Source of the DNA: Hyphomonadaceae bacterium ML37
Lineage (GTDB): Bacteria; Pseudomonadota; Alphaproteobacteria; Caulobacterales; Maricaulaceae
DNA length: 64,000 nucleotides
Direction: 5' to 3'
NCBI GenBank assembly: GCA_027627685.1
Contig: CP091241.1
Coordinates: 1,168,347 to 1,232,346 of the forward strand
Of this stretch, positions 1 through 64,000 are shown piece by piece. Both the position numbers and the translations under genes were made by a program. Below the pieces are notes generated by a model. The model was not told where the DNA came from. It searched no databases and was given only the letters and a program-made list of their open reading frames with translations. The stretch's first letter is position 1; each line of letters starts with the position of its first letter.

Positions 1-1
1 C

Positions 2-1024
2 TTTCTGGCGCCGCAGCTTCGCGAAGGGTTCGAAGCAGGACGCATCGCCTTCCTGCCGCTGACCTACACCAAGGCCTGGCGCTGGCTGGAGACCTGCGAT
101 GTGGATGCGGCGATCCTGCAGGTCTCGCCGCCCGATTCGATTGGCGAGTGCTCGCTTTCGCTGAGCTGTGATTTCACGCCGGCCATCTGGGCGCGCGCGC
201 CTGTGCGCGTGGCCCAGATCAACCCGGCTTTGCCCTCGATGCCCGGCGCGCCGTCCATTCCCTTGAGCGCCTTTGACGCCGTGTGCGAGGTGGAAAGCGA
301 ACCGCGCGGGTATGAGGCGGGCGATCTGCCGGAGGCGTTCTCACACATTGCGCGCCATGTCGCGGCGCTGGTGGAGGACCGCGCGGCTGTTCAGTTCGGC
401 CTGGGCAAGGTGCAGCTGGCGGTGCTGCCGGCGCTGAAAGACCATAAAGCGCTGACGATCCATTCGGGCATGGTGTCGGACCCGCTGCTCGAGCTGCTCG
501 ATGGTGATGCGGTGGCGGCCATCCGCACCGGCGCGGTGCTGGGCTCGCGCGCGCTGGCGGAACGGTTGAAGGATGAGCGGCGCCTGACCATGTGCCCCGT
601 GAGCGCCACCCATAGCGGCGGGGTGCTGGCGGGTCTGGCGCGCTTCACCGCCATCAACTCGGTGATCGAGGTGGATTTGTTCGGTCAGGCCAATGCCGAG
701 TTCGTCGGCGGGCGCCAGGTGTCCGGCGGCGGCGGATTGAGCGATTTCCTGCGCGGCGCCCAGGCCAGTCCCGGCGGCAAGGCGATTGTGGCGCTGGCCT
801 CCACGGCCAAAGGCGGGACGCTGTCGCGCATCGTTCCGCGCCTGACCGCGCCGGCGGTGAGCTTGAGCCGGGCCGATATCGACATCGTGGTCACAGAGCA
901 TGGCGCGGCCGATCTGCGCGGGCTCGGCCTGGATGCGCGCGCGGGCGCCCTGATACAGATCGCTCACCCTGATCACCGCGCTATGCTAGACAGCGCATGG
1001 CAAGACATTCGGAGGTCGCTATGA
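2..1024 (+). CDS. Acetyl-CoA hydrolase/transferase family protein (5' end outside window)
   Basis: The frame is open from base 2 of the window to the TGA at 1022-1024, so the N-terminal part of the protein lies off the left edge. The visible 340 residues match the acetyl-CoA hydrolase / 4-hydroxybutyrate CoA-transferase family. They show GECSLSLSCDFTPAI near the start, the glycine-rich SGGGGLSDFLRGA segment around 720-760, and the family signature TEHGAADLRGLGLDARAG close to the C-terminus. Such enzymes move CoA between short acyl groups and acetate in the cytoplasm. The stop overlaps the start of the downstream GntR regulator (ATGA), so the two genes are probably translationally coupled and the regulator may control this pathway. 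The exact acyl substrate cannot be read from the sequence. Confidence 0.85.
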   Translation, partial: FLAPQLREGFEAGRIAFLPLTYTKAWRWLETCDVDAAILQVSPPDSIGECSLSLSCDFTPAIWARAPVRVAQINPALPSMPGAPSIPLSAFDAVCEVESEPRGYEAGDLPEAFSHIARHVAALVEDRAAVQFGLGKVQLAVLPALKDHKALTIHSGMVSDPLLELLDGDAVAAIRTGAVLGSRALAERLKDERRLTMCPVSATHSGGVLAGLARFTAINSVIEVDLFGQANAEFVGGRQVSGGGGLSDFLRGAQASPGGKAIVALASTAKGGTLSRIVPRLTAPAVSLSRADIDIVVTEHGAADLRGLGLDARAGALIQIAHPDHRAMLDSAWQDIRRSL

Positions 1025-1767
1025 CCGTTATGCTGGAAAATGCTTCAGGCGCGCCGCGCTACATGGCGCTGGCCGAAGCGCTGAGGGCGCGAATCGCGGG
1101 CGGCGACCCGGCCATCGGGGAGCTTCTGCCCACCGAGCACGCCTTGTGCGAGACCTATGGCGTGTCGCGCCATACCGTGCGCGAGGCGCTGCGCCTGCTG
1201 GCCGAATCCGGGCTGATCGCGCGCCGGCGCGGGGCGGGCACCGTGGTGGTGGCCAATCAGACCCATGATCACTTCACCCAGCGCCTGGGCGGGGTGGATG
1301 ATCTGATGCAATACGCGCGTGACGCGAAGCTGCAGCCCCGGGCCACGCGCAGCGGTCCCTTGGACGGGGCGGTGGCGCGCGCCTTCGGCGTGGCGGCGGG
1401 GGGCGAGTATTTCCATGTGTTCGGCGTGCGCGGGCGCCCCGGCGAGACCCCGATCGCGCTCACCGATGTCTATATCCGCGCCGACATCGCCCCGCCGGTG
1501 GAGACCATCGTGGAGATGGGCGGCTCGGTCACTGACTGGATCGCGCGCGAGCGCGGCGTGCCCACCGCCCGCATCGAGCAATCCATCAGCGCCGGCGCCC
1601 TGACCGAGCGCGAAGCCGAACCGCTCAACGCCGAAGCCGGCGAGGCCGCCCTGCGCACCCGCCGGCGCTATTACGACAAGGGCGGACGCATCATCGCCCT
1701 GTCCGACAGCGTCCATCCGGGCGAACGCTTCACCTATGACATGGTGCTGCTGCGCGAGGCGGATTAG
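1021..1767 (+). CDS. GntR-family regulator, HutC/PhnF-like with UTRA domain
   Basis: This 248-residue protein has an N-terminal GntR winged helix (about residues 15-85; LPTEHALCETYGVSRHTVRE is the recognition region). A UTRA-type effector-binding domain fills the rest, as in the HutC/PhnF subfamily. The start at 1021 is chosen because GGAGGT lies four bases upstream and the ATG overlaps the stop of the CoA-transferase gene. An in-frame ATG at 997 lacks a ribosome-binding site. Coupling to the CoA-transferase suggests it senses a metabolite of that pathway, which is inference. No second gene follows in the operon. Confidence 0.85.
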   Translation: MTVMLENASGAPRYMALAEALRARIAGGDPAIGELLPTEHALCETYGVSRHTVREALRLLAESGLIARRRGAGTVVVANQTHDHFTQRLGGVDDLMQYARDAKLQPRATRSGPLDGAVARAFGVAAGGEYFHVFGVRGRPGETPIALTDVYIRADIAPPVETIVEMGGSVTDWIARERGVPTARIEQSISAGALTEREAEPLNAEAGEAALRTRRRYYDKGGRIIALSDSVHPGERFTYDMVLLREAD

Positions 1768-1802
1768 CGGCGCCACGCCTGTGCGGGTCGGAGGCAGCCA
1801 GC

Positions 1803-1830
1803 GCCCCGGCCCCGTGGCGCCTGCCGGGGC
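1803..1830 (+). terminator. Possible terminator hairpin after the GntR gene
   Basis: GCCCCGGC (1803-1810) can pair perfectly with GCCGGGGC (1823-1830) across a 12-base loop, 36 bases after the GntR stop. No T tract follows, so intrinsic termination is uncertain. The rest of the 1768-2044 gap holds nothing recognisable apart from the leader of the rhs gene. Confidence 0.35.
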
Positions 1831-2044
1831 TCTGCCCGCCTTCATGTGATCTTCCGGACGGACGAATTGCTGCGCGTGCTCGCGTGAGTATGCGGCCCAG
1901 CTGACACACCTTCCGGCGGTGAGGGCCTGGATTTTCTCCTGGCAGAGGATTTTTGAGGTTGCGTCCATGCCGCAATCATGCGCCTCATAGGAGAGTTCGC
2001 AAGCGACAATACATCTGAAATTTAGGCAAGCGAGGGCAGCCAGT

Positions 2045-5000
2045 ATGGTGTTGTCAGGTTTCCTGAAGCGTTCACTGGTCGCCATCGCAGCCCTGGTTTG
2101 GCTCGCGCCGCCGTTCGCCCACGCCCAGGTGGGCGAGCCGGGCGGGGGCGGGCCGGGCGGCGGGTATGGCGGCGAGGTGGTCCCCGGCGTGGATTGGGAG
2201 ACCCGGCTGCAGATCAGCGAGCGACTGCAGCCGCTGGGCAATGATCTGTTCGGCGACAGGATCGATCCCCATACCGGCAGCATCGACTTTCTCCAGACCG
2301 ATATCGCACTACCCGGCAACTCGGCGCTCGAGGTTGCGCTGCACCGCCGCAACAGGCCGGGCCGGCAATTCGGCCTGTCCGACGCCGAATTCGGCGATTG
2401 GGAATACGTCGTCCCGCGCATTCTGGTGGTTACTGCGGACGCGCGCCCTTGGACTGGAAACCGCTGTACACAGCCGTTCAATGAGCAGTTCACCGCGCTC
2501 TGGGTCTCGGCGGCCAATTTCTGGGAGAACCAGCCGGGCAGGTTCCTTCAGGGCCATGAATACTCCAACGGCGTCCAGCTGGAAGTGGGCGGACGTTCCG
2601 AGCCGCTTTTGCAGAACCCCAGCAACGCGCCCTGGCCGGCTGGCGCCTCCCATGTCACCCATTCCAACTGGTATTTCACCTGCCTCGGCAATAACAATTT
2701 CCTCGGGCGCGCACCCGACGGCACGACCTACCGGTTTGACCGCCATATTGTACGCGACGCCATGCCCATCGCCATGCACGGCTCGCCCGCCTATGTGCAC
2801 CGCGACACCCACATCCTGGCCGCGACGGAAGTCACCGACGCCCACGGCAACTGGGTGCGCTATGATTATGACAGCCAGGGCCGGCTGACGCGCATCTACG
2901 CCAATGACGGCCGCTCCATCGATCTGGCCTATTCGGGCAGTTCCTTGCGCGTGGCCTCCGCCACCGCGAACGGGCGCACCTGGACCTATTCCTATGGCGT
3001 GGGCGGCCTCGGGTTTGTGGATGGCGCCTGGCAACCGGACGTGTATCGCGGCGGCAATCCGGTGCTCACGCGCGTGGACCTGCCCGACGGGCGCCACTGG
3101 GCGTTCGAGATGGCCGAGTTGCAGATGTCCACCCCGCCCAATCAATTCTGCCTGAGCGGGTGGCCGGAACTCACACTCACGCACCCGTCCGGCGCGGAAG
3201 GGGTCTTCAACCTCGAAATGCTCAATCACCGCATCGCTTTCCACGAGATGGCGTCGGTGCTGCCCTATTGTCCGGAGATGGACCTTGAGTTCCCGCCGAC
3301 GCAGGGCAGCTGGCCGGTGGTCAATACCGCCGTCACGCCCGTGCACAGCCTGGTCCAGAAGACCATTTCGGGCGCGGACCTGCCCACGGCGACCTGGACC
3401 TATGCGTATGAGCAGGACATGACCGTCGCCACCGAGAGCGATAACCGCACCAACTGGACGCGGGTGACGGGGCCTCACTCGGTGGTCACCTTCTATCACC
3501 GCTGGCGCAACGAGCCTGAAGGCGGCGCGGAGATCTGGCGCGAGGTCCGCGCCACCGCTGCCGGGCCGGTGCTGGAGCGCATCGACACCAGCTATCTCAT
3601 CGAGCCTCACCTGGGGACCGCCGGGCCCAGCGGCGGGGGCGGCATCACGCTCAACTCCATGCGCCGGCAGCCTGCACAGGTGGTGCACAATCGTGGCGGG
3701 GATATTTACACGACAGAACACACCTATGTGACCGATCCGCTGGCGTGGAATTACAGCTTTGGCGATCCGGTCCAGACGCGCATTTTTTCCAACCTGCCCG
3801 GCGCCACAGAGCGCATCACCCAGACCACATACCAGCACCTGACCAATCCCTGGGTGCTGGGCCTGCCGGGGCAAGTGGTGCGCAACGGGCGGGAAGTCTA
3901 TCTGATCGGCTATAACGCCAAGGGTCAGCCCACCACGATCGACCGTTTCGGCGCCCGGGTCGAAACCCGCAGCTATAACGCCAACGGCACGCTGGCCTGG
4001 GTGCGCGACGGGCTGAACCGCCAGACCAGTTTTGGCAATTATCACCGTGGTCAGGCGCGCACGATCACCCGGCCGGACTCTGTCCAGATTCTGGTCACGG
4101 TGGACAATAATGGCTGGATCACCGGCGTCACGAATGCGCGCGGCTTCACCACCACCTACGGCTATAATCAGAGCGGCTGGCTGACGGCGATCAACCGGCC
4201 GCTGCCCCAGGCGGCGACCTCGATCACCTATAACGGCCTCGTTCAGACCATCAACACCGGCACGGTGCGCGAGACCGTCACCCATGACGCGTTTTACCGC
4301 CCGATCCTGGTGCGCCGTGAGGCGCTGTCGGGCGGCGGGGGGAGTATTTTCAACCGCACGGTCTATGACGCGGAGGGCAGGGTGGTCTTCACCTCCTTCC
4401 CGGCCACTACCGCCAGCACGCCCGACGGGGTGGAGACGACCCATGACGCGCTGGGCCGCGTCACGCTGGTGCGTGAATCCGTGGCGCCCTTCGCCCAGAC
4501 GGCCACCGCCTACCTGTCCAACAACCGGGTGCAGGTCACCGATCCGTCAGGCGCGGTCACCACCACGACCCGGTCGGGCTACGCCAGCCCGGATGATGGC
4601 GAGACGCTGCGCATCGACCAGCCCCAGGGCGTGGTCACTGAGATGGCCTACAACACGCTGGGCAGCCTGATCAGCGCAACCCAGTCGGGCGGCGGGCTGT
4701 CTTTCACCCAGAGCTGGGTCTATGACACGCGCGAGCGCGTGTGCCGGCACCGCACGCCGGAGACCGGCGCCACGCTCTATCTCTACAACGCCGCCAATCA
4801 GGTCACGGCCATCGCGCGCGGCGAGCCGCAGTTCACGGCCTGCGGGTCGCTGAGCACGGCGGCGCGCATCAATTATGTCTATGACACGCTCGGCCGGGTC
4901 AGCGCGATCAACTACCCCTCGGGCACGGCCAACGCCACGCTCTCCTATGACGCCAACTCCAACCTCACCCAGGCCTCGCGCGGCGGGACGGTGTGGAGCT

Positions 5001-6646
5001 ATGTCTATGACAATGCCGACCGTCTGACGCGCGAGACCCTGGCCATTGACGGGCGCAGCTACCAGACCGATTACGCCTTCAACCCCAATGGCGCGCTGGT
5101 CTCCCAGACCACGCCGGGCGGGCGCACGGTGAGCTATGCGCCTGATGGTTTGGGCCGGGCCACGCGGGCGTCGGACGCCCAGCGCATCTACGCGTCGAAC
5201 GCGGCGTATCACCCCTCGGGCGGGCTGAGCGCGCTGAGCTATGGCAACGGGCTCGCCTTCAGCGCCAGTTATAATTTCCGCCAGCTGATGAGCGCCATGC
5301 AGGTGTCGGGCGGCGGGGTGACGGCGATCAGCTTCGCCTATAATCACGACGCGCGCGGGCGCATCACGTCGATCACGGATCTGGCGGTGACGGGCCAGAA
5401 CCGGGCCTTCACCTATGACCAGCTCGGCCGCCTCACCACCGCCTCCGGCCCGTGGGGGTCTGGCGCCTACACCTATGACGCGCTCAATAACATCACCTCC
5501 CGCACGCTGGGCAGCCGCGTGGTGGAGATGCAGTACGATGCGTCCAACCGCCTCCACCGGCACCGCGACACGGCGGACGGCAATGTCTGGCGCAATTATG
5601 CCTATGACAGCCGCGGCAATGTGACGAATAACGGATCCATCAGCTTTACATACGACCGCGCCGAGCGCCCGGTCTCGATCTCGGGCGGGGCGTCTGGCAG
5701 CTTCACCTATGACGCCCACGGACGCCGGGTGAAGCAGGTGACAGGCGGGCAGACGATTTACTCTGTCTACTCGGCCTCAGGCTCTCTCCTCTACCGCGAC
5801 AACGCCACCACCAGCACCGCGACGGACTATATCCGCTTAGGGACTCGCGCCATCGCGCGGGTGCGCGGGTCCGACGTGGAATGGACCCACGCCGACCATC
5901 TCGGCAGCCCGGCTGCAGCCACCAGTCTCACCGGCGCCGTGCTCTGGCGTGAAGACCACACCCCGTTCGGCGAGGCCCGCCAGGGCCCCACCCAGAACGT
6001 GGACAATGAAGGGTTCACAGGCCACATCGCCGACGCCGCCACGGGCCTCGTCTACATGCAGGCACGATACTACGACCCGGTGATCGGGCGGTTCCTTAGC
6101 AGTGATCCGGTCGGATTCGCCGCGGGCGGGCCGGCGTATTTTAACCGGTATGCGTATACGGCGAATGATCCGGTGAACTACTGGGATCCGGATGGGGAGC
6201 AAGCCCAAGCGCCGGCTGCTGCAGCGGGTTGCGCCATGACAGGTCCGGCCTGCCCAGTCGGCGCAGCTGTGGGCTTCACTATCGCAACTGGAGCCACGCT
6301 CTGCGCTGTCAACGAGGGGTGCCGAGAAGCGGTCGCAGGTGCCGTTCAGGCAGTCGTCGAAGGCGCCCGTGGCATATGGGATCGAGATGCTGTATTCAAT
6401 GAAGGTGCTCTTACCGTACCACCGCCGACGGTTGAGCCAATTTTAGGGGAAACGCCTCGGGATTTCAGCCTTCGGGTCACTCGAATTTGTACGGATCTGT
6501 GCACAGATTTGATTGTGGATGCATATAACAGGGGTGAAATCCCTGCGGGAAGTTTGGACAGCCTTATAGGGCGTTGCACTCATAAATGCATAGATGACGT
6601 GTATGACAATATTGACGACGACGCCTACTGGCCACGGGACGAATGA
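2045..6646 (+). CDS. Secreted RHS/YD-repeat polymorphic toxin
   Basis: This 1533-residue protein begins with a Sec-type signal peptide (MVLSGFLKRSLVAIAALVW..., cleavage near FAHAQ). A long stretch of YD repeats follows, with units such as YDNADRLTRE, YDALNNITSR and YDSRGNVTNN. The RHS core is at about residues 1280-1381 (DHLGSPAAA, ARYYDPVIGRFLSSDP, RYAYTANDPVNYWDPDG). In this family the core marks the border to a variable toxic tip. Here the tip is about 150 residues, cysteine-rich (CTDLCTDL, GRCTHKC), lower in GC than the core, and matches no toxin fold I recognise. A small gene one base downstream is the likely immunity partner. No VgrG, PAAR or Tc-toxin partner is visible, so the export route after Sec is unknown. 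Multiple displaced tips follow downstream. Confidence 0.9.
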   Translation: MVLSGFLKRSLVAIAALVWLAPPFAHAQVGEPGGGGPGGGYGGEVVPGVDWETRLQISERLQPLGNDLFGDRIDPHTGSIDFLQTDIALPGNSALEVALHRRNRPGRQFGLSDAEFGDWEYVVPRILVVTADARPWTGNRCTQPFNEQFTALWVSAANFWENQPGRFLQGHEYSNGVQLEVGGRSEPLLQNPSNAPWPAGASHVTHSNWYFTCLGNNNFLGRAPDGTTYRFDRHIVRDAMPIAMHGSPAYVHRDTHILAATEVTDAHGNWVRYDYDSQGRLTRIYANDGRSIDLAYSGSSLRVASATANGRTWTYSYGVGGLGFVDGAWQPDVYRGGNPVLTRVDLPDGRHWAFEMAELQMSTPPNQFCLSGWPELTLTHPSGAEGVFNLEMLNHRIAFHEMASVLPYCPEMDLEFPPTQGSWPVVNTAVTPVHSLVQKTISGADLPTATWTYAYEQDMTVATESDNRTNWTRVTGPHSVVTFYHRWRNEPEGGAEIWREVRATAAGPVLERIDTSYLIEPHLGTAGPSGGGGITLNSMRRQPAQVVHNRGGDIYTTEHTYVTDPLAWNYSFGDPVQTRIFSNLPGATERITQTTYQHLTNPWVLGLPGQVVRNGREVYLIGYNAKGQPTTIDRFGARVETRSYNANGTLAWVRDGLNRQTSFGNYHRGQARTITRPDSVQILVTVDNNGWITGVTNARGFTTTYGYNQSGWLTAINRPLPQAATSITYNGLVQTINTGTVRETVTHDAFYRPILVRREALSGGGGSIFNRTVYDAEGRVVFTSFPATTASTPDGVETTHDALGRVTLVRESVAPFAQTATAYLSNNRVQVTDPSGAVTTTTRSGYASPDDGETLRIDQPQGVVTEMAYNTLGSLISATQSGGGLSFTQSWVYDTRERVCRHRTPETGATLYLYNAANQVTAIARGEPQFTACGSLSTAARINYVYDTLGRVSAINYPSGTANATLSYDANSNLTQASRGGTVWSYVYDNADRLTRETLAIDGRSYQTDYAFNPNGALVSQTTPGGRTVSYAPDGLGRATRASDAQRIYASNAAYHPSGGLSALSYGNGLAFSASYNFRQLMSAMQVSGGGVTAISFAYNHDARGRITSITDLAVTGQNRAFTYDQLGRLTTASGPWGSGAYTYDALNNITSRTLGSRVVEMQYDASNRLHRHRDTADGNVWRNYAYDSRGNVTNNGSISFTYDRAERPVSISGGASGSFTYDAHGRRVKQVTGGQTIYSVYSASGSLLYRDNATTSTATDYIRLGTRAIARVRGSDVEWTHADHLGSPAAATSLTGAVLWREDHTPFGEARQGPTQNVDNEGFTGHIADAATGLVYMQARYYDPVIGRFLSSDPVGFAAGGPAYFNRYAYTANDPVNYWDPDGEQAQAPAAAAGCAMTGPACPVGAAVGFTIATGATLCAVNEGCREAVAGAVQAVVEGARGIWDRDAVFNEGALTVPPPTVEPILGETPRDFSLRVTRICTDLCTDLIVDAYNRGEIPAGSLDSLIGRCTHKCIDDVYDNIDDDAYWPRDE

Positions 6647-6647
6647 A

Positions 6648-6914
6648 ATGACCAATACCGAAAACGAATCAGTATTTGAAATTGAATTGCTTGAGGAACT
6701 TAAAATTGACTTAAATGCAATTGAGAAATCAAATAATGACCTTTTAACAAAGTATCAAGATAAATTGCCAAAAGATGTTTGGCGTCTTATATTTAGAAAA
6801 TTTGTGTCAAATTCGTATGACAACTACAACTTTATTTATGAGTTGGCGGCCGCAGACATTGGCAAGGAAGCTGCAAAAACGCTCTTCTATCCAGACGTCG
6901 AAGATCCTTCATAA
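6648..6914 (+). CDS. Probable immunity protein for the resident Rhs tip
   Basis: This 88-residue acidic soluble protein (MTNTENESVFEIELLEELK...) has strikingly A+T-rich DNA compared with the rhs core. Its ATG lies one base after the rhs stop codon. A frame extending upstream to 6594 overlaps the rhs end, but 6648 fits the compact spacing. Small, low-GC genes immediately after an rhs tip are almost always immunity genes. The family is not recognised, so the immunity role rests on position alone. Confidence 0.65.
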   Translation: MTNTENESVFEIELLEELKIDLNAIEKSNNDLLTKYQDKLPKDVWRLIFRKFVSNSYDNYNFIYELAAADIGKEAAKTLFYPDVEDPS

Positions 6915-6962
6915 AATTCGGCGCAGGGCGGCTTTATTGGCCTCAGTCTTCGACCCCGCCCA

Positions 6963-8315
6963 ATGGGAAACCATGGTGACCAGCTTGGCCGCCTCACCAC
7001 CGCCACCGGCCCGTGGGGGTCTGGCGCCTACACCTATGACGCCCTCAACAACCTCACCACCCGCACGCTGGGCAGCCGCGTGGTGGAGATGCAGTACGAT
7101 GCGTCCAACCGCCTCCACCGTCACCGCGACACGGCGGATGGCCATGTCTGGCGCAATTACGCCTATGACAGCCGCGGCAATGTCACGAATAACGGCGCCA
7201 TCAGCTTCACCTACGACCGCGCCGAGCGCCCGGTCTCGATCTCCGGCGGGGCGTCAGGCAGCTTCGTCTATGACGCCCACGGACGAAGGGTCAAACAGGT
7301 GACCGGCGGGCAGACCATCTACTCGGTCTACTCGGCGGGCGGCACGCTCCTCTACCGCGACAACGCCACCACCAGCACCGCGACCGACTATATCCGTATG
7401 GGCGGGCGGGCGATCGCCCGGGTGCGCGGCAGCCACGTGGAATGGACCCACGCCGATCATCTCGGCAGCCCGGCTGCTGCCACCAGCGCCGCCGGCGCCG
7501 TGCTCTGGCGTGAAGACCACACCCCGTTCGGCGAGGCCCGCCAGGGCCCCACCCAGAACGTGGACAATGAAGGGTTCACAGGCCACATCGCCGACGCCGC
7601 CACGGGCCTCGTCTACATGCAGGCACGATACTACGACCCGGTGATCGGGCGGTTCCTTAGCAGTGATCCGGTCGGATTCGCCGCGGGCGGGCCAGCGTAT
7701 TTTAATCGGTATGCGTATACGGCGAATGATCCGGTGAATATGGTTGATCCGACCGGAGAATTTGGCGTACCGGGCGCTGCCATCGGTGCGATTATCGGGG
7801 GAGGGGCTGAGCTCATTCGTCAACGCGCAGCAGGAGAGTCCCTCAATCTTGGTCGCGCGGGGATCGCGGCTGTAGGGGGTGCAGTCGCAGGAGCGACCGG
7901 TGCTTACATTGCTGCTGGCGCTGTCGCGATCGGTGGCGCGACAGGTGTTGGCTTAGCTGTCGCTGCAAATGTCATTTCTCAACCAGTAATTGCTGGAGCA
8001 ACACAGGTCGCAATGAACGTCGAGCACAATCTTGCCCTCGACTCCGAGGCTGGTCAGCAACCAGTGGAATTGGCTTCTGGCGTTCCAAGCGCAATGGCGG
8101 CAGCGGCAGTTACGGCACCAATGGGTGCTGTGGGAGATATCGGCATTGCCAGAATGGTTGCGCCGCATGCAGAAACATTGGCAGGCTCAGCTGGCTCAAC
8201 TGCCCGAGCAATAGGAAATGGTATGGTGGATCTAACGGGTCAATCAAACGTGCGTTTATTTGAAGGTGCTGCCCACCATTCTTCAGACCGTGTGATTCAA
8301 GATGAACGTCAGTAA
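6963..8315 (+). CDS. Orphan rhs C-terminal cassette with hydrophobic tip
   Basis: From about 6976 the sequence repeats the end of the main rhs gene (equivalent to about 5418-6180) almost base for base through the core. It then switches to a different tip after NMVDPTGEF. It has no signal peptide, and the nominal ATG at 6963 lies at the junction, so it is probably a silent donor cassette rather than a secreted protein. The tip (about 190 residues) is Gly/Ala-rich with several hydrophobic segments (AAIGAIIGGGAEL, AVGGAVAGATGAYIAAGAVAI), suggesting a membrane-acting or pre-toxin segment. Homologous recombination with the main gene could swap the tip in. The stop overlaps the following immunity gene by 14 bases. 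Confidence 0.75.
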   Translation: MGNHGDQLGRLTTATGPWGSGAYTYDALNNLTTRTLGSRVVEMQYDASNRLHRHRDTADGHVWRNYAYDSRGNVTNNGAISFTYDRAERPVSISGGASGSFVYDAHGRRVKQVTGGQTIYSVYSAGGTLLYRDNATTSTATDYIRMGGRAIARVRGSHVEWTHADHLGSPAAATSAAGAVLWREDHTPFGEARQGPTQNVDNEGFTGHIADAATGLVYMQARYYDPVIGRFLSSDPVGFAAGGPAYFNRYAYTANDPVNMVDPTGEFGVPGAAIGAIIGGGAELIRQRAAGESLNLGRAGIAAVGGAVAGATGAYIAAGAVAIGGATGVGLAVAANVISQPVIAGATQVAMNVEHNLALDSEAGQQPVELASGVPSAMAAAAVTAPMGAVGDIGIARMVAPHAETLAGSAGSTARAIGNGMVDLTGQSNVRLFEGAAHHSSDRVIQDERQ

Positions 8316-8715
8316 TTCGCGCAACCGAATTTGGGTCATTTCCGCTGTTTTATCAGTTTTTTACATTGGATCAGCAACTTACTTAGAGTTTGGTGGAGAG
8401 ACATTCGGGATTTTACGTTTTGGTGCATTGTGGACAGGTTTTATATCGGCTGTAGTGGGGAGCCTAATTTCTGCCGCGATGCTTTTGAAAAGATACCTTA
8501 GCGTCCGCTCCCTGGCTAGATTTCTGATTGTTCCAACGGTCAGTTCTCCAATTTTTACTGCGCCGATGCTGACTCATGCATCGCCGATCCGATGTAGTAT
8601 TGACCTGTATTCCAACTGCTTCGTTGAAACTTGGATGTTTACGATTACACTTTTGCTCTTCAGCTTTGGAGGTTTTCTCGCTTTGGCGATTTCTGTGCGT
8701 CACAAGTCAAAATAA
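8302..8715 (+). CDS. Probable integral-membrane immunity protein
   Basis: This 137-residue protein (MNVSNSRNRIWVISAVLSVFY...) has about four predicted transmembrane helices: near residues 10-28, 38-62, 72-92 and 108-130. The gene is A+T-rich and starts inside the end of the preceding orphan rhs tip, the usual toxin-immunity arrangement. A membrane immunity protein fits a hydrophobic, membrane-targeting tip. The family is not recognised. Confidence 0.6.
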   Translation: MNVSNSRNRIWVISAVLSVFYIGSATYLEFGGETFGILRFGALWTGFISAVVGSLISAAMLLKRYLSVRSLARFLIVPTVSSPIFTAPMLTHASPIRCSIDLYSNCFVETWMFTITLLLFSFGGFLALAISVRHKSK

Positions 8716-8823
8716 TAATTTGGTTCAATCTGGCCGCCTCACCGTGGCAGCAGCCTTCAACCTCGTGTCCCCCGTGACAATACAAGACATACAAGGGATA
8801 CTGAACGATGAGGGTACGGATAA

Positions 8824-9132
8824 TGCGCCATATCCACTGAGGTAGGAGAGCAAATTCCGGGGGACTGGGGCGGGGGTGAGCCCACTGAAGATGGAGGTTG
8901 GCGCTGGGCAAGACCGGGGGGCAATGGCGATGGAATTCGCTGGTCACCTGGGAACCCTGATTCGCCTCACCCGAACTCTCGCGGTCCAAATGTAAAAGTG
9001 ACGAGTGGCGGACGTCGTTTGACAGGTGACGGCACACCATCAGGAGCAGACAGGCCAAGTCACGATCCAGAGGCGCATATTCCAGAGGATGAATGGGTTG
9101 AGTGGGATGAATGGGATAGACCAGAGGGTTAA
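8824..9132 (+). pseudogene. Displaced Rhs tip fragment without core
   Basis: The frame is open from 8824 to the TAA at 9130-9132 and has no start codon. It reads like the last ~100 residues of a toxin tip (GDWGGGEPTEDGGWRWARP ... EDEWVEWDEWDRPEG), rich in Gly, Pro and Trp. It follows directly after the membrane immunity gene with no rhs core between, so it is a detached tip end left by recombination. No fold is recognised. Confidence 0.45.
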
Positions 9133-9478
9133 CCCCTATGCCAAGCTAGAGTTGATTCTCTCCCTGCGAGAGGTGTCGGAGGTGCACTTCAAAAACAGGT
9201 CGTTTGATCCAAGCAAAATGCGAATAACAATTTATGATTATTTGTTTGTAGATATTGAGCTAGGCATGCAAGGAGCTCAATGGGATTCAGCGAAGATATA
9301 CTTGGGTATCGATAATGAATCCGAAATATTGGCTAAAACAATAGGATCTCGACTGCTTTATTATTTTGATGGGGCGGACAAAAAGTCAATTGGAAAATTA
9401 GTTCTTGAGGCATCTCAAGATATTGATGTTTCTGAGTGCTGCGACAAACTATGGAAGCGATTGGTTGCCTGCACTTAA
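9107..9478 (+). CDS. Probable immunity protein (low GC)
   Basis: This protein of about 123 residues (MNGIDQRVNPYAKLELILSL ... DKLWKRLVACT) is encoded by A+T-rich DNA. It overlaps the end of the displaced tip fragment by 26 bases. ATGs at 9026 and 9089 are also in frame; 9107 is preferred because it gives the shortest overlap with the tip and follows GAGTGGG. It looks soluble, and position alone suggests immunity. Family unknown. Confidence 0.5.
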   Translation: MNGIDQRVNPYAKLELILSLREVSEVHFKNRSFDPSKMRITIYDYLFVDIELGMQGAQWDSAKIYLGIDNESEILAKTIGSRLLYYFDGADKKSIGKLVLEASQDIDVSECCDKLWKRLVACT

Positions 9479-9650
9479 ACTGACGAAGCCTCCAAATGAT
9501 TTCACGATGTGTGGTGCCACGCCTCCACAGCTACCAAACGGTCCGAACCCTCATCCCGTTTCAACCGGTGGAGCCACTTTGGGGAATGCTGTTTCGAATA
9601 CCGCTAGCAACCTAAGCCCAGTAATTGAGGAGCGGGAGAGAAGAAACTGA
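9477..9650 (+). pseudogene. Second displaced Rhs tip tail
   Basis: This short reading frame without its own start ends in a polar tail (TKPPNDFTMCGATPPQLPNG ... EERERRN) and a TGA that overlaps the ATG of the next small membrane protein (TGATG). The layout, a toxin tail fused end to start with an immunity gene, repeats what is seen at the other tips. It is too short to identify the toxin. Confidence 0.4.
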
Positions 9651-9847
9651 TGCGTATGGCGCTTACTATTTACTGGATCATATCTCCGTTATTTCTGACT
9701 ATATTGATGATGGGAATTGTCGAAATACTGGTCGCGTTGGAGCTTATTTTTTTACCAAGTGACATTAAATTTGCCATTGCAATAGCGCTCTTCATTGGGT
9801 GGTGTTATGCAGCCGCGATTATGTTGTTCAGACTTTACAAAAGATAA
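9650..9847 (+). CDS. Small two-helix membrane protein, probable immunity
   Basis: This 65-residue protein has two hydrophobic helices (about residues 4-28 and 38-58) and a basic C-terminus (LFRLYKR). Its ATG overlaps the stop of the preceding tip tail. The gene is A+T-rich like the other presumed immunity genes and sits just before another rhs core copy. The function is inferred only from context. Confidence 0.5.
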   Translation: MRMALTIYWIISPLFLTILMMGIVEILVALELIFLPSDIKFAIAIALFIGWCYAAAIMLFRLYKR

Positions 9848-9874
9848 CATAATATTCTGACTCGCGGCGGGGCG

Positions 9875-11158
9875 GTGTGGACCTATCTGTATGACAATGC
9901 CGACCGTCTGACGCGCGAGACCCTGGCCATAGACGGGCGCAGCTGCCAGACCGATTACGCCTTCAACCCCAATGGCGCGCTGGTTTTCCAGACCACGCCG
10001 GGCGGGCGCACGGTGAGCTATCAGCCTGACGGCCTCGGCCGGGCCACGCGGGCGTCGGACGCCCAGCGCATCTATGCCTCGAACGCGGCGTATCACCCCT
10101 CGGGCGGGCTGACGGCGCTGAGCTTCGGCAATGGCCACGCCTTTACGGCCACCTACAACGCGCGCCAGCTGATGACCGCCATGCAGGTCTCGGGCGGCGG
10201 CACGACGGCGATCAGCTTTGTCTATGGCCGCGACCCCAATGGACGCATCACATCGATCTCGGACCTGGCCGTGTCTGGCCAGTACCGCACGTTCGGCTAT
10301 GACGGGCTCGGACGGCTCGTCACCGCCACCGGCCCCTGGGGCTCGGGGTCCTACACCTATGACGCGCTCAATAACCTCACCACCCGCACGCTGGGCAGCC
10401 GCGTGGTGGAGATGGAGTACAACGCCGCCAACCGCCTGCACCGTCACCGCGACACGAGCGACGGCAATGTCTGGCGCAACTACGCCTATGACAGCCGCGG
10501 CAATGTGACGAATAACGGATCCATCAGCTTCACCTATGACCGCGCCGAGCGGCCGGTGTCCATCTCCGGCGCGGCGTCGGGCAGCTTCGTCTATGACGCC
10601 CACGGGCGACGGGTGAGGCAGGTGACGGGCGGGCAGACCATCTACTCGGTCTACTCGGCGGGCGGCACGCTCCTCTACCGCGACAACGCTGCCACCAGCA
10701 CGGCCACGGATTATATCCGGATGGGCGGGCGCGCCATCGCGCGGGTGCGCGGCAGCAACGTGGAATGGACCCACGCCGATCATCTGGGCAGCCCGGCGGC
10801 GGCCACCAGCGCCGCCGGCGCCGTGCTCTGGCGTGAAGACCACACCCCGTTCGGCGAGGCCCGCCAGGGCCCAACCCAGAACGTCGACAATGAAGGGTTT
10901 ACCGGCCACATCGCCGACGCCGCCACAGGCCTCGTCTACATGCAGGCGCGATACTACGACCCGGTGGTGGGGAGATTCTTGTCGAATGATCCGGTGGGGT
11001 TCGCAACGGGCGGACCGGCGTATTTTAACAGGTACGCGTATACGGCGAATGATCCGGTGAATTACTGGGATCCTGATGGCAGAAAGGTTTCACTCTCTGT
11101 ACAACGAGTTTCGGCAGATAGATTTCATTTAGCGGTGCATTTTGACCCAGCCCCGTGA
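9875..11158 (+). pseudogene. Second orphan rhs core, tip cut by IS3-family element
   Basis: From about 9864 the DNA repeats the main rhs gene (equivalent to about 4978-6186). It encodes 400 residues of YD repeats plus a complete core ending NDPVNYWDPDG. The new tip (RKVSLSVQRVSADRFHLAVHF) runs only about 20 residues before the left end of an insertion sequence at 11143, whose terminal repeat supplies the stop. There is no signal peptide; the apparent start is a GTG inside a YD repeat. It is a displaced cassette inactivated by the insertion. Confidence 0.75.
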
Positions 11159-11203
11159 ATTCCGGCCATTGAATGGTAGAGTCCATCGAGGAGAGGATGG
11201 ACC

Positions 11204-11470
11204 ATGCGAAAGAGCCGTTATTCGGAAGAGCAGATTATCGGCATGCTGCGCGAGCACGACGCCGGTGTGAGCACGAAGGAGGTCTGCCGCAAGTACGGCA
11301 TCTCCGACGCAACCTTTTACAAATACAAGGCCAAGTTCGGCGGGATGTCGGTGTCCGATGCCCAGCGTCTGAAGGTGCTGGAGCTGGAGAACAGCCGGCT
11401 GAAGCGGCTTCTGGCCGATGCCATGCTGGACAATGCAGCACTGAAGGACATCGCAGCAAAAAACTTCTGA
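11204..11470 (+). CDS. IS3-family transposase OrfA
   Basis: This 88-residue protein has an N-terminal helix-turn-helix ([15 protein letters not shown] ... [20 protein letters not shown]) and a C-terminal leucine-rich coiled region. It binds the element ends. The heptamer A-AAA-AAC at 11458-11464 lies five codons before the end, in the right phase for -1 ribosomal slippage into OrfB. Confidence 0.9.
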
Positions 11471-12381
11471 CGCCCGACGTTAAGCGCCAGGCCGTGCACC
11501 ACATGGTGACCCGGCACGGTCTGAGCGAACGTCGGGCCTGCGCCCTTGCAGAGCTGGACCGATCGACCTTCCAGTATCAGAAGCGCTCAAGCGACGATGA
11601 CGTCTTGCGCACGCGCCTGCGAGATATCGCCGGCGAGCGTCGCCGGTTCGGCTATCGCCGGCTGGGCATACTGCTCGAGCGCGAGGGCCTTTATGCGAAC
11701 CACAAGAAGATCTACCGGCTCTACCGAGAGGAAGGGCTGGCGGTCCGGCGGCGGCGTGGCCGCAAGCGGGCCGTGGGAACCCGGCGCCCGATCCTGTTGC
11801 CCGTGGCGGCGAACCATCGCTGGAGCCTGGACTTCGTCTCTGACGCGCTGTCAGACGGGCGGCGCTTCCGGACGCTATGCGTGGTCGACGACTTTACGCG
11901 GGAGGCCTTGGCCGTCGTGGTCGATACCTCGCTGTCTGGGATGCGCGTGGCCCGTGAGCTTGATCGTCTGATCGAGAAACGAGGAAAGCCGCGCATGATC
12001 GTTAGCGACAACGGCACCGAACTGACCAGTCACGCGCTTCTGCGCTGGCAGAAAGAGAGCGGCGTGGAATGGCACTATATCGCACCTGGAAAGCCTACCC
12101 AGAATGCCTTCGTGGAGAGCTTCAACGGTCGGTTCCGCGATGAGTGCCTGAACGAGCACCTGTTCTCGTCGCTACACGAAGCACGCGGCCTGATCGAGGC
12201 GTGGAGGATCGACTACAACACCCAGCGTCCGCACACCGCGCTTGGTGGGCTTGCGCCCTGTGTCTACGCCGAGCGAACCCGTCACCCCCGGCCCGGCTCG
12301 CTTGAGCTACGCGCAAGCTCCGCTCACCGGGCCTTGACCAACCACATCAACCCAGAAAGAAAGGCGAACAGACTCTACTAA
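11461..12381 (+). CDS. IS3-family transposase OrfB (DDE catalytic part, made by -1 frameshift)
   Basis: The frame has the HTH_21 region ([16 protein letters not shown]) and an rve integrase core. The DDE residues are visible in [20 protein letters not shown] and [15 protein letters not shown]. It is read as an OrfAB fusion after slippage at 11458-11464, because no start with a ribosome-binding site lies at its beginning. The frame is intact to the TAA at 12381, so the transposase may be functional. Confidence 0.88.
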
Positions 12382-12410
12382 CTCACGGCCCGGATCAGGG
12401 GGCTGGGTCA

Positions 12411-12701
12411 ACGCCAACCTCACCCAGGCCTCGCGCGGCGGGACGGTGTGGACCTATCTCTACGACAATGCCGACCGTCTGACGCGCGAGACCCTGGCCA
12501 TAGACGGGCGCAGCTATCAGACCGATTACGCCTTCAACCCCAACGGGGCGATGATCTCCCAGACCACGCCGGGCGGGCGCACGGTGAGCTATCAGCCCGA
12601 CGGGCTGGGCCGGGCGACGCGGGCGTCGGATGCGTGGCGCATCGATCTGCAATGCGTCGGATGTAGTCGGCAACAAGGTGGGCGAGCAAGCGCAGAAATA
12701 A
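12411..12701 (+). pseudogene. rhs YD-repeat fragment with a short foreign tail
   Basis: Immediately after the insertion sequence the DNA matches the main rhs gene from about 4957 to 5175 (NLTQASRGG, YDNADRLTRETLAIDGRSYQ). It then changes abruptly near 12635. A short tip end follows (ASDVVGNKVGEQAQK, stop TAA 12699-12701). It has neither start nor core and is a recombination remnant. Confidence 0.6.
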
Positions 12702-12752
12702 GGCGGCGCGAAAATCAAGAACCTTAACAATATCCAGAGCGATGAGGTCAAT

Positions 12753-13127
12753 GTGAAAGTCAGAGTGCCTATACCAAATGCGATCATTCTATTTTATGAT
12801 CCAGGTAATGAAAATTTCATGCTTGCCGAATGGAGTTCGACCAAATCTTATGAGGCAAATGACAGCTGCATATCTGTGGCCACTTTACCTGATATTGACG
12901 GCGAGACAACAATAGAAATATTGAATGCAAATAAGCCAATCAATAATCGAAATATGGTGCTGTCTTATGAGGGGCCAATGGAAACGCCAACTGGAAAAGT
13001 ATCTGTTAGCACCAGTCATTCCCTTGATATCATAGGTATGGATGTTTTGTCTAACTCCTGCCTGGTTCAGGTTTGGATAAATCGGCTTATGGATCCAGAT
13101 CATATTATTTTCGTGGTTCAGATTTAG
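12753..13127 (+). CDS. Probable immunity protein (GTG start, low GC)
   Basis: This 124-residue protein (MKVRVPIPNAIILFYDPGNE...) is encoded by markedly A+T-rich DNA between two rhs fragments. The GTG at 12753 is chosen because GAGGT sits four bases upstream. It looks soluble and beta-rich. Its place after a tip end and before the resumption of rhs sequence makes immunity the most likely role. No family is recognised. Confidence 0.55.
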   Translation: MKVRVPIPNAIILFYDPGNENFMLAEWSSTKSYEANDSCISVATLPDIDGETTIEILNANKPINNRNMVLSYEGPMETPTGKVSVSTSHSLDIIGMDVLSNSCLVQVWINRLMDPDHIIFVVQI

Positions 13128-13255
13128 CTTCCGCCAGCTGATGAGCGCCATGCAGGTGTCGGGCGGCGGGGTGATTGCGGTCAGCTTCGCCTATAACCAC
13201 GACGCGCGCGGGCGCATCATTTCGATCACCGATCTGGCGCCGCCCCCCCGCCGCT
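13128..13255 (+). pseudogene. rhs YD-repeat fragment
   Basis: This segment repeats the main rhs gene from about 5275 to 5386 (FRQLMSAMQVSGGG, YNHDARGRIISITDLA) and stops at a TGA after a C-rich run. Together with the fragment at 12411 it looks like one rhs copy split by insertion of an immunity gene. It marks the right end of the rhs locus. Confidence 0.6.
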
Positions 13256-13286
13256 GAGGGGGCGTTCTTGACTCCGTCCCGCTGAA

Positions 13287-13301
13287 GAACAAAAATAGAA
13301 C
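13287..13301 (+). promoter_or_regulatory. LexA (SOS) box
   Basis: GAAC-N7-GAAC (GAACAAAAATAGAAC) is a perfect match to the alphaproteobacterial LexA operator. It lies directly upstream of imuA, the expected site for damage-inducible control of imuA-imuB-dnaE2. The last base of the box touches an ATG at 13302. Confidence 0.85.
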
Positions 13302-13349
13302 ATGACAGACGCCCGGCGGCTGGCCGGGCCTGGCGGCAGAGTGCAGGAC

Positions 13350-14183
13350 ATGAGCAGGGATTGTCACGACGGCGCGCCGCAGGCGGGCGCCGCACAGATG
13401 GATTGCGTCGCGCGGCCCGAGCGTCTGACGGCGCTGCGCGCGCGCATCGCGGCGCTGGAGACGGCGGGCGGGCGCAGCGTGGCGGCGCGGGCGCGCCTGT
13501 CGCCGCGCGCGGCTGTGCCTTCCGGCGAGGATGATGCTCTGGCGGCGTTCCGGGCGCGTGCAGGCCTGCATGACATCCGCCCTGACAGCTATTTCGACGC
13601 GCCGGCGGCCTATGCCTTCGCCGTGCGCTGGCTGGCCGGCCTGCCCGATGACCGGCTGGTGGTCTGGGTGCGCGGGGCGGGCGATCCGCGCCTTGATTTC
13701 GGGGCGCCGTGCCCGGACGGGCTGGCGGCGTGCGGGCTGGACCCTGCGCGGCTTTTGCTGGTGCGCGCACGCGCCGGGGCGGACGCGCTGTGGGCGATGG
13801 AGGAGGCGCTCAATGCCGGCGCGCTGGTCTTCGGCGAGGCGGGCGCCCAGCGCGCCTATGACCTTACCGCCTCGCGCCGGTTGCAGGCGCGCGCGGCGGC
13901 GGCGGGCAGCTGCGTGCTGGCGCTGGCCTCTCACGATGCATCGGGGACGAGCGCGGGGCTGACGCGCTGGCGCATCGCGGCTGCGCCGGGCCCGGCTGCG
14001 CCGTGGCGCGGTGCAGGGGGGCTGGCGGGGCTCGGCGCCCTGCGCGTGCGCGCGGTGCTGGAACGTCAGCGCGGCGGCCCGCCGGGCCGGTTTGATCTGG
14101 AATGGAGCGATCATGCGCTATGCAGCCCTGAGCCTGCCGGACTGGCCGGTGGAGCGCGCCCGCCGCGCCGGGCCGCCGGATAA
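13350..14183 (+). CDS. imuA: ImuA, SOS mutasome accessory protein (RecA-like)
   Basis: This protein of about 277 residues has the ImuA layout. An N-terminal helix (LTALRARIAALE) precedes a degenerate RecA-like fold, with FGEAGAQRAYDLTASRRLQ in the later half. ImuA works with ImuB and DnaE2 in translesion synthesis after DNA damage. The start is ambiguous. The ATG at 13302 abuts the SOS box and would leave no leader, so 13350 (preceded by CAGGA) or even 13398 is more likely if transcription begins just after the box. The 3' end overlaps imuB by 71 bases, indicating co-translation. Regulation is by LexA. Confidence 0.85.
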   Translation: MSRDCHDGAPQAGAAQMDCVARPERLTALRARIAALETAGGRSVAARARLSPRAAVPSGEDDALAAFRARAGLHDIRPDSYFDAPAAYAFAVRWLAGLPDDRLVVWVRGAGDPRLDFGAPCPDGLAACGLDPARLLLVRARAGADALWAMEEALNAGALVFGEAGAQRAYDLTASRRLQARAAAAGSCVLALASHDASGTSAGLTRWRIAAAPGPAAPWRGAGGLAGLGALRVRAVLERQRGGPPGRFDLEWSDHALCSPEPAGLAGGARPPRRAAG

Positions 14184-15642
14184 TAACCGGCCCTTCGCCC
14201 TCATCGCGCCGGGCGCGGGCGGCGAGCGTCTCTATGCCGTGTGTCCGGCGGCGGCGCGCGCCGGGCTGGCGATGTCCATGCGCGTGGCGGATGCGCGCGC
14301 GCTGGCGCCTGAGCTGCGCGTCAGCGCCGCCGATCCTGACGGCGACCGGGCGGCGCTGAGTGACCTGGCGCGCTGGTGCGGGCGGGTCTCGCCCTGGACG
14401 GCGCCCGATCCGGGCGCGGCGGCGCCTCTGTCGGGCGTGCTGATGGACGTTACCGGCTGCGCGCGCGTGTTCGGCGGGGAGGACCGGCTGCTGGACGGGC
14501 TTATTCGCGATGTGCGCGCGCTGGGCTTCACCGCCCGCGCCGCCGCCGCGCCGACGCTGGGCCTGGCCTGGGCTTTGGCGCGCCATGGCGAGACGGGGCG
14601 GCGCGGCTGGTGTGCGGCCGACGACGCCCATACCGCCCTGGCGCCCCTGCCGGTGGAGGCGCTGCGCCTGACGCCGGAGACATGCGCGGCGCTGCGCCGG
14701 TTCGGGCTGAGCACGGCGGGCGCCCTGATGGGTCTGCCGCGCCGGGCGCTGGTGCGGCGCTTCGGACCGGATCTGGCGCGGCGGCTCGATCAGGCGCTGG
14801 GCGGGGTGCGCGAGACGCTCTCGCCGCTGCGCCCCGCGCCGTCCCTGCGCGCGCGGGTGCGCTTTACCGAGCCGCTGATCACGCTCGACAGCGTGGGCGA
14901 GGCGTTCGCCCATGCCCTGACGCGCCTGTGCGTCCTGCTGGAGCGCGAGGGTCTGGGCGCCCGGCGCGTGCGCCTGACCCTGTACCGGGCCGATGGCGGG
15001 GTGGGGGAGATGATGCTGGCCGCCGCCGCGCCGGTGCGCGACAGCGCCCATCTGATCCGCCTGATGCGTCACCGGCTGGAGCGCGCCGGCCTCGACGCCG
15101 GGTTCGGCGTGGATCTGGTGGAGGCCGCCGCCCTGCTGACCCGTCCGCTGGACGCCGGCCAGACCAGCTTCGATCCCGATGCGGGCGCGGAGCGTGTGGC
15201 GGCGGCGCGGCTGGTGGACCGGCTGGACGCCCGGCTGGGCGCCGGGGCGGCGGCGTGTGCGCAAGTCGTCGACAGCCATGCGCCCGAGCGCGCCGGTCAA
15301 TGGCGGTCCGGCGCGGCGGCGCCCGCGAGCTGGCCGCGCCGCCCCGAGCGCCGCCCGCTGCTGATCCTGGATCCGCCCGAGCGCGCCGAGGCGGTGGCGG
15401 AAATCCCCGACGGGCCGCCGCGCCGCTTCACCTGGCGCCGGGTCGCCCATACGGTGGCGCGCGCTGAAGGGCCCGAGCGCATTGCGCCCGAATGGTGGCG
15501 GCTCACCCCCGGCGTGGCGGCGCGCACGCGCGATTATTTCCGCGTCGAGACCGGGGAGGGGCGCCGGTTCTGGCTGTACCGCGAGGGCCTGTATGGCCGC
15601 GAGACGCGCCAGCCGGGCTGGTTCGTCCATGGGGCGGGGTAA
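14113..15642 (+). CDS. imuB: ImuB, Y-family polymerase-like mutasome hub
   Basis: This 509-residue protein starts MRYAALSLPDWPVERARR, the standard ImuB N-terminus. It has a Y-family (DinB-like) core with helix-hairpin-helix features (LRRFGLSTAGALMGLPRRAL) and a long C-terminal tail ending LYGRETRQPGWFVHG. ImuB lacks polymerase activity in characterised relatives and bridges the beta clamp, ImuA and DnaE2. It overlaps imuA at its start. Its TAA overlaps the dnaE2 ATG (TAATG), so the three genes form one tightly coupled SOS operon. Confidence 0.92.
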   Translation: MRYAALSLPDWPVERARRAGPPDNNRPFALIAPGAGGERLYAVCPAAARAGLAMSMRVADARALAPELRVSAADPDGDRAALSDLARWCGRVSPWTAPDPGAAAPLSGVLMDVTGCARVFGGEDRLLDGLIRDVRALGFTARAAAAPTLGLAWALARHGETGRRGWCAADDAHTALAPLPVEALRLTPETCAALRRFGLSTAGALMGLPRRALVRRFGPDLARRLDQALGGVRETLSPLRPAPSLRARVRFTEPLITLDSVGEAFAHALTRLCVLLEREGLGARRVRLTLYRADGGVGEMMLAAAAPVRDSAHLIRLMRHRLERAGLDAGFGVDLVEAAALLTRPLDAGQTSFDPDAGAERVAAARLVDRLDARLGAGAAACAQVVDSHAPERAGQWRSGAAAPASWPRRPERRPLLILDPPERAEAVAEIPDGPPRRFTWRRVAHTVARAEGPERIAPEWWRLTPGVAARTRDYFRVETGEGRRFWLYREGLYGRETRQPGWFVHGAG

Positions 15643-18600
15643 TGGGGCCCCGCTTCGCCGAGCTGTGCGCGGCCAGCCATTTCTCCTTCCTGCGCGGGGC
15701 GAGCCATCCCCACGAAATGGTGGAAGCCGCGGCCGCGCTGGGGCTGGAGGCGGTGGCGGTGGCCGACCGCAACACGCTGGCGGGCGCCGTGCGCGCCTTT
15801 CTGGCCGGGCGCGAGCAGGGCGTGCGCGTGCTCACCGGCGCGCGTCTGGTGGCTGAAACAGGGGTGGAGCTGGCGTGCATTCCGCGCACCCGCGCCGCCT
15901 ATGGCCGGCTGTGCCGGGCTTTGTCGGACGCCCATGAGACCGGCGAACCCGGCGCGCCGCACATTGATCTGCCCGCCATGGCGCAGGCGCTGGGCGATGA
16001 GCAGATCCTGATCCTCATGCCCCCGCCCGAGGCGGATGAGGACTGGCGCGCCCAGGCGGAAACCGTTCTGGCGCGCGCGGTCTCGCCGGTGCATCTGGCG
16101 CTGGTGCGCCGCTTTGATGGCCGCGACGGGGCGCGCCTGCATGGTCTCGCGGCGCTGGCCCGGGCCTGGGGCGTACAGACCCTCGCCAGCAGCGATGCGC
16201 TCTACCACGCGCCCGAACGCCGGGCGCTGCAGGACGTGCTCACCTGCATTCGCGAGCATGTGCGCATCGATGCGGCGGGCCGGCGCCTGGAAGCCAATGC
16301 CGAACGCCATCTCAAAGACGCCGCCGAGATGGCGCGCCTGTTCGCCGATTATCCCGAGGCTGTGACGCGCACGGCGCAGCTGGCGCGCACGGTGACCTTC
16401 TCCCTCGACCAGCTGGTCTACGCCTATCCTGACGAGACGATCGGGGCGGGCGAGACGCCCATGGAGACGCTGCGCCGGCTGACACGCGAGGGCGCGGCGC
16501 GGCGCTGGCCCGGCGGGATTCCAGAGGCGGTGCAGAAGGCGCTCGAGCATGAGCTGGAGCTGATCGCATCGCTCGATTACGCCAGCTATTTCCTCACCGT
16601 GGAGGATCTGGTGCGGTTCGCCCGCTCGAGGGGCATTCTGTGTCAGGGGCGCGGCTCGGCGGCCAATTCGGCTGTGTGCTACGCCATCGGCGTGACCGAG
16701 GTGGATCCGGCGCGGATTGATCTTCTGTTCGAGCGTTTCATCTCGGCCGAGCGGGGCGAGCCGCCCGATATCGATGTGGATTTCGAGCATGAGCGCCGCG
16801 AGGAGGTGATCCAGTACGTCTATGAGAAATATGGCCGCCGGCGCGCGGCCATGACGGCGGTGGTCCATTGCTACCGCCCGCGCGGCGCGCTGCGTGAGGC
16901 GGGCAAGGTGTTCGGCCTGTCGGGCGATGTGATCACGGCTCTGTCCAAGGCGGTGTGGGGCTGGCGCGATCCGGTGTCGCCGCAGACGATCCGCGATGAG
17001 CTGGGCCTGGACCCCGATGCGCCGGCCCTGCGCCGCACGCTGGCGGCGGCCCGCGCCCTGCAGGGCTTTCCCCGTCACCTGTCCCAGCATCCCGGCGGGT
17101 TCGTGATGACGCTGGACCGGCTGGACGAGATGGTTCCGGTGCGCAAGGCCGCCATGCCCGAGCGCACGGCGATCGAATGGGACAAGGAGGATATCGACGC
17201 GCTGGGCCTGATGAAGGTGGATGTGCTGGGGCTGGGCATGCTGAGCTGTGTGTCGCGCGCGCTGGCCATGATCGCAGACGCCTATGGCCGGCCCATGCAG
17301 GTGCAGGACATCCCGGCCGAGGACCCGGTGGTCTACGACATGATCTGCAAGGCCGACACGGTGGGGGTTTTCCAGATCGAAAGCCGGGCGCAGATGAGCA
17401 TGCTGCCGCGCCTGAAGCCGCGCTGTTTCTATGATCTGGTGATCGAGGTGGCCATCGTGCGCCCCGGTCCGATCCAGGGCGATATGGTCCATCCCTATCT
17501 GCGCCGGCGCGAGGGGCGCGAGGCGGTGAACTACCCCTCCGAGGCGCTGCGCGCGGTGCTGGGCAAGACGCTGGGCGTGCCCCTGTTCCAGGAGCAGGCG
17601 ATGAAGATCGCCATTGTGGCGGCGGGGTTCACGCCGTCGGAAGCCGACCGGCTGCGCCGCTCCATGGCCGCGTTCCGCCGGGCCGGAACGATTCAGGAGA
17701 TGGGCGAGAAGCTGGTCGCGGGCATGATCGCCAACGGCTATGAGCCGGACTTCGCCGAGCGCTGTTTCCGCCAGCTGGAGGGCTTTGGCGAGTATGGCTT
17801 TCCCGAAAGCCATGCGGCGAGCTTTGCGCTGATCGTCTATGTCTCGTGCTGGCTCAAGCGCCATTACCCGGACGTGTTCCTGGCCGCCATGCTGAACGCC
17901 CAGCCGCTGGGCTTCTACGCCCCGGCCCAGCTGGTGCGCGATGCGCGCCAGCATGGGGTGATGGTGCGCGCGCCCGACGTGAACGCCTCGCACTGGGACA
18001 GCACGCTGGAGACGCTGGCATCGGGGGAGGGGCCGCGCGCGACCCCTGAGGGCGGCGCCCGGCGGGCGGTGCGCCTGGGTCTGCGCCAGATCAAGGGCCT
18101 GGCCGAAAGCGCAGCCGCGCGCCTGATCGCGGCGCGGGAACGTGGCGTATTTGTCAGCATCGAGGACGCCGCCCGGCGCGCCGGGCTGGGGCGCGGGGTG
18201 CTGGATGTGCTGGCGCGCGCTGACGCCTTCGCCTCGCTGGGCGAGACACGCCGGGCGGCGGGCTGGCGCGCGCGGGCGGTGGCCGGTCCCGACCTGCCGC
18301 TCTTCGCGGCTGCGGGGGGCGAGGGGGCGGTGGCCGACTATTCCGGCGCCGCCCTGCCGATGCTCAAAGCATCTGAAGACGTGGTGCAGGATTATGCGAG
18401 CCTGTCCTTGTCGCTCAAAGGCCATCCCATGGCCTTCCTGCGCGGGCATTTTCACCGGCTGGGCTATCAGCCCTGCGCCGAACTCTCGCGCCTGCGTCCC
18501 GGCGCGCGCACCGGGGTGGCCGGTCTGGTGCTGGTGCGTCAGCGCCCCGGCTCGGCCAAGGGGGTGATCTTCGCCACGCTTGAGGACGAGACCGGGACGG

Positions 18601-18911
18601 CCAATGTGATCATCTGGCCGTACGTGTTTGCGCGTTTCCGCCGGGCGGTGATCGGGGCGAAGCTCCTGGGCGTGACCGGCGTGCTGCAGCGCGAGGGCGA
18701 TGTGATCCATCTGGTCGCCGCCCAGGCGCGCGACTGGAGCGAGGCGCTGGACGCGCTGACGCAAGGCGATGAGGCGGGCGGATTCCAGAGCGCACTGGCC
18801 CGCGCCGACGAGGTGGCCCGTCCCGGCGCTGATGCCCGCGAGCGCCCCAAGCGCAAATTCGCCGCATCTGAAGCGGAGAGCATCATCCCCGCCAGCCGGG
18901 ATTTCCGGTGA
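15642..18911 (+). CDS. dnaE2: DnaE2, error-prone DNA polymerase III alpha subunit
   Basis: The protein has 1089 residues, the usual DnaE2 length. It has an N-terminal PHP domain (FAELCAASHFSFLRGASHP), the C-family polymerase palm with the catalytic aspartates in PDIDVDF (D376, D378), and fingers and helix-hairpin-helix regions. A C-terminal OB fold follows (GVIFATLEDETGTANVIIWP). It performs translesion synthesis with ImuA/ImuB and is the main source of damage-induced mutation in this group. The ATG at 15642 overlaps the imuB stop. It is the last gene of the operon. Confidence 0.95.
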   Translation: MGPRFAELCAASHFSFLRGASHPHEMVEAAAALGLEAVAVADRNTLAGAVRAFLAGREQGVRVLTGARLVAETGVELACIPRTRAAYGRLCRALSDAHETGEPGAPHIDLPAMAQALGDEQILILMPPPEADEDWRAQAETVLARAVSPVHLALVRRFDGRDGARLHGLAALARAWGVQTLASSDALYHAPERRALQDVLTCIREHVRIDAAGRRLEANAERHLKDAAEMARLFADYPEAVTRTAQLARTVTFSLDQLVYAYPDETIGAGETPMETLRRLTREGAARRWPGGIPEAVQKALEHELELIASLDYASYFLTVEDLVRFARSRGILCQGRGSAANSAVCYAIGVTEVDPARIDLLFERFISAERGEPPDIDVDFEHERREEVIQYVYEKYGRRRAAMTAVVHCYRPRGALREAGKVFGLSGDVITALSKAVWGWRDPVSPQTIRDELGLDPDAPALRRTLAAARALQGFPRHLSQHPGGFVMTLDRLDEMVPVRKAAMPERTAIEWDKEDIDALGLMKVDVLGLGMLSCVSRALAMIADAYGRPMQVQDIPAEDPVVYDMICKADTVGVFQIESRAQMSMLPRLKPRCFYDLVIEVAIVRPGPIQGDMVHPYLRRREGREAVNYPSEALRAVLGKTLGVPLFQEQAMKIAIVAAGFTPSEADRLRRSMAAFRRAGTIQEMGEKLVAGMIANGYEPDFAERCFRQLEGFGEYGFPESHAASFALIVYVSCWLKRHYPDVFLAAMLNAQPLGFYAPAQLVRDARQHGVMVRAPDVNASHWDSTLETLASGEGPRATPEGGARRAVRLGLRQIKGLAESAAARLIAARERGVFVSIEDAARRAGLGRGVLDVLARADAFASLGETRRAAGWRARAVAGPDLPLFAAAGGEGAVADYSGAALPMLKASEDVVQDYASLSLSLKGHPMAFLRGHFHRLGYQPCAELSRLRPGARTGVAGLVLVRQRPGSAKGVIFATLEDETGTANVIIWPYVFARFRRAVIGAKLLGVTGVLQREGDVIHLVAAQARDWSEALDALTQGDEAGGFQSALARADEVARPGADARERPKRKFAASEAESIIPASRDFR

Positions 18912-18956
18912 CGCTCAGCGATCAGGCGAGGTTTTCACTTGATCCTCCGCCCGTTT

Positions 18957-18976
18957 CGAAATGATATACCATTTCG
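18957..18976. promoter_or_regulatory. Palindromic operator upstream of the DUF1838 gene
   Basis: CGAAATGATATACCATTTCG is an almost perfect 20-bp palindrome (18 of 20 positions symmetric), 41 bases before the DUF1838 start. A closely related sequence lies upstream of the TonB receptor gene at 20011. The core TGGTATATCA resembles operators of GntR-type regulators. The regulator itself is not next to it. Confidence 0.6.
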
Positions 18977-19016
18977 AGGGCCGGACCTCACCGGCTCCGT
19001 GCGGAGGAGACATATC

Positions 19017-19904
19017 ATGAGAACCCTGATTGCTGCGCTGGGCCTGAGCGCCGTCACGGCGGCTGCGGCCTGCGCCCAGGAGCGCCTCAGCTTCGACAAT
19101 CCCGACGACGTCATCACCATGAACCGCAAGATCGGCTGCTCCACGGTGGATGGCGAGCCGATCACGTTCTACTGGCACGGCTACGCGTTCTCGCGCCGGG
19201 CCGGTGAGCCGGACCGCCGCCTGTTCCGCGTTGAGGGCATGAATGTGCGCGCCTGCGTGACGGTGGAGCATCCCGAGCACGGCGCCGGCTACCGGCTCGT
19301 GTCGCGCGAGCTTCTGCTCTATCTCGATCCGGACACGAACGAGATCCTGTCCACCTGGGACAATCCCTGGACCGGAGAGACGGTGGACGTGCTGCACGTG
19401 GCCAATGATCCGGTCAATTCGCGCGGCAGCTTCCCTAACGGACCCAATGGCCCGGCCCAGTGGCGCGGATCGTCCATGGGCAATGATTTCTGGCAGACCA
19501 CCACCGTGCCGCTCTTCTATTCCAACCCGCTCGCCAGCGAGTTCCAGGCCGAGATTGGCGGGACCTATCACGCCACCGAGATGTTCAATTTCTTCGGCCG
19601 CGTCGATGACATCACCGACCCGGAAACGACCACCGCCGATGTGGAGGTGGGCTGGGTGCGCATGTCCGACTGGCTGCCCTGGATGGAAATGCGCGGACGC
19701 GACGGGCTGATCTATTTCCACACCGCCGGCACCAAGCTGGACAGCTGGGACGAGCTGCCGGAATTCTTCCGGGACGAAATCGCCCGCCACTATCCTGAAT
19801 ATACCGAGCCGCCTGCGCTCGATGACGACCGGCCCAATGTGACAAGCTGGACTTACTATCGCGACATCGCCGCGGGTGTGGTTACAGCGCCGGAGCGCAA
19901 CTGA
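19017..19904 (+). CDS. DUF1838 family secreted protein
   Basis: This 295-residue protein has a Sec signal peptide (MRTLIAALGLSAVTAAAACA, cleavage near ACA-Q) and one DUF1838 domain over most of its length. Segments include NRKIGCSTVDGEPITFYWHG, TWDNPWTGE and PEYTEPPALDDDRPNVTSW. GGAGGA seven bases upstream fixes the start, where an upstream in-frame ATG at 18939 has none. The biochemical role of DUF1838 is unknown. It shares a palindromic operator with the TonB receptor that follows, and a CpcT/CpeT-like secreted protein comes after that, suggesting one uptake or processing pathway. Confidence 0.85.
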   Translation: MRTLIAALGLSAVTAAAACAQERLSFDNPDDVITMNRKIGCSTVDGEPITFYWHGYAFSRRAGEPDRRLFRVEGMNVRACVTVEHPEHGAGYRLVSRELLLYLDPDTNEILSTWDNPWTGETVDVLHVANDPVNSRGSFPNGPNGPAQWRGSSMGNDFWQTTTVPLFYSNPLASEFQAEIGGTYHATEMFNFFGRVDDITDPETTTADVEVGWVRMSDWLPWMEMRGRDGLIYFHTAGTKLDSWDELPEFFRDEIARHYPEYTEPPALDDDRPNVTSWTYYRDIAAGVVTAPERN

Positions 19905-20010
19905 TCCCGCCTCGACCCGGCCGCCTTAAGCGCGGCCGGGTTTGTCACTGAAATGCAACACTGGCCCGCATTTGTTCGGACAAGCGCAACATGACAGCGG
20001 TCTGACAGAA

Positions 20011-20030
20011 TGAAATGGTATATCAATTGA
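20011..20030. promoter_or_regulatory. Second copy of the DUF1838/TonB operator
   Basis: The sequence at 20011-20030 agrees at 16 of 20 positions with the reverse complement of the palindrome at 18957, including the 14-base core GAAATGGTATATCA. It is 86 bases before the TonB receptor start, so the same regulator probably controls both transcripts. Confidence 0.55.
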
Positions 20031-20115
20031 AACAGACCTGCGTCCGCGCCCGAGTCGCGCTGGCCAGGACCACGACTCACAAGGCTGAAAAAGCCGCGCA
20101 AGGGGAGACTAGAGC

Positions 20116-22578
20116 GTGAAAAAGCACATCCTGTTGACTACGGCCGCCGCGATCGCCGCGACCAGCCTGGCGGCCATACCCGCCGCCTCAGCCCAGGAAG
20201 AGGGCGCCCAGCCGCAAGCGCGCGACGTCATCACCGTGACGGCGCGTCTGCGTGAGGAAACCATTCTGGATGCACCGGTCGCGGTCACCGCGTTCGGCCA
20301 GGAGGATATTCTCGATCTCGGCCTGCAGTCGGTGGACGATGTGGCGCGCTTCACGCCCGGCCTGTCCTTCTCGGCCGCCTTCGGGCGCACGTCGGAGCGC
20401 CCGGTGATCCGCGGCCAGGCCAACGTGCTCGCCGGCGTCCAGTTCGGCGTGGAATCAGGCACCGCCTACTTCATCGACGGCGTCTATTATCCCGGCTCGA
20501 TCCAGAATCTTGACACCAATGATCTGGCCCGGGTCGAGGTGATCCGCGGTCCGCAAAGCGCGCTATACGGACGCAACACCTATGCGGGCGCGATCAACTT
20601 CATCACGCGCGGCGCCACGGACGAGTTTGAGGGCCAGCTGCGCGCTCGCGGCGGCACTTACGGCGAGCACGAGGTGTCGGCCGGCATCTCCGGCCCCATG
20701 GGCGACCGCGCCGGATTCCGCCTGTCGATGCGCGACTACAATTACGACGGCGAGTGGACCAATCAGGTCACCGGCGACACAGTAGGCTCCCAGTCCACGA
20801 CATCGTTCTCCGCCGTGGTGGACCTCAATCCGACCGACCATTTCGACTTCCGCCTGCGCGCCCAGTACTCGGAATCGCGCGACGGCACGCTGCCGCTCTT
20901 CCTGCAGCCGGCCGCCAGCAATAACTGCTCGCCGGGTTACCGCTCGCTGAATTACTGGTCCCGCTCGGGAAGCACGAACAACAACCAGTATTTCTGCGGC
21001 GTGATCCAGCCCGGCCAGGTCGCGCTGAACACCGGTCCCGCCCTTCCGGGCCAGCCGGCCATCGTGCCGGGCGTGCCGGCCAACGCGCTCAATCCCTTCC
21101 TGCCGTTCCAGCTCTACTCGACGGCGGACGGCACGGCCTTTGACGGCATCAGCAACAATACCATTCTGATGTCCGGCATCATGAACTGGGACATGGGCGG
21201 CTCGGGCTATGTCCTGACCGTGTCCGGCGCCTATCGTGATGAGGAACGCCGCTTCGGTTCGGACTCCGACCACAGCTCCATCAACTTTGTCCTTCAGCCG
21301 GTGGGCATGGCTGACACGGGCGCGTTCTTCGCCAACACCACCCGCAATCTGGTCGAAGACTATTCGTTCGAGGCGCGCCTGGCGTCGCCGGTGAACGAGC
21401 GTCTGCGCTGGATGGTCGGCGCGTATTACTATGACCAGGTCAATGACGGGTTCTCGATCACCTTCTCCAATCCGTCGGGCAATGCGTCCAACCAGCTGAC
21501 CACCACCAACACGGCGTTCTTCGGCCTGATCGAATACGACGTCACCGACAATCTGACGGTCACGTTTGAAGGCCGGCACGCCGAGGAAGAAAAGACCACG
21601 CTGGACGGGATCAGCACGGCGACCCCGTTCAACCGGTCCGACACCTTCTCCAACTTCACCCCGCGCCTGACGCTGAACTGGTCGGTCAATCCCGAAACCA
21701 CCCTGTTCGCCATCTATGCGCGCGGTGTGAAGCCGGGCGGCCAGAACGGCCAGATCGGCGAGACCACCGGCAACCCGATCTATGATCAGGAAACGTCGGA
21801 GAATTTTGAAGTCGGCGTGAAGCAATCTCTGTTCGGCGGGGCCGGATACTTTGCCGCATCGGCCTACTTCATCGAGGCGACCGACGTGCAGCTGACCACG
21901 GCGGTGTCGAACCCGGCCGGCGCAATCAACTCGGTGGCCACCAACCAGGGCGCGGCGGAGATCCTCGGCCTTGAGTTGGAATACCGCCAGCAGCTCACCG
22001 ACATGCTGTCTGTGGGCGCGACCTATGCCTGGACCCAGCCGGAGTTCACCGAAGGGTGCGACGATGCGCAGTGGGAGCTGACCTCGGGCGGCGGCGTGAT
22101 CGCGGGCAATGCGACGGCGCCGGGCACGGGGACGCAGTTCTTCGGCCAGACCGGCAATTGCTCCATCGCGGGCAACCGCATTCCGCTGACCTCCGAACAC
22201 CAGTTGTCGGTGAATGGCGAACTGCGCGCGCCCTTCGGCCAGAACGGCCGCCTGGAATGGTTCGCACGCGGCGACTACACTTATGAGTCGTCGAAATACG
22301 TGCAGGTTCACAATCTGGCCGAAACGGGGTCAGCCTCGATCCTCGGCGCCCAGATCGGGATCGAGAGCGATACCTGGACGATCATGGCCTATGGCCGCAA
22401 CATGCTGGACGAAGACTCCATCGTGATGGCGACCCGCTGGCTGCAGACCCCCTATCTCAGCGCCGGCTTCTCGCCCAACACCGCGCCGGCCGACGCCGCC
22501 CGCGGTGCGCCGCGCGCCTTCTTCGGCACGCTGCGCCGCGGCGCCGCCTATGGCGTGGAAGCCCGCTACCGCTTCTAG
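20116..22578 (+). CDS. TonB-dependent outer-membrane receptor
   Basis: This 820-residue protein starts at a GTG with AGGGGAG upstream. It has a signal peptide (MKKHILLTTAAAIAATSLAA..., cleavage near ASA-Q) and a probable TonB-box region (DVITVTARLREE). A plug domain covers about residues 45-165 (VARFTPGLSFS, YFIDGVYYPG, RVEVIRGPQSALYGRNTYAG). The 22-strand barrel ends in the typical aromatic RYRF. It imports an unknown substrate using proton motive force through TonB. Family relatives in sphingomonads and hyphomonads take up oligosaccharides, aromatics or steroids; nothing here settles the ligand. The neighbours are the DUF1838 and CpcT/CpeT-like genes. Confidence 0.93.
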   Translation: MKKHILLTTAAAIAATSLAAIPAASAQEEGAQPQARDVITVTARLREETILDAPVAVTAFGQEDILDLGLQSVDDVARFTPGLSFSAAFGRTSERPVIRGQANVLAGVQFGVESGTAYFIDGVYYPGSIQNLDTNDLARVEVIRGPQSALYGRNTYAGAINFITRGATDEFEGQLRARGGTYGEHEVSAGISGPMGDRAGFRLSMRDYNYDGEWTNQVTGDTVGSQSTTSFSAVVDLNPTDHFDFRLRAQYSESRDGTLPLFLQPAASNNCSPGYRSLNYWSRSGSTNNNQYFCGVIQPGQVALNTGPALPGQPAIVPGVPANALNPFLPFQLYSTADGTAFDGISNNTILMSGIMNWDMGGSGYVLTVSGAYRDEERRFGSDSDHSSINFVLQPVGMADTGAFFANTTRNLVEDYSFEARLASPVNERLRWMVGAYYYDQVNDGFSITFSNPSGNASNQLTTTNTAFFGLIEYDVTDNLTVTFEGRHAEEEKTTLDGISTATPFNRSDTFSNFTPRLTLNWSVNPETTLFAIYARGVKPGGQNGQIGETTGNPIYDQETSENFEVGVKQSLFGGAGYFAASAYFIEATDVQLTTAVSNPAGAINSVATNQGAAEILGLELEYRQQLTDMLSVGATYAWTQPEFTEGCDDAQWELTSGGGVIAGNATAPGTGTQFFGQTGNCSIAGNRIPLTSEHQLSVNGELRAPFGQNGRLEWFARGDYTYESSKYVQVHNLAETGSASILGAQIGIESDTWTIMAYGRNMLDEDSIVMATRWLQTPYLSAGFSPNTAPADAARGAPRAFFGTLRRGAAYGVEARYRF

Positions 22579-22619
22579 GACCGTCCTTCACGGACAGTCC
22601 TGAGGGGCTTGGGGAACAG

Positions 22620-22648
22620 AACGGCCGGGCCACACAGGCCCGGCCGTT
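22620..22648 (+). terminator. Strong hairpin between TonB receptor and CpcT-like gene
   Basis: AACGGCCGGGCC (22620-22631) pairs perfectly with GGCCCGGCCGTT (22637-22648) around a five-base loop. It sits 41 bases after the receptor stop and 20 bases before the next start. There is no T run, so it may attenuate or stabilise the mRNA rather than end it. Confidence 0.5.
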
Positions 22649-22668
22649 CGCATGTGGAGAAGCATACC

Positions 22669-23739
22669 ATGAAGGTGAAGACCATCTGTGAGAGCGTGCG
22701 GGCCTCCGCCGCAAGCCTGGTGACCGCGCTGGCGCTATGCGCCGGGTTCGCTGCGCCCGGCGCGGCGCAGTCCACATCCGATCCAGTCATGGCGCGCGAT
22801 CTGGCGGACTTCCTGAGCTGGTTCGAAGGGCGTTTCGACAATGACCGCCAGGTGTTCTTCGCAGACGCGCTGGGCGTGCCCGAGGACGCCCGCCATGAGC
22901 GCATCCATTCGGTGTTCCGGCGCGTGGACCTTCCCGCGTTCGGTGAGCACGTCTTCTATGTCGAGCAATATTCAGGCGCGGACGCAGGCGTTATCTACCG
23001 CCAGCGCATCTATGTGTTCACGCCCGCGCCGGAGACCGGTGAAATCCGCCTGGACATCCATGCGCCGCGTGCGGCGGAACGCCTCGCCGGCGCGCATCTG
23101 GATGCGGATTTGCTAGCGGGACTGACGCCGGCGGATGCGACGGCCTTTCCGCAATGCGCCGTCTATTGGCGCCGTCAGGAGAACCAGTTCGTGGGCCAAA
23201 CCCGCCGCGGCGAATGCCGGGTGGTCAGCCAGCGCAGCGGCCAGACGCTGATCATCGAGGATGATCTGGTGCTGACGCCCGGCGCCATCTGGATCCGCGA
23301 CCGGGCCGAAACCGAGGACGGGACCTTTGTCTATGGCAATCGCGCCGGCATCGCCCATCAGCTGCGCCGGGCGCGCCCCTTTTTGTGCTGGACCGCGGTG
23401 CTGCGCGGGGTGAGCCATGGAGAGAGCGGGGAGGGCGTTCCGCCTTCGCAATGGGATTTCCGCCGCGATGTCTTCATCCATGATCAGGGCGGGCGCGCTG
23501 TGATCGAGACCGACGAGACGCCGCCGCGCCGGGTGGAGCTCCGCCTGCGCGATGTGGACTGGCCGGATGGCGCGCGGCGCGGCTCGCTGACGCTCTATGT
23601 CCATGAGGCGGGCGATGACCGCGCCGTATCCTACGCCTGGGGCGAGGCGGGGGCGGAGCGGATCGGGATCAATTTGCGCTGGATGCAGGCCAGTTGCACT
23701 CATGCGCCCGGCGTGTGGGGCCCCGGTCAGGCCCGGTAG
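22669..23739 (+). CDS. CpcT/CpeT-type secreted protein
   Basis: This 356-residue protein has a signal peptide ([34 protein letters not shown]). It is followed by a CpcT/CpeT (DUF1001) domain: [60 protein letters not shown]. The cyanobacterial members are bilin lyases; members in non-photosynthetic proteobacteria are secreted and uncharacterised. The start at 22669 has GGAG upstream. It lies 90 bases after the TonB receptor and probably belongs to the same transcript. The 3' end overlaps the convergent aroC gene by 13 bases. Confidence 0.8.
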
Positions 23740-24818
23740 GCCTGCGCGCGCAGCTTGTGATCGGCCAGCACCAGGGCGGCCATAGCCTCGGCCACCGGCA
23801 CAGCGCGAATGCCCACGCACGGGTCATGGCGCCCTTGCGTGGCGATGGTGGTCTCTTCGAGGTCCCTCGTCAGCGTGCGCCGCTCGATCCGGATCGAGCT
23901 GGTCGGCTTGATCGCCACGCGGATCACCAGATCCTGACCCGTGGAGATGCCGCCCAGCACGCCGCCGTTGAAATTCGAGGTGAAGACAGGCTGGCCGCCG
24001 GGGCCGAGGCGCATTTCATCGGCGGCGTCCTCACCGCGCAGGCCCGCCGCCGCCATGCCGGCGCCGATCTCCACGCCCTTGGCGGCGTTGATCGACATCA
24101 TGGCGCTGGCCATATCCTGATCGAGCTTGCCATAGACCGGCGCGCCCCAGCCTGCCGGGACGCCGCTGACGACCACCTCCACCAGCGCGCCAACCGAACT
24201 GCCGGCGCGGCGGATTGCGTCCATGTCGCCAGCCCAAAGGGCGGCGGTGTCCGCGTCGGGGCAGAAGAAGTCATTGCGCGCGACCTCGTCCCAGTCCCAG
24301 CGGGACCGGTCAATGGCGCGCGGGCCGATCTGCACCAGCGCGCCGCGTAAGGTCACGCCGTCGCCCAGCACCTTGCGGGCCACTGCGCCGCCCGCCACCC
24401 GCGCCGCCGTTTCGCGCGCCGAGGACCGCCCCCCGCCGCGATAATCGCGCACGCCGTACTTGGCGTCATAGGTGTAGTCGGCATGGCCCGGCCGCCAGGC
24501 GTCGCGAATATCGGAATAATCCTTGGAGCGCTGATCCACATTATCGATCTGAAGCGCGATGGGCGCACCGGTGGTCAGCTGCTGCGCCATGCGCTCGTCT
24601 TGGAACACGCCCGACAATATGCGCACCTGATCGGGTTCGCGCCGCTGGGTGACATGGCGCGACTGGCCGGGGCGGCGCTGGTCCAGCCAGGGCTGGATGT
24701 CCGCCTCGGTCAGCGCGATCCCCGCCGGACATCCGTCCACCACGCAGCCCAAAGCCGGCCCGTGGCTTTCGCCCCAGGTGGTGATGCGGAAAAGGTGGCC
24801 GAACGTGTTGTGGGACAT
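23727..24818 (-). CDS. aroC: Chorismate synthase
   Basis: This 363-residue protein has the full length and the signatures of the family: [20 protein letters not shown] at the N-terminus and [20 protein letters not shown] in the middle, the latter including the conserved active-site region. [18 protein letters not shown] and [15 protein letters not shown] follow. It uses reduced FMN to convert 5-enolpyruvylshikimate-3-phosphate to chorismate, the last shared step of aromatic amino acid synthesis, in the cytoplasm. A J-domain gene lies 61 bases upstream on the same strand. Confidence 0.97.
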
Positions 24819-24879
24819 GGGGCGTGACTCAGATTGAGGAAGGCGCAGCGGCTCACCATAAGCGCGCCTTGGTCAGGCG

Positions 24880-25413
24880 TCACGCCGCCCCGGTGCGCGC
24901 CCAGCGGGCCAGGCGGGCCGAGGGCGAGGCCCTGACATAGCGGTCGCAGAAGGCGCGCAGGACGCCGGCGGCGTCCTCGGCCAGCTCCTGAGCTTCGCTG
25001 CGCGCGTCGGCGCCGGCGTCCGCCGCGTCTGACGGAACGGTCTCATCGACCTGGACATGGATGCGCCAGCGCGGATCGCCGACCGGGGTCAGCACCAGGC
25101 CGCTCTGCGCGCCGGCGGGCAGGCGCACCAGCACGTCTTGCTGCTCGATGCGCACCGTGCGCACGCCGCCCCGGCGGGCGATCTCGGGCGAGACGATCAG
25201 CTCATGGCGGCGCGGGGCCGCGCCGCGCAGCGTGTCATAGGCGCTGAGCAGGCGCTGCAGATCAGCCAGCGTTTCGGGCGTCGGCGCCGCGATGTCAGGA
25301 TGGACGCTCTTTACACGCGCACGAAAACGGGTGCGGACCTCTTGGAAGTCGGCGCCGGGCGGCAGATCCAGGATATGATAGGCGGCCTCAACGGCCTGGC
25401 GCGTCACGTTCAT
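24880..25413 (-). CDS. J-domain protein
   Basis: This 177-residue protein has an N-terminal J domain (about residues 8-65; YHILDLPPGADFQEVRTRFR, with the HPD motif in KSVHPDIAA). A beta-rich middle and a helical Ala-rich C-terminus follow. There is no Cys-rich zinc region, so it is a type III-like DnaJ that would stimulate Hsp70 (DnaK) ATPase for an unknown client. It is divergent from pdxH and shares with it an intergenic region of about 90 bases. Confidence 0.85.
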   Translation of the reverse strand: MNVTRQAVEAAYHILDLPPGADFQEVRTRFRARVKSVHPDIAAPTPETLADLQRLLSAYDTLRGAAPRRHELIVSPEIARRGGVRTVRIEQQDVLVRLPAGAQSGLVLTPVGDPRWRIHVQVDETVPSDAADAGADARSEAQELAEDAAGVLRAFCDRYVRASPSARLARWARTGAA

Positions 25414-25504
25414 CGGCGCACGCTAGCGCCCGACTGGTTGTCAAACGGTTGACCGCAAATCCCGACGCGCTAAGTCAGCGTGACGCAACAGCCCAGGAGC
25501 GCCC

Positions 25505-26173
25505 ATGAGCGGCCGCGACGCCATCCCGCCCAGTCCGAGCGACGCCGACTACGCCCGCGAGGCCGAGGCGGCCCCGGAGGACATTTTCACGCGCGAGGAT
25601 CCGGTGGCGTTGTTTGGCGAGTGGCTGGAACAGGCGCGCAAGCGCGAGCCCAATGATCCCAACGCCATGGCGCTGGGCACGGCGGACGCCGACGGCCTGC
25701 CCGATGTGCGCATGGTGCTTTTGAAGGATGTGGATGCGCGCGGCTTCACCTTCTACACCAATACCCAAAGCGCCAAGGGCTTGCAGCTGGAGGCCAACAG
25801 CAAGGCGGCGCTGTGCTTCCACTGGAAATCCCTGCGCCGTCAGGTGCGGGTGCGCGGCGCGGTGGAGCGGGTCAGCGACGCCGAGGCCGACGCCTATTTC
25901 GCCAGCCGGGCGCGCGACAGCCGTATCGGCGCCTGGGCGAGCCAGCAGTCCCGCCCGCTGGAAAGCCGCTTTGCACTTGAGAAAGCCGTCGCTTCCCATG
26001 CGGCCAAATTCCATATCGGTGACATTCCCCGGCCGGAGTTCTGGACCGGCTACCGCGTGGTTCCGGTGCGCATCGAATTCTGGCGCGACCGCGCCTTCCG
26101 CCTGCATGACCGCATGGTGTTCGAGCGTGACCTGGAGGACACGCCCTGGCGTGTGACGCGGCTGTATCCGTGA
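25505..26173 (+). CDS. pdxH: Pyridoxamine/pyridoxine 5'-phosphate oxidase
   Basis: This 222-residue protein is a full-length PdxH. FMN-binding segments include [20 protein letters not shown], the [22 protein letters not shown] stretch and [23 protein letters not shown] and the C-terminal WRVTRLYP are typical. It makes pyridoxal 5'-phosphate from PNP or PMP in the cytoplasm. The start has AGGAGC upstream. The PLP-dependent enzyme at 28582 would depend on its product, though nothing shows they are linked. Confidence 0.96.
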
Positions 26174-26236
26174 ATATCTGTATGAGCGCGCCGCCAGGGC
26201 GTATACTGCACACGCTGGATAAAGGGGGCGACCGCC

Positions 26237-27187
26237 ATGATGACTATCCTGCGCACCATTCGGCATCTGATTGTGGGCCTGGCCGCGTTCGCCGCGATCG
26301 CAACGCCGCTCTGGTTCGTTGTTGCGGCGTTCGGCGGCAAGTTCGGCTTCTGGGCGCCCATTGACGGCTTCCGGCATGTGTTGGGGCTGGCGGGCTTCAA
26401 CGCGCTGAACTGGCTGGGTCTGCCCGGCGCCATCGGCGGCGGGTTCATCCTGCCGGTGACCGCCGTGCTGGGCCTGCTGGCGCTGATCGTGGCCGTCGGC
26501 TTCCGCCTCATATTCGGGCGCGCCAATGCGCCGGGCGCCGGGGGGTATGTTGCGGGCGTTTTGGCGTTGATCGTCGGCGCTGCGCCTCTGGCGCTGGTGT
26601 CCAGCGCATCCGGTGACCGCGCGGCGATCCCGCCCATCCATGACATCACGACCGATTTCGAGACCCCGCCCCAGTTCACTGGCGCGTTGATCGAGCGCCG
26701 CGGCGCCAACGCCAATTCAGTGGACTATCATTCCAAGACCGACCCGCGCTCGCAGCGCCCGCTGCCGCAGGTCCAGGCCGAGGCCTATCCCGACATTGCG
26801 CCCCTGATCACCCCGGCCGAGCCGGCGCTGGCCTACCGGGCGGCCCACTCTGCGGCGCGTGATCTGGGCTGGCGCATCTCCACCGCGTCGGAGGGCGCGA
26901 TGATGTTTGAAGCCCAGGACGTGACCTTCTGGTTCGGCTTCATCGACGATGTGGTGGTGCGCGTCACGCCGCTGGACGATGGCGGATCGCGTGTGGATGC
27001 GCGTTCGGTGTCGCGTGTGGGCATGTCCGATCTCGGCGCCAACGCGGCGCGCCTGCGCACTTTCTTCGCGGCGCTGGAAAGCAGTCTGGGCCAGGGCGCC
27101 GCCATGGCGCCTGCGCCGGAGCCCCAGTCTGAGCCTGAGCCTGAGCCCCAGCCCGAGCCTGCACCCGAATCCGGCGACGCTGGCTGA
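26237..27187 (+). CDS. DUF1499 domain membrane protein
   Basis: This 316-residue protein has three hydrophobic segments in its first ~120 residues (MMTILRTIRHLIVGLAAFAA, AIGGGFILPVTAVLGLLALI, GYVAGVLALIVGAAPLALVS). A DUF1499 domain follows (about residues 160-285; DVTFWFGFIDDVVVRVTP, VDARSVSRVGMSDLGANAAR). The C-terminus is a low-complexity Pro/Glu tail (EPEPEPQPEPAPE). The function of DUF1499 is unknown. It is probably inner-membrane with the domain outside the membrane. It lies between pdxH and the MurD-like gene. Confidence 0.8.
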   Translation: MMTILRTIRHLIVGLAAFAAIATPLWFVVAAFGGKFGFWAPIDGFRHVLGLAGFNALNWLGLPGAIGGGFILPVTAVLGLLALIVAVGFRLIFGRANAPGAGGYVAGVLALIVGAAPLALVSSASGDRAAIPPIHDITTDFETPPQFTGALIERRGANANSVDYHSKTDPRSQRPLPQVQAEAYPDIAPLITPAEPALAYRAAHSAARDLGWRISTASEGAMMFEAQDVTFWFGFIDDVVVRVTPLDDGGSRVDARSVSRVGMSDLGANAARLRTFFAALESSLGQGAAMAPAPEPQSEPEPEPQPEPAPESGDAG

Positions 27188-27259
27188 CCGGCGCAGCCCG
27201 CTTGCGCGTGCGGGCGAAACACGCTTGCCTTGATGCGGGTTGAAACAGGATTTGCGCGC

Positions 27260-28585
27260 ATGCGGGCCGGGCGGTTTGCCGATTACGACAGGCTCCTGAT
27301 CTGGGGCTATGGCAAGGAAGGCCGCGCCGTGCTGGCGCTGGCCCTCGCTGAGGCGGCGGGCGTGAGGCTGGGGGTGATCGACCGCACGCGGCCCGAGGAT
27401 CTGCCCGCCGGCGTCGCCTATCTTGACGAGGACGCGCTGGAGGCCGCCGTGCAAGCGGGCGGCCGCGTGCTGATCGTCAAAAGCCCCGGCGTCTCGCTGT
27501 ATGATCCGCGCCTGTCAGCGGCGCTGCGCGCAGGCGCGCGCCTGACCAGCCAGACCAATCTCTGGTTCGAGCGCAAACCGGCCAGCCAGCGCGTGATCGG
27601 GATTACCGGCACCAAGGGCAAATCCACCAGCTCGGCGCTCCTGCACCATATGCTGCGCGCGCTGGGCGAGGACGCGGTGCTGGCGGGCAATATCGGCGAG
27701 CCGGTGATCGAAACGCCGCCGGGCGCGAGCACGGTGGTGGCGGAGCTCTCCAGCTATCAGTGCGCGGATCTGCTTCACGGGCCGGACTATGGCGTGATGG
27801 TCAATCTGATGCGCGAGCACATCCCCTGGCACCGCTCGCTGGAGGCGTATCAGCGCGACAAGGCGCGCCTGGTCAGCCTGGATCCCAACACACGCGCCGT
27901 GCTGAACGCGGGCGATGACCGCCTGGCCAGCCTGTTCGCCCACCGGCCCAATACGCTCTGGTACAACACGCCCGACACCTTCCATGCGCCCGGCGGCGTG
28001 GTGCATCGCGCTGGCGAGGTCTGGGGCGCCATCCCCAGCGTGCCGGGGCCACACAATGCGCTCAATGCCTGCGCGGGTCTCAGCGTGATCGCGGATATGG
28101 GGCTGGATGCGCGCGCGGCGTTCGACAGCCTGTCAGACTTCCATGGCCTGCCCCACCGGCTGCAGACCGTGGCGGTGAAGGGCGAGGTGCGGTTCGTCGA
28201 TGACTCGCTCGCCACCACGCCCGAAGCGCTGGTTCTGGCGCTGGACGCCTTTCCCGGAGAGGATGTGGCGCTGATCCTGGGCGGGGAGGAGCGTGAGCAG
28301 GATTATGAGGCGCTGGCCGCCGCGCTGGAGCGCCATGACCGCATCCGCGCCATCATCACCATCCCCGAAAACGGCCCGCGCATCGTCGCGGCGCTGGCGG
28401 GCGGGCGCCATGCGTCCGTGTGCGCCTATGAGACCGATTTCGATAGGGCCGTGGCGCGCGCCGCCGCGTCCCTGACCGCCGGGGTCGTTCTGCTCTCTCC
28501 GGCTGCGCCGCGCGGGCGCCAGTTCACCGTGTTCGGCGCACGCGGGCGGGCGTTTGCGGCGGCGGCGCAGGCGCTGGCGGACTAA
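27260..28585 (+). CDS. MurD-like Mur ligase (MurD or MurD2 type)
   Basis: This protein of about 441 residues has the Mur-ligase layout. A Rossmann-like N-terminus (RLLIWGYGKEGRA) precedes the ATP P-loop GITGTKGKSTSS. The central domain carries VVAELSSYQCADL and MREHIPWHRSLEAYQRDKARLV, and the C-terminal domain carries the ligand segment FVDDSLATTPEAL. Mur ligases add Glu to UDP-MurNAc-L-Ala. The usual MurD motif DHLDRH is replaced by EHIPWH, and the gene is outside any dcw cluster. It may therefore be a MurD2-like L-Glu ligase or a paralogue. ATGs at 27233 and 27260 are possible; the latter has AGGA upstream. Its 3' end overlaps the convergent PLP enzyme by four bases. Confidence 0.75.
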   Translation: MRAGRFADYDRLLIWGYGKEGRAVLALALAEAAGVRLGVIDRTRPEDLPAGVAYLDEDALEAAVQAGGRVLIVKSPGVSLYDPRLSAALRAGARLTSQTNLWFERKPASQRVIGITGTKGKSTSSALLHHMLRALGEDAVLAGNIGEPVIETPPGASTVVAELSSYQCADLLHGPDYGVMVNLMREHIPWHRSLEAYQRDKARLVSLDPNTRAVLNAGDDRLASLFAHRPNTLWYNTPDTFHAPGGVVHRAGEVWGAIPSVPGPHNALNACAGLSVIADMGLDARAAFDSLSDFHGLPHRLQTVAVKGEVRFVDDSLATTPEALVLALDAFPGEDVALILGGEEREQDYEALAAALERHDRIRAIITIPENGPRIVAALAGGRHASVCAYETDFDRAVARAAASLTAGVVLLSPAAPRGRQFTVFGARGRAFAAAAQALAD

Positions 28586-29811
28586 CCCTCCAGCATCGCC
28601 CGCGTCACCGGCTTCGTCCGGTCCAGATCACGCGCGCGGTCGGGCAGGGCGTATTTCAGGCCCGAGCCGCAATTGAACAGGACGCAGCGCGCATCCGCTT
28701 CGATCAGCCCGGCGGCGCGGGCATTGCGTGCGGCGGCGAGCGTCGCCGCGCCTTCCGGGCAGAGCAGCAGCCCGTCCGCGCGCCCGCACAAAGCGCGCGC
28801 CGCTTCAATCTCGGCCTCGCTCACCGCCAGCGCCGCCGCGCCGCTGGCGCGCACGGCCCGCAGGATCAGGAAATCGCCAATCGCCTTGGGCACGCGGATA
28901 CCGGCGGCACTGGTGGAAGCATCCAGCCATTCGGGCGCATGCTCCTCGCCCGCCACGAAGGCCTTGACGATGGGCGCGCAGCCATCGGCCTGGACGGCGA
29001 ACATTTTCGGGCGCTCCGGCCCGATCCAGCCCAGCGCCTCCATTTCGTCGAACGCCTTCCACATACCGATCAGGCCGGTGCCGCCGCCGGTGGGGTAGAA
29101 GATCGCGTCAGGCAGGGTCCAGCCCAGCTGCCACGCGAGCTCGATCCCCATCGTCTTCTTGCCCTCGATCCGGTAGGGCTCTTTCAGCGTGGAGACGTCA
29201 AACCAGCCCATCTCCTCTTTGAGGGCGCCCACCAGCGCCCCGCACTGATGGATCAGGCCGTTGACGCGGTAGACATGCCCGCCCTGGGCGGCGATCTCGC
29301 GCAGGTTCACTTCGGGCGTGTCGGCCGGGCAGAAGGACCAGGTCTCCATCCCCGCCCGCGCGCCATAGGCCGACAACGCCGCGCCGGCATTGCCATTGGT
29401 GGGCATGGCCATGGCCCTGATCCCGAACTGTCGCGCCATGGACACCGCCAGCGCCAGCCCGCGCGCCTTGAAACTGCCCGTGGGCAGGCGGCCCTCATCC
29501 TTGATCAGAAGCGGGCCTTTGAGCCCGATCGCCCGGGCGCTGGCAGGCGTTTCGATCAGGGGCGTGTCCACCTCGCCCAGGCTGGTGACATGGGCGTCAT
29601 CGGCCACGGGCAGAAGCTCGCGCCATTTCCAGAAACCCGGATGGGTATGAGCGGCGCGCGCGGCGATGGCGTCGCGGTCGGCGGTGCGCTTCAGCGCCGC
29701 CAGATCATAGCGCGCCAGCAGCGGCCAGCCCTCGGGCGAGAGATTATGGGCCCGGTCGGCGGCCAGGCGCGCGCCGGTCATGGAACACTCAAGATGGGTG
29801 AAATGGCTCAT
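28582..29811 (-). CDS. Threonine synthase-like PLP-dependent enzyme
   Basis: This 409-residue protein is a fold-type II PLP enzyme. The lysine that binds PLP is in LPTGSFKARG, the substrate/phosphate loop is in MPTNGNAGAALSAYG, and the glycine loop is in PTGGGTGLIGMW. The N-terminus has THLECSMTG, as in threonine synthases that begin with a Cys-containing segment. It probably makes threonine from O-phosphohomoserine, but a diaminopropionate or cysteate-type activity cannot be excluded. It is convergent with the MurD-like gene. Confidence 0.75.
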   Translation of the reverse strand: MSHFTHLECSMTGARLAADRAHNLSPEGWPLLARYDLAALKRTADRDAIAARAAHTHPGFWKWRELLPVADDAHVTSLGEVDTPLIETPASARAIGLKGPLLIKDEGRLPTGSFKARGLALAVSMARQFGIRAMAMPTNGNAGAALSAYGARAGMETWSFCPADTPEVNLREIAAQGGHVYRVNGLIHQCGALVGALKEEMGWFDVSTLKEPYRIEGKKTMGIELAWQLGWTLPDAIFYPTGGGTGLIGMWKAFDEMEALGWIGPERPKMFAVQADGCAPIVKAFVAGEEHAPEWLDASTSAAGIRVPKAIGDFLILRAVRASGAAALAVSEAEIEAARALCGRADGLLLCPEGAATLAAARNARAAGLIEADARCVLFNCGSGLKYALPDRARDLDRTKPVTRAMLEG

Positions 29812-29898
29812 GGACGCTCCGGGCGGGCAGGGAGAGCCGAGCCTATGGCGCGCCGCCTTCGATGCAAGCCCGGCGCTGCGCGCGGTGGCGTACAGGGC

Positions 29899-30498
29899 TC
29901 ACTCCGCCTCGATCAGCCCATAGGCCTCGAAGGCGCGCTGCAGATAGCGCGGCTGGCAGCCGAAGCCCGCGTGCAGGCCGCGCAGGAAAGCGCGGCGTTT
30001 GAGGGCCAGCTCGTGCTCGGTGCGGGCCGCACGTTCGATTTCAGCGGCGCCGCCGACAAAGCGCACCACCGGCCGGATCGGGTTCAGCCCGACGATGAGC
30101 GAGCGGTACTGGTCGCGGGCGAGATCGGGCGCATCGGCGGCCAGATCCCGGCCACGCTCCATCATGGTGGGGTCGTCTTCGCCGGTCTCCTCGCCGGTTT
30201 CGGGCGGCGGCGCTTCGCGGTCCGGTCCCAGAACGACAGTCAGGCGGGCGATGTCGCGCGCGGTGTTGGAGCACGTCCGGCGTGCCCCCGCGCCGCCATA
30301 GGGGGTTGGCACGGTGTCGTCGCCATCATCCACCCGGATCCGCCCCGGCCGCTCGCGCGGCAGGCCGATGGCGTCAGCCCCGGCCTCGCGCGTATCGGTG
30401 ACCATGGCGTCCATGCCGTTCCCGGCGCCGCCCGCGCAACCGGCCGCCGCCAGAAGAACGGGGACAGCCAGACACAGGGAGAGCGCGCGTGTAATCAT
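29899..30498 (-). CDS. Hypothetical lipoprotein
   Basis: This 199-residue protein has a lipoprotein signal peptide: MITRALSLCLAVPVLLAAAG followed by Cys (lipobox LAAAGC). The mature part starts with a flexible acidic region (PPPETGEETGEDD). The helical C-terminal half includes NPIRPVVRFVGGAAEIERAA. The family is not recognised. It is transcribed away from tRNA-Lys. Confidence 0.65.
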   Translation of the reverse strand: MITRALSLCLAVPVLLAAAGCAGGAGNGMDAMVTDTREAGADAIGLPRERPGRIRVDDGDDTVPTPYGGAGARRTCSNTARDIARLTVVLGPDREAPPPETGEETGEDDPTMMERGRDLAADAPDLARDQYRSLIVGLNPIRPVVRFVGGAAEIERAARTEHELALKRRAFLRGLHAGFGCQPRYLQRAFEAYGLIEAE

Positions 30499-30625
30499 GG
30501 GCTCAGTGTACCGCGTTGAATCGGGCGAGAGAATGGCGTCGGGAGGCCTGCTGCGCCTGTGGCGCCGCGGCGCTTGACCCGCGCAGGGGCCGACTATAGT
30601 TTCCGCGCCTCTCCCGAGAGGGTCA

Positions 30626-30701
30626 GAGCCGATAGCTCAGCTGGTAGAGCAACTGACTTTTAATCAGTAGGTCCCGGGTTCGAGCCCCGGTCGGCTCACC
30701 A
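30626..30701 (+). tRNA. tRNA-Lys (anticodon TTT)
   Basis: The 76-base cloverleaf has acceptor stem GAGCCGA / TCGGCTC, the D-arm AGCTCAGCTGGTAGAGC, anticodon loop CTTTTAA with anticodon TTT, the T-arm GGTTCGAGCC and an encoded CCA. Confidence 0.97.
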
Positions 30702-30801
30702 AGTCCAAGGGGCTTGGGAGGTGCGCGCCGAACCGGCGCGCCGTCAGACACCCCCCGCAGGTTCCCGGCCGCCATTGGCCAGCAGATCAAGCCCGCAAGG
30801 C

Positions 30802-31515
30802 TTACCAGCGCGCACGCAGGGCCACGCCGGCATAGTGCTCGTCTTCCCTCCACTCACGCGCGCCAGCGCGGTAGCGGCGTTGTTCGCGCACATAGCCCAG
30901 CGTGGCGTAGACGTCTGCGCCCAGCTCCACGCCCACGCCGAAATGCGCGTCGCCTACGCTGGCTTCGACGCCGGCGGGCGCCAGCGTGTAGCTGAGCGGT
31001 CCGCCCGGCGCGATCATATAGCTCTCGCGTCCCGCCCCGCCGACCAGGAAGACCGGCGGCAGATCGGTCAGTTCGCGGGTCGTCGCCGTGACCTGCAGCC
31101 CCATGGCGGAGCCAGACCATCCGGGCGGCTGAGGCGTTGCGGCGCGTGCGTGCAGCGTCACCTCCGGGGTCAGGGCGACACCCCCTGCCGGCGTTGCTTC
31201 CGTGTGGCGGGTGGAGCCGGGTTCTGCGGCGAAGCGCAGCGCCGTCCCTGATCCATTGAGCGCAGCCGCCACCGCCGCGCGGCTGCCCTGGGAGGCCTCG
31301 GTGCGGGCGAATTGGGCCGGATCAAATGCGGGCGTGGGCCAATCTCCAGGCAGGGCGCTCTGGGTCGCGGCATCAGTCACGAAGGTGGTGAACAGGGCGC
31401 CGCCCGCCACCAGAGCGGCCAGGGAAAGCTCGGTCGCCCGGTGCCGCGACATACGCCTGCGCGCGTTGTCTCCGAGCCTGCTGCGGCCGCCGCCGCGCCA
31501 ATTCCAGTCGCTCAT
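30802..31515 (-). CDS. Hypothetical membrane-anchored or outer-membrane-like protein
   Basis: This 237-residue protein has a basic N-terminus, a single hydrophobic helix at about residues 28-50 (ATELSLAALVAGGALFTTFV), and a beta-rich C-terminal half. It ends in alternating strands and a terminal Trp (HYAGVALRARW), as seen in small outer-membrane barrels. A start further in (MSRHRATE) would give a more normal signal peptide. The family is not recognised. Confidence 0.55.
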   Translation of the reverse strand: MSDWNWRGGGRSRLGDNARRRMSRHRATELSLAALVAGGALFTTFVTDAATQSALPGDWPTPAFDPAQFARTEASQGSRAAVAAALNGSGTALRFAAEPGSTRHTEATPAGGVALTPEVTLHARAATPQPPGWSGSAMGLQVTATTRELTDLPPVFLVGGAGRESYMIAPGGPLSYTLAPAGVEASVGDAHFGVGVELGADVYATLGYVREQRRYRAGAREWREDEHYAGVALRARW

Positions 31516-31732
31516 CCAGCCCCCCAGCGTGATTTTAACCCCGTGCGGGCTGTCCCTCCCGCCGGAGCGTTGCGTTTATAAGTATTAAGATAGTGCAAGC
31601 AGGCGCGCGTGGGCAAGCGCAGACTGGCCGGCCACGCGCGGCCCGGCGCGCAGTGCAGATGTTGACGGCGCCGCGCGGGCGTCATACACAGCGCCTCCCT
31701 TGGACGCGGCCCGGTCGCGAACATAGGTTTGA

Positions 31733-31813
<81 letters not shown>

Positions 31814-31876
31814 CCTTTGTTTTTTCAAATGCTTGAGTACCGTCCTCGCGGGCGGCGTTTGTGTTTCCAACTCACG

Positions 31877-31901
31877 TGGAAGCACTGTGGAAGCAAGAGG
31901 G
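31877..31901 (+). repeat. 25-bp island repeat, copy 1 (near attL)
   Basis: The repeat consists of two TGGAAGCA units spaced 11 bases apart followed by AGAGGG. It lies 64 bases inside attL. Copies with at most one change are at 59682 and 63522. The 11-base periodicity resembles arm-type integrase or excisionase sites. Confidence 0.7.
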
Positions 31902-32169
31902 GGCGAAGGCCTTCAAATTGCTTCGTAAATCGGTACCAGCGACGAGCTTTGCTTCCAGTACCTGTGAATCGGCTTCAAAATATGACCCACTGAAAATTTG
32001 CCTTACCTAATTGAAAGTGCTGCATTTTTACCAAGCCTAACGGGGGTCATGGCCGGCGCCGATAATGACCCCTGTCGGCGAGGCATTTCTTGATTGGACT
32101 CAATTGCCTGCGATGAAATGCAACGGGGTCAAATTTGGAAGCCTGTCCACAATCTCACGGTGTTCTGAA
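31902..32169. other. Non-coding island start
   Basis: No convincing gene is seen between the att-proximal repeat and the fic pseudogene. Stretches such as GGGGTCATGG, AATGACCCCTG and GGGGTCAAATTTGG resemble the end repeats of IS21-type elements, which would agree with the istB scrap at 33.6 kb, but no intact end is identifiable. Confidence 0.4.
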
Positions 32170-33342
32170 CTACAGGGGCTCGGTTCCCCGGCTGAGTATG
32201 CTCAAGTAGTCGCTGTAGACATACATCCTGCCACGCTGCTTGCCCGTCACCTCCCGCACGATGCCGAGATCCTCCAGATGCTGGATCGATTTGGCAATTG
32301 TCGGAGGCGAGATGCTCAGCCGCTGCGCCGCTGCGGGAATGCCGATGATCGGCTTCTGCTGAAGCAGCTGGTGTACCCGAAGGGCGGATGCGGCTGGGCG
32401 CCCGAGATCCTCGATCCGGTGCCGATCGGCTTCGAACAGCGCGAGGATCTCGCGCGCCGCCTCTGATGCCTGCAGAGACGTCTCGGCGATGCCGTCTAGG
32501 AAGAACTCCAGCCATGTTTCCCAGTCGCCGCTCTCACGAACCTGCTGCAGCAGGTCGTAGTACTGGCGGCGATGCGTCTTGAAATAGAGACTGAGATAGA
32601 GGATCGGCTCCTTCAGGATGCCCTGCGTGCAGAGCAGGAACGTGATCAGCAGCCGACCGAGACGACCGTTACCATCGAGAAACGGATGAATGGTCTCGAA
32701 CTGCACGTGGACCAGCCCAGCCTTGATGAGGGTCGGCATTTCTGGCGTGTCGGCATGGATGAACGCTTCCAGGTCCGACATTAGGTCGAGGACGTGCTCG
32801 GGCGGTGCCGGGACGAAGAGGGCATTGCCGGGTCGCGTGCCACCGATCCAGTTCTGTGACCGTCGGAAGTCGCCTGGTTGCTTCGTGCTACCGCGGCCCT
32901 TTTGAAGAAGGATGGCGTGGATCTCCCGGATCAGGCGCAGGGAAAGCGGAAGGCCTTCGCGGATCCTCTCGAGGCCATGGTTCATGGCGGCGACGTAGTT
33001 GGAAACCTCCTGCACGTCGTCGAGCGGGACGCCCGGCGCTTCCTCGCTCTCGAAGAGCAGCAGGTCGGAAAGCGACGACTGCGTGCCCTCGATCTACGAG
33101 GATAGCAGCGCCTCCTTGCGGACGTACATGTAAAGAAAGAGAGGAGTGTCGGGCAGGATGGAGGTCACGCCATCGAGTCGCCCGATCGCACGGTTCGCGC
33201 GCTCGAGGTGACGGTAGAGCCGCTCCATCCTGACGGGCGGAGACGGCGGCAAGGGCGGAGGCACAAACGCCTCCGCGCGCTCCCCTGCGGTCGAGATCGC
33301 TACGAGGCGTCCCAGGCGCGATGGCTCCGCTGCTGACGCCAT
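32170..33342 (-). pseudogene. fic: Fic-family AMP-transferase interrupted by one UAG codon
   Basis: Read through one in-frame TAG (33094-33096), the gene encodes 390 residues. An N-terminal DUF4172-like helical region starting MASAAEPSRLGRLVAIS is followed by the Fic core with the catalytic motif HPFLDGNGRLGR and a C-terminal winged helix (IGIPAAAQRLSISPPTIAKS). The stop replaces what is normally Gln in the auto-inhibitory motif S-S-Q-I-E-G of class II Fic proteins, which otherwise reads perfectly around it. CAG to TAG is a single change. An internal start (GTG at 33015) could yield a Fic core lacking the inhibitory helix. Fic enzymes transfer AMP to target proteins. Confidence 0.85.
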
Positions 33343-33349
33343 GGTTGAA

Positions 33350-33402
33350 AAAGGATCCTTTCCTTGGCAGGCCGATTGAGAAAGGATAGCGCAAAATCCT
33401 TT
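33350..33402. promoter_or_regulatory. Two palindromic sites in front of fic
   Basis: AAAGGATCCTTT (33350-33361) is a perfect palindrome 8 bases upstream of the fic start. AAAGGAT / ATCCTTT (33381-33387 and 33396-33402) forms a second inverted repeat with the same half-site. Two matching sites suggest binding of a regulator, perhaps Fic's own winged helix. Confidence 0.45.
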
Positions 33403-33554
33403 CTTTGTTGTGGTTCTAACGGAAGCTTCCTTTTATGTAAAATGTTCATTCCCTCTATCCGCGCCAGGTCCGGTCTGGCCTCAGGCCTGTGTTTTGAACC
33501 GCCAGCTCTCATTGCCGGCCAAGGAACGCTCTGCTCGCGAGATCGCAGACGAGC

Positions 33555-33659
33555 GTCCCGTTCATTGGCGTCCCGGAAATGGAACTCGTCGATCTCGTTG
33601 GCCAGCGGCAGCTTGGCGATGGTCATCTGGTGCTTGATGAAGTCCGCTTGGGACCCTGA
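33555..33659 (-). pseudogene. istB (IS21 helper ATPase) fragment
   Basis: About 35 codons read QADFIKHQMTIAKLPLANEI followed by DEFHFRDANERD, which matches the internal IstB region that follows the N-terminal Q-x-F-x-K-x-Q. Upstream and downstream parts are missing. It is a scrap of an IS21-family element. Confidence 0.5.
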
Positions 33660-33704
33660 GATGGGCGGGAGGCTGGTTGGGCTCAGCCAAAAGACAAGAG
33701 CGAG

Positions 33705-33963
33705 TGTGAACCTCGCGGCGCGGGTGTGAACCTCCAGAACCGAGGTTCACACGGACAACCCGCTGATCTCAATGGGAAATGTGAACCTTGTGAACCTTGT
33801 GAACCTTTTTCCACCCCTACGCACACGCGCGCGCGCGCGCACATGAAAGAAGAGGCCGGAACAGGTTCACAAGGTTCACAAGGTTCACAAACCCGAACCA
33901 GATCAGATGGTTACGGGTGTGAACCTGCGGGGGAACCTCCAGGGGGAGGTTCTCAAGGTTCAC
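33705..33963. repeat. Iteron-like cluster of GTGAACCTT repeats in both orientations
   Basis: The 9-mer GTGAACCTT occurs as three perfect tandem copies at 33781-33807. The inverse AAGGTTCAC occurs as three copies at 33862-33888 (the first with one change). Further single or near copies lie near 33705, 33725, 33743, 33919 and 33955. Between the two triplets lies an alternating CG tract (about 33821-33842). The two triplets form a large inverted repeat, as at iteron origins or partition sites. Confidence 0.7.
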
Positions 33964-33998
33964 ACATCCCCGACTGGCTGCGCGAGCTCGATCCATGA
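33726..33998 (+). CDS. Uncertain reading frame through the repeat cluster
   Basis: This 90-residue frame translates the repeats as CEPCEPCEP and GSQGSQGSQ and ends HIPDWLRELDP. The last residues look like a genuine protein C-terminus, so this may be the remnant 3' end of a larger ICE/phage gene such as a primase. The repeats equally allow open frames on the other strand. No ribosome-binding site supports the start. Confidence 0.25.
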   Translation: MNLQNRGSHGQPADLNGKCEPCEPCEPFSTPTHTRARAHMKEEAGTGSQGSQGSQTRTRSDGYGCEPAGEPPGGGSQGSHIPDWLRELDP

Positions 33999-34098
33999 GG
34001 CACGCACACCCCGATCCGACGGCGGCGGCCCCGTACCGCCAAGCACCAGGCCGCCGCCGCCTTCCACCACGACCAGCCACCGTCAAAGGAGACCCATC

Positions 34099-34635
34099 AT
34101 GGCTGACCTGACTGTGTCCAGCGCCGCGCGTGGCGCAACCCCGCAACTGCCGCCGGGCGCAGATGCGCACCGCACCATGCTGGCGCTCGATCTGGGCACC
34201 TCGACTGGTTGGGCGCTGCGCACCCCGGATGGTCTGATCACCAGCGGCACGCTCTCGCTGCGCCCCAGCCGCTATGACGGTGGCGGCATGCGCTATCTGC
34301 GCTTCTCGGGCTGGCTCGGCGAGCTCGACAGGCTCTCCGGTCCGGTCGCCGCCATCTGGTTCGAGGAGGTCCGCCGCCACGCTGCGACCGACGCCGCCCA
34401 TGTCTATGGCGGGCTCATGGCCACGCTGACCGCCTGGGCTGAACTGCGCGGCGTGCCCTATCAGGGTGTCCCGGTCGGCACGATCAAGCGTCACGCTACC
34501 GGCAAGGGTAATGCGCCCAAGGAGGCCATGATCGCGGCAGGCCGCGCCCGCGGGTTCTCGCCCGCCGATGAAAATGAGGCCGACGCCATCGCCATCCTAC
34601 TGTGGGCCATCGAGACCCGGGGAGGTGTGCTGTGA
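34099..34635 (+). CDS. RuvC-like crossover-junction endonuclease (phage/ICE type)
   Basis: This 178-residue protein has a RuvC/RNase H fold. The first catalytic Asp is in LALDLGTSTGWAL, the acidic strand is IWFEEVRRH, and the C-terminal acidic pair is in DENEADAIAILLW. AAGGAG upstream fixes the ATG at 34099. Mobile-element members of this type resolve branched DNA. It is the first gene of a three-gene operon with GTGA and ATGA overlaps to the next two. Confidence 0.8.
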   Translation: MADLTVSSAARGATPQLPPGADAHRTMLALDLGTSTGWALRTPDGLITSGTLSLRPSRYDGGGMRYLRFSGWLGELDRLSGPVAAIWFEEVRRHAATDAAHVYGGLMATLTAWAELRGVPYQGVPVGTIKRHATGKGNAPKEAMIAAGRARGFSPADENEADAIAILLWAIETRGGVL

Positions 34636-34823
34636 GGTGGGCGCCGCGCGGATACGGCGGCCAGCGCCGCAGCCCCGAAGAGGTCAAGCGCGAGGGATGG
34701 CGCGAGCAGCGCGTCATCGCGGTCTCGCTCGATGATGATCGCCTGACCTGGCCCGAGCGTGAGATGATCCGGCAACTCGGCGAGAAGCTCTATGGCCCCC
34801 AGAACAGGGACATGCGCCGATGA
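34632..34823 (+). CDS. Small conserved island protein
   Basis: This 63-residue basic protein starts at a GTG overlapping the RuvC-like stop (GTGA) with GGAGGT five bases upstream. The sequence (SPEEVKREGWREQRVIAVSL ... WPEREMIRQLGEKLYG) is of a type found in alphaproteobacterial prophages and islands next to the same neighbours. Function unknown. Confidence 0.65.
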   Translation: MRWAPRGYGGQRRSPEEVKREGWREQRVIAVSLDDDRLTWPEREMIRQLGEKLYGPQNRDMRR

Positions 34824-35251
34824 TCCAATGGACACTGACCATGGTCGCGGACCGTCTTGAGAGCGCAGCCGATGTGCTCGCCACGCTGCCCGGCGTCAAG
34901 CCGCAGGGCTATTTCAGCGCGTGGCCCGAGTACGTCCACAGCTTTGCTGATCAGGTGGGTCAGACACCCCGCATGAGCCGGCCGCGCCCGAGCCCCCACC
35001 AGATCAGCCAGGCCGAACAAGCCATGCTCTGGCTGCGCTGGCTGGAGAAAGACGATGCCCGCCTCGTCTGGGCGCGCGCCAACCGCAGTCCATGGAAGGC
35101 CATCTGCTGGGATCTCGGGGTCAGCCGCGCCACCGCGAACCGGCGCCATGATTACGCTCTGGCCGTAATCGCCTGGCGGCTGAACGGGCGCAATGTGCCT
35201 CGGCTGCGGTCGCGGCGCCATGTGATCGAACGGGTCAAAGAGGGGTCCTGA
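34820..35251 (+). CDS. DUF6362-type protein
   Basis: This 143-residue protein's ATG overlaps the stop of the previous gene (ATGA). It contains QAEQAMLWLRWLEKDDARLV and a C-terminal helix-turn-helix-like stretch (AICWDLGVSRATANRRHDYA), matching the DUF6362 proteins of islands and prophages. It may bind DNA. It ends the three-gene operon. Confidence 0.65.
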   Translation: MIQWTLTMVADRLESAADVLATLPGVKPQGYFSAWPEYVHSFADQVGQTPRMSRPRPSPHQISQAEQAMLWLRWLEKDDARLVWARANRSPWKAICWDLGVSRATANRRHDYALAVIAWRLNGRNVPRLRSRRHVIERVKEGS

Positions 35252-35325
35252 CCCCGTCAGCGCCGCGTGCCTTTCTTGTCCGTACGGTGTCCGTATGATA
35301 TCAGAGCCAAAGGGAGATATCCGCC

Positions 35326-35601
35326 ATGTTCAGTGCTGAAGCCAAATCCGAACGCATCGAGGTGCGCACCACGCCGACCATGAAGGCGTTGCTGCAGCGC
35401 GCCGCCACGTCCTCGCACAAGAACGTGACGGAGTTCCTGCTCGAGGCCGGGATCCAGGCTGCCGAGGCGGCGCTGATTGATCGCCGCCTCTTCCAGCTGG
35501 ATGAGGCGCAGTGGCAAGCCTTCCAGGATGCGCTCGACCGTCCTGTCCAGAGCAAGCCGCGTCTTGCCAGACTGCTCGCGAACAAGAGCTTGCTGGAGTG
35601 A
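35326..35601 (+). CDS. tacA: TacA-like antitoxin (DUF1778)
   Basis: This 91-residue protein has an N-terminal ribbon-helix-helix (RIEVRTTPTMKALLQRAATS) and an acidic C-terminal tail that would wrap the toxin (LIDRRLFQLDEAQWQAFQDA). A GTGA overlap couples it to the downstream GNAT toxin. In characterised systems the pair represses its own promoter. Confidence 0.85.
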   Translation: MFSAEAKSERIEVRTTPTMKALLQRAATSSHKNVTEFLLEAGIQAAEAALIDRRLFQLDEAQWQAFQDALDRPVQSKPRLARLLANKSLLE

Positions 35602-36116
35602 CGGCTGCCGACCAAACGTTCAGCGCCATCTCAAAGCTCGACGCCTCCCACGAGGTCTCGCAATTTGATTGCGGTAAAGAGCCGCTCAATCGGTTCCTGC
35701 AACGCCACGCGCTCGTCAATCTGAAAGCAGGCAGCGCCCAGACCTATGTCGTCTGTCTCGAAAAGCAGCGCGTCGTGGGGTATTACAGCCTTGCGGTCGG
35801 CGCCGTTGAGTATGGCGACGCCCCCAGCCGGGTCGCCACGGGACTTGCCCGCCACCCGATCCCTGTCATGCTTCTGGCCCGCCTTGCCGTCGACCGGAAC
35901 CAGCAGGCAAAGGGGCTTGGCAGGGCGCTGCTCAAGGACGCCCTTCTGCGCACGGTTGAAGCCGCTGACATTGCGGGCATAAGGGCGCTCATCGTTCACG
36001 CCAAGGACGATGAGGCGCGCGCCTGGTATGAGGCTTTTGATTTCGAGCCAAGCGCGACAGACCCGTATCACCTCTTCTTGCTGATGAAAGACCTGCGCGC
36101 GCTCGTCGGCGCGTGA
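35598..36116 (+). CDS. tacT: TacT-like GNAT acetyltransferase toxin
   Basis: This 172-residue protein starts at the GTG overlapping the antitoxin stop. The GNAT fold is shown by LDASHEVSQFDCGKEPLNRF, the acetyl-CoA loop region LAVDRNQQAKGLGRALLKDA and the conserved Tyr in ARAWYEAFDFEPS. Relatives acetylate the amino group of charged tRNAs and stop translation. The frame is intact, so the pair may be active. Confidence 0.87.
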   Translation: MTAADQTFSAISKLDASHEVSQFDCGKEPLNRFLQRHALVNLKAGSAQTYVVCLEKQRVVGYYSLAVGAVEYGDAPSRVATGLARHPIPVMLLARLAVDRNQQAKGLGRALLKDALLRTVEAADIAGIRALIVHAKDDEARAWYEAFDFEPSATDPYHLFLLMKDLRALVGA

Positions 36117-36190
36117 TCACATCTTTATCAGAGCGCGAGAGTGCGCTGTGCCCGGAAGCTTTCCGGCAGTCTCGCAGCTGTCAGGCCTGC

Positions 36191-36604
36191 TTATGGATTA
36201 AAGGGGTTCAGCACGTCCACGTCCAGCCCGGCCACATCCGCCGTGTTGCGCGTCACGAGTGTCAGACCGTTGGCCTTGGCCGTCGCCGCCAGCAATGCGT
36301 CGATCACGGGCGCCGGACGGATCGCGTTCATTCGGCCCCATTCCTCGGCGACGGCGGTGTCGACGGGGAGCACCCGGTCTGCGAAGCCCGCAATGACATC
36401 GCCGAGCCACGCCTCGAGCGCGTCGGCCTTTCGAGGATCGCGGCGACGTGCAAGCTCCACGCCCTTGCGGATCTCACCCAGCACCAGCGCGCTGAGCCAC
36501 AGATCATCTTCGGCAACGCCCGCCCACCAGGCCGCCACGGCGCGATCGCACCGGTCGCCCTTGCGCACTTCTGAAATGATGTTGGTGTCGATCAGGAAGC
36601 TCAC
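36191..36604 (-). CDS. vapC: VapC/FitB-type PIN-domain toxin
   Basis: This 137-residue PIN ribonuclease has its acidic residues in FLIDTNIISE, LVLGEIRKGVE, VIDALLAATA and LTLVTRNTADV. It starts at a GTG that overlaps the stop of the antitoxin gene. Its last ~20 codons (VTRNTADVAG ... NPFNP) recur as degraded copies at 46.4 kb and 52.5 kb. Confidence 0.88.
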   Translation of the reverse strand: MSFLIDTNIISEVRKGDRCDRAVAAWWAGVAEDDLWLSALVLGEIRKGVELARRRDPRKADALEAWLGDVIAGFADRVLPVDTAVAEEWGRMNAIRPAPVIDALLAATAKANGLTLVTRNTADVAGLDVDVLNPFNP

Positions 36605-36885
36605 AGGGAAACGTCGCGCCCGAAATCGCGCGGTCGCTCAAGATCGATCCCTTCGAGCGGCGCTGCCGCGAGCAGTGCCTTGAGGCCGCCGCTGCGGGGC
36701 GTGGCGATCCTCTCGCGCAGGATAGCGCGCGTCTCACTCTCGCGCTCGGGATCGCCGAGGGCAGTGGCGACCTCCCGCACGAGGGCGGCGTCCTCCTTGC
36801 GGACCTGCACTTCGACGCGCACGAACCCCTGCCGCTGGCGGCGCTTGCGCCATTGGGTGACGGGAGACGGATCGGTGCTGGCCAT
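36601..36885 (-). CDS. vapB: VapB-like antitoxin
   Basis: This 94-residue protein starts at the ATG with GGAGGG six bases upstream (an ATG at 36897 is in frame but weaker). A basic DNA-binding N-terminal region (QWRKRRQRQGFVRVEVQVRK) is followed by a toxin-binding tail (GLKALLAAAPLEGIDLERPR). It overlaps vapC. Part of its 5' half plus promoter is duplicated at 59.86-60.02 kb. Confidence 0.8.
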   Translation of the reverse strand: MASTDPSPVTQWRKRRQRQGFVRVEVQVRKEDAALVREVATALGDPERESETRAILRERIATPRSGGLKALLAAAPLEGIDLERPRDFGRDVSL

Positions 36886-36897
36886 ATTGCCCTCCAT

Positions 36898-36921
36898 TGA
36901 CCGGAAATATTACCGGAAATG
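36898..36921 (-). promoter_or_regulatory. vapBC operator repeats
   Basis: ACCGGAAAT occurs twice, 12 bases apart, immediately upstream of vapB. Similar ACCGGAAA / GCCGGAAAT copies stand in front of the duplicated vapB scrap at 60.0 kb. The rest of the gap to 37359 holds no gene I can support. Confidence 0.45.
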
Positions 36922-37359
36922 CGGGGGTGCGGCAACCGGGTTCAAAAGCGCGATGTCAAGGTCACACCGCTCATCTGAGACATTTTTGCGTGAGACACCG
37001 CGAGGCGAGACGGTTCCGGCCAGAGAGGCTACAAAACAACCAGACTAGGATACTTGCGCACGAGCTGGCCTGTGGTGCTCGCGAGCTGGATCCCGCCCTG
37101 GACCCCGCAGTCCAGGACGGAGTCCAGACGGACCTGCGCACGGGCGGTTTGCAAGGCTCGCTTGCCTGCCTTCTGCCCTTGCGAAAACCGTCTCTGGAGG
37201 CGGTTTTGAGACGGTCTTTCCGGTTCAAACGATGACCGGTTGACCGGAAAAACAGTCTCCGCCCTCTCGTAAGCCATTGATTGTACGGTTCCTTTCCGTT
37301 CACTTCGTATGCTGGCGGGCTAAGCGCGCCATATCGCTAGCGCCAGAGCGATTTTTTTG

Positions 37360-37515
37360 GGAAGCCACCCTTTGCGGAAGCCACCCCGATACGCCTGAAA
37401 TCCACAATAAAACAGTGACATAGGCGGTGGATTCCAAGGTGGGTTCCCTGGACTCCGGAAGCCACCCGGAGTCCACCCGGGAAGCCACTGGAATCCACCC
37501 GCCGGAATCCACCCC
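37360..37515. repeat. Second repeat cluster: about nine GGAAKCCACC units
   Basis: The decamer GGAA(G/T)CCACC and close variants (GGAGTCCACC, GGAATCCACC, inverse GGTGGATTCC) occur about nine times in 155 bases, mostly in one orientation, at spacings of about 11-17 bases. No credible protein is encoded. It resembles the GTGAACCTT cluster 3.5 kb to the left in style but not in sequence. Confidence 0.6.
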
Positions 37516-37594
37516 CGCCAGCCCACAGGATCAGCGTCATACCCTTTGGCTCGTCACTGGCCTGTATGACACACGGGTGGATCGATGTCCGAAT

Positions 37595-38305
37595 TCAGGG
37601 GCGGCTGCAACTGGATGAGGTAAAGATTCCCGAGATATGGTCCCTGCAAGCGGGTGCGGGCCGGCTCTGGGGGCGAGGAGGGGGCGTGGGGGCTACCGGC
37701 GCCGGCGCCGGTATGGTCGTGCCGATCCGGGCCAGCTCCGTGCGGATTTCGGCCAGTTGCAGTGAAATGCGCGAGTAGCGGTCTTGTGCCCGCGTCCAGT
37801 TCGACAACTCGTCCGAGCACGCATTGAAACCCGTCGCGCCGTAACCTCCTGCCCCGCCGGGAGTTTGTGCACAGAACATGTAGGCCTGGCAGGCGGAGAC
37901 GGCCAGCCGGTAGGAGGCATCGATATCGAGATCCAGAATGCGGCTGAGCCGGATGCGCTCGCTGGCTTCAGCCGGGCCCGCGTCCTGCCCGAGCGGTTCG
38001 CGGCGGTATACGGCGTCTGTTGCCTGACGTGTCGCGGCCTGTCCGGTCAGGAAGGCGTGCCAGTGCGGATCGCGCGAGATTTCCGCGAACTGGCGCTGCA
38101 TTACGCGGTGCTGCTCCTCCAGACCGCTGACCGAGCAGATCCGTTCAGCCACTGCGGCGGTCTCGTGGCGGGAAAGCCCCGCCATATGACCCGTCAGCGG
38201 TGCGGCCGGCGGGGACTGGGTGCACCCCGTCACAAACAGGGCTATGCTCAGGGCAAGCCCGGCAGGGGCGGTGCTTCTGGCCTGGATATATCGTGTGCGC
38301 TGCAT
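37595..38305 (-). CDS. Hypothetical lipoprotein, partner of the Sel1/peptidoglycan-binding protein
   Basis: This protein of about 236 residues (start at 38305 with GGGG upstream; ATGs at 38323 and 38377 are possible) has a lipoprotein signal: LALSIALFVTG then Cys. The helical middle is followed by a Pro-rich segment (PAPAPVAPTPPPRPQSRPAP). Several cysteines remain (SACQAYMFC, NACSDEL), suggesting disulfides. It lies 32 bases after the upstream lipoprotein gene and is probably co-transcribed. The family is not recognised. Confidence 0.6.
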   Translation of the reverse strand: MQRTRYIQARSTAPAGLALSIALFVTGCTQSPPAAPLTGHMAGLSRHETAAVAERICSVSGLEEQHRVMQRQFAEISRDPHWHAFLTGQAATRQATDAVYRREPLGQDAGPAEASERIRLSRILDLDIDASYRLAVSACQAYMFCAQTPGGAGGYGATGFNACSDELSNWTRAQDRYSRISLQLAEIRTELARIGTTIPAPAPVAPTPPPRPQSRPAPACRDHISGIFTSSSCSRP

Positions 38306-38337
38306 GTCCCCTGGTTCTCCCATGAATGGTGAGGCCG

Positions 38338-39924
38338 TTATGGCGTCTCGCCTCGAAGCACCTCGGCTGAAAGGCAAGGCAGGCTGATTTGCTCGAGATA
38401 GGCTCGATCTATGTGGTCCTGCTCCCAGGTCTGGAACAGCACATCGCCCCGGGCTTCCGCCGACCGCGCCAGCTCACCGCTGATATGCCGCCAGCGTTGC
38501 GCTGAACTCCCGGAGGCCTGATACGCTCGCGCGGCGCGCCACTCGCGGGCGACGGGGTGGCCCAGGCGCGCCGCCGCGGCGAGGTGCGCGTCAGCGAGAT
38601 CGGTGTTTTCGATGATGCCGCAAAGCCGGTAGCTGCCCAGCACGGCGCCGGTGCCGTAGATGATCGCCAGATTGAAATAGGCATCGCCATCCCCGCGCCG
38701 GGCGGCAAGATCGAGCCACTCAAGGGCCAGATCGGTATTCTGCTCCACGCCCAGACCGACTGCATACATGATGCCCAGCGTGTTCTGGATGTGGGAATCG
38801 CGCGCTGTTTGCGCTGCATGGCACATCAAGAGCACGGTCTGCCGGGGCGACAGGACGCCGGTCTCGTCATATCCGAGTTCCCGCTGAAAGCTTCTGACGG
38901 CCCGGGTTGTCACCGGGCCATACCGGCCATCGATCTCCTCGCCATAATGGCCAAGGGCGCTCAGGGCGCGCTGCCGGATGGACAGGCGGATGGTGTCGCC
39001 CGCGGAGCCGGGCCGGATGCGCGACAGTCTTTCCAAACTTGATGCCGAGCTGATGCACTGGACCGTATGGGCCTGTAGCCGCTGTTGCGCCACAAGGGCG
39101 GCCTGGGCGCCGAACAGGCGGCCCCAGTCAGACGCGATGCGCCAGCTTTCAATCGCCCTTTCCAAGGCTGTGTCGGTCGGCTGCAACCCGATCGTGGCCT
39201 GTCCGCCGCGATATCCCCCGGGACACGCCCGGTCAGCCCCGGTCCCGTCTCCCGTGAACGCACCGTCCGTCAGGCACTGGACATCCTGGCGGGCAAGCTC
39301 GGCATCGCCTTTGAGCAGCCAGTGGCGCGCACAATCGGCATAAACGCGTCCGACAATCTCTCGCGACAGGCAGATGGATCCGGACACGGAGTCCGCAGGG
39401 CTGCGCGCCATCAGCCCGGATGCAGCCAGACCGCCACCCTGTATGCAGATAGAATCCCCGTGTTGCTGCGCCGCCCAGGGAAGCTGGGGACAGGATGTCG
39501 GGCAGGGCGGGGTGCGCACCACCGTTTCGTAATGCCTGAAAACCCGGTCCTCACCGGCCACAGACAGGGTCCGGGTGATCTCATCCAGCGCCACGGGCCG
39601 GTTCGGGTCGCCATCATTCTGCACCCATCGGCGCAATGCCGCCACATCCGTCGGGCTCAGGCGCTGGCGGCCGTCCGGGGACAGGAGCTCGCTATATCCC
39701 CGGTAACATGCGTAAGACACAGACTCTGTCCCGCACGGCTGCGGTGATCGCGGCTCCATGGCCGCGGCCGTTACCATGCAGGCTTGGTCAAGGATTTGGC
39801 CAATATCCATATCGGTAGGGCCTGGCCGGCATGCGCTCAAGACATATGAAGCCAGCATAATGGCGGCGATACCGCTCCAGCCGACACGCCACTCGGCCAC
39901 GTGCATTCCTGACGAAGACTTCAT
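38338..39924 (-). CDS. Lipoprotein with peptidoglycan-binding domain and Sel1 repeats
   Basis: This protein of about 528 residues has an N-terminal lipoprotein signal (WSGIAAIMLASYVLSA then Cys). A Cys-containing middle is followed by a peptidoglycan-binding domain (LSALGHYGEEIDGRYGPVTT, RAVRSFQRELGYDETG). Sel1/TPR-like repeats come last (NTLGIMYAVGLGVEQNTDLA, AYFNLAIIYGTGAVLG, DAHLAAAARLGHPVA). It should be tethered to a membrane and contact the wall in the periplasm. The start is uncertain (39924 or 39963; the open frame extends to 40008). With the following lipoprotein it forms an unexplained envelope pair. Confidence 0.7.
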   Translation of the reverse strand: MKSSSGMHVAEWRVGWSGIAAIMLASYVLSACRPGPTDMDIGQILDQACMVTAAAMEPRSPQPCGTESVSYACYRGYSELLSPDGRQRLSPTDVAALRRWVQNDGDPNRPVALDEITRTLSVAGEDRVFRHYETVVRTPPCPTSCPQLPWAAQQHGDSICIQGGGLAASGLMARSPADSVSGSICLSREIVGRVYADCARHWLLKGDAELARQDVQCLTDGAFTGDGTGADRACPGGYRGGQATIGLQPTDTALERAIESWRIASDWGRLFGAQAALVAQQRLQAHTVQCISSASSLERLSRIRPGSAGDTIRLSIRQRALSALGHYGEEIDGRYGPVTTRAVRSFQRELGYDETGVLSPRQTVLLMCHAAQTARDSHIQNTLGIMYAVGLGVEQNTDLALEWLDLAARRGDGDAYFNLAIIYGTGAVLGSYRLCGIIENTDLADAHLAAAARLGHPVAREWRAARAYQASGSSAQRWRHISGELARSAEARGDVLFQTWEQDHIDRAYLEQISLPCLSAEVLRGETP

Positions 39925-39963
39925 ACGCGCACCCAGCCGGCCTTGGTAACGCAAACTCATCAG

Positions 39964-40600
39964 AGTCAGCGCCCGGACCGGATAAACAACCACCACCCCT
40001 CGTGGCATTGTTAATTAATTCTAAACGGCCTGATTAATCAATTCCGGCTCGCTTAAGTTATTATTGTAAGCACAACCTATTGGGCCAGCCGGGCTTGGAG
40101 TGCTGCCTTTAGGCCGCTTCAGGGTTTTGGCGATCGATCCGTCCTTGGCAAGCTTCAGCGATTGTCATGGTCGGGCGGCGCTGCGTGAGCCGCGCCGCCG
40201 GGACGCGGCCGTGCGTCATCAAACAGGCAGGCCCCCGCGACGGGCGCTTCGATCCGTGCGCGGCGCGAAGCCTGTGTGGTCAACGGAATCTTAGGCCAAT
40301 CAGGTTATGGCTGCAGGGTTGAGTTGCGCCCGGGCGCAACAGGATCGGCCTCCAGAAGGGAGCGGCCATGAGACCTATGACGGCATGCCCCGCCCCTGTG
40401 GCTCAAAGCCTTGACGGGCCTGGCTGCGCACTGCCCCTGTCCGGAGGACCGGCTCATCCGGCCTGCGCCGTCACGGCTGGCTCCATCACACTCTTCGATG
40501 TCAGGGTTAACAGCCGGTTAGCGGCGTGCGGCGGGCATGGCCTGCTGGCGATGGCCAATACGCACGATCCGGCCCGCCTGCGGCCCGTCTGCGGGGTGGG
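39964..40600. other. Intergenic region between divergent lipoprotein operon and flagellin
   Basis: An A+T-rich block (about 40008-40075, TTAATTAATTCTAAACGG) is a likely promoter area for the leftward lipoprotein pair. The remaining ~500 bases are GC-rich and show no frame with coding character or a known promoter motif. Confidence 0.4.
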
Positions 40601-41587
40601 TTGACCGTGCTCACGATCAACACCCAACCGGGCGCTATGATCGCCCTGCAAAATCTCAATCACACCCATCGTGACCTGATGCAGGGACAAGACCGCATCG
40701 CCACGGGCCTCAAGGTCGCCTCAGCCAGGGATAATGGCGGCGTCTACGCCATCGCACAGGGCATGCGCTCCGAGCTTGGCGGCCTGCGCGCCGTGCAGCA
40801 GTCCCTGGATCGGGCGGTGACGGCCGTCGACATTGCGATCGCGGGCGGCGAGGCGATCCAGGACCTGCTGATCGAGATGAAGGGCATTGCCCTGGCGGCC
40901 ACCGACACCTCGCTTGATCTGGCCGCCATCACCAGCCTGAACGAGGACTTCAAGGCGCTTCGCGATCAGATCAACACGGTGGTCAGCTCGGCCGAGTTCA
41001 ACGGGGTCAATATCCTTGACTGGCCCCCGCCTCCGCCCCTGCCTCCAGGCTTCCCCTCCCCGCCGCCGGGCTCCCCAAACGGCCTGCCGCCAGCGGGCTC
41101 GGTCGCCTTCACGGCCATGACCGGCGCCGGGGAGGGCTAGGTAATCGAGATCCGCCATGAAAACATGCGCTTCTCCTTGAATAATACTCACGATAACGGC
41201 CTGATAAAGCTCAACTCAACATGGGATTTTATTTACTTCTCAGTGGGGCCGATGCTTTTGGTCGGCGGAAGCGGAACCAATACCCAAAGGGCGGCGCTTA
41301 TCGCTGACCGGCTCGATCAATCGATCATCGAAGTGGGCAAGGGCTTGTCTCGTCTCGGGACCGTGTCCAAGCGGCTGGAAATCCAGAACACATTCGCCGG
41401 CAAGCTGTCGGATGCTATGGAAACGGGCATCGGCAACCTGGACGCCGCGGACATGGCCAGGGAGTCGGCCAGGGTCCAGGCGCTGCAGGTCAAGCAGCAG
41501 CTGGGGCTCCAGGCGCTCTCCATCGCCAATGCGGCGCCCGGTGCCATACTCGGCCTGTTCGACCCGCCGCGCAGCGCGCGGGCATGA
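40601..41587 (+). pseudogene. Flagellin gene split by one in-frame UAG codon
   Basis: The N-terminal flagellin domain (LTINTQPGAMIALQNLNHTH, DRIATGLKVASARDNGGVYA, SSAEFNGVNIL) and the C-terminal domain (GIGNLDAADMARESARVQAL, KQQLGLQALSIANAAPGAIL) lie in the same frame. They are separated by a proline-rich linker (PPPPPLPPGFPSPPP) and a TAG at 41138-41140. Readthrough gives about 328 residues, a normal flagellin size. The start is TTG 40601 or GTG 40607, neither with a good ribosome-binding site. It is probably a dead extra flagellin carried by the island. Confidence 0.8.
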
Positions 41588-41705
41588 TCGTGCCGCGGCG
41601 CGTCGCGCGGAAGCGATCAGGCCGCGAGGCGCTTCATGAAGGTCAGACATTCACCGCTGTGAAGGCTGAGCGGCTGATTGACACAGCACCCGAGGCTGAT
41701 GCGGC

Positions 41706-41876
41706 ATGAAACAGTCGCGCGCGATGTCCATGATCGAGGCGCTGGCCAATGTCGCCGTTGGCTATGGCGTGGCCGTGCTCACTCAGATCGCGGTGTTCCC
41801 ACTGTTCGCGCTCTCGGTCACGCTGACCGAGAACCTGATCATGGGCGGGCTGTTCACCATCGTCAGCCTATTGATT
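41706..41876 (+). pseudogene. DUF7220 membrane protein, 3' truncated
   Basis: MKQSRAMSMIEALANVAVGY and the two-helix continuation up to FTIVSLLIEAR match the small DUF7220 proteins of prophages and islands. The usual basic C-terminal end is missing. At about 41877 the sequence switches to an oppositely oriented alpA fragment. Confidence 0.55.
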
Positions 41877-41994
41877 GAGGCCCGAGACGGAGCGGCGGCG
41901 GGAAGTCGCCCCTGCCCATCAGGACATAGATGGTGCTTCTGCTGACACCTGTGCGATTGAGGACTTCACGCATGCGAAGGATATGTGTGGCCAT
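41877..41994 (-). pseudogene. AlpA-family regulator, 3' truncated
   Basis: The first 38 residues (MATHILRMREVLNRTGVSRS, TIYVLMGRGDFPPPLRLG) are a classic AlpA-type helix-turn-helix start. The gene then runs into the truncated DUF7220 gene on the other strand. It lies six bases after the DUF3489 gene, as in an operon. Confidence 0.6.
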
Positions 41995-42000
41995 GGCCTG

Positions 42001-42531
42001 TTACTCCGCGCAGATGGCGTAAATCCGCCCGCGTCCCTCGACCTTGTGCGACGTGATCGTCAGGCCGAGCTTCTTCTTGAGCGCGCCGGACATGGCTCCG
42101 CGCACAGTGTGCGATTGCCATCCGGTCGCTGAGGCGATCTCCTCGATGGTTGAGCCCTCCGGCGCGCGCAGCATGGCGATGAGCAGAGCTTGTTTGCTGC
42201 CGTGCCGTGACTTTGTGGTCTCTACTGAGCCAGTATCAGCACCGTCAGGTACAGGCACTTGTTCGCTGTCCTCGACAATTCCCAGTGCGCGGAAAGCAAG
42301 CGGCGTCGCCCGCAGGGTGATCGGACCATGCGTCTCGTCGTGCCGCCATACCGTATCGAGATCAACCGCGGGAATCTCTTCGATCAAGCGCTGTTTGAGC
42401 AGGCTTTTGCAGACGTTGCCAACCGCGCCGCCTTTGATCTTGGCGGTAATTGGAAAGACGAATCCGTCGACCCGGGCGCACGCGGCGCTGAGAATGACGG
42501 TTTGGGCTTCGGAAAGTTGGATTTGAGCCAT
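42001..42531 (-). CDS. DUF3489 domain protein
   Basis: This 176-residue protein starts with AGGAGGT six bases upstream (an ATG at 42567 is in frame but unsupported). The C-terminal DUF3489 region (KQALLIAMLRAPEGSTIEEI, ATGWQSHTVRGAMSGALKKK) is winged-helix-like and typical of alphaproteobacterial islands. It may be a regulator. The alpA fragment follows it. Confidence 0.75.
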   Translation of the reverse strand: MAQIQLSEAQTVILSAACARVDGFVFPITAKIKGGAVGNVCKSLLKQRLIEEIPAVDLDTVWRHDETHGPITLRATPLAFRALGIVEDSEQVPVPDGADTGSVETTKSRHGSKQALLIAMLRAPEGSTIEEIASATGWQSHTVRGAMSGALKKKLGLTITSHKVEGRGRIYAICAE

Positions 42532-42677
42532 CGACTGACCTCCTGAACGAGGAGGCGCGACCATCACGCCTCTTCTACGACCCCAAGCCCGCCATGGCGG
42601 GCGAGAGGCGTGAGACGTGAGCGTTCAGGCGTGCGCCATCAGGACCAGCATGACGCACCCCGGCGATCTGGCGCGCA

Positions 42678-42857
42678 TCACGCAGGCCCCACGGTGTAGC
42701 TGTGTGCCCCGTCAGCGCGCTTCAGGCGGTTGGCTTGGTGCATGGCTTCCAGCGGCGTCAGATGCCCGCTGATCAGTTGCTCGCTGTGAGGGGTGGCGCC
42801 GCGTGTCAGGCGGTCGCAGCGATAGACCGCCCAAGGCATGTTCGTTTGCGCGCTCAT
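42678..42857 (-). CDS. Small island protein (59 aa)
   Basis: The frame MSAQTNMPWAVYRCDRLTRG ... GAHSYTVGPA starts at an ATG that overlaps the stop of the preceding gene. It is the third of three small genes joined by four-base overlaps, which supports real translation. No family recognised. Confidence 0.5.
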   Translation of the reverse strand: MSAQTNMPWAVYRCDRLTRGATPHSEQLISGHLTPLEAMHQANRLKRADGAHSYTVGPA

Positions 42858-43018
42858 GACGCGCCCCCGTGTGCGGCGGCGATGGCTAGCGCCATGTCGA
42901 GGCTTGGCGCGGTCATGGGATCGCCGCTGAGCGTGCAGCCATAGACCCAGAAGGTCTCACCCCATGGCTCAAGGCTGCGCCAGATCTCGATGCGGTCATG
43001 GGCGAACACCCGGCTCAT
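42854..43018 (-). CDS. Small island protein (54 aa)
   Basis: The frame MSRVFAHDRIEIWRSLEPWG ... AIAAAHGGAS overlaps its upstream and downstream neighbours by four bases each (ATGA). Aromatic-rich and probably globular. Unknown family. Confidence 0.5.
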   Translation of the reverse strand: MSRVFAHDRIEIWRSLEPWGETFWVYGCTLSGDPMTAPSLDMALAIAAAHGGAS

Positions 43019-43236
43019 GGGGCGCACTCGCCTTCGCTGAACGCCGCGTCGGTGACGCGCGTCAGGAGCTCGGCGTAGTGCGCGAGGGTTCCCACATGGC
43101 CCCAGTTGATCTGGTCGGGGCTGGCGTTGAAGTGCTCGTCGCTCAGGCTCGCGAGCCGGGCGAGCATGGCGTCGATCTCGGCCTTTCTGGCGATGAAGGC
43201 GTCGATGGCTCTGGGCGTGTCAGGGGTCTGGGTCAT
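43015..43236 (-). CDS. Small island protein (73 aa)
   Basis: The frame MTQTPDTPRAIDAFIARKAE ... LLTRVTDAAFSEGECAP has GGGAGA upstream of the ATG. It heads the three-gene mini-operon running to 42678. It is helical and its function is unknown. Confidence 0.55.
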   Translation of the reverse strand: MTQTPDTPRAIDAFIARKAEIDAMLARLASLSDEHFNASPDQINWGHVGTLAHYAELLTRVTDAAFSEGECAP

Positions 43237-43335
43237 GGCGGTCTCCCGTGTGTGCTGGTGACCCCATACAGGCTCTGTCCGCGTCACTTATCAACTCAAT
43301 AAGCACCTGTTCTGGAACAATAATCGGAGCGCGCC

Positions 43336-43393
43336 ATGCAGGGGATGAGCGAGCGCCAGTACGCCGCCCATGCGGGGCTTTCGCGCGGAGCGT
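43336..43393 (+). pseudogene. 5' scrap of a helix-turn-helix gene
   Basis: About 19 codons (MQGMSERQYAAHAGLSRGA) look like the start of a small HTH or terminase-small-subunit-like protein. The sequence then runs straight into the 3' end of the convergent O-antigen ligase gene, marking another junction. Confidence 0.3.
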
Positions 43394-45253
43394 TCAGCCG
43401 CTCTCGCTCTCACCGATCTGCTCATACCAAGCGCGGCGCTGGCGTGCGGGTAGCAGACGCGCCTCGCGCCGGGCGGCCGCGCGGACGTCCTCGGGCAGCC
43501 CAGCCCAGTCTACAGCTGCAAAGGCCAGGCGCCAGTCACGCAAGTTCTCAGAGCGCACCCGCCGCTCGTTGAGGGTTACGCGCGCATAGGGTAGCCGGAG
43601 ATAGGACACCCGCAGCGCTTCAACAGCCTCAGGCGTCCAGCCCTGTCCGGAGAGATACTCCGCGTAAGCAAGCTTCATCCACAAGGTGCCGCTGCGCGGT
43701 TCTCTGACGATCGCCCCTTGCAAGGCTTCACGCGCCAATTCCAGGTCAGGCGCCTCCATCCGGAAAGCGCGATCGCCATAGGCCTCCAGATGCCAGACTG
43801 AGGCGTACATCGGCAGGCTGAATGAGTCCTGCCCGATGAACTCATCAAAACGCGCCTCGTCCAGAGCGCGCACCCATTCTGCCTGTCGGCGGTCTTCGGC
43901 TGCGAACAGGCTGAGGCCTGCGGCCAGGCCAAGGCTATAGACCGCGGCGATCTTGGCCAGCGTCTGCGCACGCCCGGTCAGGCGTTGCGGCCTTGAGCCG
44001 CCCGATGCGATCCCGGCGCCCATTCCCAGCACCCAGGCGAACAACCACATGAAGGCGGGGATTTCGAGGGCGTAATCGACCATTCCGTGGGCGAACACCA
44101 TGGCGGCGATGACGAGCACCGCCTTGAGATAGAGGGTTTGTTGCTGGCGCCGCCAGAGGCCTGTGACCACCACGCGCAGTAGTCCTGCGAGCACCAGCGC
44201 TGCGATGAGCGTTCCGGCCAGACCGGCCTGAAGGAGCCATTGCTGCACGATATTGTGCGCTGCGCCCTGGTGCATGATCATATTGGCGTTGCGCGCATCG
44301 GCTATGAGGGCGTTGACGTACTCAAATCCCCCCGGCCCGTGTCCAAGCCAGGGCGCCAGCTCAAGAGCGCGCCAATAGGCCGCCATCAGGATCGCCCGGT
44401 CGGTGTTTTCATCAAACACTGTGGCCTCAAGCCGCTCCGCATAGAGCGCTCCCGACACCATGAACGCTCCGGCCAGGAGCGTGATCAGAACGATGGGTCC
44501 TGCCCAGCCGGTCAGGCCGCGCGTCTCGCCGCTGCGCCACCGCGACAGGGCGTGCCAGACGATCAGGCCGGCGATGGCGAGCGCGCATGCTGTGGCGCCC
44601 GCGCGAGAGGCGGTCAGGAACACGCAGCTCAGCGAGACGAGGGCGGTCACAAGACCCAGAGCGCTGGCCTGCAGGCGCGCCTCCATCAACTTGATGGGGC
44701 TTGCGCCGGGCCTGGCGATGCGCGTCGCACGCAGGATGTCCGCGGTGGCCATGACCGCCATGACGGCGTAGAACGTCGCTGCCGTGTTGGCTGACAGGAA
44801 CGGCGCGCTGAGCCTGTTGCCTGCGCCGTAGGGGTGCTCGGACCAGAGCAGGCGGCTGGGATCGGTCAGGAAGCCGATGAACGCGACTGATGCGAACACA
44901 AGGCCCAGGACGAGCGTCGCGCGCCAGAGCCATTGCGCCATGCGTGAGGACTGGCTGGCGGCGCGCGCGCACATCCAGACCGCCACAGCGCCGGCGAGCG
45001 ATGCGTACTCGTGCGCGCCTGAGCTGATCCATCCCCCTTCAAAAATCCCGATCACCAGCCATGCGCCAATGAGGATCAGCCATGCGATCGCGCCCGGGCT
45101 TGCGCCGGTTGAGCGATCAAGCGCGCACAACATGGCGGCCATGCACAGCGCTGCCGAGATCACGAGGCTGGCTGCGGGCGTGTCGGCGCCGAAGAGTAAC
45201 AGGGCGCCGGCTATGAGGCCGAGGCTGGCGAAGGCGGCGATCGGCCGGTTCAT
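43394..45253 (-). CDS. O-antigen ligase family membrane protein (Wzy_C/WaaL type)
   Basis: This 619-residue protein starts MNRPIAAFASLGLI with a G-rich ribosome-binding site. It has about 12 transmembrane helices. The family signature region WLGHGPGGFEYVNALIADA lies in a periplasmic loop, together with NIVQQWLLQAGLAG. A C-terminal periplasmic tail of about 150 residues has TPR-like helices (DLELAREALQGAIVREPRSG). Such proteins ligate or polymerise O-antigen or glycosylate proteins. No other glycan genes are close, so it could modify the host's surface polysaccharide alone, which is inference. Confidence 0.8.
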   Translation of the reverse strand: MNRPIAAFASLGLIAGALLLFGADTPAASLVISAALCMAAMLCALDRSTGASPGAIAWLILIGAWLVIGIFEGGWISSGAHEYASLAGAVAVWMCARAASQSSRMAQWLWRATLVLGLVFASVAFIGFLTDPSRLLWSEHPYGAGNRLSAPFLSANTAATFYAVMAVMATADILRATRIARPGASPIKLMEARLQASALGLVTALVSLSCVFLTASRAGATACALAIAGLIVWHALSRWRSGETRGLTGWAGPIVLITLLAGAFMVSGALYAERLEATVFDENTDRAILMAAYWRALELAPWLGHGPGGFEYVNALIADARNANMIMHQGAAHNIVQQWLLQAGLAGTLIAALVLAGLLRVVVTGLWRRQQQTLYLKAVLVIAAMVFAHGMVDYALEIPAFMWLFAWVLGMGAGIASGGSRPQRLTGRAQTLAKIAAVYSLGLAAGLSLFAAEDRRQAEWVRALDEARFDEFIGQDSFSLPMYASVWHLEAYGDRAFRMEAPDLELAREALQGAIVREPRSGTLWMKLAYAEYLSGQGWTPEAVEALRVSYLRLPYARVTLNERRVRSENLRDWRLAFAAVDWAGLPEDVRAAARREARLLPARQRRAWYEQIGESESG

Positions 45254-45536
45254 GTCCCCCCCCAAGCGTTTTGATCATTGTGTTGCGGGCCAGGCCCTTG
45301 GGCGGGCGCGCAATGAGAGCCTGTGCGCCGGCCGCGATGTTGCAGCGTTCGGGTTAAAGCCTTTTTCGGGGGGGTTGTGAACCTGTTTTGCGGTTTGGAG
45401 CGCGTTTGGTTTTGCTTCGGTGATGGCGAACGGCGCGGACCCCTTTAGGGGGTTGGTATGGACTCTACACCATCATGCGCTCTCAGGCGGAGCAATCGTA
45501 TGCTTGGGTAAAGCGACGCCACAGGCGCTCAAGTGA

Positions 45537-46193
45537 TCACGAGGACGCTGGCGCGAAGCTGAGGCTTTTCGGCGCCCGGACGTCGTTCTCGTCATGTTTG
45601 TCAACGGCGGTAAAGCCAGCCGGTCTGATCGGTTCGGGATCGTCGCTCTCCACGATTGGCTCAATATCCTCAATCCGCTTGATCGTTTCCCTGTACGCCT
45701 TGTATTGGCCAAGCGCCTCCAGGCAATTGATGAGATGCTGCTTGGTTCGCAGGTAAGAGTCGCGATATCCGTCGCCGATATTGGAGCGGTCCGCCCAGAA
45801 GGAACCAAGCGCCTTGACCTTCATCGCGTAGGTGTTGATCACGGCGCAGATCGGCGCAGAGAGGCCTTGCCCGCGCGCGACCCCGGACTGTTCCATGATG
45901 CGCGCGCGATACTGGCCGAATATCTCCTTGACAATTGGCTCGGGGACTTCGTTTCCTCCGTTCAGGCGGCGGCCGGGTCTGGTGAAGTATAGCCGCGCGA
46001 GATCGCTCTGGACCTGAACCAGCGCGATGGCGATCTCTCGCTTCGCGTCGGCTCTGGCGCGTCCAGCCCTGACCATCCACGCCAGTACGCCGCCAACACC
46101 GGGCCCCACCGCCGGCGCGGCTGGCGCGGCGAGGGACCAGACCCTCGATGCCGCGTCGACGGCCATTGGCGCGAAGCTTTCCACAAATCCCAT
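45537..46193 (-). CDS. Hypothetical protein with N-terminal hydrophobic segment
   Basis: This 218-residue protein starts at 46193 with GGAGGGG upstream. A weakly hydrophobic Ala/Pro/Gly segment covers about residues 18-40 (SLAAPAAPAVGPGVGGVLAW). The helical body includes KREIAIALVQVQSDLARLYF and SYLRTKQHLINCLEALGQYK, and the tail is acidic. No known family. It is next to the O-antigen ligase gene, with 283 bases between containing no gene. Confidence 0.5.
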   Translation of the reverse strand: MGFVESFAPMAVDAASRVWSLAAPAAPAVGPGVGGVLAWMVRAGRARADAKREIAIALVQVQSDLARLYFTRPGRRLNGGNEVPEPIVKEIFGQYRARIMEQSGVARGQGLSAPICAVINTYAMKVKALGSFWADRSNIGDGYRDSYLRTKQHLINCLEALGQYKAYRETIKRIEDIEPIVESDDPEPIRPAGFTAVDKHDENDVRAPKSLSFAPASS

Positions 46194-46439
46194 GATGACC
46201 CCTCCACTCTTCCAGACCCCGTGGTGTATCTGACCGCAGGCGGGCATCCTGATCAAGGCTTCTGCAGCGCGATCTGTTCAGTCTCGATGGCAGCTCCATG
46301 CCGGTGAGCTGCCGGCGCATTCCTGGGCGTGAAGGTTTTGAGGATGCGTCCTTAAGGCCTCCCGAGGCGATCGACGGTTTGACAGGGCGCGGTTCGTGGC
46401 CGGGCCTGAAGCCCGTTTTCGCAGGAGATGTGACGGCTT

Positions 46440-46740
46440 GGGCCTCAAGCGGGTTCAGTGCGTCGCCGCCCGGCCTGGCCAAGTCGGCTGTGTTGCGCGT
46501 CACGGATGTGAGACCCTGCGCTCAGGCTGTCGTGGTCGCCGGCGCCTCGATCGCGGGCGCAGGAGGGGCCGCGTTCATCAACCCCCGCTCCTGCCCGATG
46601 GCGGTGTCGAAGGGGAGCGCCCGCTCTGCGAGGCGGGCAATCACATCGCCGAGCCAGGCTTTGGGTGCGTCGGCTTTTGCGCGGCCGCGGCGGCGTGCAG
46701 GCTCCACGCCCTTCGCCGTCTCCTCGATCGCAGGGGCGCT
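46440..46740 (-). pseudogene. Decayed VapC-type PIN gene
   Basis: Conceptual translation in two frames matches the vapC at 36.2 kb: KGVEPARRRGRAKADAPKAW, LGDVIARLAERALPFDTAIG, then after a TGA, VTRNTADLARPGGDALNPLE. It lacks the 5' third with the first catalytic Asp. It is a relic of a second PIN module. Confidence 0.6.
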
Positions 46741-47008
46741 TGGCCTAAGGTCGGGGGCTTGCTTCGCTTGATGCCGCGATAATGGGCAGCCCGCCACGGT
46801 CTGTTTCAGCATCCTGCAGCTGGCGTTATCGCGCGTCGGGGGAAGGGGGAGGGGGGCAAACGGCAAAAGGCTGGAAAAATATTTAAAAACAATAGTGTAT
46901 GCCAAATTGAGTTCGTTTTTTTAAAGATATCGATTTAGGGCGCGCAGCAATCGCTGTCGGTCTTGAGACCGCTAACACGCCAGGCCGTCTGGCGCGATTG
47001 AAGGCGCA

Positions 47009-47703
47009 GTGGCTACACCCCGGCAGGTCGCCGCCAACCGCGCCAACGCCAACAAGATCACAGGCCCGAAAACCGCCGGCACCAAGGCGGTCTCCGCCCG
47101 CAACGCCCGCAAGCAAGCCCGCAAGCCTGCCCTGTTCGGGCGCAATATCGTCCAGGAAGGCGAAGACCCGGCCGCGTTCGATGCGCTCGTGGGGGCGCTG
47201 CGCTGCGACATGGCGCCAGGCCGTGCTCAGGACGACGCATTCATCGACCAGCTGACTATGGCCTTCTGGCGCAATAAGCGCCTGGCAAGGGCTGAGCCGG
47301 TCCAGCCGGATGCCGAGGGGGCACGACACCCTGCGTCAACGCGGGTGTGCGCCGCGGTCGAGACCCCTCAAATCCCGAGCCAGACCATGTGATAACGCTC
47401 CATGGTAATCGCGATCTCAACATCAAGCGCACGGTGCTCTTCGGGCGCTATCAGGCCATGATCACGCTCGAGATCCGGCGAGCTTCGCAGATGCTTGATG
47501 ACGCCCAGGCGCGGCGCATCAACGCCATCGAGGCGGTCGTCAGCGATGTCACTGAAGCGGCGGCGTGGGCCGTGATGTTGCTGGGAGCGACGACGCGCAG
47601 TGATCACGCCGGACAAGTGTGCACGCAAACGCCAGCGCCTCGCAGGCCGTTCATGGATCTGCGCCAGAGCGCCCGCGTGGCGCGTCTGGCACCGCGGCGA
47701 TAG
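47009..47703 (+). pseudogene. Frameshifted island protein with ANRANANKITGPKTAGTK motif
   Basis: The first frame (GTG 47009 to TGA 47392) contains AANRANANKITGPKTAGTKA and SARNARKQARKPALFGRNIV. This resembles the 'ANARKSTGPRTPEGKxxSARNAL' proteins that accompany phage and transposon genes. The expected continuation (GRYQAMITLEIRRASQMLDD) is in another frame, open from 47347 to 47703. A frameshift near 47.35-47.39 kb probably inactivated the gene. Confidence 0.5.
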
Positions 47704-47831
47704 ACGCCAGAGCCCGGCCGCGCGCCGCCCACAGCCCACAGCCCACCACCTGCCGCCTCGCGCCTGGCGCCTGGCGCGCCCATTGCCGGCCGCGCGCCGC
47801 GCATGACCTGGCTGGCGCGTTCGCATTTCGG

Positions 47832-47874
47832 CCTGTCACCCAAATTTGAATTTACAGTCACGCCTGGGTCACAG
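47832..47874 (+). promoter_or_regulatory. Possible Pho-box-like repeats before the TonB-phoD operon
   Basis: CTGTCACC, ACAGTCAC and GGGTCACA lie within 40 bases, the last two with about 11-base periodicity, upstream of the receptor start. The arrangement is reminiscent of PhoB sites. The match to the consensus is weak. Confidence 0.25.
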
Positions 47875-47921
47875 ATCAAAAGTACGGACAACCCATCCAT
47901 TATTCTGGAAAGGGGCTGTCC

Positions 47922-50192
47922 ATGCGTTTGTCGGGTGTCTTCGGTTTGGCATTTTCGCTCATGTCCACCGTCAGCGGTGCGGCGCTGGCTCAGCAGGCGC
48001 CTGAACGTGCTGACAGTGAAGACGTGATTGTGGTCACGTCCCAGTTCCGCCCCCAACCCCTCCAGGACGTGCCGCTGCCGATCAGCGCCATCACCAGCAT
48101 CCAGCTGGAAGAGACCCGCATTGAGAACCTCAACCGGCTTGCCGACCTGGTGCCTGGCCTGGAGGTCTTCGAGCAGACCATCCAGAACCCGTCCATCATC
48201 GTGCGCGGCGTGGACTCAGGCGGCTCAAGCGCCAATGTCGAAAACCGCGTGTCGGTGTTTTACGACGGTATCTCCATCGGCCGCGCCCAGGGCGCGCTGA
48301 TCGAGCTTTTTGATCTTGAGCGCGTTGAGGTGCTCAAGGGACCTCAGGGCACGCTTTACGGTCGCGGCTCGACGGCCGGCGCGCTGGCCGTCGTCAGCGC
48401 ACGCCCCCGCTTCGACGAGACGTCGGGCGAGCTGTGGGCGGGTCTTGAAAACTATAACGGTCACCGCTTCGGCGGCATCTTCAATGTGGGCGTCAACGAT
48501 CAGCTGGCGCTGCGCGGCGCGCTGACGCGGCGTGTGCGCGATGGCTTCATCCGCAATCTGGCCACTGGCGACACGAATAATAACCGCGACATGCTGGCGG
48601 CCCGGGTCAGCGGCTCGGTGCAGATCACGCCCGACATCACGGCCACCTTGATCTTGAATGGTCAGCGCGACCGCTCAAACAGCAATGTCTTTGCCAGCAT
48701 CACCATCCCTGTTCCCGGCGCCAATTTTGACCAAGAAGGCGACAACACGCCCTGGAACCCCAGCCCGCTGCAGACAGATCCCTTCGGCCCTGCATTCCAG
48801 GAGCTGGGCGACCGCGCCTTCCTCGAGCGCGACGTTGCCGGCGCCACGTTTCTCGTGGAAGCGGATCTGGGCGACTGGTCCGTTCAGTCCATTTCCGGTT
48901 ACCGCTACCTGAAGTCGGATGACTTCTTCGACGTGGATGGCTCCTACCTCTTTATCGTGAACGGGCTTGAGGACACGCGCCTGCGCCAGTGGTCCACCGA
49001 AGTGCGCGCGGTCTGGGACAATGGCGGGGCCTTCTCCTTCATTGGCGGCGCCAGCGTGTTCCAGGAGCACACCGACTACACCATTTACCTTGAGTATGAT
49101 CCGCTGGCGATCATCACGATTGTCACGCCCGGCACCCCCTTCACCGGCCGTCCCATCAATCCGGTCACGCTCCAGCAGAACCTCCTGCCGCTGCCCTTCC
49201 CCAGGTTCGCATCTGAGTCGGGCTACACGCGCAATGATACGCTGAGCTACTCGGCCTATCTTGATGGCACGTGGCAGATGAATGACGCCATCCGGGTGTC
49301 TGCGGGCCTGCGCTACACCTATGACGACAAGAGCCTCCTGGGTGAGCGGCCGGTCACCAATTTCGGGATTTTCTTCCCGTCTCCCGGACCGCAGCGCGCC
49401 AGCCGTTCAGAAAGCTTTGAGGCGTTTCAGCCCCGCCTGGTGGTCGACTGGCGTCTTGCGCCCGGCGTGCTGACCTATGCCAGCGTCACGACGGGCTATC
49501 GCTCGGGCGTTATCCCCGATCCCGGCACGAACCTGACGGCCCCGGTCGTGGAGCCTGAATTTGTCACCAGCTACGAGCTGGGCATGAGAACCGAAACCTT
49601 TGATCGCCGCCTGCGGCTCAATGGCTCGATCTTCCGCTACGACTGGACGGACTTCCAGTCTCAGGTTCTCGATCCCCAGACCAATCTGTTGATCGCGGCC
49701 AATGCGGGCGAGGCGTCGGCTCTCGGCGCAGAACTGGAAGGCGATCTGCGCCTGACGCAAAACGTGTCGCTGTTCGGCAATGTCAATCTCATGGACGCCA
49801 CATACGACGACTTCGTCAGCGGCGGCCAGGATTTCTCCGGAAACCGGCTGGTATTCTCGCCCCGCTTCCGCGGCACGCTGGGCGCCTCTTTCAATGTGCC
49901 GGTGGGTGCTGACTGGAACCTGAGAGCCAACGGGTTCTACGTGTACCGGTCGCAGCAGTTCTTCTCCAACGACAACACGGCGCTGGAAAGCCAGGACGGC
50001 TTTGGCGTGATGAACCTCAACGTCACCCTGTCCGCGCCTCAAGACCGCTTCGAACTGTCTGTGTTTTCTCAGAACCTGTTCGACGAGCGCTATCTGGGTG
50101 ATGTCGGCAATACCGGCCGCGCCTTCGGCACACCGACCTGGGTGCCGGCCCAGCCGCGCGTATACGGTTTTGAGATCCGCACCCGCTTCTAA
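47922..50192 (+). CDS. TonB-dependent receptor paired with PhoD
   Basis: This 756-residue protein has a signal peptide (MRLSGVFGLAFSLMSTVSGA, cleavage near ALA-Q). A plug domain (RLADLVPGLEVFEQT, RVEVLKGPQGTLYGRGSTAG) precedes a beta barrel ending in EIRTRF. The gene is complete. It is followed after 14 bases by a Tat-exported phosphatase of the PhoD family, so it probably imports a phosphorylated compound or its product. It lies within the island although it is of ordinary chromosomal composition. Confidence 0.92.
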   Translation: MRLSGVFGLAFSLMSTVSGAALAQQAPERADSEDVIVVTSQFRPQPLQDVPLPISAITSIQLEETRIENLNRLADLVPGLEVFEQTIQNPSIIVRGVDSGGSSANVENRVSVFYDGISIGRAQGALIELFDLERVEVLKGPQGTLYGRGSTAGALAVVSARPRFDETSGELWAGLENYNGHRFGGIFNVGVNDQLALRGALTRRVRDGFIRNLATGDTNNNRDMLAARVSGSVQITPDITATLILNGQRDRSNSNVFASITIPVPGANFDQEGDNTPWNPSPLQTDPFGPAFQELGDRAFLERDVAGATFLVEADLGDWSVQSISGYRYLKSDDFFDVDGSYLFIVNGLEDTRLRQWSTEVRAVWDNGGAFSFIGGASVFQEHTDYTIYLEYDPLAIITIVTPGTPFTGRPINPVTLQQNLLPLPFPRFASESGYTRNDTLSYSAYLDGTWQMNDAIRVSAGLRYTYDDKSLLGERPVTNFGIFFPSPGPQRASRSESFEAFQPRLVVDWRLAPGVLTYASVTTGYRSGVIPDPGTNLTAPVVEPEFVTSYELGMRTETFDRRLRLNGSIFRYDWTDFQSQVLDPQTNLLIAANAGEASALGAELEGDLRLTQNVSLFGNVNLMDATYDDFVSGGQDFSGNRLVFSPRFRGTLGASFNVPVGADWNLRANGFYVYRSQQFFSNDNTALESQDGFGVMNLNVTLSAPQDRFELSVFSQNLFDERYLGDVGNTGRAFGTPTWVPAQPRVYGFEIRTRF

Positions 50193-50206
50193 GTCAGGAC
50201 TTGATT

Positions 50207-52246
50207 ATGGACAGACGCAGTTTCATCCAGACGGGTCTGGGCGCTTTGGGTTGGGCCATCGCTTCGGCGGCCGGTCCGCAAGCGGCCAGCGCCCGGGCGA
50301 TCGAGGCCACCGGCCGCTATATGTTCCCGCACGGGGTGGCGTCCGGTGACCCGACTGCGTCGTCCGTGGTGTTGTGGACGCGCGTGCAGGCGAACGATGG
50401 CGCCACGCCCGATCGTGTCGCTCTGACGGCCGAAGTGGCGCTCGACGAAGGGTTCGAGACCGTACTCGTGCGCACTGACATCGAGGCGGTGGCCGACGCC
50501 GACCACACTGTGCGGCTCATTGTGACCGATCTGCCGTCAGACACGCGCCTGTTCTACCGCTTCATCGCGCACGGCGATGTGTCCATGCCGCTGGGCCATA
50601 CGCGCACGGCACCCGGCCCAGACAGCCTGAGGCCGGTCAGGTTCGCCACCGCCTCCTGCCAGAATTACGAGCAGGGCCAGTACGGCGCCTGGCGGCGTCT
50701 GGTGGAAATGGATGAAGCCGCTCCTGAAGATCAGCGCATCGATGCGGTCATTCATCTGGGCGACTTCATATATGAAGCGGTTGGATACGGGGCCGTTCGT
50801 CGTGCCGGACCGCTGCCGAGCGGGGGCGGTGGCCAGAGCGCGGACATTCGTCATGCCGTGACGCTCGATGACTATCGCCATCTGTGGCGCACATACCTGT
50901 CGGATCCCGACATGATCGCCGCGCGCGCCCGTTTTGCGTTCATCGTGACCTGGGATGATCACGAATTCAGCAATGATTCCTGGCAGTCGAGCGAAACCTA
51001 CACCGTTCCGCCGCTGCCCGCCCAGACGCGCAAGGTCGCCGCAAACCAGGCGTGGTTTGAGTATGTGCCGGCTTTGCTGACGGGGTCGGCCGACTTTGAG
51101 GGCATCGCATCGCCTGCGCGCGATTTCAGCGCTGCCGACGTGTCCAACACGGCGTTTCGCGACGCCGCGCTCGGTTCTCAGCAGCCCGAGCCCAATAATA
51201 TCGCAGCCATCAAGTCGCTCATCATTCATCGCGCTTTCTCATGGGGTGCGATGGTGGACGTTGTCGTGACCGACACGCGCTCCTTCCGATCAGAGCAGGC
51301 CGTGCCGGCCGAGCTGGCTGTTGCCCTGACCACTATTGACCGCGGCTTGCAGCCGCTTGGCATTGTGCGCACCCTGGACGCAGGACGAGACGCCAATGAC
51401 GGCGCGCCGCCGCTTGAGCTGACCTTTGCCGGTCAGACTTTTGAGAACCCGCGCGCCACTCATGCGCCGGGCACCATGCTGGGACATGAGCAGCGTGACT
51501 GGTTCAAGTCGGTGATGCGCGCGTCTCGCGCACGCTGGAGAGCCTGGGCCAATTCGGTGCCGCTTTCGCCCATGCGCCTTGACAGCGACAGTGTAGGCCA
51601 GTCCTCCGACCCTGCGGTTCTGACCATCGACGCCTGGGACGGCTATCCGTCAGAACGCAACGCCTTGCTGACGTTTTTCCGCGAGGAAGGCGTTGCCAAT
51701 GTGGTGTCGCTCGCCGGCGATCATCACATGCATATCGGCGCGGTCGTCAGCGCCCATGATGACGCGTCCGACCCTGCCGCCATCGAATTTGCCACGGCCG
51801 GGATCAGCTCACAGCCCTTCCAGGTCACCCTTGAGCGCAATGTTCCCAGAGATAACCCCGCGCGCAGCCTGTTTGCGTTTGATGATCGCGTGATCGAGAC
51901 ACCGGCCGATCAGGCCGACGCGGCCAACATGACGTTCAGAGCCGGGATATCGGCCACAGTCATCACATCGATGACCGGGCAGGAGGCCGCGGGCCTGGCT
52001 CAACGCAATCCGGCCCAGAACCCGCATCTGCGTCTGCTTGACAGCGCCGCCAATGGTTTTTGTGTCGTGACGTTCATGCAAGATCGCGTGGACGCGGCAT
52101 TCCACTCGGTTGACGCAGCCTCGGGCCAGGATATCCGCGTGGCTCACCTGTCTGCTCCCGCCTGGGGGACTGGCGAGGCGGCGGGCATGGATGAGGCGCG
52201 TATCGAAGGCTCCGCGCTCTTTCCCGCAGGGCTCTACAGACAGTAA
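50207..52246 (+). CDS. phoD: PhoD-family alkaline phosphatase/phosphodiesterase
   Basis: This 679-residue protein has a twin-arginine signal (MDRRSFIQTGLGALGWAIAS). An N-terminal PhoD Ig-like domain (FPHGVASGDPTASSVVLWTR) is followed by a metallophosphatase domain. Metal ligands are visible in FATASCQNYEQGQ, HLGDFIYEA, WDDHEFSND and SLAGDHHMHIG. It hydrolyses phosphodiesters or monoesters in the periplasm or at the cell surface. The ATG at 50207 is 14 bases after the receptor stop, so the two are co-transcribed. Confidence 0.93.
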   Translation: MDRRSFIQTGLGALGWAIASAAGPQAASARAIEATGRYMFPHGVASGDPTASSVVLWTRVQANDGATPDRVALTAEVALDEGFETVLVRTDIEAVADADHTVRLIVTDLPSDTRLFYRFIAHGDVSMPLGHTRTAPGPDSLRPVRFATASCQNYEQGQYGAWRRLVEMDEAAPEDQRIDAVIHLGDFIYEAVGYGAVRRAGPLPSGGGGQSADIRHAVTLDDYRHLWRTYLSDPDMIAARARFAFIVTWDDHEFSNDSWQSSETYTVPPLPAQTRKVAANQAWFEYVPALLTGSADFEGIASPARDFSAADVSNTAFRDAALGSQQPEPNNIAAIKSLIIHRAFSWGAMVDVVVTDTRSFRSEQAVPAELAVALTTIDRGLQPLGIVRTLDAGRDANDGAPPLELTFAGQTFENPRATHAPGTMLGHEQRDWFKSVMRASRARWRAWANSVPLSPMRLDSDSVGQSSDPAVLTIDAWDGYPSERNALLTFFREEGVANVVSLAGDHHMHIGAVVSAHDDASDPAAIEFATAGISSQPFQVTLERNVPRDNPARSLFAFDDRVIETPADQADAANMTFRAGISATVITSMTGQEAAGLAQRNPAQNPHLRLLDSAANGFCVVTFMQDRVDAAFHSVDAASGQDIRVAHLSAPAWGTGEAAGMDEARIEGSALFPAGLYRQ

Positions 52247-52537
52247 CTGCCGCACAGGCCGTCGCCCTGATTTAGCGCCTCACCCGTGCGATCGGGGCGA
52301 TGCTGGGACTGACAGCGGCTCGCGGCCGGGAGGCGAGAGCGAGCGGCTTGTCGCGAACGACGAGAGCTGTGGTTCACGCCGCGCGCGGTGCGCGCTTGTA
52401 TCCTCACCATCAGTGTCCGATGTTCAGGCAGTAGCTCAATGAGCCATGGCGCCAGGTGACTGACCACGCTTTTGCACGAGCGCGATAGCGTGGTTCGTGC
52501 AAAAGCTTGCAGCCAATCTCGCAGCAGATCTGACTGC
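52247..52537. other. Intergenic region after phoD
   Basis: No gene with coding character is seen. The sequence contains short GC-rich inverted segments but no clear terminator. Confidence 0.4.
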
Positions 52538-52612
52538 TCAGGCCTCAAACGGGTTCAGCAGATCGGCGCCTAGCCCAGCCACGTCCGCCGCGTTACGGGT
52601 CACGCGTGATAA
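52538..52612 (-). pseudogene. VapC 3'-end scrap
   Basis: The last ~23 codons of a PIN toxin (VTRNAADVAGLGADLLNPFEA) are present without the rest. They align with the 3' end of vapC at 36.2 kb and with the decayed copy at 46.4 kb, including non-coding bases just after the stop. Confidence 0.55.
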
Positions 52613-52787
52613 CGCGTGCTGACGTGCGTGGCTGGGGGGAGGGGGGCTAGAAACAATACCGAGGAACAACCCCATACGCTGTAGGCCGAGGGCGCGCCGA
52701 TGGGTGTTGCGCAGTTGCAAATATGTGCTATAAATGCAACATCTTGCATCGTGAGCGCTGACGTCTGAGCGAACAGGAGCCCCAATC

Positions 52788-53462
52788 GTGGCCTGTAATA
52801 TTTCCACCGACAGGCCAGACCCCGTCATCGCCAAGGCCAATGACAAAGGCGTTGTTCAAGTTACTGTCAATGAAGCTGCCAAAGCCCAGAATGAGGCCGG
52901 CACGCGCCAGGAGTTCCAGGCGCTGGGATCGGATCTGGGCGCCGTCCAGACCCGGGTCATAAACGATGTGATTGCCACACTCTGGATGCCCAAGGACCTG
53001 AGCCCCGAGGATCGTGCGGCAAGGGCAAACGCAGCTTTGCTGATTTTCGCGCGACTGGCGCCGCGCGACGAGGCCGAGGCCATGCTCGCCATCCAGATGA
53101 TCGCAGCACACAATGCTGCGACTGAGTGCTATCGGCGATCCATGATCCCCAATCAGACGTTTGAAGGTCGCGACCAGGCCCTCAAGCACGCCGCGAAAAT
53201 GTCTGCGCTCTATGACAAGCTGCTCGCGTCCTACGACAAGCGCCGCGGCAAGCGTGACCAGACCGTCGTGGTCAAGCACGTCACCGTCAAGGATGGCGGC
53301 CAGGCCATATTGGGCGACGTGCATACTCATGCGCCGTCAGATCATCCGGGCCGCAAGGCGCTAGAACGAGGTGATGACAAGACCCTGGATGGTGACGCGT
53401 TCAAGGACGAAGCCGAACGCGAAAAGCCAGCGCGCTTGCGCCAGGCACGCCAAGACCCCTGA
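52788..53462 (+). CDS. Conserved alphaproteobacterial island protein (224 aa)
   Basis: The protein starts at a GTG with AGGAGC upstream. Helical segments (FQALGSDLGAVQTRVINDVI, EAEAMLAIQMIAAHNAATEC) lead to the conserved stretch MIPNQTFEGRDQALKHAAKM and then KHVTVKDGGQAILGDVHTHA. Proteins with this C-terminal pattern are common in alphaproteobacterial islands and often precede an HGG-type zinc-finger-like gene, as here. The stop and the next ATG overlap (TGATG). Function unknown. Confidence 0.65.
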   Translation: MACNISTDRPDPVIAKANDKGVVQVTVNEAAKAQNEAGTRQEFQALGSDLGAVQTRVINDVIATLWMPKDLSPEDRAARANAALLIFARLAPRDEAEAMLAIQMIAAHNAATECYRRSMIPNQTFEGRDQALKHAAKMSALYDKLLASYDKRRGKRDQTVVVKHVTVKDGGQAILGDVHTHAPSDHPGRKALERGDDKTLDGDAFKDEAEREKPARLRQARQDP

Positions 53463-53731
53463 TGGGAAGCGATCACCCGCGCAATACCGGCCCCATGCAC
53501 TCTGCTCAGCGCTGCTGCGCGCGCACGCGCAACGGTGCCCCCTGCCAGGCTCCGGCCGTGACAGGCAAAAAGCGCTGCCGCATGCATGGCGGAGCGGCGG
53601 GCTCGGGCGCGCCCAAAGGCAATACCAACGCCCTCAAGCACGGCTATTACTCCAGAGCCGCGCGAGAGATGCGCCGAGAGATCAATGCCATTGTGCGCAA
53701 GGGCCGCGCCACCCTGAAACAGCTCACATAG
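53462..53731 (+). CDS. HGGxxxG-motif small Cys-rich protein
   Basis: This 89-residue protein (the start could also be 53495) contains CCARTRNGAPCQAPAVTGKK, RCRMHGGAAGSGAPKGNTNA and LKHGYYSRAAREM. The Cys/His pattern suggests metal binding. The motif is widespread beside mobile-element genes. It is coupled to the preceding gene by a TGATG overlap. Confidence 0.7.
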   Translation: MGSDHPRNTGPMHSAQRCCARTRNGAPCQAPAVTGKKRCRMHGGAAGSGAPKGNTNALKHGYYSRAAREMRREINAIVRKGRATLKQLT

Positions 53732-54982
53732 CGCCAGCCGTGACTGTGATGTCTGGCAGCGGCGCGCGCATCACGCCCCGCTGCGCCATCCTTCGATGAG
53801 TGGGGATATGGGTTCTGCGCCGCTCACCGCGGCCAGTCGAGCGAGCCGGCGCCGCCCGACAAGGCGGTGCGCAGAGCACATCGCAGGGTCCGATAAACAC
53901 CGCCGCACCCTCGCTGCGTCATGACTGCGTCACGACTGCGCTCACGGCTGCGCTCACGGCTGCGCTCACGGCTTCGCTCACGGCGGCGCTCACGGCCGCC
54001 CTCACGGCGGCGCTCAAGATTGTGCTCCTGCCCGCCAGGCCAGCCTCACGTCGGCGCCATGTGTCGAGCGTGGTGAGAGCTGACTGCGTCAGGCCGCACG
54101 CTCTGACCGCATGATCGTGAGCGCAGTCTCTCCGAAAACCGGCGACCAGCCCTGATGAATGCGCTCCATCTTCACCTGACGGGGTGGATTGTCCGCGCAG
54201 GCTCGACGGCGAGCCGATCGGCGCGTTGCAGTCGCCAGCATCAACTCTTGCAGCGCAACGTCGTCGCGCCTGCCATGGTCCGGGGCCGTCAAGAGGACGC
54301 TCGATACGCCTTCGCTGAACATCTCAGCCCGCCACCGAAGCCGTCGCGCGCATGATTTCCAATCGCATTCAATGGCATGTGCGCAACGCCTCAACAGAGA
54401 CGTCGCCGCGCCCCGTGATCGATCGCAAGGTGGGGGAGCCAGGAACTACAACGGGCGGTGCCGGAGACGCCGCCCGAAGGGGTAGAAATGGTAGCAATGT
54501 GAAGAGCAAAGCCACAAGGAATGGACGCGTGGCGACCTGACCTTCACCTATAATCCTTGGGCGCAAGCGGGCCCGTGGCAAGTTAAATTATGTTGTGACG
54601 ACAAGCGTCACCCGTTTGCGTGCGATGTTGAACGCGAAGCGCAAGAGCACGTGCGTGTCGCGCACGTCCCGGCCAGGCGGGGATGCTGCGCTCAAGGCGC
54701 AGACGCAATCACGGTTCTGGATGGGTAACAGGGCACCGGACAGGCGTCGGGCGGCGCTGAGGCAACGCCGCCCGACCATACACTTAAAATATCAGGCGCC
54801 AGACCTCGAGGGAGTTGGAGGGGTAAGGCCGGCACCTTAATGAGTTGTTAGCGCCTGCAGCAGGGCTTTTCAACCGCAAATCCGTGCCAGTGACGCGATG
54901 AGACTGGAAAAATGCCGCAAAAAATTTCGGGCGGCGCACAGGGGAGATGCGCCGCCCGACCAAAGGACTTGGGATCGCTCTG
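53732..54982. other. Gene-poor stretch with repeats
   Basis: Apart from the 12-bp tandem repeat, no frame here has a recognisable product or a ribosome-binding site. A leftward frame at 54089-54394 (ending QGWSPVFGETALTIM ...) has some protein-like character but no start signal. Several inverted GC-rich runs such as GGCGGCGC...GCGCCGCC (about 54931-54957) could form hairpins. Confidence 0.35.
53921..54012 (+). repeat. 12-bp tandem repeat (CTCACGGCTGCG)n
   Basis: Six in-phase units of CTCACGGCTGCG with few changes cover 53941-54012, preceded by degenerate units. One frame would read (ALTA)n. No stable protein is implied. Confidence 0.75.
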
Positions 54983-55129
54983 ACCCCGCGCGCCGATCAT
55001 GCGGCCTATATCGACCATTGGCTCAAAGTGCTCAAAGCCGATAACCGCGCCATCTTCACCGCCGCCGCGCAAGCCGCCAAGGCGTGTGAGTTTCTGGAGA
55101 AGCTTCAAAGCGTGAGCGAGGCGGCCTAG
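54983..55129 (+). pseudogene. ArdC-type antirestriction protein, 3' fragment
   Basis: The frame ends ADHAAYIDHWLKVLKADNRA, IFTAAAQAAKACEFLEKLQ, which matches the C-terminus of zincin-like ArdC proteins. The N-terminal ssDNA-binding part and the metallopeptidase motif are absent. It is a deletion remnant. Confidence 0.6.
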
Positions 55130-55177
55130 TGCCGCCTTGCTTCTGCGTACATTGAAACGTCTTGAATTCGCATAAAG

Positions 55178-55256
55178 TGCGAAAATATGATTTTTTAGAG
55201 CATTTATTTATATATCACACTTGCTCATATTCGCGAATTTTGCGAAAATACGAGCA
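55178..55256. promoter_or_regulatory. abiE promoter region with three AbiEi-like operator half-sites
   Basis: TGCGAAAATATGA (55178-55190), TGCTCATATTCGCGA (55222-55236, inverted) and TGCGAAAATACGAGCA (55241-55256) share one core. The last two form an inverted repeat ending at the start codon. The segment is very A+T-rich. AbiEi antitoxins are known to repress by binding such repeats. Confidence 0.55.
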
Positions 55257-56065
55257 TGAAATATACAAGCGATCCGATTCCCCAAGCGCGGCAAGAGCTT
55301 TCGAGGCTTATCAAAGAGGCGGGAGATGTCATTGATATCGCTCATGCCTCTGAGCTCTTGAAGCTTGATCGAATAGCGACAGCGAAGAAGCTGGCGCGTT
55401 GGACCGAGCAAGGCTGGCTACGCAGAGTTGCCAAAGGTGTCTATGTCGCGGCCAGCCTTGATATGCTGGAGAATGATACGGTTGTTTCTGACCCATGGGT
55501 GTTGGTTCCAGCACTGTTCGAACCAGCCTATATCGGTGGGCGGACAGCTTCCGAACATTGGGATATGACAGAGCAAATTTTCAACGACATCGTTGTAATG
55601 ACCGCCCGTACCGTGCGTCATAAAACACAGGTCCACCAAGGCATCACCTTCAGCCTGAAACACATCGCGCCAACCAAGGTTTTTGGCACAAAAGTGCTTT
55701 GGCGTGAGAACACGAAAGTCGCGGTATCTGATCCGCATCGAACGATCATCGATATGCTGGACGATCCGATGATCGGCGGGGGTATCCAGCACGTTGCCGA
55801 TTGTTTGTCCGTTTATCTGAATCGATCCGACCGCAGCGATGAGCGGTTGATCGAGTATGCTGACCGTCTCGGAAACGGTGCAGTCTTCAAACGGTTAGGT
55901 TTTCTATTGGAACGAGAAGGTAAGAACCGGGCTCTTCAAGCCAAATGCGCTGAGCGTCTGACCAAGGGAAATGCGAGACTTGATCCGGTTATGTCGCAGG
56001 GGAAAATCGTTAGCCGCTGGCGTCTCGTTGTTCCTCACAACCTGCTTCAAGGAGAGGGAACATGA
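55256..56065 (+). CDS. abiEi: AbiEi-type antitoxin
   Basis: This 269-residue protein has an N-terminal winged helix (VIDIAHASELLKLDRIATAK, WTEQGWLRRVAKGVYVAA) and the AbiEi C-terminal domain (YIGGRTASEHWDMTEQIFND, KVLWRENTKVAVSDPHRTII). In type IV abiE systems it represses the operon and counteracts AbiEii without direct binding. No clear ribosome-binding site precedes the ATG, which lies inside an operator repeat. The stop overlaps abiEii (ATGA). Confidence 0.88.
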   Translation: MKYTSDPIPQARQELSRLIKEAGDVIDIAHASELLKLDRIATAKKLARWTEQGWLRRVAKGVYVAASLDMLENDTVVSDPWVLVPALFEPAYIGGRTASEHWDMTEQIFNDIVVMTARTVRHKTQVHQGITFSLKHIAPTKVFGTKVLWRENTKVAVSDPHRTIIDMLDDPMIGGGIQHVADCLSVYLNRSDRSDERLIEYADRLGNGAVFKRLGFLLEREGKNRALQAKCAERLTKGNARLDPVMSQGKIVSRWRLVVPHNLLQGEGT

Positions 56066-57348
56066 TTCCCAGGGCAGAGCTGATGGCGATTGCCAACGAG
56101 AAATCGCTCAGACCAGATGTCGTCGAGAAAGATTACGCACTAGGCTGGATTTTGGCAGGTATTTCAGCCCATCCCGCGTTGAGGGATGAGTGGGCGTTCA
56201 AAGGCGGAACCTGCCTGAAGAAGTGCTATTTCGAAACCTACAGATTTTCGGAAGATTTAGATTTTACTTTACGGGACGCGAAACACCTTGATGTGACATT
56301 CCTTCACACCGTGTTCAGCGAAATAAGCGAATGGGTTTATGATCAGGCCGGTATCGAAATGCCGGTCGAACAACAAACATTCGAGATCATAAACAACCCG
56401 AGAGGAAACCCTGCCTGTCAGGGAAAGGTTGCTTATAAAGGGCCAATCTCGCCCCGCTCTTTGCCCCGCGTGAAACTTGACCTGACTGCGGACGAACGGA
56501 TCGTCATGCCGCCTGTGCGTGCGGCTGTTTATCATCCATATTCCGACGTGCCTCCTGATGGTATCGACGTCCTGACTTACACCTATGAGGAGGCCTTCGG
56601 CGAGAAGGTCCGCGCCCTGGCGGAACGCACACGTCCGCGCGACCTCTATGATGTCATCAACCTCTTCCGAAATGATGCCAATCTGCCCGATCCGGCAGTT
56701 CTGCGCGATGTGATCGCCCAGAAATGCGACTTTAAAGGCATTCCCTTTCCAGCCCTCGAACTCATACAAGCTCATCGTGATGAGCTCGCCGGAAGTTGGG
56801 GAGCGATGTTGGGCCACCAATTGCCAACCCTGCCTGATCTGGAAGCCTTCCTGGGCGGCTTACCGGAGTTTTTCTCCTGGCTGGAAGGTGAACGCAGACC
56901 TGAGGCTCTGCAAGCTTATCCCCATCAAGCTGGTGCTATGTTGATCCGCGAAAGGACGCTACCGGCCGCCGTGCCGCAGCGTGCCCGCCCAGCGCTTGAA
57001 ATCATCCGGTTTGCTGCAGCCAACAGGCTCTGTGTTGACCTTACCTATCGCCCAGAAGACGGTGGCATATCCACACGCAGGATCGAGCCCTATTCGCTTC
57101 GCCAGTCACAGGCTGGCGACGTACTTTTGATGGCCGTTCGCCGCGACAACGGTCAACCTCGAAGCTACCGCACAGATCGCATCATCAACGCCTCAGTGAC
57201 AAATGAGACTTTCAAGCCGCGCTATGAAATCGAGCTGTTCCAGCACGAGCCGCGCTCAAGCGCGTTAGATCATTTCAGCTTGCCATTCTCAGAGCAAGCG
57301 CTCGAAGAGCCCCGTGAACGAACCGTTAAAGCTTCGGGTCCATCGTAG
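56062..57348 (+). CDS. abiEii: AbiEii nucleotidyltransferase toxin fused to a WYL domain
   Basis: This 428-residue protein has an N-terminal AbiEii NTase domain (about residues 1-235). It shows WAFKGGTCLKKCYFETYRFS, the catalytic DxD in SEDLDFTL, and TYTYEEAFGEKVRALAERTR plus RPRDLYDVINL. A separate C-terminal domain (about 310-400: EIIRFAAANRLCVDLTYRPE, RRIEPYSLRQSQAGDVLLMA, SYRTDRI) has WYL-domain character. Typical AbiEii proteins end near residue 300. The toxin would transfer nucleotides to tRNA and block translation during phage attack; the WYL part may sense nucleic acid, which is inference. Confidence 0.82.
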   Translation: MIPRAELMAIANEKSLRPDVVEKDYALGWILAGISAHPALRDEWAFKGGTCLKKCYFETYRFSEDLDFTLRDAKHLDVTFLHTVFSEISEWVYDQAGIEMPVEQQTFEIINNPRGNPACQGKVAYKGPISPRSLPRVKLDLTADERIVMPPVRAAVYHPYSDVPPDGIDVLTYTYEEAFGEKVRALAERTRPRDLYDVINLFRNDANLPDPAVLRDVIAQKCDFKGIPFPALELIQAHRDELAGSWGAMLGHQLPTLPDLEAFLGGLPEFFSWLEGERRPEALQAYPHQAGAMLIRERTLPAAVPQRARPALEIIRFAAANRLCVDLTYRPEDGGISTRRIEPYSLRQSQAGDVLLMAVRRDNGQPRSYRTDRIINASVTNETFKPRYEIELFQHEPRSSALDHFSLPFSEQALEEPRERTVKASGPS

Positions 57349-57489
57349 GGAATTGTCAGAATGAAGGGGCTGATTGTCAGCCTGATTGGGGCTCTAGCTG
57401 TGATCTCTCATAAGTGTCCGTCGTCAGAACATTTGGCACAGATGGCATCGTAGATTAGTGGAGCATCGGCCTCGTCTGGTTGGTTGATA

Positions 57490-58470
57490 TTAGGCGGCGT
57501 GCTTTCGGTGTTGCAAGCGTCGATGTTCGATGGTCTGTCGCTTGATCTTTTCACGCTCTTTGATGATGGCTGGGGCCCTGCCGAAGTAGGCGTCGGCGGG
57601 CGTCACGTTGTTCAGGCTCTCGTGGTAGCGTTGGTGATTGTAATGTTCGACGAACGCTTCGATCTGGGTCTCAAGATCGCCGGGCAGGAAGTAGTTTTCC
57701 AGCAGGATGCGGTTCTTCATGGTCTGGTGCCAGCGCTCGATCTTGCCCTGCGTCTGGGGATGGAACGGCGCACCGCGCACATGGCTCATACGCTGGGCCT
57801 CGATGTATTCGGCGAGCTCGCCGGCGATGTAACAAGGGCCATTATCCGACAGCAGGCGCGGCTTGTGATGGACGTTCACCTGGTCGCAGCCGGAAGCCGC
57901 GAGAGCGAGGTCCAGCGTGTCGGTCACGTCCTCGGCCCGCATATTGGTGCAAAGCTTCCAGGCGATGATGTAGCGCGAGAAGTCGTCGAGCACGGTTGAC
58001 AGATACATCCAGCCCCAGCCGATGATCTTGAAGTAGGTAAAGTCGGTCTGCCACATCTCGTTCGGCCGGGTGGTCTTGGTGTGGAACTGGTCGGCGGCCT
58101 TGATCACGACATAGGCCGGGCTGGTGATCAGATCATGGGCCTTCAGAAGGCGATAGACCGTCGCCTCCGACACGAAGTAACGCGTCTCGTCGGTGAACCG
58201 CACAGCCAGCTCGCGCGGGCTCAGCTCGGACTGCTCCAGCGCCAGTTCGATAATCTGGTCATGCACCTCGGCGGGGATGCGGTTCCACACCCTGCTTGGC
58301 GCTGATGGCCGGTCCTCTAGCGCTTCAGGTCCGCCTTCCAGATACCGGTCATACCAGCGATAAAAGGTCCGACGGGCTATACCCAGCTTGTCGAGCGTGA
58401 CCTTGGCAGGCAGGTGCGACTGCTCGACGATCCTGATGATCTCGAGCTTCTCGGATGCGGGGTGCCTCAT
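57490..58470 (-). CDS. IS3-family transposase OrfB
   Basis: This 326-residue protein has an HTH (LGIARRTFYRWYDRYLEG) and an rve core with DDE residues in WQTDFTYFKI, RLLSDNGPCYI and TQGKIERWHQTMK. The ATG at 58470 overlaps the orfA stop (ATGA) with GGAGGA upstream, so it is expressed by coupling. The frame is intact. Confidence 0.93.
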   Translation of the reverse strand: MRHPASEKLEIIRIVEQSHLPAKVTLDKLGIARRTFYRWYDRYLEGGPEALEDRPSAPSRVWNRIPAEVHDQIIELALEQSELSPRELAVRFTDETRYFVSEATVYRLLKAHDLITSPAYVVIKAADQFHTKTTRPNEMWQTDFTYFKIIGWGWMYLSTVLDDFSRYIIAWKLCTNMRAEDVTDTLDLALAASGCDQVNVHHKPRLLSDNGPCYIAGELAEYIEAQRMSHVRGAPFHPQTQGKIERWHQTMKNRILLENYFLPGDLETQIEAFVEHYNHQRYHESLNNVTPADAYFGRAPAIIKEREKIKRQTIEHRRLQHRKHAA

Positions 58471-58841
58471 GCGTCGTCCTCCCCATCCGCGATCATGCTT
58501 TTTTTGAGCAGACGGTTCTCCAAGGTCAGATCAGCCACGCATTCTTTCAGGTCACGCGCCTGATGGCGCAGGTTCTTGACCTCGTCACTGGTGGCAGCAC
58601 GTGCCGTGTCGCCCGCCAGTCGGCGCTTGCCAGCCTCCATGAACTCCTTCGACCAAGTATAATAAAGGCTCTGGGCTATGCCTTCCTTGCGGCACAGCTC
58701 GGCGATGCTGTCGTCACCGCGCAGGCCTTCCAGAACAATGCGGATCTTGTCTTCAGCCGAGAAGTGTCGCCGGGTCGCTCGGCGAATGTCCTTCACAACG
58801 GTTGCAGCAGGGGCTTTGGGCTTTGTGGATTTGGATCTCAT
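58467..58841 (-). CDS. IS3-family transposase OrfA
   Basis: This 124-residue protein has a basic N-terminus and an HTH_Tnp_1 domain (RRHFSAEDKIRIVLEGLRGD, ELCRKEGIAQSLYYTWSKEF). A leucine-rich coiled coil follows (LTLENRLLKKS). It recognises the element ends. Confidence 0.92.
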   Translation of the reverse strand: MRSKSTKPKAPAATVVKDIRRATRRHFSAEDKIRIVLEGLRGDDSIAELCRKEGIAQSLYYTWSKEFMEAGKRRLAGDTARAATSDEVKNLRHQARDLKECVADLTLENRLLKKSMIADGEDDA

Positions 58842-58926
58842 CTTCGTTCCTTCGTCACTGCGACGAGACCCAAATCCTCCTTAAATCACAACCCCAAACC
58901 TGTGCCATAGGTGCTGACGGGGGACA

Positions 58927-59646
58927 CAGGGCGACGTCGATGGCTTCATCGCGCAATACGATCTGAAGACTCGCAAGGTGCCCAAGATCGCGGCCGAGAT
59001 CGCGCAGCGCCTGCTGGTAGCCGGCCGGGCAGGGGACGCGTTCAGCTTTATTGAGCAGGCCGAGGTGAGCGAGGCCCGCTGGATCCCGCCCGAGTGGGAG
59101 GACGCCCGCCTGGCCGCCCTTGAGGCGCTTGACCGAAACGACGAAGCGCAGGGATTCCGTTGGGCCTGTTTCGAACGCACTCTCTCCGACAGCTACCTGC
59201 GGGCGTATCTCAAGCGGCTGCCCGACTTCGACGACATCGAGGCCGAAGAGCGGGCGATGGCTCACGCCAAAGCCTATCCGAGCCTTCTTCGCGCTCTGCA
59301 GTTCTTCCTCGATTGGCCTGCGCTGGATCGGGCCGCCGACCTCCTCAAAGCCCGACATGACGAGATCGACGGGGACCACTACGAGTATCTCGCCCCCGCG
59401 GCGGAGGCCCTGTCAGAGCGTCATCCGCTGGCCGCGACGCTGGCGCTCCGCGCGATGGTCGACTTCACTCTCACGAGGTCGCGGGCGAAGCGGTATCGCT
59501 ATGCCGCCGAGCATCTGGTCTCCTGCGCCCGGCTCGCGCGGGACATCCAGGACTTCGGCTCCTTTGAGACGCACGACGCCTATGTCGTCCGGTTGAAGGA
59601 GGAGCACGGCAGGAAGTTCGGCTTCTGGTCGCTCACCGCCGCCTGA
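58927..59646 (+). pseudogene. DUF6880 protein, 5' end removed by the insertion sequence
   Basis: The frame is open from the insertion boundary (GDVDGFIAQYDLKTRKVPKI ...) to the stop at 59646. It contains WEDARLAALEALDRNDEAQG, FERTLSDSYLRAYLKRLPDF and the C-terminal VRLKEEHGRKFGFWSL, as in DUF6880 proteins. About 235 codons remain; the N-terminal zinc-finger-like part is missing. A shortened paralogue is at 63.1 kb. The 25-bp island repeat follows 35 bases after the stop. Confidence 0.7.
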
Positions 59647-59681
59647 TGGTCGTGCTACCGGAAAATCAGATCTCGGCCCGT

Positions 59682-59706
59682 TGGAAGCATTGTGGAAGCA
59701 AGAGGG
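59682..59706 (+). repeat. 25-bp island repeat, copy 2
   Basis: This copy has one base change relative to copies 1 and 3 (T for C at position 9). It stands just after the truncated DUF6880 gene and just before chimeric scraps, marking an old island boundary. Confidence 0.65.
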
Positions 59707-59759
59707 CGGAAAGTGCCGCCTGTTTCTTCGCAATCGCGCGTGTGGCGCGCGCGGGGCAG

Positions 59760-60018
59760 CCGCGAGGTCTTGATAGAACTCGTTTGGGTGCTGGAGCGTG
59801 CCTATCGCCTTGGCCGCGCTGAAATCACCTTTGCCCTCAGCGGGTTGCTCTCGGCAGGGCAGTGGCGACCTCCCGCACGAGGGCGGCGTCCTCCTTGCGG
59901 ACCTGCACTTCGACGCGCACGAACCCCTGCCGCTGGCGGCGCTTGCGCCACTGGGTGACGGGAGACGGATCGGTGATGGCCATATTGCCCTCCATTTACC
60001 GGAAACCTTGCCGGAAAT
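59760..60018 (+). pseudogene. Chimera of a PIN-toxin fragment and an antisense vapB fragment
   Basis: Bases 59760-59857 repeat, with one change, the PIN gene at 62283-62378 (REVLIELVWVLERAYRLGRA). At CTCGGCA the sequence switches to the reverse-oriented 5' part of vapB with its promoter (equivalent to 36762-36925), including the GCCGGAAAT operator repeats. Neither piece is a complete gene. Confidence 0.7.
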
Positions 60019-60136
60019 AGGGGTTTGCCGGCAAGGCGCTTCAATCCCATCAACGCAGATCTGTTCTGCAGGGAGGCAGGCGCTCGGCTGGACCGGCGTG
60101 GAGCCATCCCTGCCTCTGGTGCGCTCGAGCGGGGCG

Positions 60137-60252
60137 TTTTACCGAACGGGAATAATGCTGGCCTGGAGGCCAGTTCGAGACACATATTTCCTGATCGGGA
60201 AATTCTTGTGGACATTCTTCGGAAACTCATGATAATTTACCGTTCGGTAAAT
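60137..60252. promoter_or_regulatory. hipBA operators
   Basis: TTTACCGTTCGGTAAA (about 60236-60251) is a palindrome ending a few bases before hipB. A second site, TTTTACCGAACGGGAA (60137-60152), lies about 98 bases upstream. HipB is known to bind paired palindromes and loop or bend DNA. Confidence 0.55.
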
Positions 60253-60255
60253 ATC

Positions 60256-60498
60256 ATGGCCAGACACACACTCACCACCGCCGAAATCGGTGCCATTGTG
60301 CGAACCACCCGCAAGGCTGCTGGCCTGCGCCAGGACGAGCTTGCGGGCGCAGCCGGCGTCGGCCTGCGCTTCATTGTCGATCTTGAAGCGGGCAAGCCGA
60401 CCGCGCAGATCGGCAAGACGCTTCAGGTCCTGGCAGCGCTCGGATGCTCGATCGATATCACACCGCCGCCCGACACCGAAGGAGCGCGCAAGTCATGA
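60256..60498 (+). CDS. hipB: HipB-like antitoxin
   Basis: This 80-residue protein has a Xre/Cro helix-turn-helix (IVRTTRKAAGLRQDELAGAA, LRFIVDLEAGKPTAQIGKTL). The start is ATG 60256 after the palindromic operator. The stop overlaps hipA (ATGA). Confidence 0.88.
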   Translation: MARHTLTTAEIGAIVRTTRKAAGLRQDELAGAAGVGLRFIVDLEAGKPTAQIGKTLQVLAALGCSIDITPPPDTEGARKS

Positions 60499-61763
60499 CG
60501 CGCACCCTCGACATCTGGTGGGAGGGGCGCGCGGTAGGCCAGCTGACGCAGGACCGGCATGGTGAACTCGGCTTCGCCTATGCGCTCGAATGGCTGAACG
60601 ACGAGACGGCGCAGCCCCTGTCCGCCTCCCTGCCCAAGCGGGCGGCGCCGTTCACTCGCCGCGAGTGCCGGCCGTTTTTCGGCGGTCTTCTGCCGGAGGA
60701 AAGCCAGCGCGACGCCGCCGCTCAGGCACTCGGGGTGTCGAGCGCGAATGATTTCGCCCTTCTCGATCGCCTCGGCGGCGATGTCGCGGGCGCGCTTCAG
60801 CTCCTGGCGCCAGGCGAAGCGCCGATCATTATTGCCAACGATCAACGGCCAATACCGCTTGGTGATGCAGGGCTGATCGCGGTGCTGGACGCGCTGCCTG
60901 CCCGCCCGCTGCTCGCGGGCCAGGAAGGCTTGCGCCTGTCTCTTGCCGGCGCGCAGTCAAAGGTGCCGGTGGTTCTGATAGATGGCGCGGTGGCGCTGCC
61001 TGCGCCGGGCCAGCCGACCACGCATATTCTCAAGCCCCCGATATCGCGTTTGGCTGGCACGACCGAGAACGAGGCGTTCGTGATGCGCCTTGCTGGCGCA
61101 ATCGGTCTCGATGTCGCGCCGGCACAAGCGTGCACCGTGCAGGATCGAACATTTCTGCTGGTGCAGCGCTATGACCGCGCCGTCGGCGATGATGGACGTG
61201 TGCACAGGATCCATCAGGAGGATTTCTGCCAGGCGCTCGGCGTGCCGCCGCAGACCAAATACGCCAGCGAGGGTGGCCCGACCTTTAAAGATTGCTTTGC
61301 GCTGCTGCGCCGTGTCGCGGCAAGGCCCGCTGTCGATGTACTCAAGCTCCTCGATGCGGTGATTTTCAATGTGATCGCCGGGAATGCCGACGCACACGGC
61401 AAGAACTTCTCGATCCTCTACGAGGCCGAAGGCCCGCGCCTCGCCCCGCTCTATGACCTGCTGGCGACCGTCGCGTATCGCGATCTATCGCCGAAATTCG
61501 CCATGAAGATCGGGACACGCGCGACGCTTGGCGAACTGGACGCGAAGGGCTGGGCAGCGTTCGCGGCGGACGCGGGTCTCGGCCTTCCGCTGATCCGAAG
61601 ACGGGTTGGCGAGATCAGCAACGGCGTCCTTGAGCAATCCAGCATCGTGGCGTCAGAGATCTCGCGTCCCGGGCTGGACGGGGCGGCTATTGAGCAGCTT
61701 GCCGATATGATCTGCGACCGCGCCGAACGCTGCGCTTTGACGGTGGCCGGAGCCGCTCGTTGA
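60495..61763 (+). CDS. hipA: HipA-like serine/threonine kinase toxin
   Basis: This 422-residue protein has the HipA N-terminal domain (LDIWWEGRAVGQLTQDRHGE), LRLSLAGAQSKVPVVLIDGA and the kinase core with catalytic NADAHGKNFSIL and the metal-binding PLYDLLATVAY. Characterised HipA toxins phosphorylate glutamyl- or tryptophanyl-tRNA synthetase and cause dormancy. The gene is complete and overlaps hipB, so the module could be active. Confidence 0.92.
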   Translation: MTRTLDIWWEGRAVGQLTQDRHGELGFAYALEWLNDETAQPLSASLPKRAAPFTRRECRPFFGGLLPEESQRDAAAQALGVSSANDFALLDRLGGDVAGALQLLAPGEAPIIIANDQRPIPLGDAGLIAVLDALPARPLLAGQEGLRLSLAGAQSKVPVVLIDGAVALPAPGQPTTHILKPPISRLAGTTENEAFVMRLAGAIGLDVAPAQACTVQDRTFLLVQRYDRAVGDDGRVHRIHQEDFCQALGVPPQTKYASEGGPTFKDCFALLRRVAARPAVDVLKLLDAVIFNVIAGNADAHGKNFSILYEAEGPRLAPLYDLLATVAYRDLSPKFAMKIGTRATLGELDAKGWAAFAADAGLGLPLIRRRVGEISNGVLEQSSIVASEISRPGLDGAAIEQLADMICDRAERCALTVAGAAR

Positions 61764-61914
61764 ACGCGTCGACCCAGAGGTTTGCACCAGCAGCGGCGTG
61801 TTGAAGCCGCGTGCGGCGATCCGGGCGTGAGTCATCAAGGTCGTTCCTTGGCTGGCTTTGCACTTCCAATCCCCACATGGTAAGGTGAAATTGCAATATG
61901 TAAGGAGTCCGCCG

Positions 61915-62166
61915 ATGCATGAGTCGACAGTGACAGTAAAAGGCCAGACAACCCTACCGAAGGATGTGCGGGCTGCGCTTGGCCTGACCAGCGGGGACAA
62001 GGTGCGCTACCTGATCCTCGTTGGTGAGGTGCGGATCCTGAAGGCGCGCTCCGTCAAGGAATCGCGGGGCATCCTGTCCAAGTCCGTTCAGAAGCCTGTT
62101 TCTCTGGAAGAGATGGACGAGGCCATTTCCGCTGGCGCGACGGATAGTGTGGATCCCGATCAGTGA
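61915..62166 (+). CDS. AbrB/SpoVT-type antitoxin
   Basis: This 83-residue protein has a swapped-hairpin AbrB N-terminus (TVTVKGQTTLPKDVRAALGL) and an acidic toxin-binding tail. AAGGAG precedes the ATG at 61915. The GTGA overlap with the PIN gene gives a standard antitoxin-toxin pair. The 151-base gap before it holds A+T-rich promoter sequence. Confidence 0.85.
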   Translation: MHESTVTVKGQTTLPKDVRAALGLTSGDKVRYLILVGEVRILKARSVKESRGILSKSVQKPVSLEEMDEAISAGATDSVDPDQ

Positions 62167-62561
62167 TCGCGCTCGATACCAACGTTCTGGTGCGGTTTCT
62201 GGTGCAGGACGACCCGTTGCAGGCGCAGATGGCCACCAAGGTGATCGACCAACTGACGGACGACGCACAGGGCTTTGTCAGCCGCGAGGTCTTGATAGAA
62301 CTCGTTTGGGTGCTGGAGCGTGCCTATCGCCTTGGCCGCGCTGAAATCGCCTTTGCCCTCAGCGGGTTGCTCTCGGCAACCGAACTGAACATCGAAGGCT
62401 CTGACGAGGTTGCTCCGGCGCTGGAACTCTACCGCAACAACGGGTTTGGCTTTGCCGACCTGATGATTGCCGCCGCGGCCCAACGCGCAGGTGCTGCCGA
62501 AATGGTGACCTTCGATCGCAAGGTGGCAGGACTTCCCGGTGTTCGCCTGCTGGGTGACTGA
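62163..62561 (+). CDS. vapC: PIN-domain ribonuclease toxin
   Basis: This 132-residue protein starts at a GTG (MIALDTNVLVRFLVQDDPLQ). The acidic residues of the PIN active site are in DTNVLVR, LIELVWVLE, FADLMIAAAA and VTFDRKVAGL. An internal fragment of this gene is duplicated at 59.76 kb. Confidence 0.9.
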   Translation: MIALDTNVLVRFLVQDDPLQAQMATKVIDQLTDDAQGFVSREVLIELVWVLERAYRLGRAEIAFALSGLLSATELNIEGSDEVAPALELYRNNGFGFADLMIAAAAQRAGAAEMVTFDRKVAGLPGVRLLGD

Positions 62562-62588
62562 ACTCTATCACTGAAGGAGGAGAGAGAC

Positions 62589-62960
62589 ATGGCGACCGCG
62601 ACCAATGAGTTTCGGCCGGACTATGCTGTCCCGCCGGGGTGGGTCCTAGAGGAACGCCTAGATGTGCAAGGGCTCTCGCACGCTGAGTTCGCTCGACGGT
62701 GCGGCCGTTCTCCCAAACTGATCAGTGAGATCATCGCGGGGAAGGCATCCCTTGAGCCGGAGACAGCTCTCCAGTTTGAGAAGGTGCTCGGCGTGGATGC
62801 GAGCATCTGGCTTGGAATCGAGGCCGATTATCAACTCCACCGGGCGCGGGAGAGTGAAGCGGCAGACGCCGAGGGCGCCAGTGCATGGGTGAAGGGGTTT
62901 CCGGTCAAAGAGCTAGCGAAACGCGGCGCTATTCGTCGGCCCAAACGACAGGGCTCGTAA
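62589..62960 (+). pseudogene. HigA-family antitoxin, 3' truncated and fused
   Basis: The first ~105 residues (FRPDYAVPPGWVLEERLDVQ, GLSHAEFARRCGRSPKLISE, ASIWLGIEADYQLHRARE) match HigA-type HTH proteins that continue as long ImmA-like proteins. Here the frame ends soon after FPVKELAKRGAIRRPKRQ, where another antitoxin's 3' end takes over in a different frame. A short functional antitoxin cannot be excluded; GGAGGAGAG precedes the ATG. Confidence 0.6.
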
Positions 62961-63053
62961 GCCAGTGGGAGCGCGGCGAGAAGCGCCCGCGCGGGGCCTC
63001 GCTAAAGCTCCTGACCCTTGTCGCCAAGAAGGGGCTGCAGGCGGTGGCCTGAA
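62943..63053 (+). pseudogene. 3' fragment of a HigA/NadS-type antitoxin
   Basis: In a different frame from the HigA scrap the sequence reads TTGLVSQWERGEKRPRGASL, KLLTLVAKKGLQAVA, the usual C-terminal end of RelE-partner XRE antitoxins. Its 5' part and the toxin are absent. Confidence 0.55.
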
Positions 63054-63114
63054 AGCGCTGCCCAGCCTTGGTGCACCATGGCTTCGAAGAAGACGTCGCC
63101 CGCCGAGAGCCTCG

Positions 63115-63319
63115 AAGCCTTGGGAGGACGCGCACATCGAGGCTCTCGATGTGCTCGGTCGCGGCGATGAAGCGCAGGGCGCCCGCTGGTCGTGCTTCGA
63201 GCGCGCGCTCAGCGCCGAGCATCTGCGCGCGTTTCGACGCCTTCGATACGCATGGAGCCTACCCCGCCCGGCTGAAGGCCGAGCACGGCCGAAAGAGCGG
63301 TTTCTGGAGCTTTATTTAA
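63115..63319 (+). pseudogene. Internally deleted DUF6880 gene
   Basis: The segment reads PWEDAHIEALDVLGRGDEAQ and FERALSAEHLRA, then jumps in another frame to FDTHGAYPARLKAEHGRKSG, FWSF. The middle of the protein (about 150 residues relative to the copy at 58.9 kb) is missing. The 25-bp island repeat follows about 200 bases later, as at the other copy. Confidence 0.6.
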
Positions 63320-63669
63320 TGAAGCCGAGCCAGGCGGCGAAACTCATCCTTCCCAATGCGATTATGACTGTCGATACGCACGAGCTTGACTTTTAGGTCG
63401 GTCATAAGAATACTTGACCTCTGAAAGAGCGTCCGCCCATGGAGAAAACATAAACATTTCGCACGCGGGCATTCGGATTCAGATGCTTAACTTGCTTCCA
63501 CGCCATCAAACGGCGGAATTCTGGAAGCACTGTGGAAGCAAGAGGGAAGGAGCTGGCGCGAAACGGCGCGAAGTGATGCGAAATTTAAACTTAGAAAAAT
63601 CGGCGCTAAGAAGCGGAATATGCGGTCTATATCGAATAATAGAGAAAGTAATCGAGTTCCGCTCCGTAC
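63320..63669. other. Non-coding right end of the island
   Basis: No credible gene is seen. It contains the third 25-bp repeat and an A+T-rich stretch (about 63580-63660) leading to attR. Confidence 0.4.
63522..63546 (+). repeat. 25-bp island repeat, copy 3 (near attR)
   Basis: It is identical to copy 1 at 31877 and lies 123 bases inside attR in the same orientation. Its presence near both ends fits a role in integration or excision, or descent from tandem islands. Confidence 0.7.
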
Positions 63670-63720
63670 GGCTCATAACCTGAAGGTCGTAGGTTCAAAT
63701 CCTACCCCCGCACCCAAATC
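63670..63720 (+). repeat. attR: 51-bp copy of the tRNA-fMet 3' end
   Basis: It is a perfect direct copy of 31763-31813 (anticodon stem through 3' end plus AAATC) without the 5' half of the tRNA. It marks the right border of the island. Confidence 0.92.
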
Positions 63721-63846
63721 TTTCGTTGAAATATCAAATACTTAGGCCGGAACGGGGCGCGAACAGCGGGCCCCGCTCGTGTTGCAAAGTCTTACCAAAC
63801 CATCCCCAAAGATTCCAAAGGCTTACGATCATTCCCAATTCTTCCG

Positions 63847-63867
63847 TGCGACACGGATGCGACACGG
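63847..63867 (+). repeat. TGCGACACGG pair outside attR
   Basis: TGCGACACGG occurs twice with an 11-base period, about 130 bases right of attR. The spacing mirrors the TGGAAGCA pair inside attL but the sequence differs. It could belong to a neighbouring integrated element. Confidence 0.45.
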
Positions 63868-63968
63868 GACGGCGCCGATGTTCGCGGAGCGTTCGCGGCT
63901 GATGGCGCTTGCCCGCGTGGTGCCACTACGATTGGATAGGGGCAAGTCCTGAAAGGTCCGAATTGCCC

Positions 63969-64000
63969 ATGCCGATCTACGAGTTTGCCAGCGAGGAAAT
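63969..64000 (+). CDS. Start of an unidentified protein (runs off window)
   Basis: Only MPIYEFASEE is visible. The beginning would suit a gamma-carbonic-anhydrase-like or FmdB-like protein, but ten codons are too few to decide, and the start itself is not proven. Confidence 0.25.
   Translation, partial: MPIYEFASEE

Follow-up and report, generated by a model that had tools for sequence, protein, structure and literature searches.

The closest described relatives of the regulators considered here belong to the HutC subfamily, which joins an N-terminal winged helix-turn-helix domain of GntR type (PF00392) to a C-terminal UTRA domain (PF07702). Two proteins of Hyphomonadaceae bacterium ML37, which we call GntR-a and GntR-b, have the same two domains: they score 65.3 and 69.1 bits for PF00392 (cut-off 27) and 107.9 and 78.4 bits for PF07702 (cut-off 23.8). 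The nearest solved structures are those of NagR/YvoA and DasR, which match GntR-a over its whole length (E = 4.6e-24 for YvoA, 4u0v). However, GntR-a falls below the cut-offs of the HutC and PhnF equivalogs, and we rejected the HutC equivalog (TIGR02018) for both proteins (113.4 bits for GntR-a and 107.0 bits for GntR-b, against a cut-off of 220). To our knowledge, the operator described below (TGRTATAYCA) and its regulon differ from those of HutC, PhnF, NagR, and DasR.

Three described metabolic systems also resemble parts of this regulon. First, 2,3-dimethylmaleate hydratase (DmdAB) and 2,3-dimethylmalate lyase carry out a step of anaerobic nicotinate breakdown. The regulon has a small hydratase subunit of the LeuD/DmdB family, a LeuC-type large subunit, and a related lyase, but no nicotinate hydroxylase was found among its annotated members, and here genes for imidase-like and half-amidase-like proteins precede. 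Second, in Aspergillus nicotinate catabolism, HxnM and HxnN provide a cyclic imidase of the PuuE/polysaccharide-deacetylase type and then an amide hydrolase (PMC9304392); the regulon shares this order, but its later enzymes suggest substituted maleates, and no other part of the hxn set was recognized here. Third, the CpeT/CpcT and CpeS/CpcS bilin lyases of cyanobacteria and cryptophytes are similar to regulon proteins, CpeT by sequence (PF06206) and the f43 family by fold (Z = 13.6 to CpeS, 4tq2). However, the regulon's proteins are mostly predicted to be exported and are found in heterotrophs, beside catabolic genes, and BFA1, DUF3598, and nitrobindins give matches to f43 that are as good as or better than that of CpeS. 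The regulatory system is thus of a known kind, a GntR/UTRA operator regulon. We found no description of the pathway, the cluster, or the regulon in the PMC literature that we searched, which leaves most subscription journals outside its scope.

The window, that is, the whole 64-kb stretch that was analyzed, corresponds to G000:C1:1168347-1232346 of a single 3.04-Mb contig (G000 is the genome of ML37 itself). A first-pass annotation of the window had reported a 20-bp palindrome shared by the upstream regions of a DUF1838 gene and a TonB receptor gene, and both gene identities are borne out (Table 1). A pattern search of the window places CGAAATGATATACCATTTCG upstream of the DUF1838 gene. This 20-mer differs from its own reverse complement at 2 positions, with 9 of its 10 base pairs symmetric, and nothing within 3 mismatches of it arose in 100 dinucleotide shuffles of the window. 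A shorter form, GAAATGGTATATCA, is found exactly at 18962-18975 on the minus strand and before the receptor gene on the plus strand, and no shuffle reached the window's three matches to it at up to 2 mismatches. The shared palindrome is thus present at both places and exceeds chance. The receptor's copy had also been described as lying in inverse orientation, which carries no meaning because the element is nearly palindromic. We call it P1 (consensus AAAWGRTATAYCWTTT; 16-bp core AAATGRTATAYCATTT).

Table 1. Features of the window and P1 sites of the ML37 genome. Gene and motif positions are those of the window unless a contig is given; P1 sites listed by a single number are positions on the contig.
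Feature	Position	Strand	Basis or neighborhood
CoA-transferase gene before GntR-b, 5' end outside the window	2..1024	+	PF13336, E = 3e-46
GntR-b, GntR+UTRA regulator; candidate for P2, alternative for P1	1030..1767	+	PF00392 and PF07702, over cut-off
CTTGATC with -35-like hexamer TTGATC (putative promoter element)	18938..18944	+	invariant in an alignment of 9 congeneric genomes
Putative P1 operator upstream of DUF1838	18957..18976; 16-bp core 18959-18974		core AAATGATATACCATTT; pattern searches, island kept in 9/9 DUF1838-bearing congeners
DUF1838 gene, exported protein	19017..19904	+	PF08894, E = 1.3e-72
P2 palindrome, a further putative operator, in the promoter region of the TonB gene	19972..19983		TTGTTCGGACAA; same position in G006, G009, G012
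Putative P1 operator upstream of TonB receptor	20013..20028		AAATGGTATATCAATT; GAAATGGTATATCA of the first-pass annotation at 20012-20025
TonB-dependent receptor, regulon member	20116..22578	+	57% identical to the G053-cluster receptor, whose gene is likewise preceded by P1
CpeT/CpcT-family exported protein after the receptor	22669..23739	+	PF06206, E = 6.6e-30, 104.8 bits
GntR-a, GntR+UTRA regulator	G000:C1:2573296-2574117		PF00392, PF07702; 1.39 Mb from the window's sites
P1 site	661986		between HapK-SDR-deacetylase-CpeT-VOC operon and methyltransferase operon
P1 site, degenerate	1040178		VOC gene
P1 site	1065970		between acyl-CoA dehydrogenase gene and LeuC-LeuD-PrpB-like operon
P1 site	1187305		before DUF1838
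P1 site	1188359		before TonB receptor
P1 site	1308557		between TRAP transporter operon and amine oxidase gene
P1 site	2157036		between DUF1838b-nitrilase-CpeT-isochorismatase-deacetylase-deacetylase-nitrilase run and DUF1330
P1 site	2283809		before DUF2269-like gene
P1 site, weak but conserved	2574153		between GntR-a and DUF2269-like gene

In the nine aligned genomes, CTTGATC stands 18-19 bp before the P1 site of DUF1838. With TTGATC as the -35 hexamer and a spacing of 17-18 bp, the -10 region (TGATAT/GATATA) would fall within P1, and this arrangement suggests a repressor that acts by occlusion. A generic scan for sigma-70 promoters and terminators gave no match. Upstream of the receptor gene, a TTGTCAC...AAATGCAACAC-like box at 19942-19961 is nearly invariant in the nine congeners and is unrelated to P1 or to the second palindrome, P2, described below.

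The first-pass annotation had suggested scanning the genome with the palindrome. When we did so with AAATGGTATATCATTT, allowing up to 3 mismatches, there were 11 forward and 11 reverse matches, as compared to none on either strand for a reversed control pattern. A more symmetric P1 pattern added the site at 1065970. We judged the remaining matches (such as 352663, 702919, 1239983, 1952921, 2079338, 2900279, and 2948023) to be due to chance, given their mismatches and their neighbors. It is very probable that the P1 palindromes are regulator-binding sites at about nine loci of this genome. The two sites in the window do belong to one regulon, as had been proposed. P1 recurs before catabolic genes at about seven further places in the genome. 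This regulon is not the small one of two genes that was envisaged: its loci encode transporters, enzymes resembling imidases, amidases, hydratases, and lyases, and calycin-type proteins. We also considered whether the palindromes could arise by chance or be a general AT-rich -10 element, given that their TATA core looks like a -10 box and that P1 probably overlaps one. The shuffles and the reversed control without any match, the dyad symmetry that is kept to the outer arms, the concentration of P1 on one functional gene set, and its absence from congeners that lack the pathway make this explanation scarcely credible.

P1 is also conserved in relatives, which matters because its absence upstream of orthologues had been named at the outset as the result that would count against the motif. 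DUF1838 is present in 17 of the 61 genomes searched. In all nine of the congeneric genomes that have it, P1 is found upstream of both DUF1838 and the TonB receptor, and in the alignment it forms an island of identity amid divergent sequence. The copy at the receptor is within 2 mismatches of the consensus in eight of the nine; the copy in G006 has 3. Among the eight more distant genomes with DUF1838, P1 lies nearby or in the same intergenic region in four (G048, G052, G053, and G057); in the other four (G015, G021, G039, and G047), the search upstream of DUF1838 did not find it. In G047 and G039 (loci L127 and L132), the P2-like TGTCCGGACA takes its place. In uncultured Kordiimonas/Kordiimonadaceae, TGTTATATCA, which by its sequence appears to be a P1-like variant outside the strict consensus, lies about 50 bp upstream of DUF1838 (L168, 18797; L173, 18195; L177, 18759; L180, 18756). 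A de novo search for palindromes in the Sphingomonadales loci that lack P1 found none that recur.

Three other genera (G053, G028, and G057) have catabolic clusters of roughly 35-55 kb with the same genes, with P1 at many promoters, and with GntR-a; in the cluster of G057, as in the window, the CpeT gene follows a receptor gene. Part of the cluster of G028 is repeated near the other end of the contig (L078, which is G028:C1:5000-24000, and L075-L077), with GntR-a in three broken pieces; this is either a duplication or assembly redundancy. More broadly, we searched for the isochorismatase-family protein and kept 80 of 156 loci. In these, P1 is within 200 bp of 9 of 11 TonB23 genes, 9 of 12 DUF1838b genes, and 14 of 21 DUF1330 genes, versus just 7 of 485 unclassed genes; genes whose upstream sequence was shorter than 60 bp are not in these counts, which use gene calls from a simple codon-usage caller, so some starts are uncertain. 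The upstream-site scan left minus-strand loci unturned, so the signs of its offsets have to be read with the strand.

Which protein reads P1? The genome of ML37 encodes only three GntR proteins: GntR-a, GntR-b, and one that adjoins a pair of imidazolonepropionase- and urocanase-like genes, in what we read from the sequences as a hut-like operon. Regulators of the FadR/FCD type were considered and rejected: GntR-a and GntR-b have UTRA effector domains, and the third gene is in the hut-like operon. Across 15 congeneric genomes, GntR-a is present in all nine that have P1 and in none of the six that do not. If the genomes were independent, such co-occurrence would have a chance of 1 in 5005, but they are related, and any other protein that is lost with the pathway would have a similar profile. 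DUF1838 is found in the same nine genomes, and the isochorismatase-family protein is in eight of them and in none of the other six. Outside the genus, P1 flanks GntR-a on both sides in G053 and lies beside it in G048, G052, and G057. A P1-like site (at most 2 mismatches, at most 300 bp upstream) precedes 10 of 46 GntR-a-like genes, one genome being entered twice among the 46 (as L167 and G057); the 10 include Kordiimonadaceae (L216 and L217) and Microbulbifer (L223, L231, and L236). The other 36 have no P1 by these thresholds, the site near GntR-a is weak within the genus (3 mismatches), and G027, G039, G047, and G055 have a relative of GntR-a (54-56%) and no clear P1 regulon. Because of the profile within the genus and the sites beside GntR-a in G053, G048, G052, G057, and the 10 distant genes, we prefer GntR-a, and we put the probability that P1 is the GntR-a operator of a catabolic regulon at roughly three in four.

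The main competitor from the same family is GntR-b. It is directly before P1 and DUF1838 in G009 and G006, and it is inside the large clusters of G028, G053, and G057. However, it is found in 12 of the 15 congeners, including three without P1 (G007, G008, and G014), so its profile fits P1 worse than that of GntR-a does; also, in most of the genomes with the pathway, its promoter region contains P2 rather than P1, and the P2 sites of the clusters flank its neighborhood. That P1 is the operator of GntR-b therefore seems improbable, even if the assignment of P2 to GntR-b is imperfect in its turn: G011 has GntR-b without P2 at that place, and the P1-less G007, G008, and G014 have 0-3 matches to P2.

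A regulator of another family is less probable still, with GntR-a as a mere passenger of the pathway. The shape of an operator does not prove the family of its regulator, a TetR gene lies about 0.8 kb from the P1 site at 2283809, and in some distant loci an IclR-family gene (f44) replaces or joins the GntR gene. But GntR-a is the only regulator family found across the examined alpha- and gammaproteobacterial clusters and the compact modules described below, and P1 adjoins several of its genes. A GntR-type regulator, as the first-pass annotation guessed from operator shape, is our best candidate. The accompanying statement that the regulator is not adjacent is correct for GntR-a, and must be qualified for GntR-b, which is in the window and which in G006 and G009 directly adjoins P1 and DUF1838. 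Separately, a palindrome, TGGTATATCA, lies between GntR-a-like and IclR-like genes (L182, L187, and L191, near 13530-13562), an arrangement that possibly reflects an exchange of regulators.

The first-pass annotation did not mention P2 (consensus TTGTCCGGACAA), which lies 41 bp upstream of the receptor's P1 site. At up to 1 mismatch, TTGTYCGRACAA is found at 24 places in the genome, versus 9 for the control; P2 is short, so single sites are uncertain, and some are inside predicted genes whose calls are unreliable. The places include the TonB promoter, the promoter of DUF1838b and DUF1330 (where P1 is 42 bp away), the gap between f43 and an enoyl-CoA hydratase gene, the CitE-MaoC-ACAD-CaiB operon (2176929), a second TonB gene, and the promoter of the CoA-transferase and GntR-b genes, just outside the window (G000:C1:1168032). 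This last, divergent promoter has TTTGTCCGGACATA in seven of the nine congeners with the pathway (G000, G001, G005, G006, G009, G012, and G013); of the other two, G010 has a like palindrome at -57, and G011 also lacks TTTGTCCGGACATA. In the clusters of G053, G028, and G057, the good matches to P2 are only before CitE and before the PrpD gene next to GntR-b. Within the genus, genomes with the pathway have 6-20 matches (1 mismatch) and the others have 0-4, as compared to 1-8 for the control.

GntR-b is likely the regulator that reads P2. This assignment is less certain than that of GntR-a to P1, because G007, G008, and G014 keep GntR-b with hardly any P2. In G006 and G009, the order is GntR-b, P1, DUF1838, P2, P1, TonB; between GntR-b and DUF1838, G012 has imuA-imuB-dnaE2-like genes, and the window has these and an Rhs-like and IS3-like stretch (1768-18911). 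The P2 operon has two CoA-transferase genes, and in the gap between them are two small genes that, as we read their sequences, resemble a toxin-antitoxin-type pair (L275, G000:C1:2172456-2173028).

The regulon's enzymes can be placed in a pathway, with roles that reflect family resemblance and with several scores far below equivalog cut-offs. The isochorismatase-family protein is 83-89% identical between the clusters of G053, G028, and G057 and ML37, and the loci found with it come from Maricaulales, Hyphomonadales, Sphingomonadales, Kordiimonadales, Microbulbifer, Marinobacter, Halomonas, and others. Their recurring core is the isochorismatase-like gene with two polysaccharide-deacetylase-like genes; a GntR gene and LeuCD, CaiB, HMGL-like, or PEP-mutase/ICL-like genes often accompany it. 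In Marinobacter, Halomonas, Terasakiella, and a Methylocystaceae MAG, the core forms a compact module together with a TRAP transporter. It is also found on plasmids such as pJE1, where one of two LeuCD sets goes with CaiB/HMGL and the other with a gene of the ICL/PEP-mutase family.

By family scores, the deacetylase-like protein is related to PuuE, and enzymes of the PuuE/polysaccharide-deacetylase family act as cyclic imidases (PMC9304392). The half-amidase-like enzyme (PF00857) is similar to the N-carbamoylsarcosine amidohydrolase 26st (E = 2e-28) and to the isochorismatase-family hydrolase 4l07 (E = 3e-26). We take 4l07 to be a maleamate amidase. The small hydratase subunit scores 159 bits for TIGR02087 (LeuD/DmdB; cut-off 109), and the large subunit exceeds the cut-off of TIGR01343. 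The lyase is related to 2,3-dimethylmalate lyase (3fa3, E = 2.3e-47) and is closer to methylisocitrate lyases. Further members resemble mesaconyl-CoA hydratase (MaoC), CitE, HMGL, CoA-transferase III, PrpD, and amidases. On balance, we lean towards a pathway in which a cyclic imide gives a half-amide, then a substituted maleate and a substituted malate, and in the end pyruvate with a short acid.

Some other proteins of the regulon may have calycin folds. CpeT-family proteins are at three loci by Pfam (PF06206, cut-off 21; 61.6 bits at L013 and 76.5 bits at L081, besides the window's gene) and at a fourth by BLAST clustering, where Pfam gives no match. The predicted model of f43, another regulon member (pLDDT 91.5), matches BFA1 (Foldseek E = 5e-7) and 3bdr (7e-5), with VIA Z scores of 13-17, and we are confident from this model that f43 has the calycin fold, a single up-and-down beta barrel. 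For DUF1838, the AF2 model (pLDDT 83.6) has middling VIA Z scores of 7.9 to CpeS (4tq2) and 7.1-7.8 to nitrobindins, but porins and omptins score equally (7-8), the calycins compared were from a chosen list, so others may match, and Foldseek found no match at E ≤ 0.001; we do not claim that DUF1838 is a calycin. A profile search with DUF1838 and f43 against PDB sequences gave no match at E ≤ 0.1.

The calycin-type proteins together with the imide/maleate route make a tetrapyrrole a reasonable but unproven candidate for the substrate. The P1/P2 regulon would then mineralize bilins or breakdown products of chlorophyll or haem: exported calycins and TonB receptors would trap the pigment or pieces of it, oxidative enzymes would cleave it to monopyrrolic cyclic imides, imidases and the half-amidase would convert these to dialkylmaleates, and two hydratase-plus-lyase routes would give pyruvate and short acids, with the two GntR/UTRA regulators running the upper and lower halves from partly shared promoters. 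Candidate imides are haematinic acid and those of the methyl-ethyl- or methyl-vinyl-maleimide type; haematinic acid and maleimides are listed among chlorophyll breakdown products (PMC7318184). We offer this scheme tentatively and consider it rather unlikely as a whole: calycins bind many ligands, and among the annotated members we recognized neither a haem oxygenase nor any other enzyme known to open the ring.

There is a substantial chance, if short of even odds, that the regulon degrades some other nitrogen compound, such as a pyridine, a pyrimidine, a hydantoin, or a succinimide-type imide, and that the calycins bind an unrelated hydrophobic ligand. PuuE is an allantoinase, the half-amidase has N-carbamoylsarcosine amidases among its near relatives, in addition to isochorismatase-family amidases, calycin barrels accommodate many ligands, and the compact modules of Marinobacter, Halomonas, and plasmids are without CpeT or DUF1838. 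However, the two hydratase-plus-lyase routes (LeuCD with CaiB and HMGL, and LeuCD with PEP-mutase/ICL) suit substituted maleates better than unsubstituted diacids, and we recognized no enzyme among the annotated members that would hydroxylate a pyridine or pyrimidine ring.

The sites, their conservation, their genomic targets, and their co-occurrence with GntR-a are direct observations; binding, repression, effector, enzyme activities, and substrate are inferred. In the scheme that we propose, P1 would be the operator of an effector-responsive repressor of GntR/UTRA type, most likely GntR-a. In the absence of inducer, transcription would be blocked by a GntR-a dimer occupying P1, both over the -10 region that precedes DUF1838 and within the promoter of the TonB receptor gene, until binding of a pathway metabolite to the UTRA domain freed the dimer from the DNA. 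The genes so induced would provide uptake through TonB outer-membrane and TRAP systems, exported proteins of calycin type (CpeT, and DUF1838 may be another), VOC and oxidative enzymes, cyclic imidases similar to PuuE, an isochorismatase-family enzyme that resembles maleamate amidase, and, for the end steps, a LeuCD/DmdAB-like hydratase and an enzyme like PrpB or 2,3-dimethylmalate lyase. P2, probably read by GntR-b, would mark a CoA-dependent lower pathway (CitE-MaoC-ACAD-CaiB and PrpD-PrpD-PaaK-like-amidase) and would overlap P1 at the TonB and DUF1838b promoters.

Overall, two palindromes in the window lead to a testable regulon: its operator is named, there are candidates for its regulators, and its targets lie at about nine loci. 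They tie DUF1838, CpeT-like proteins, and several other uncharacterized families to one widespread catabolic system. Plants and algae release very large amounts of breakdown products of chlorophyll and bilins. If the substrate is a tetrapyrrole, this regulon would be the first genetic handle on how bacteria use the carbon and nitrogen of these products.
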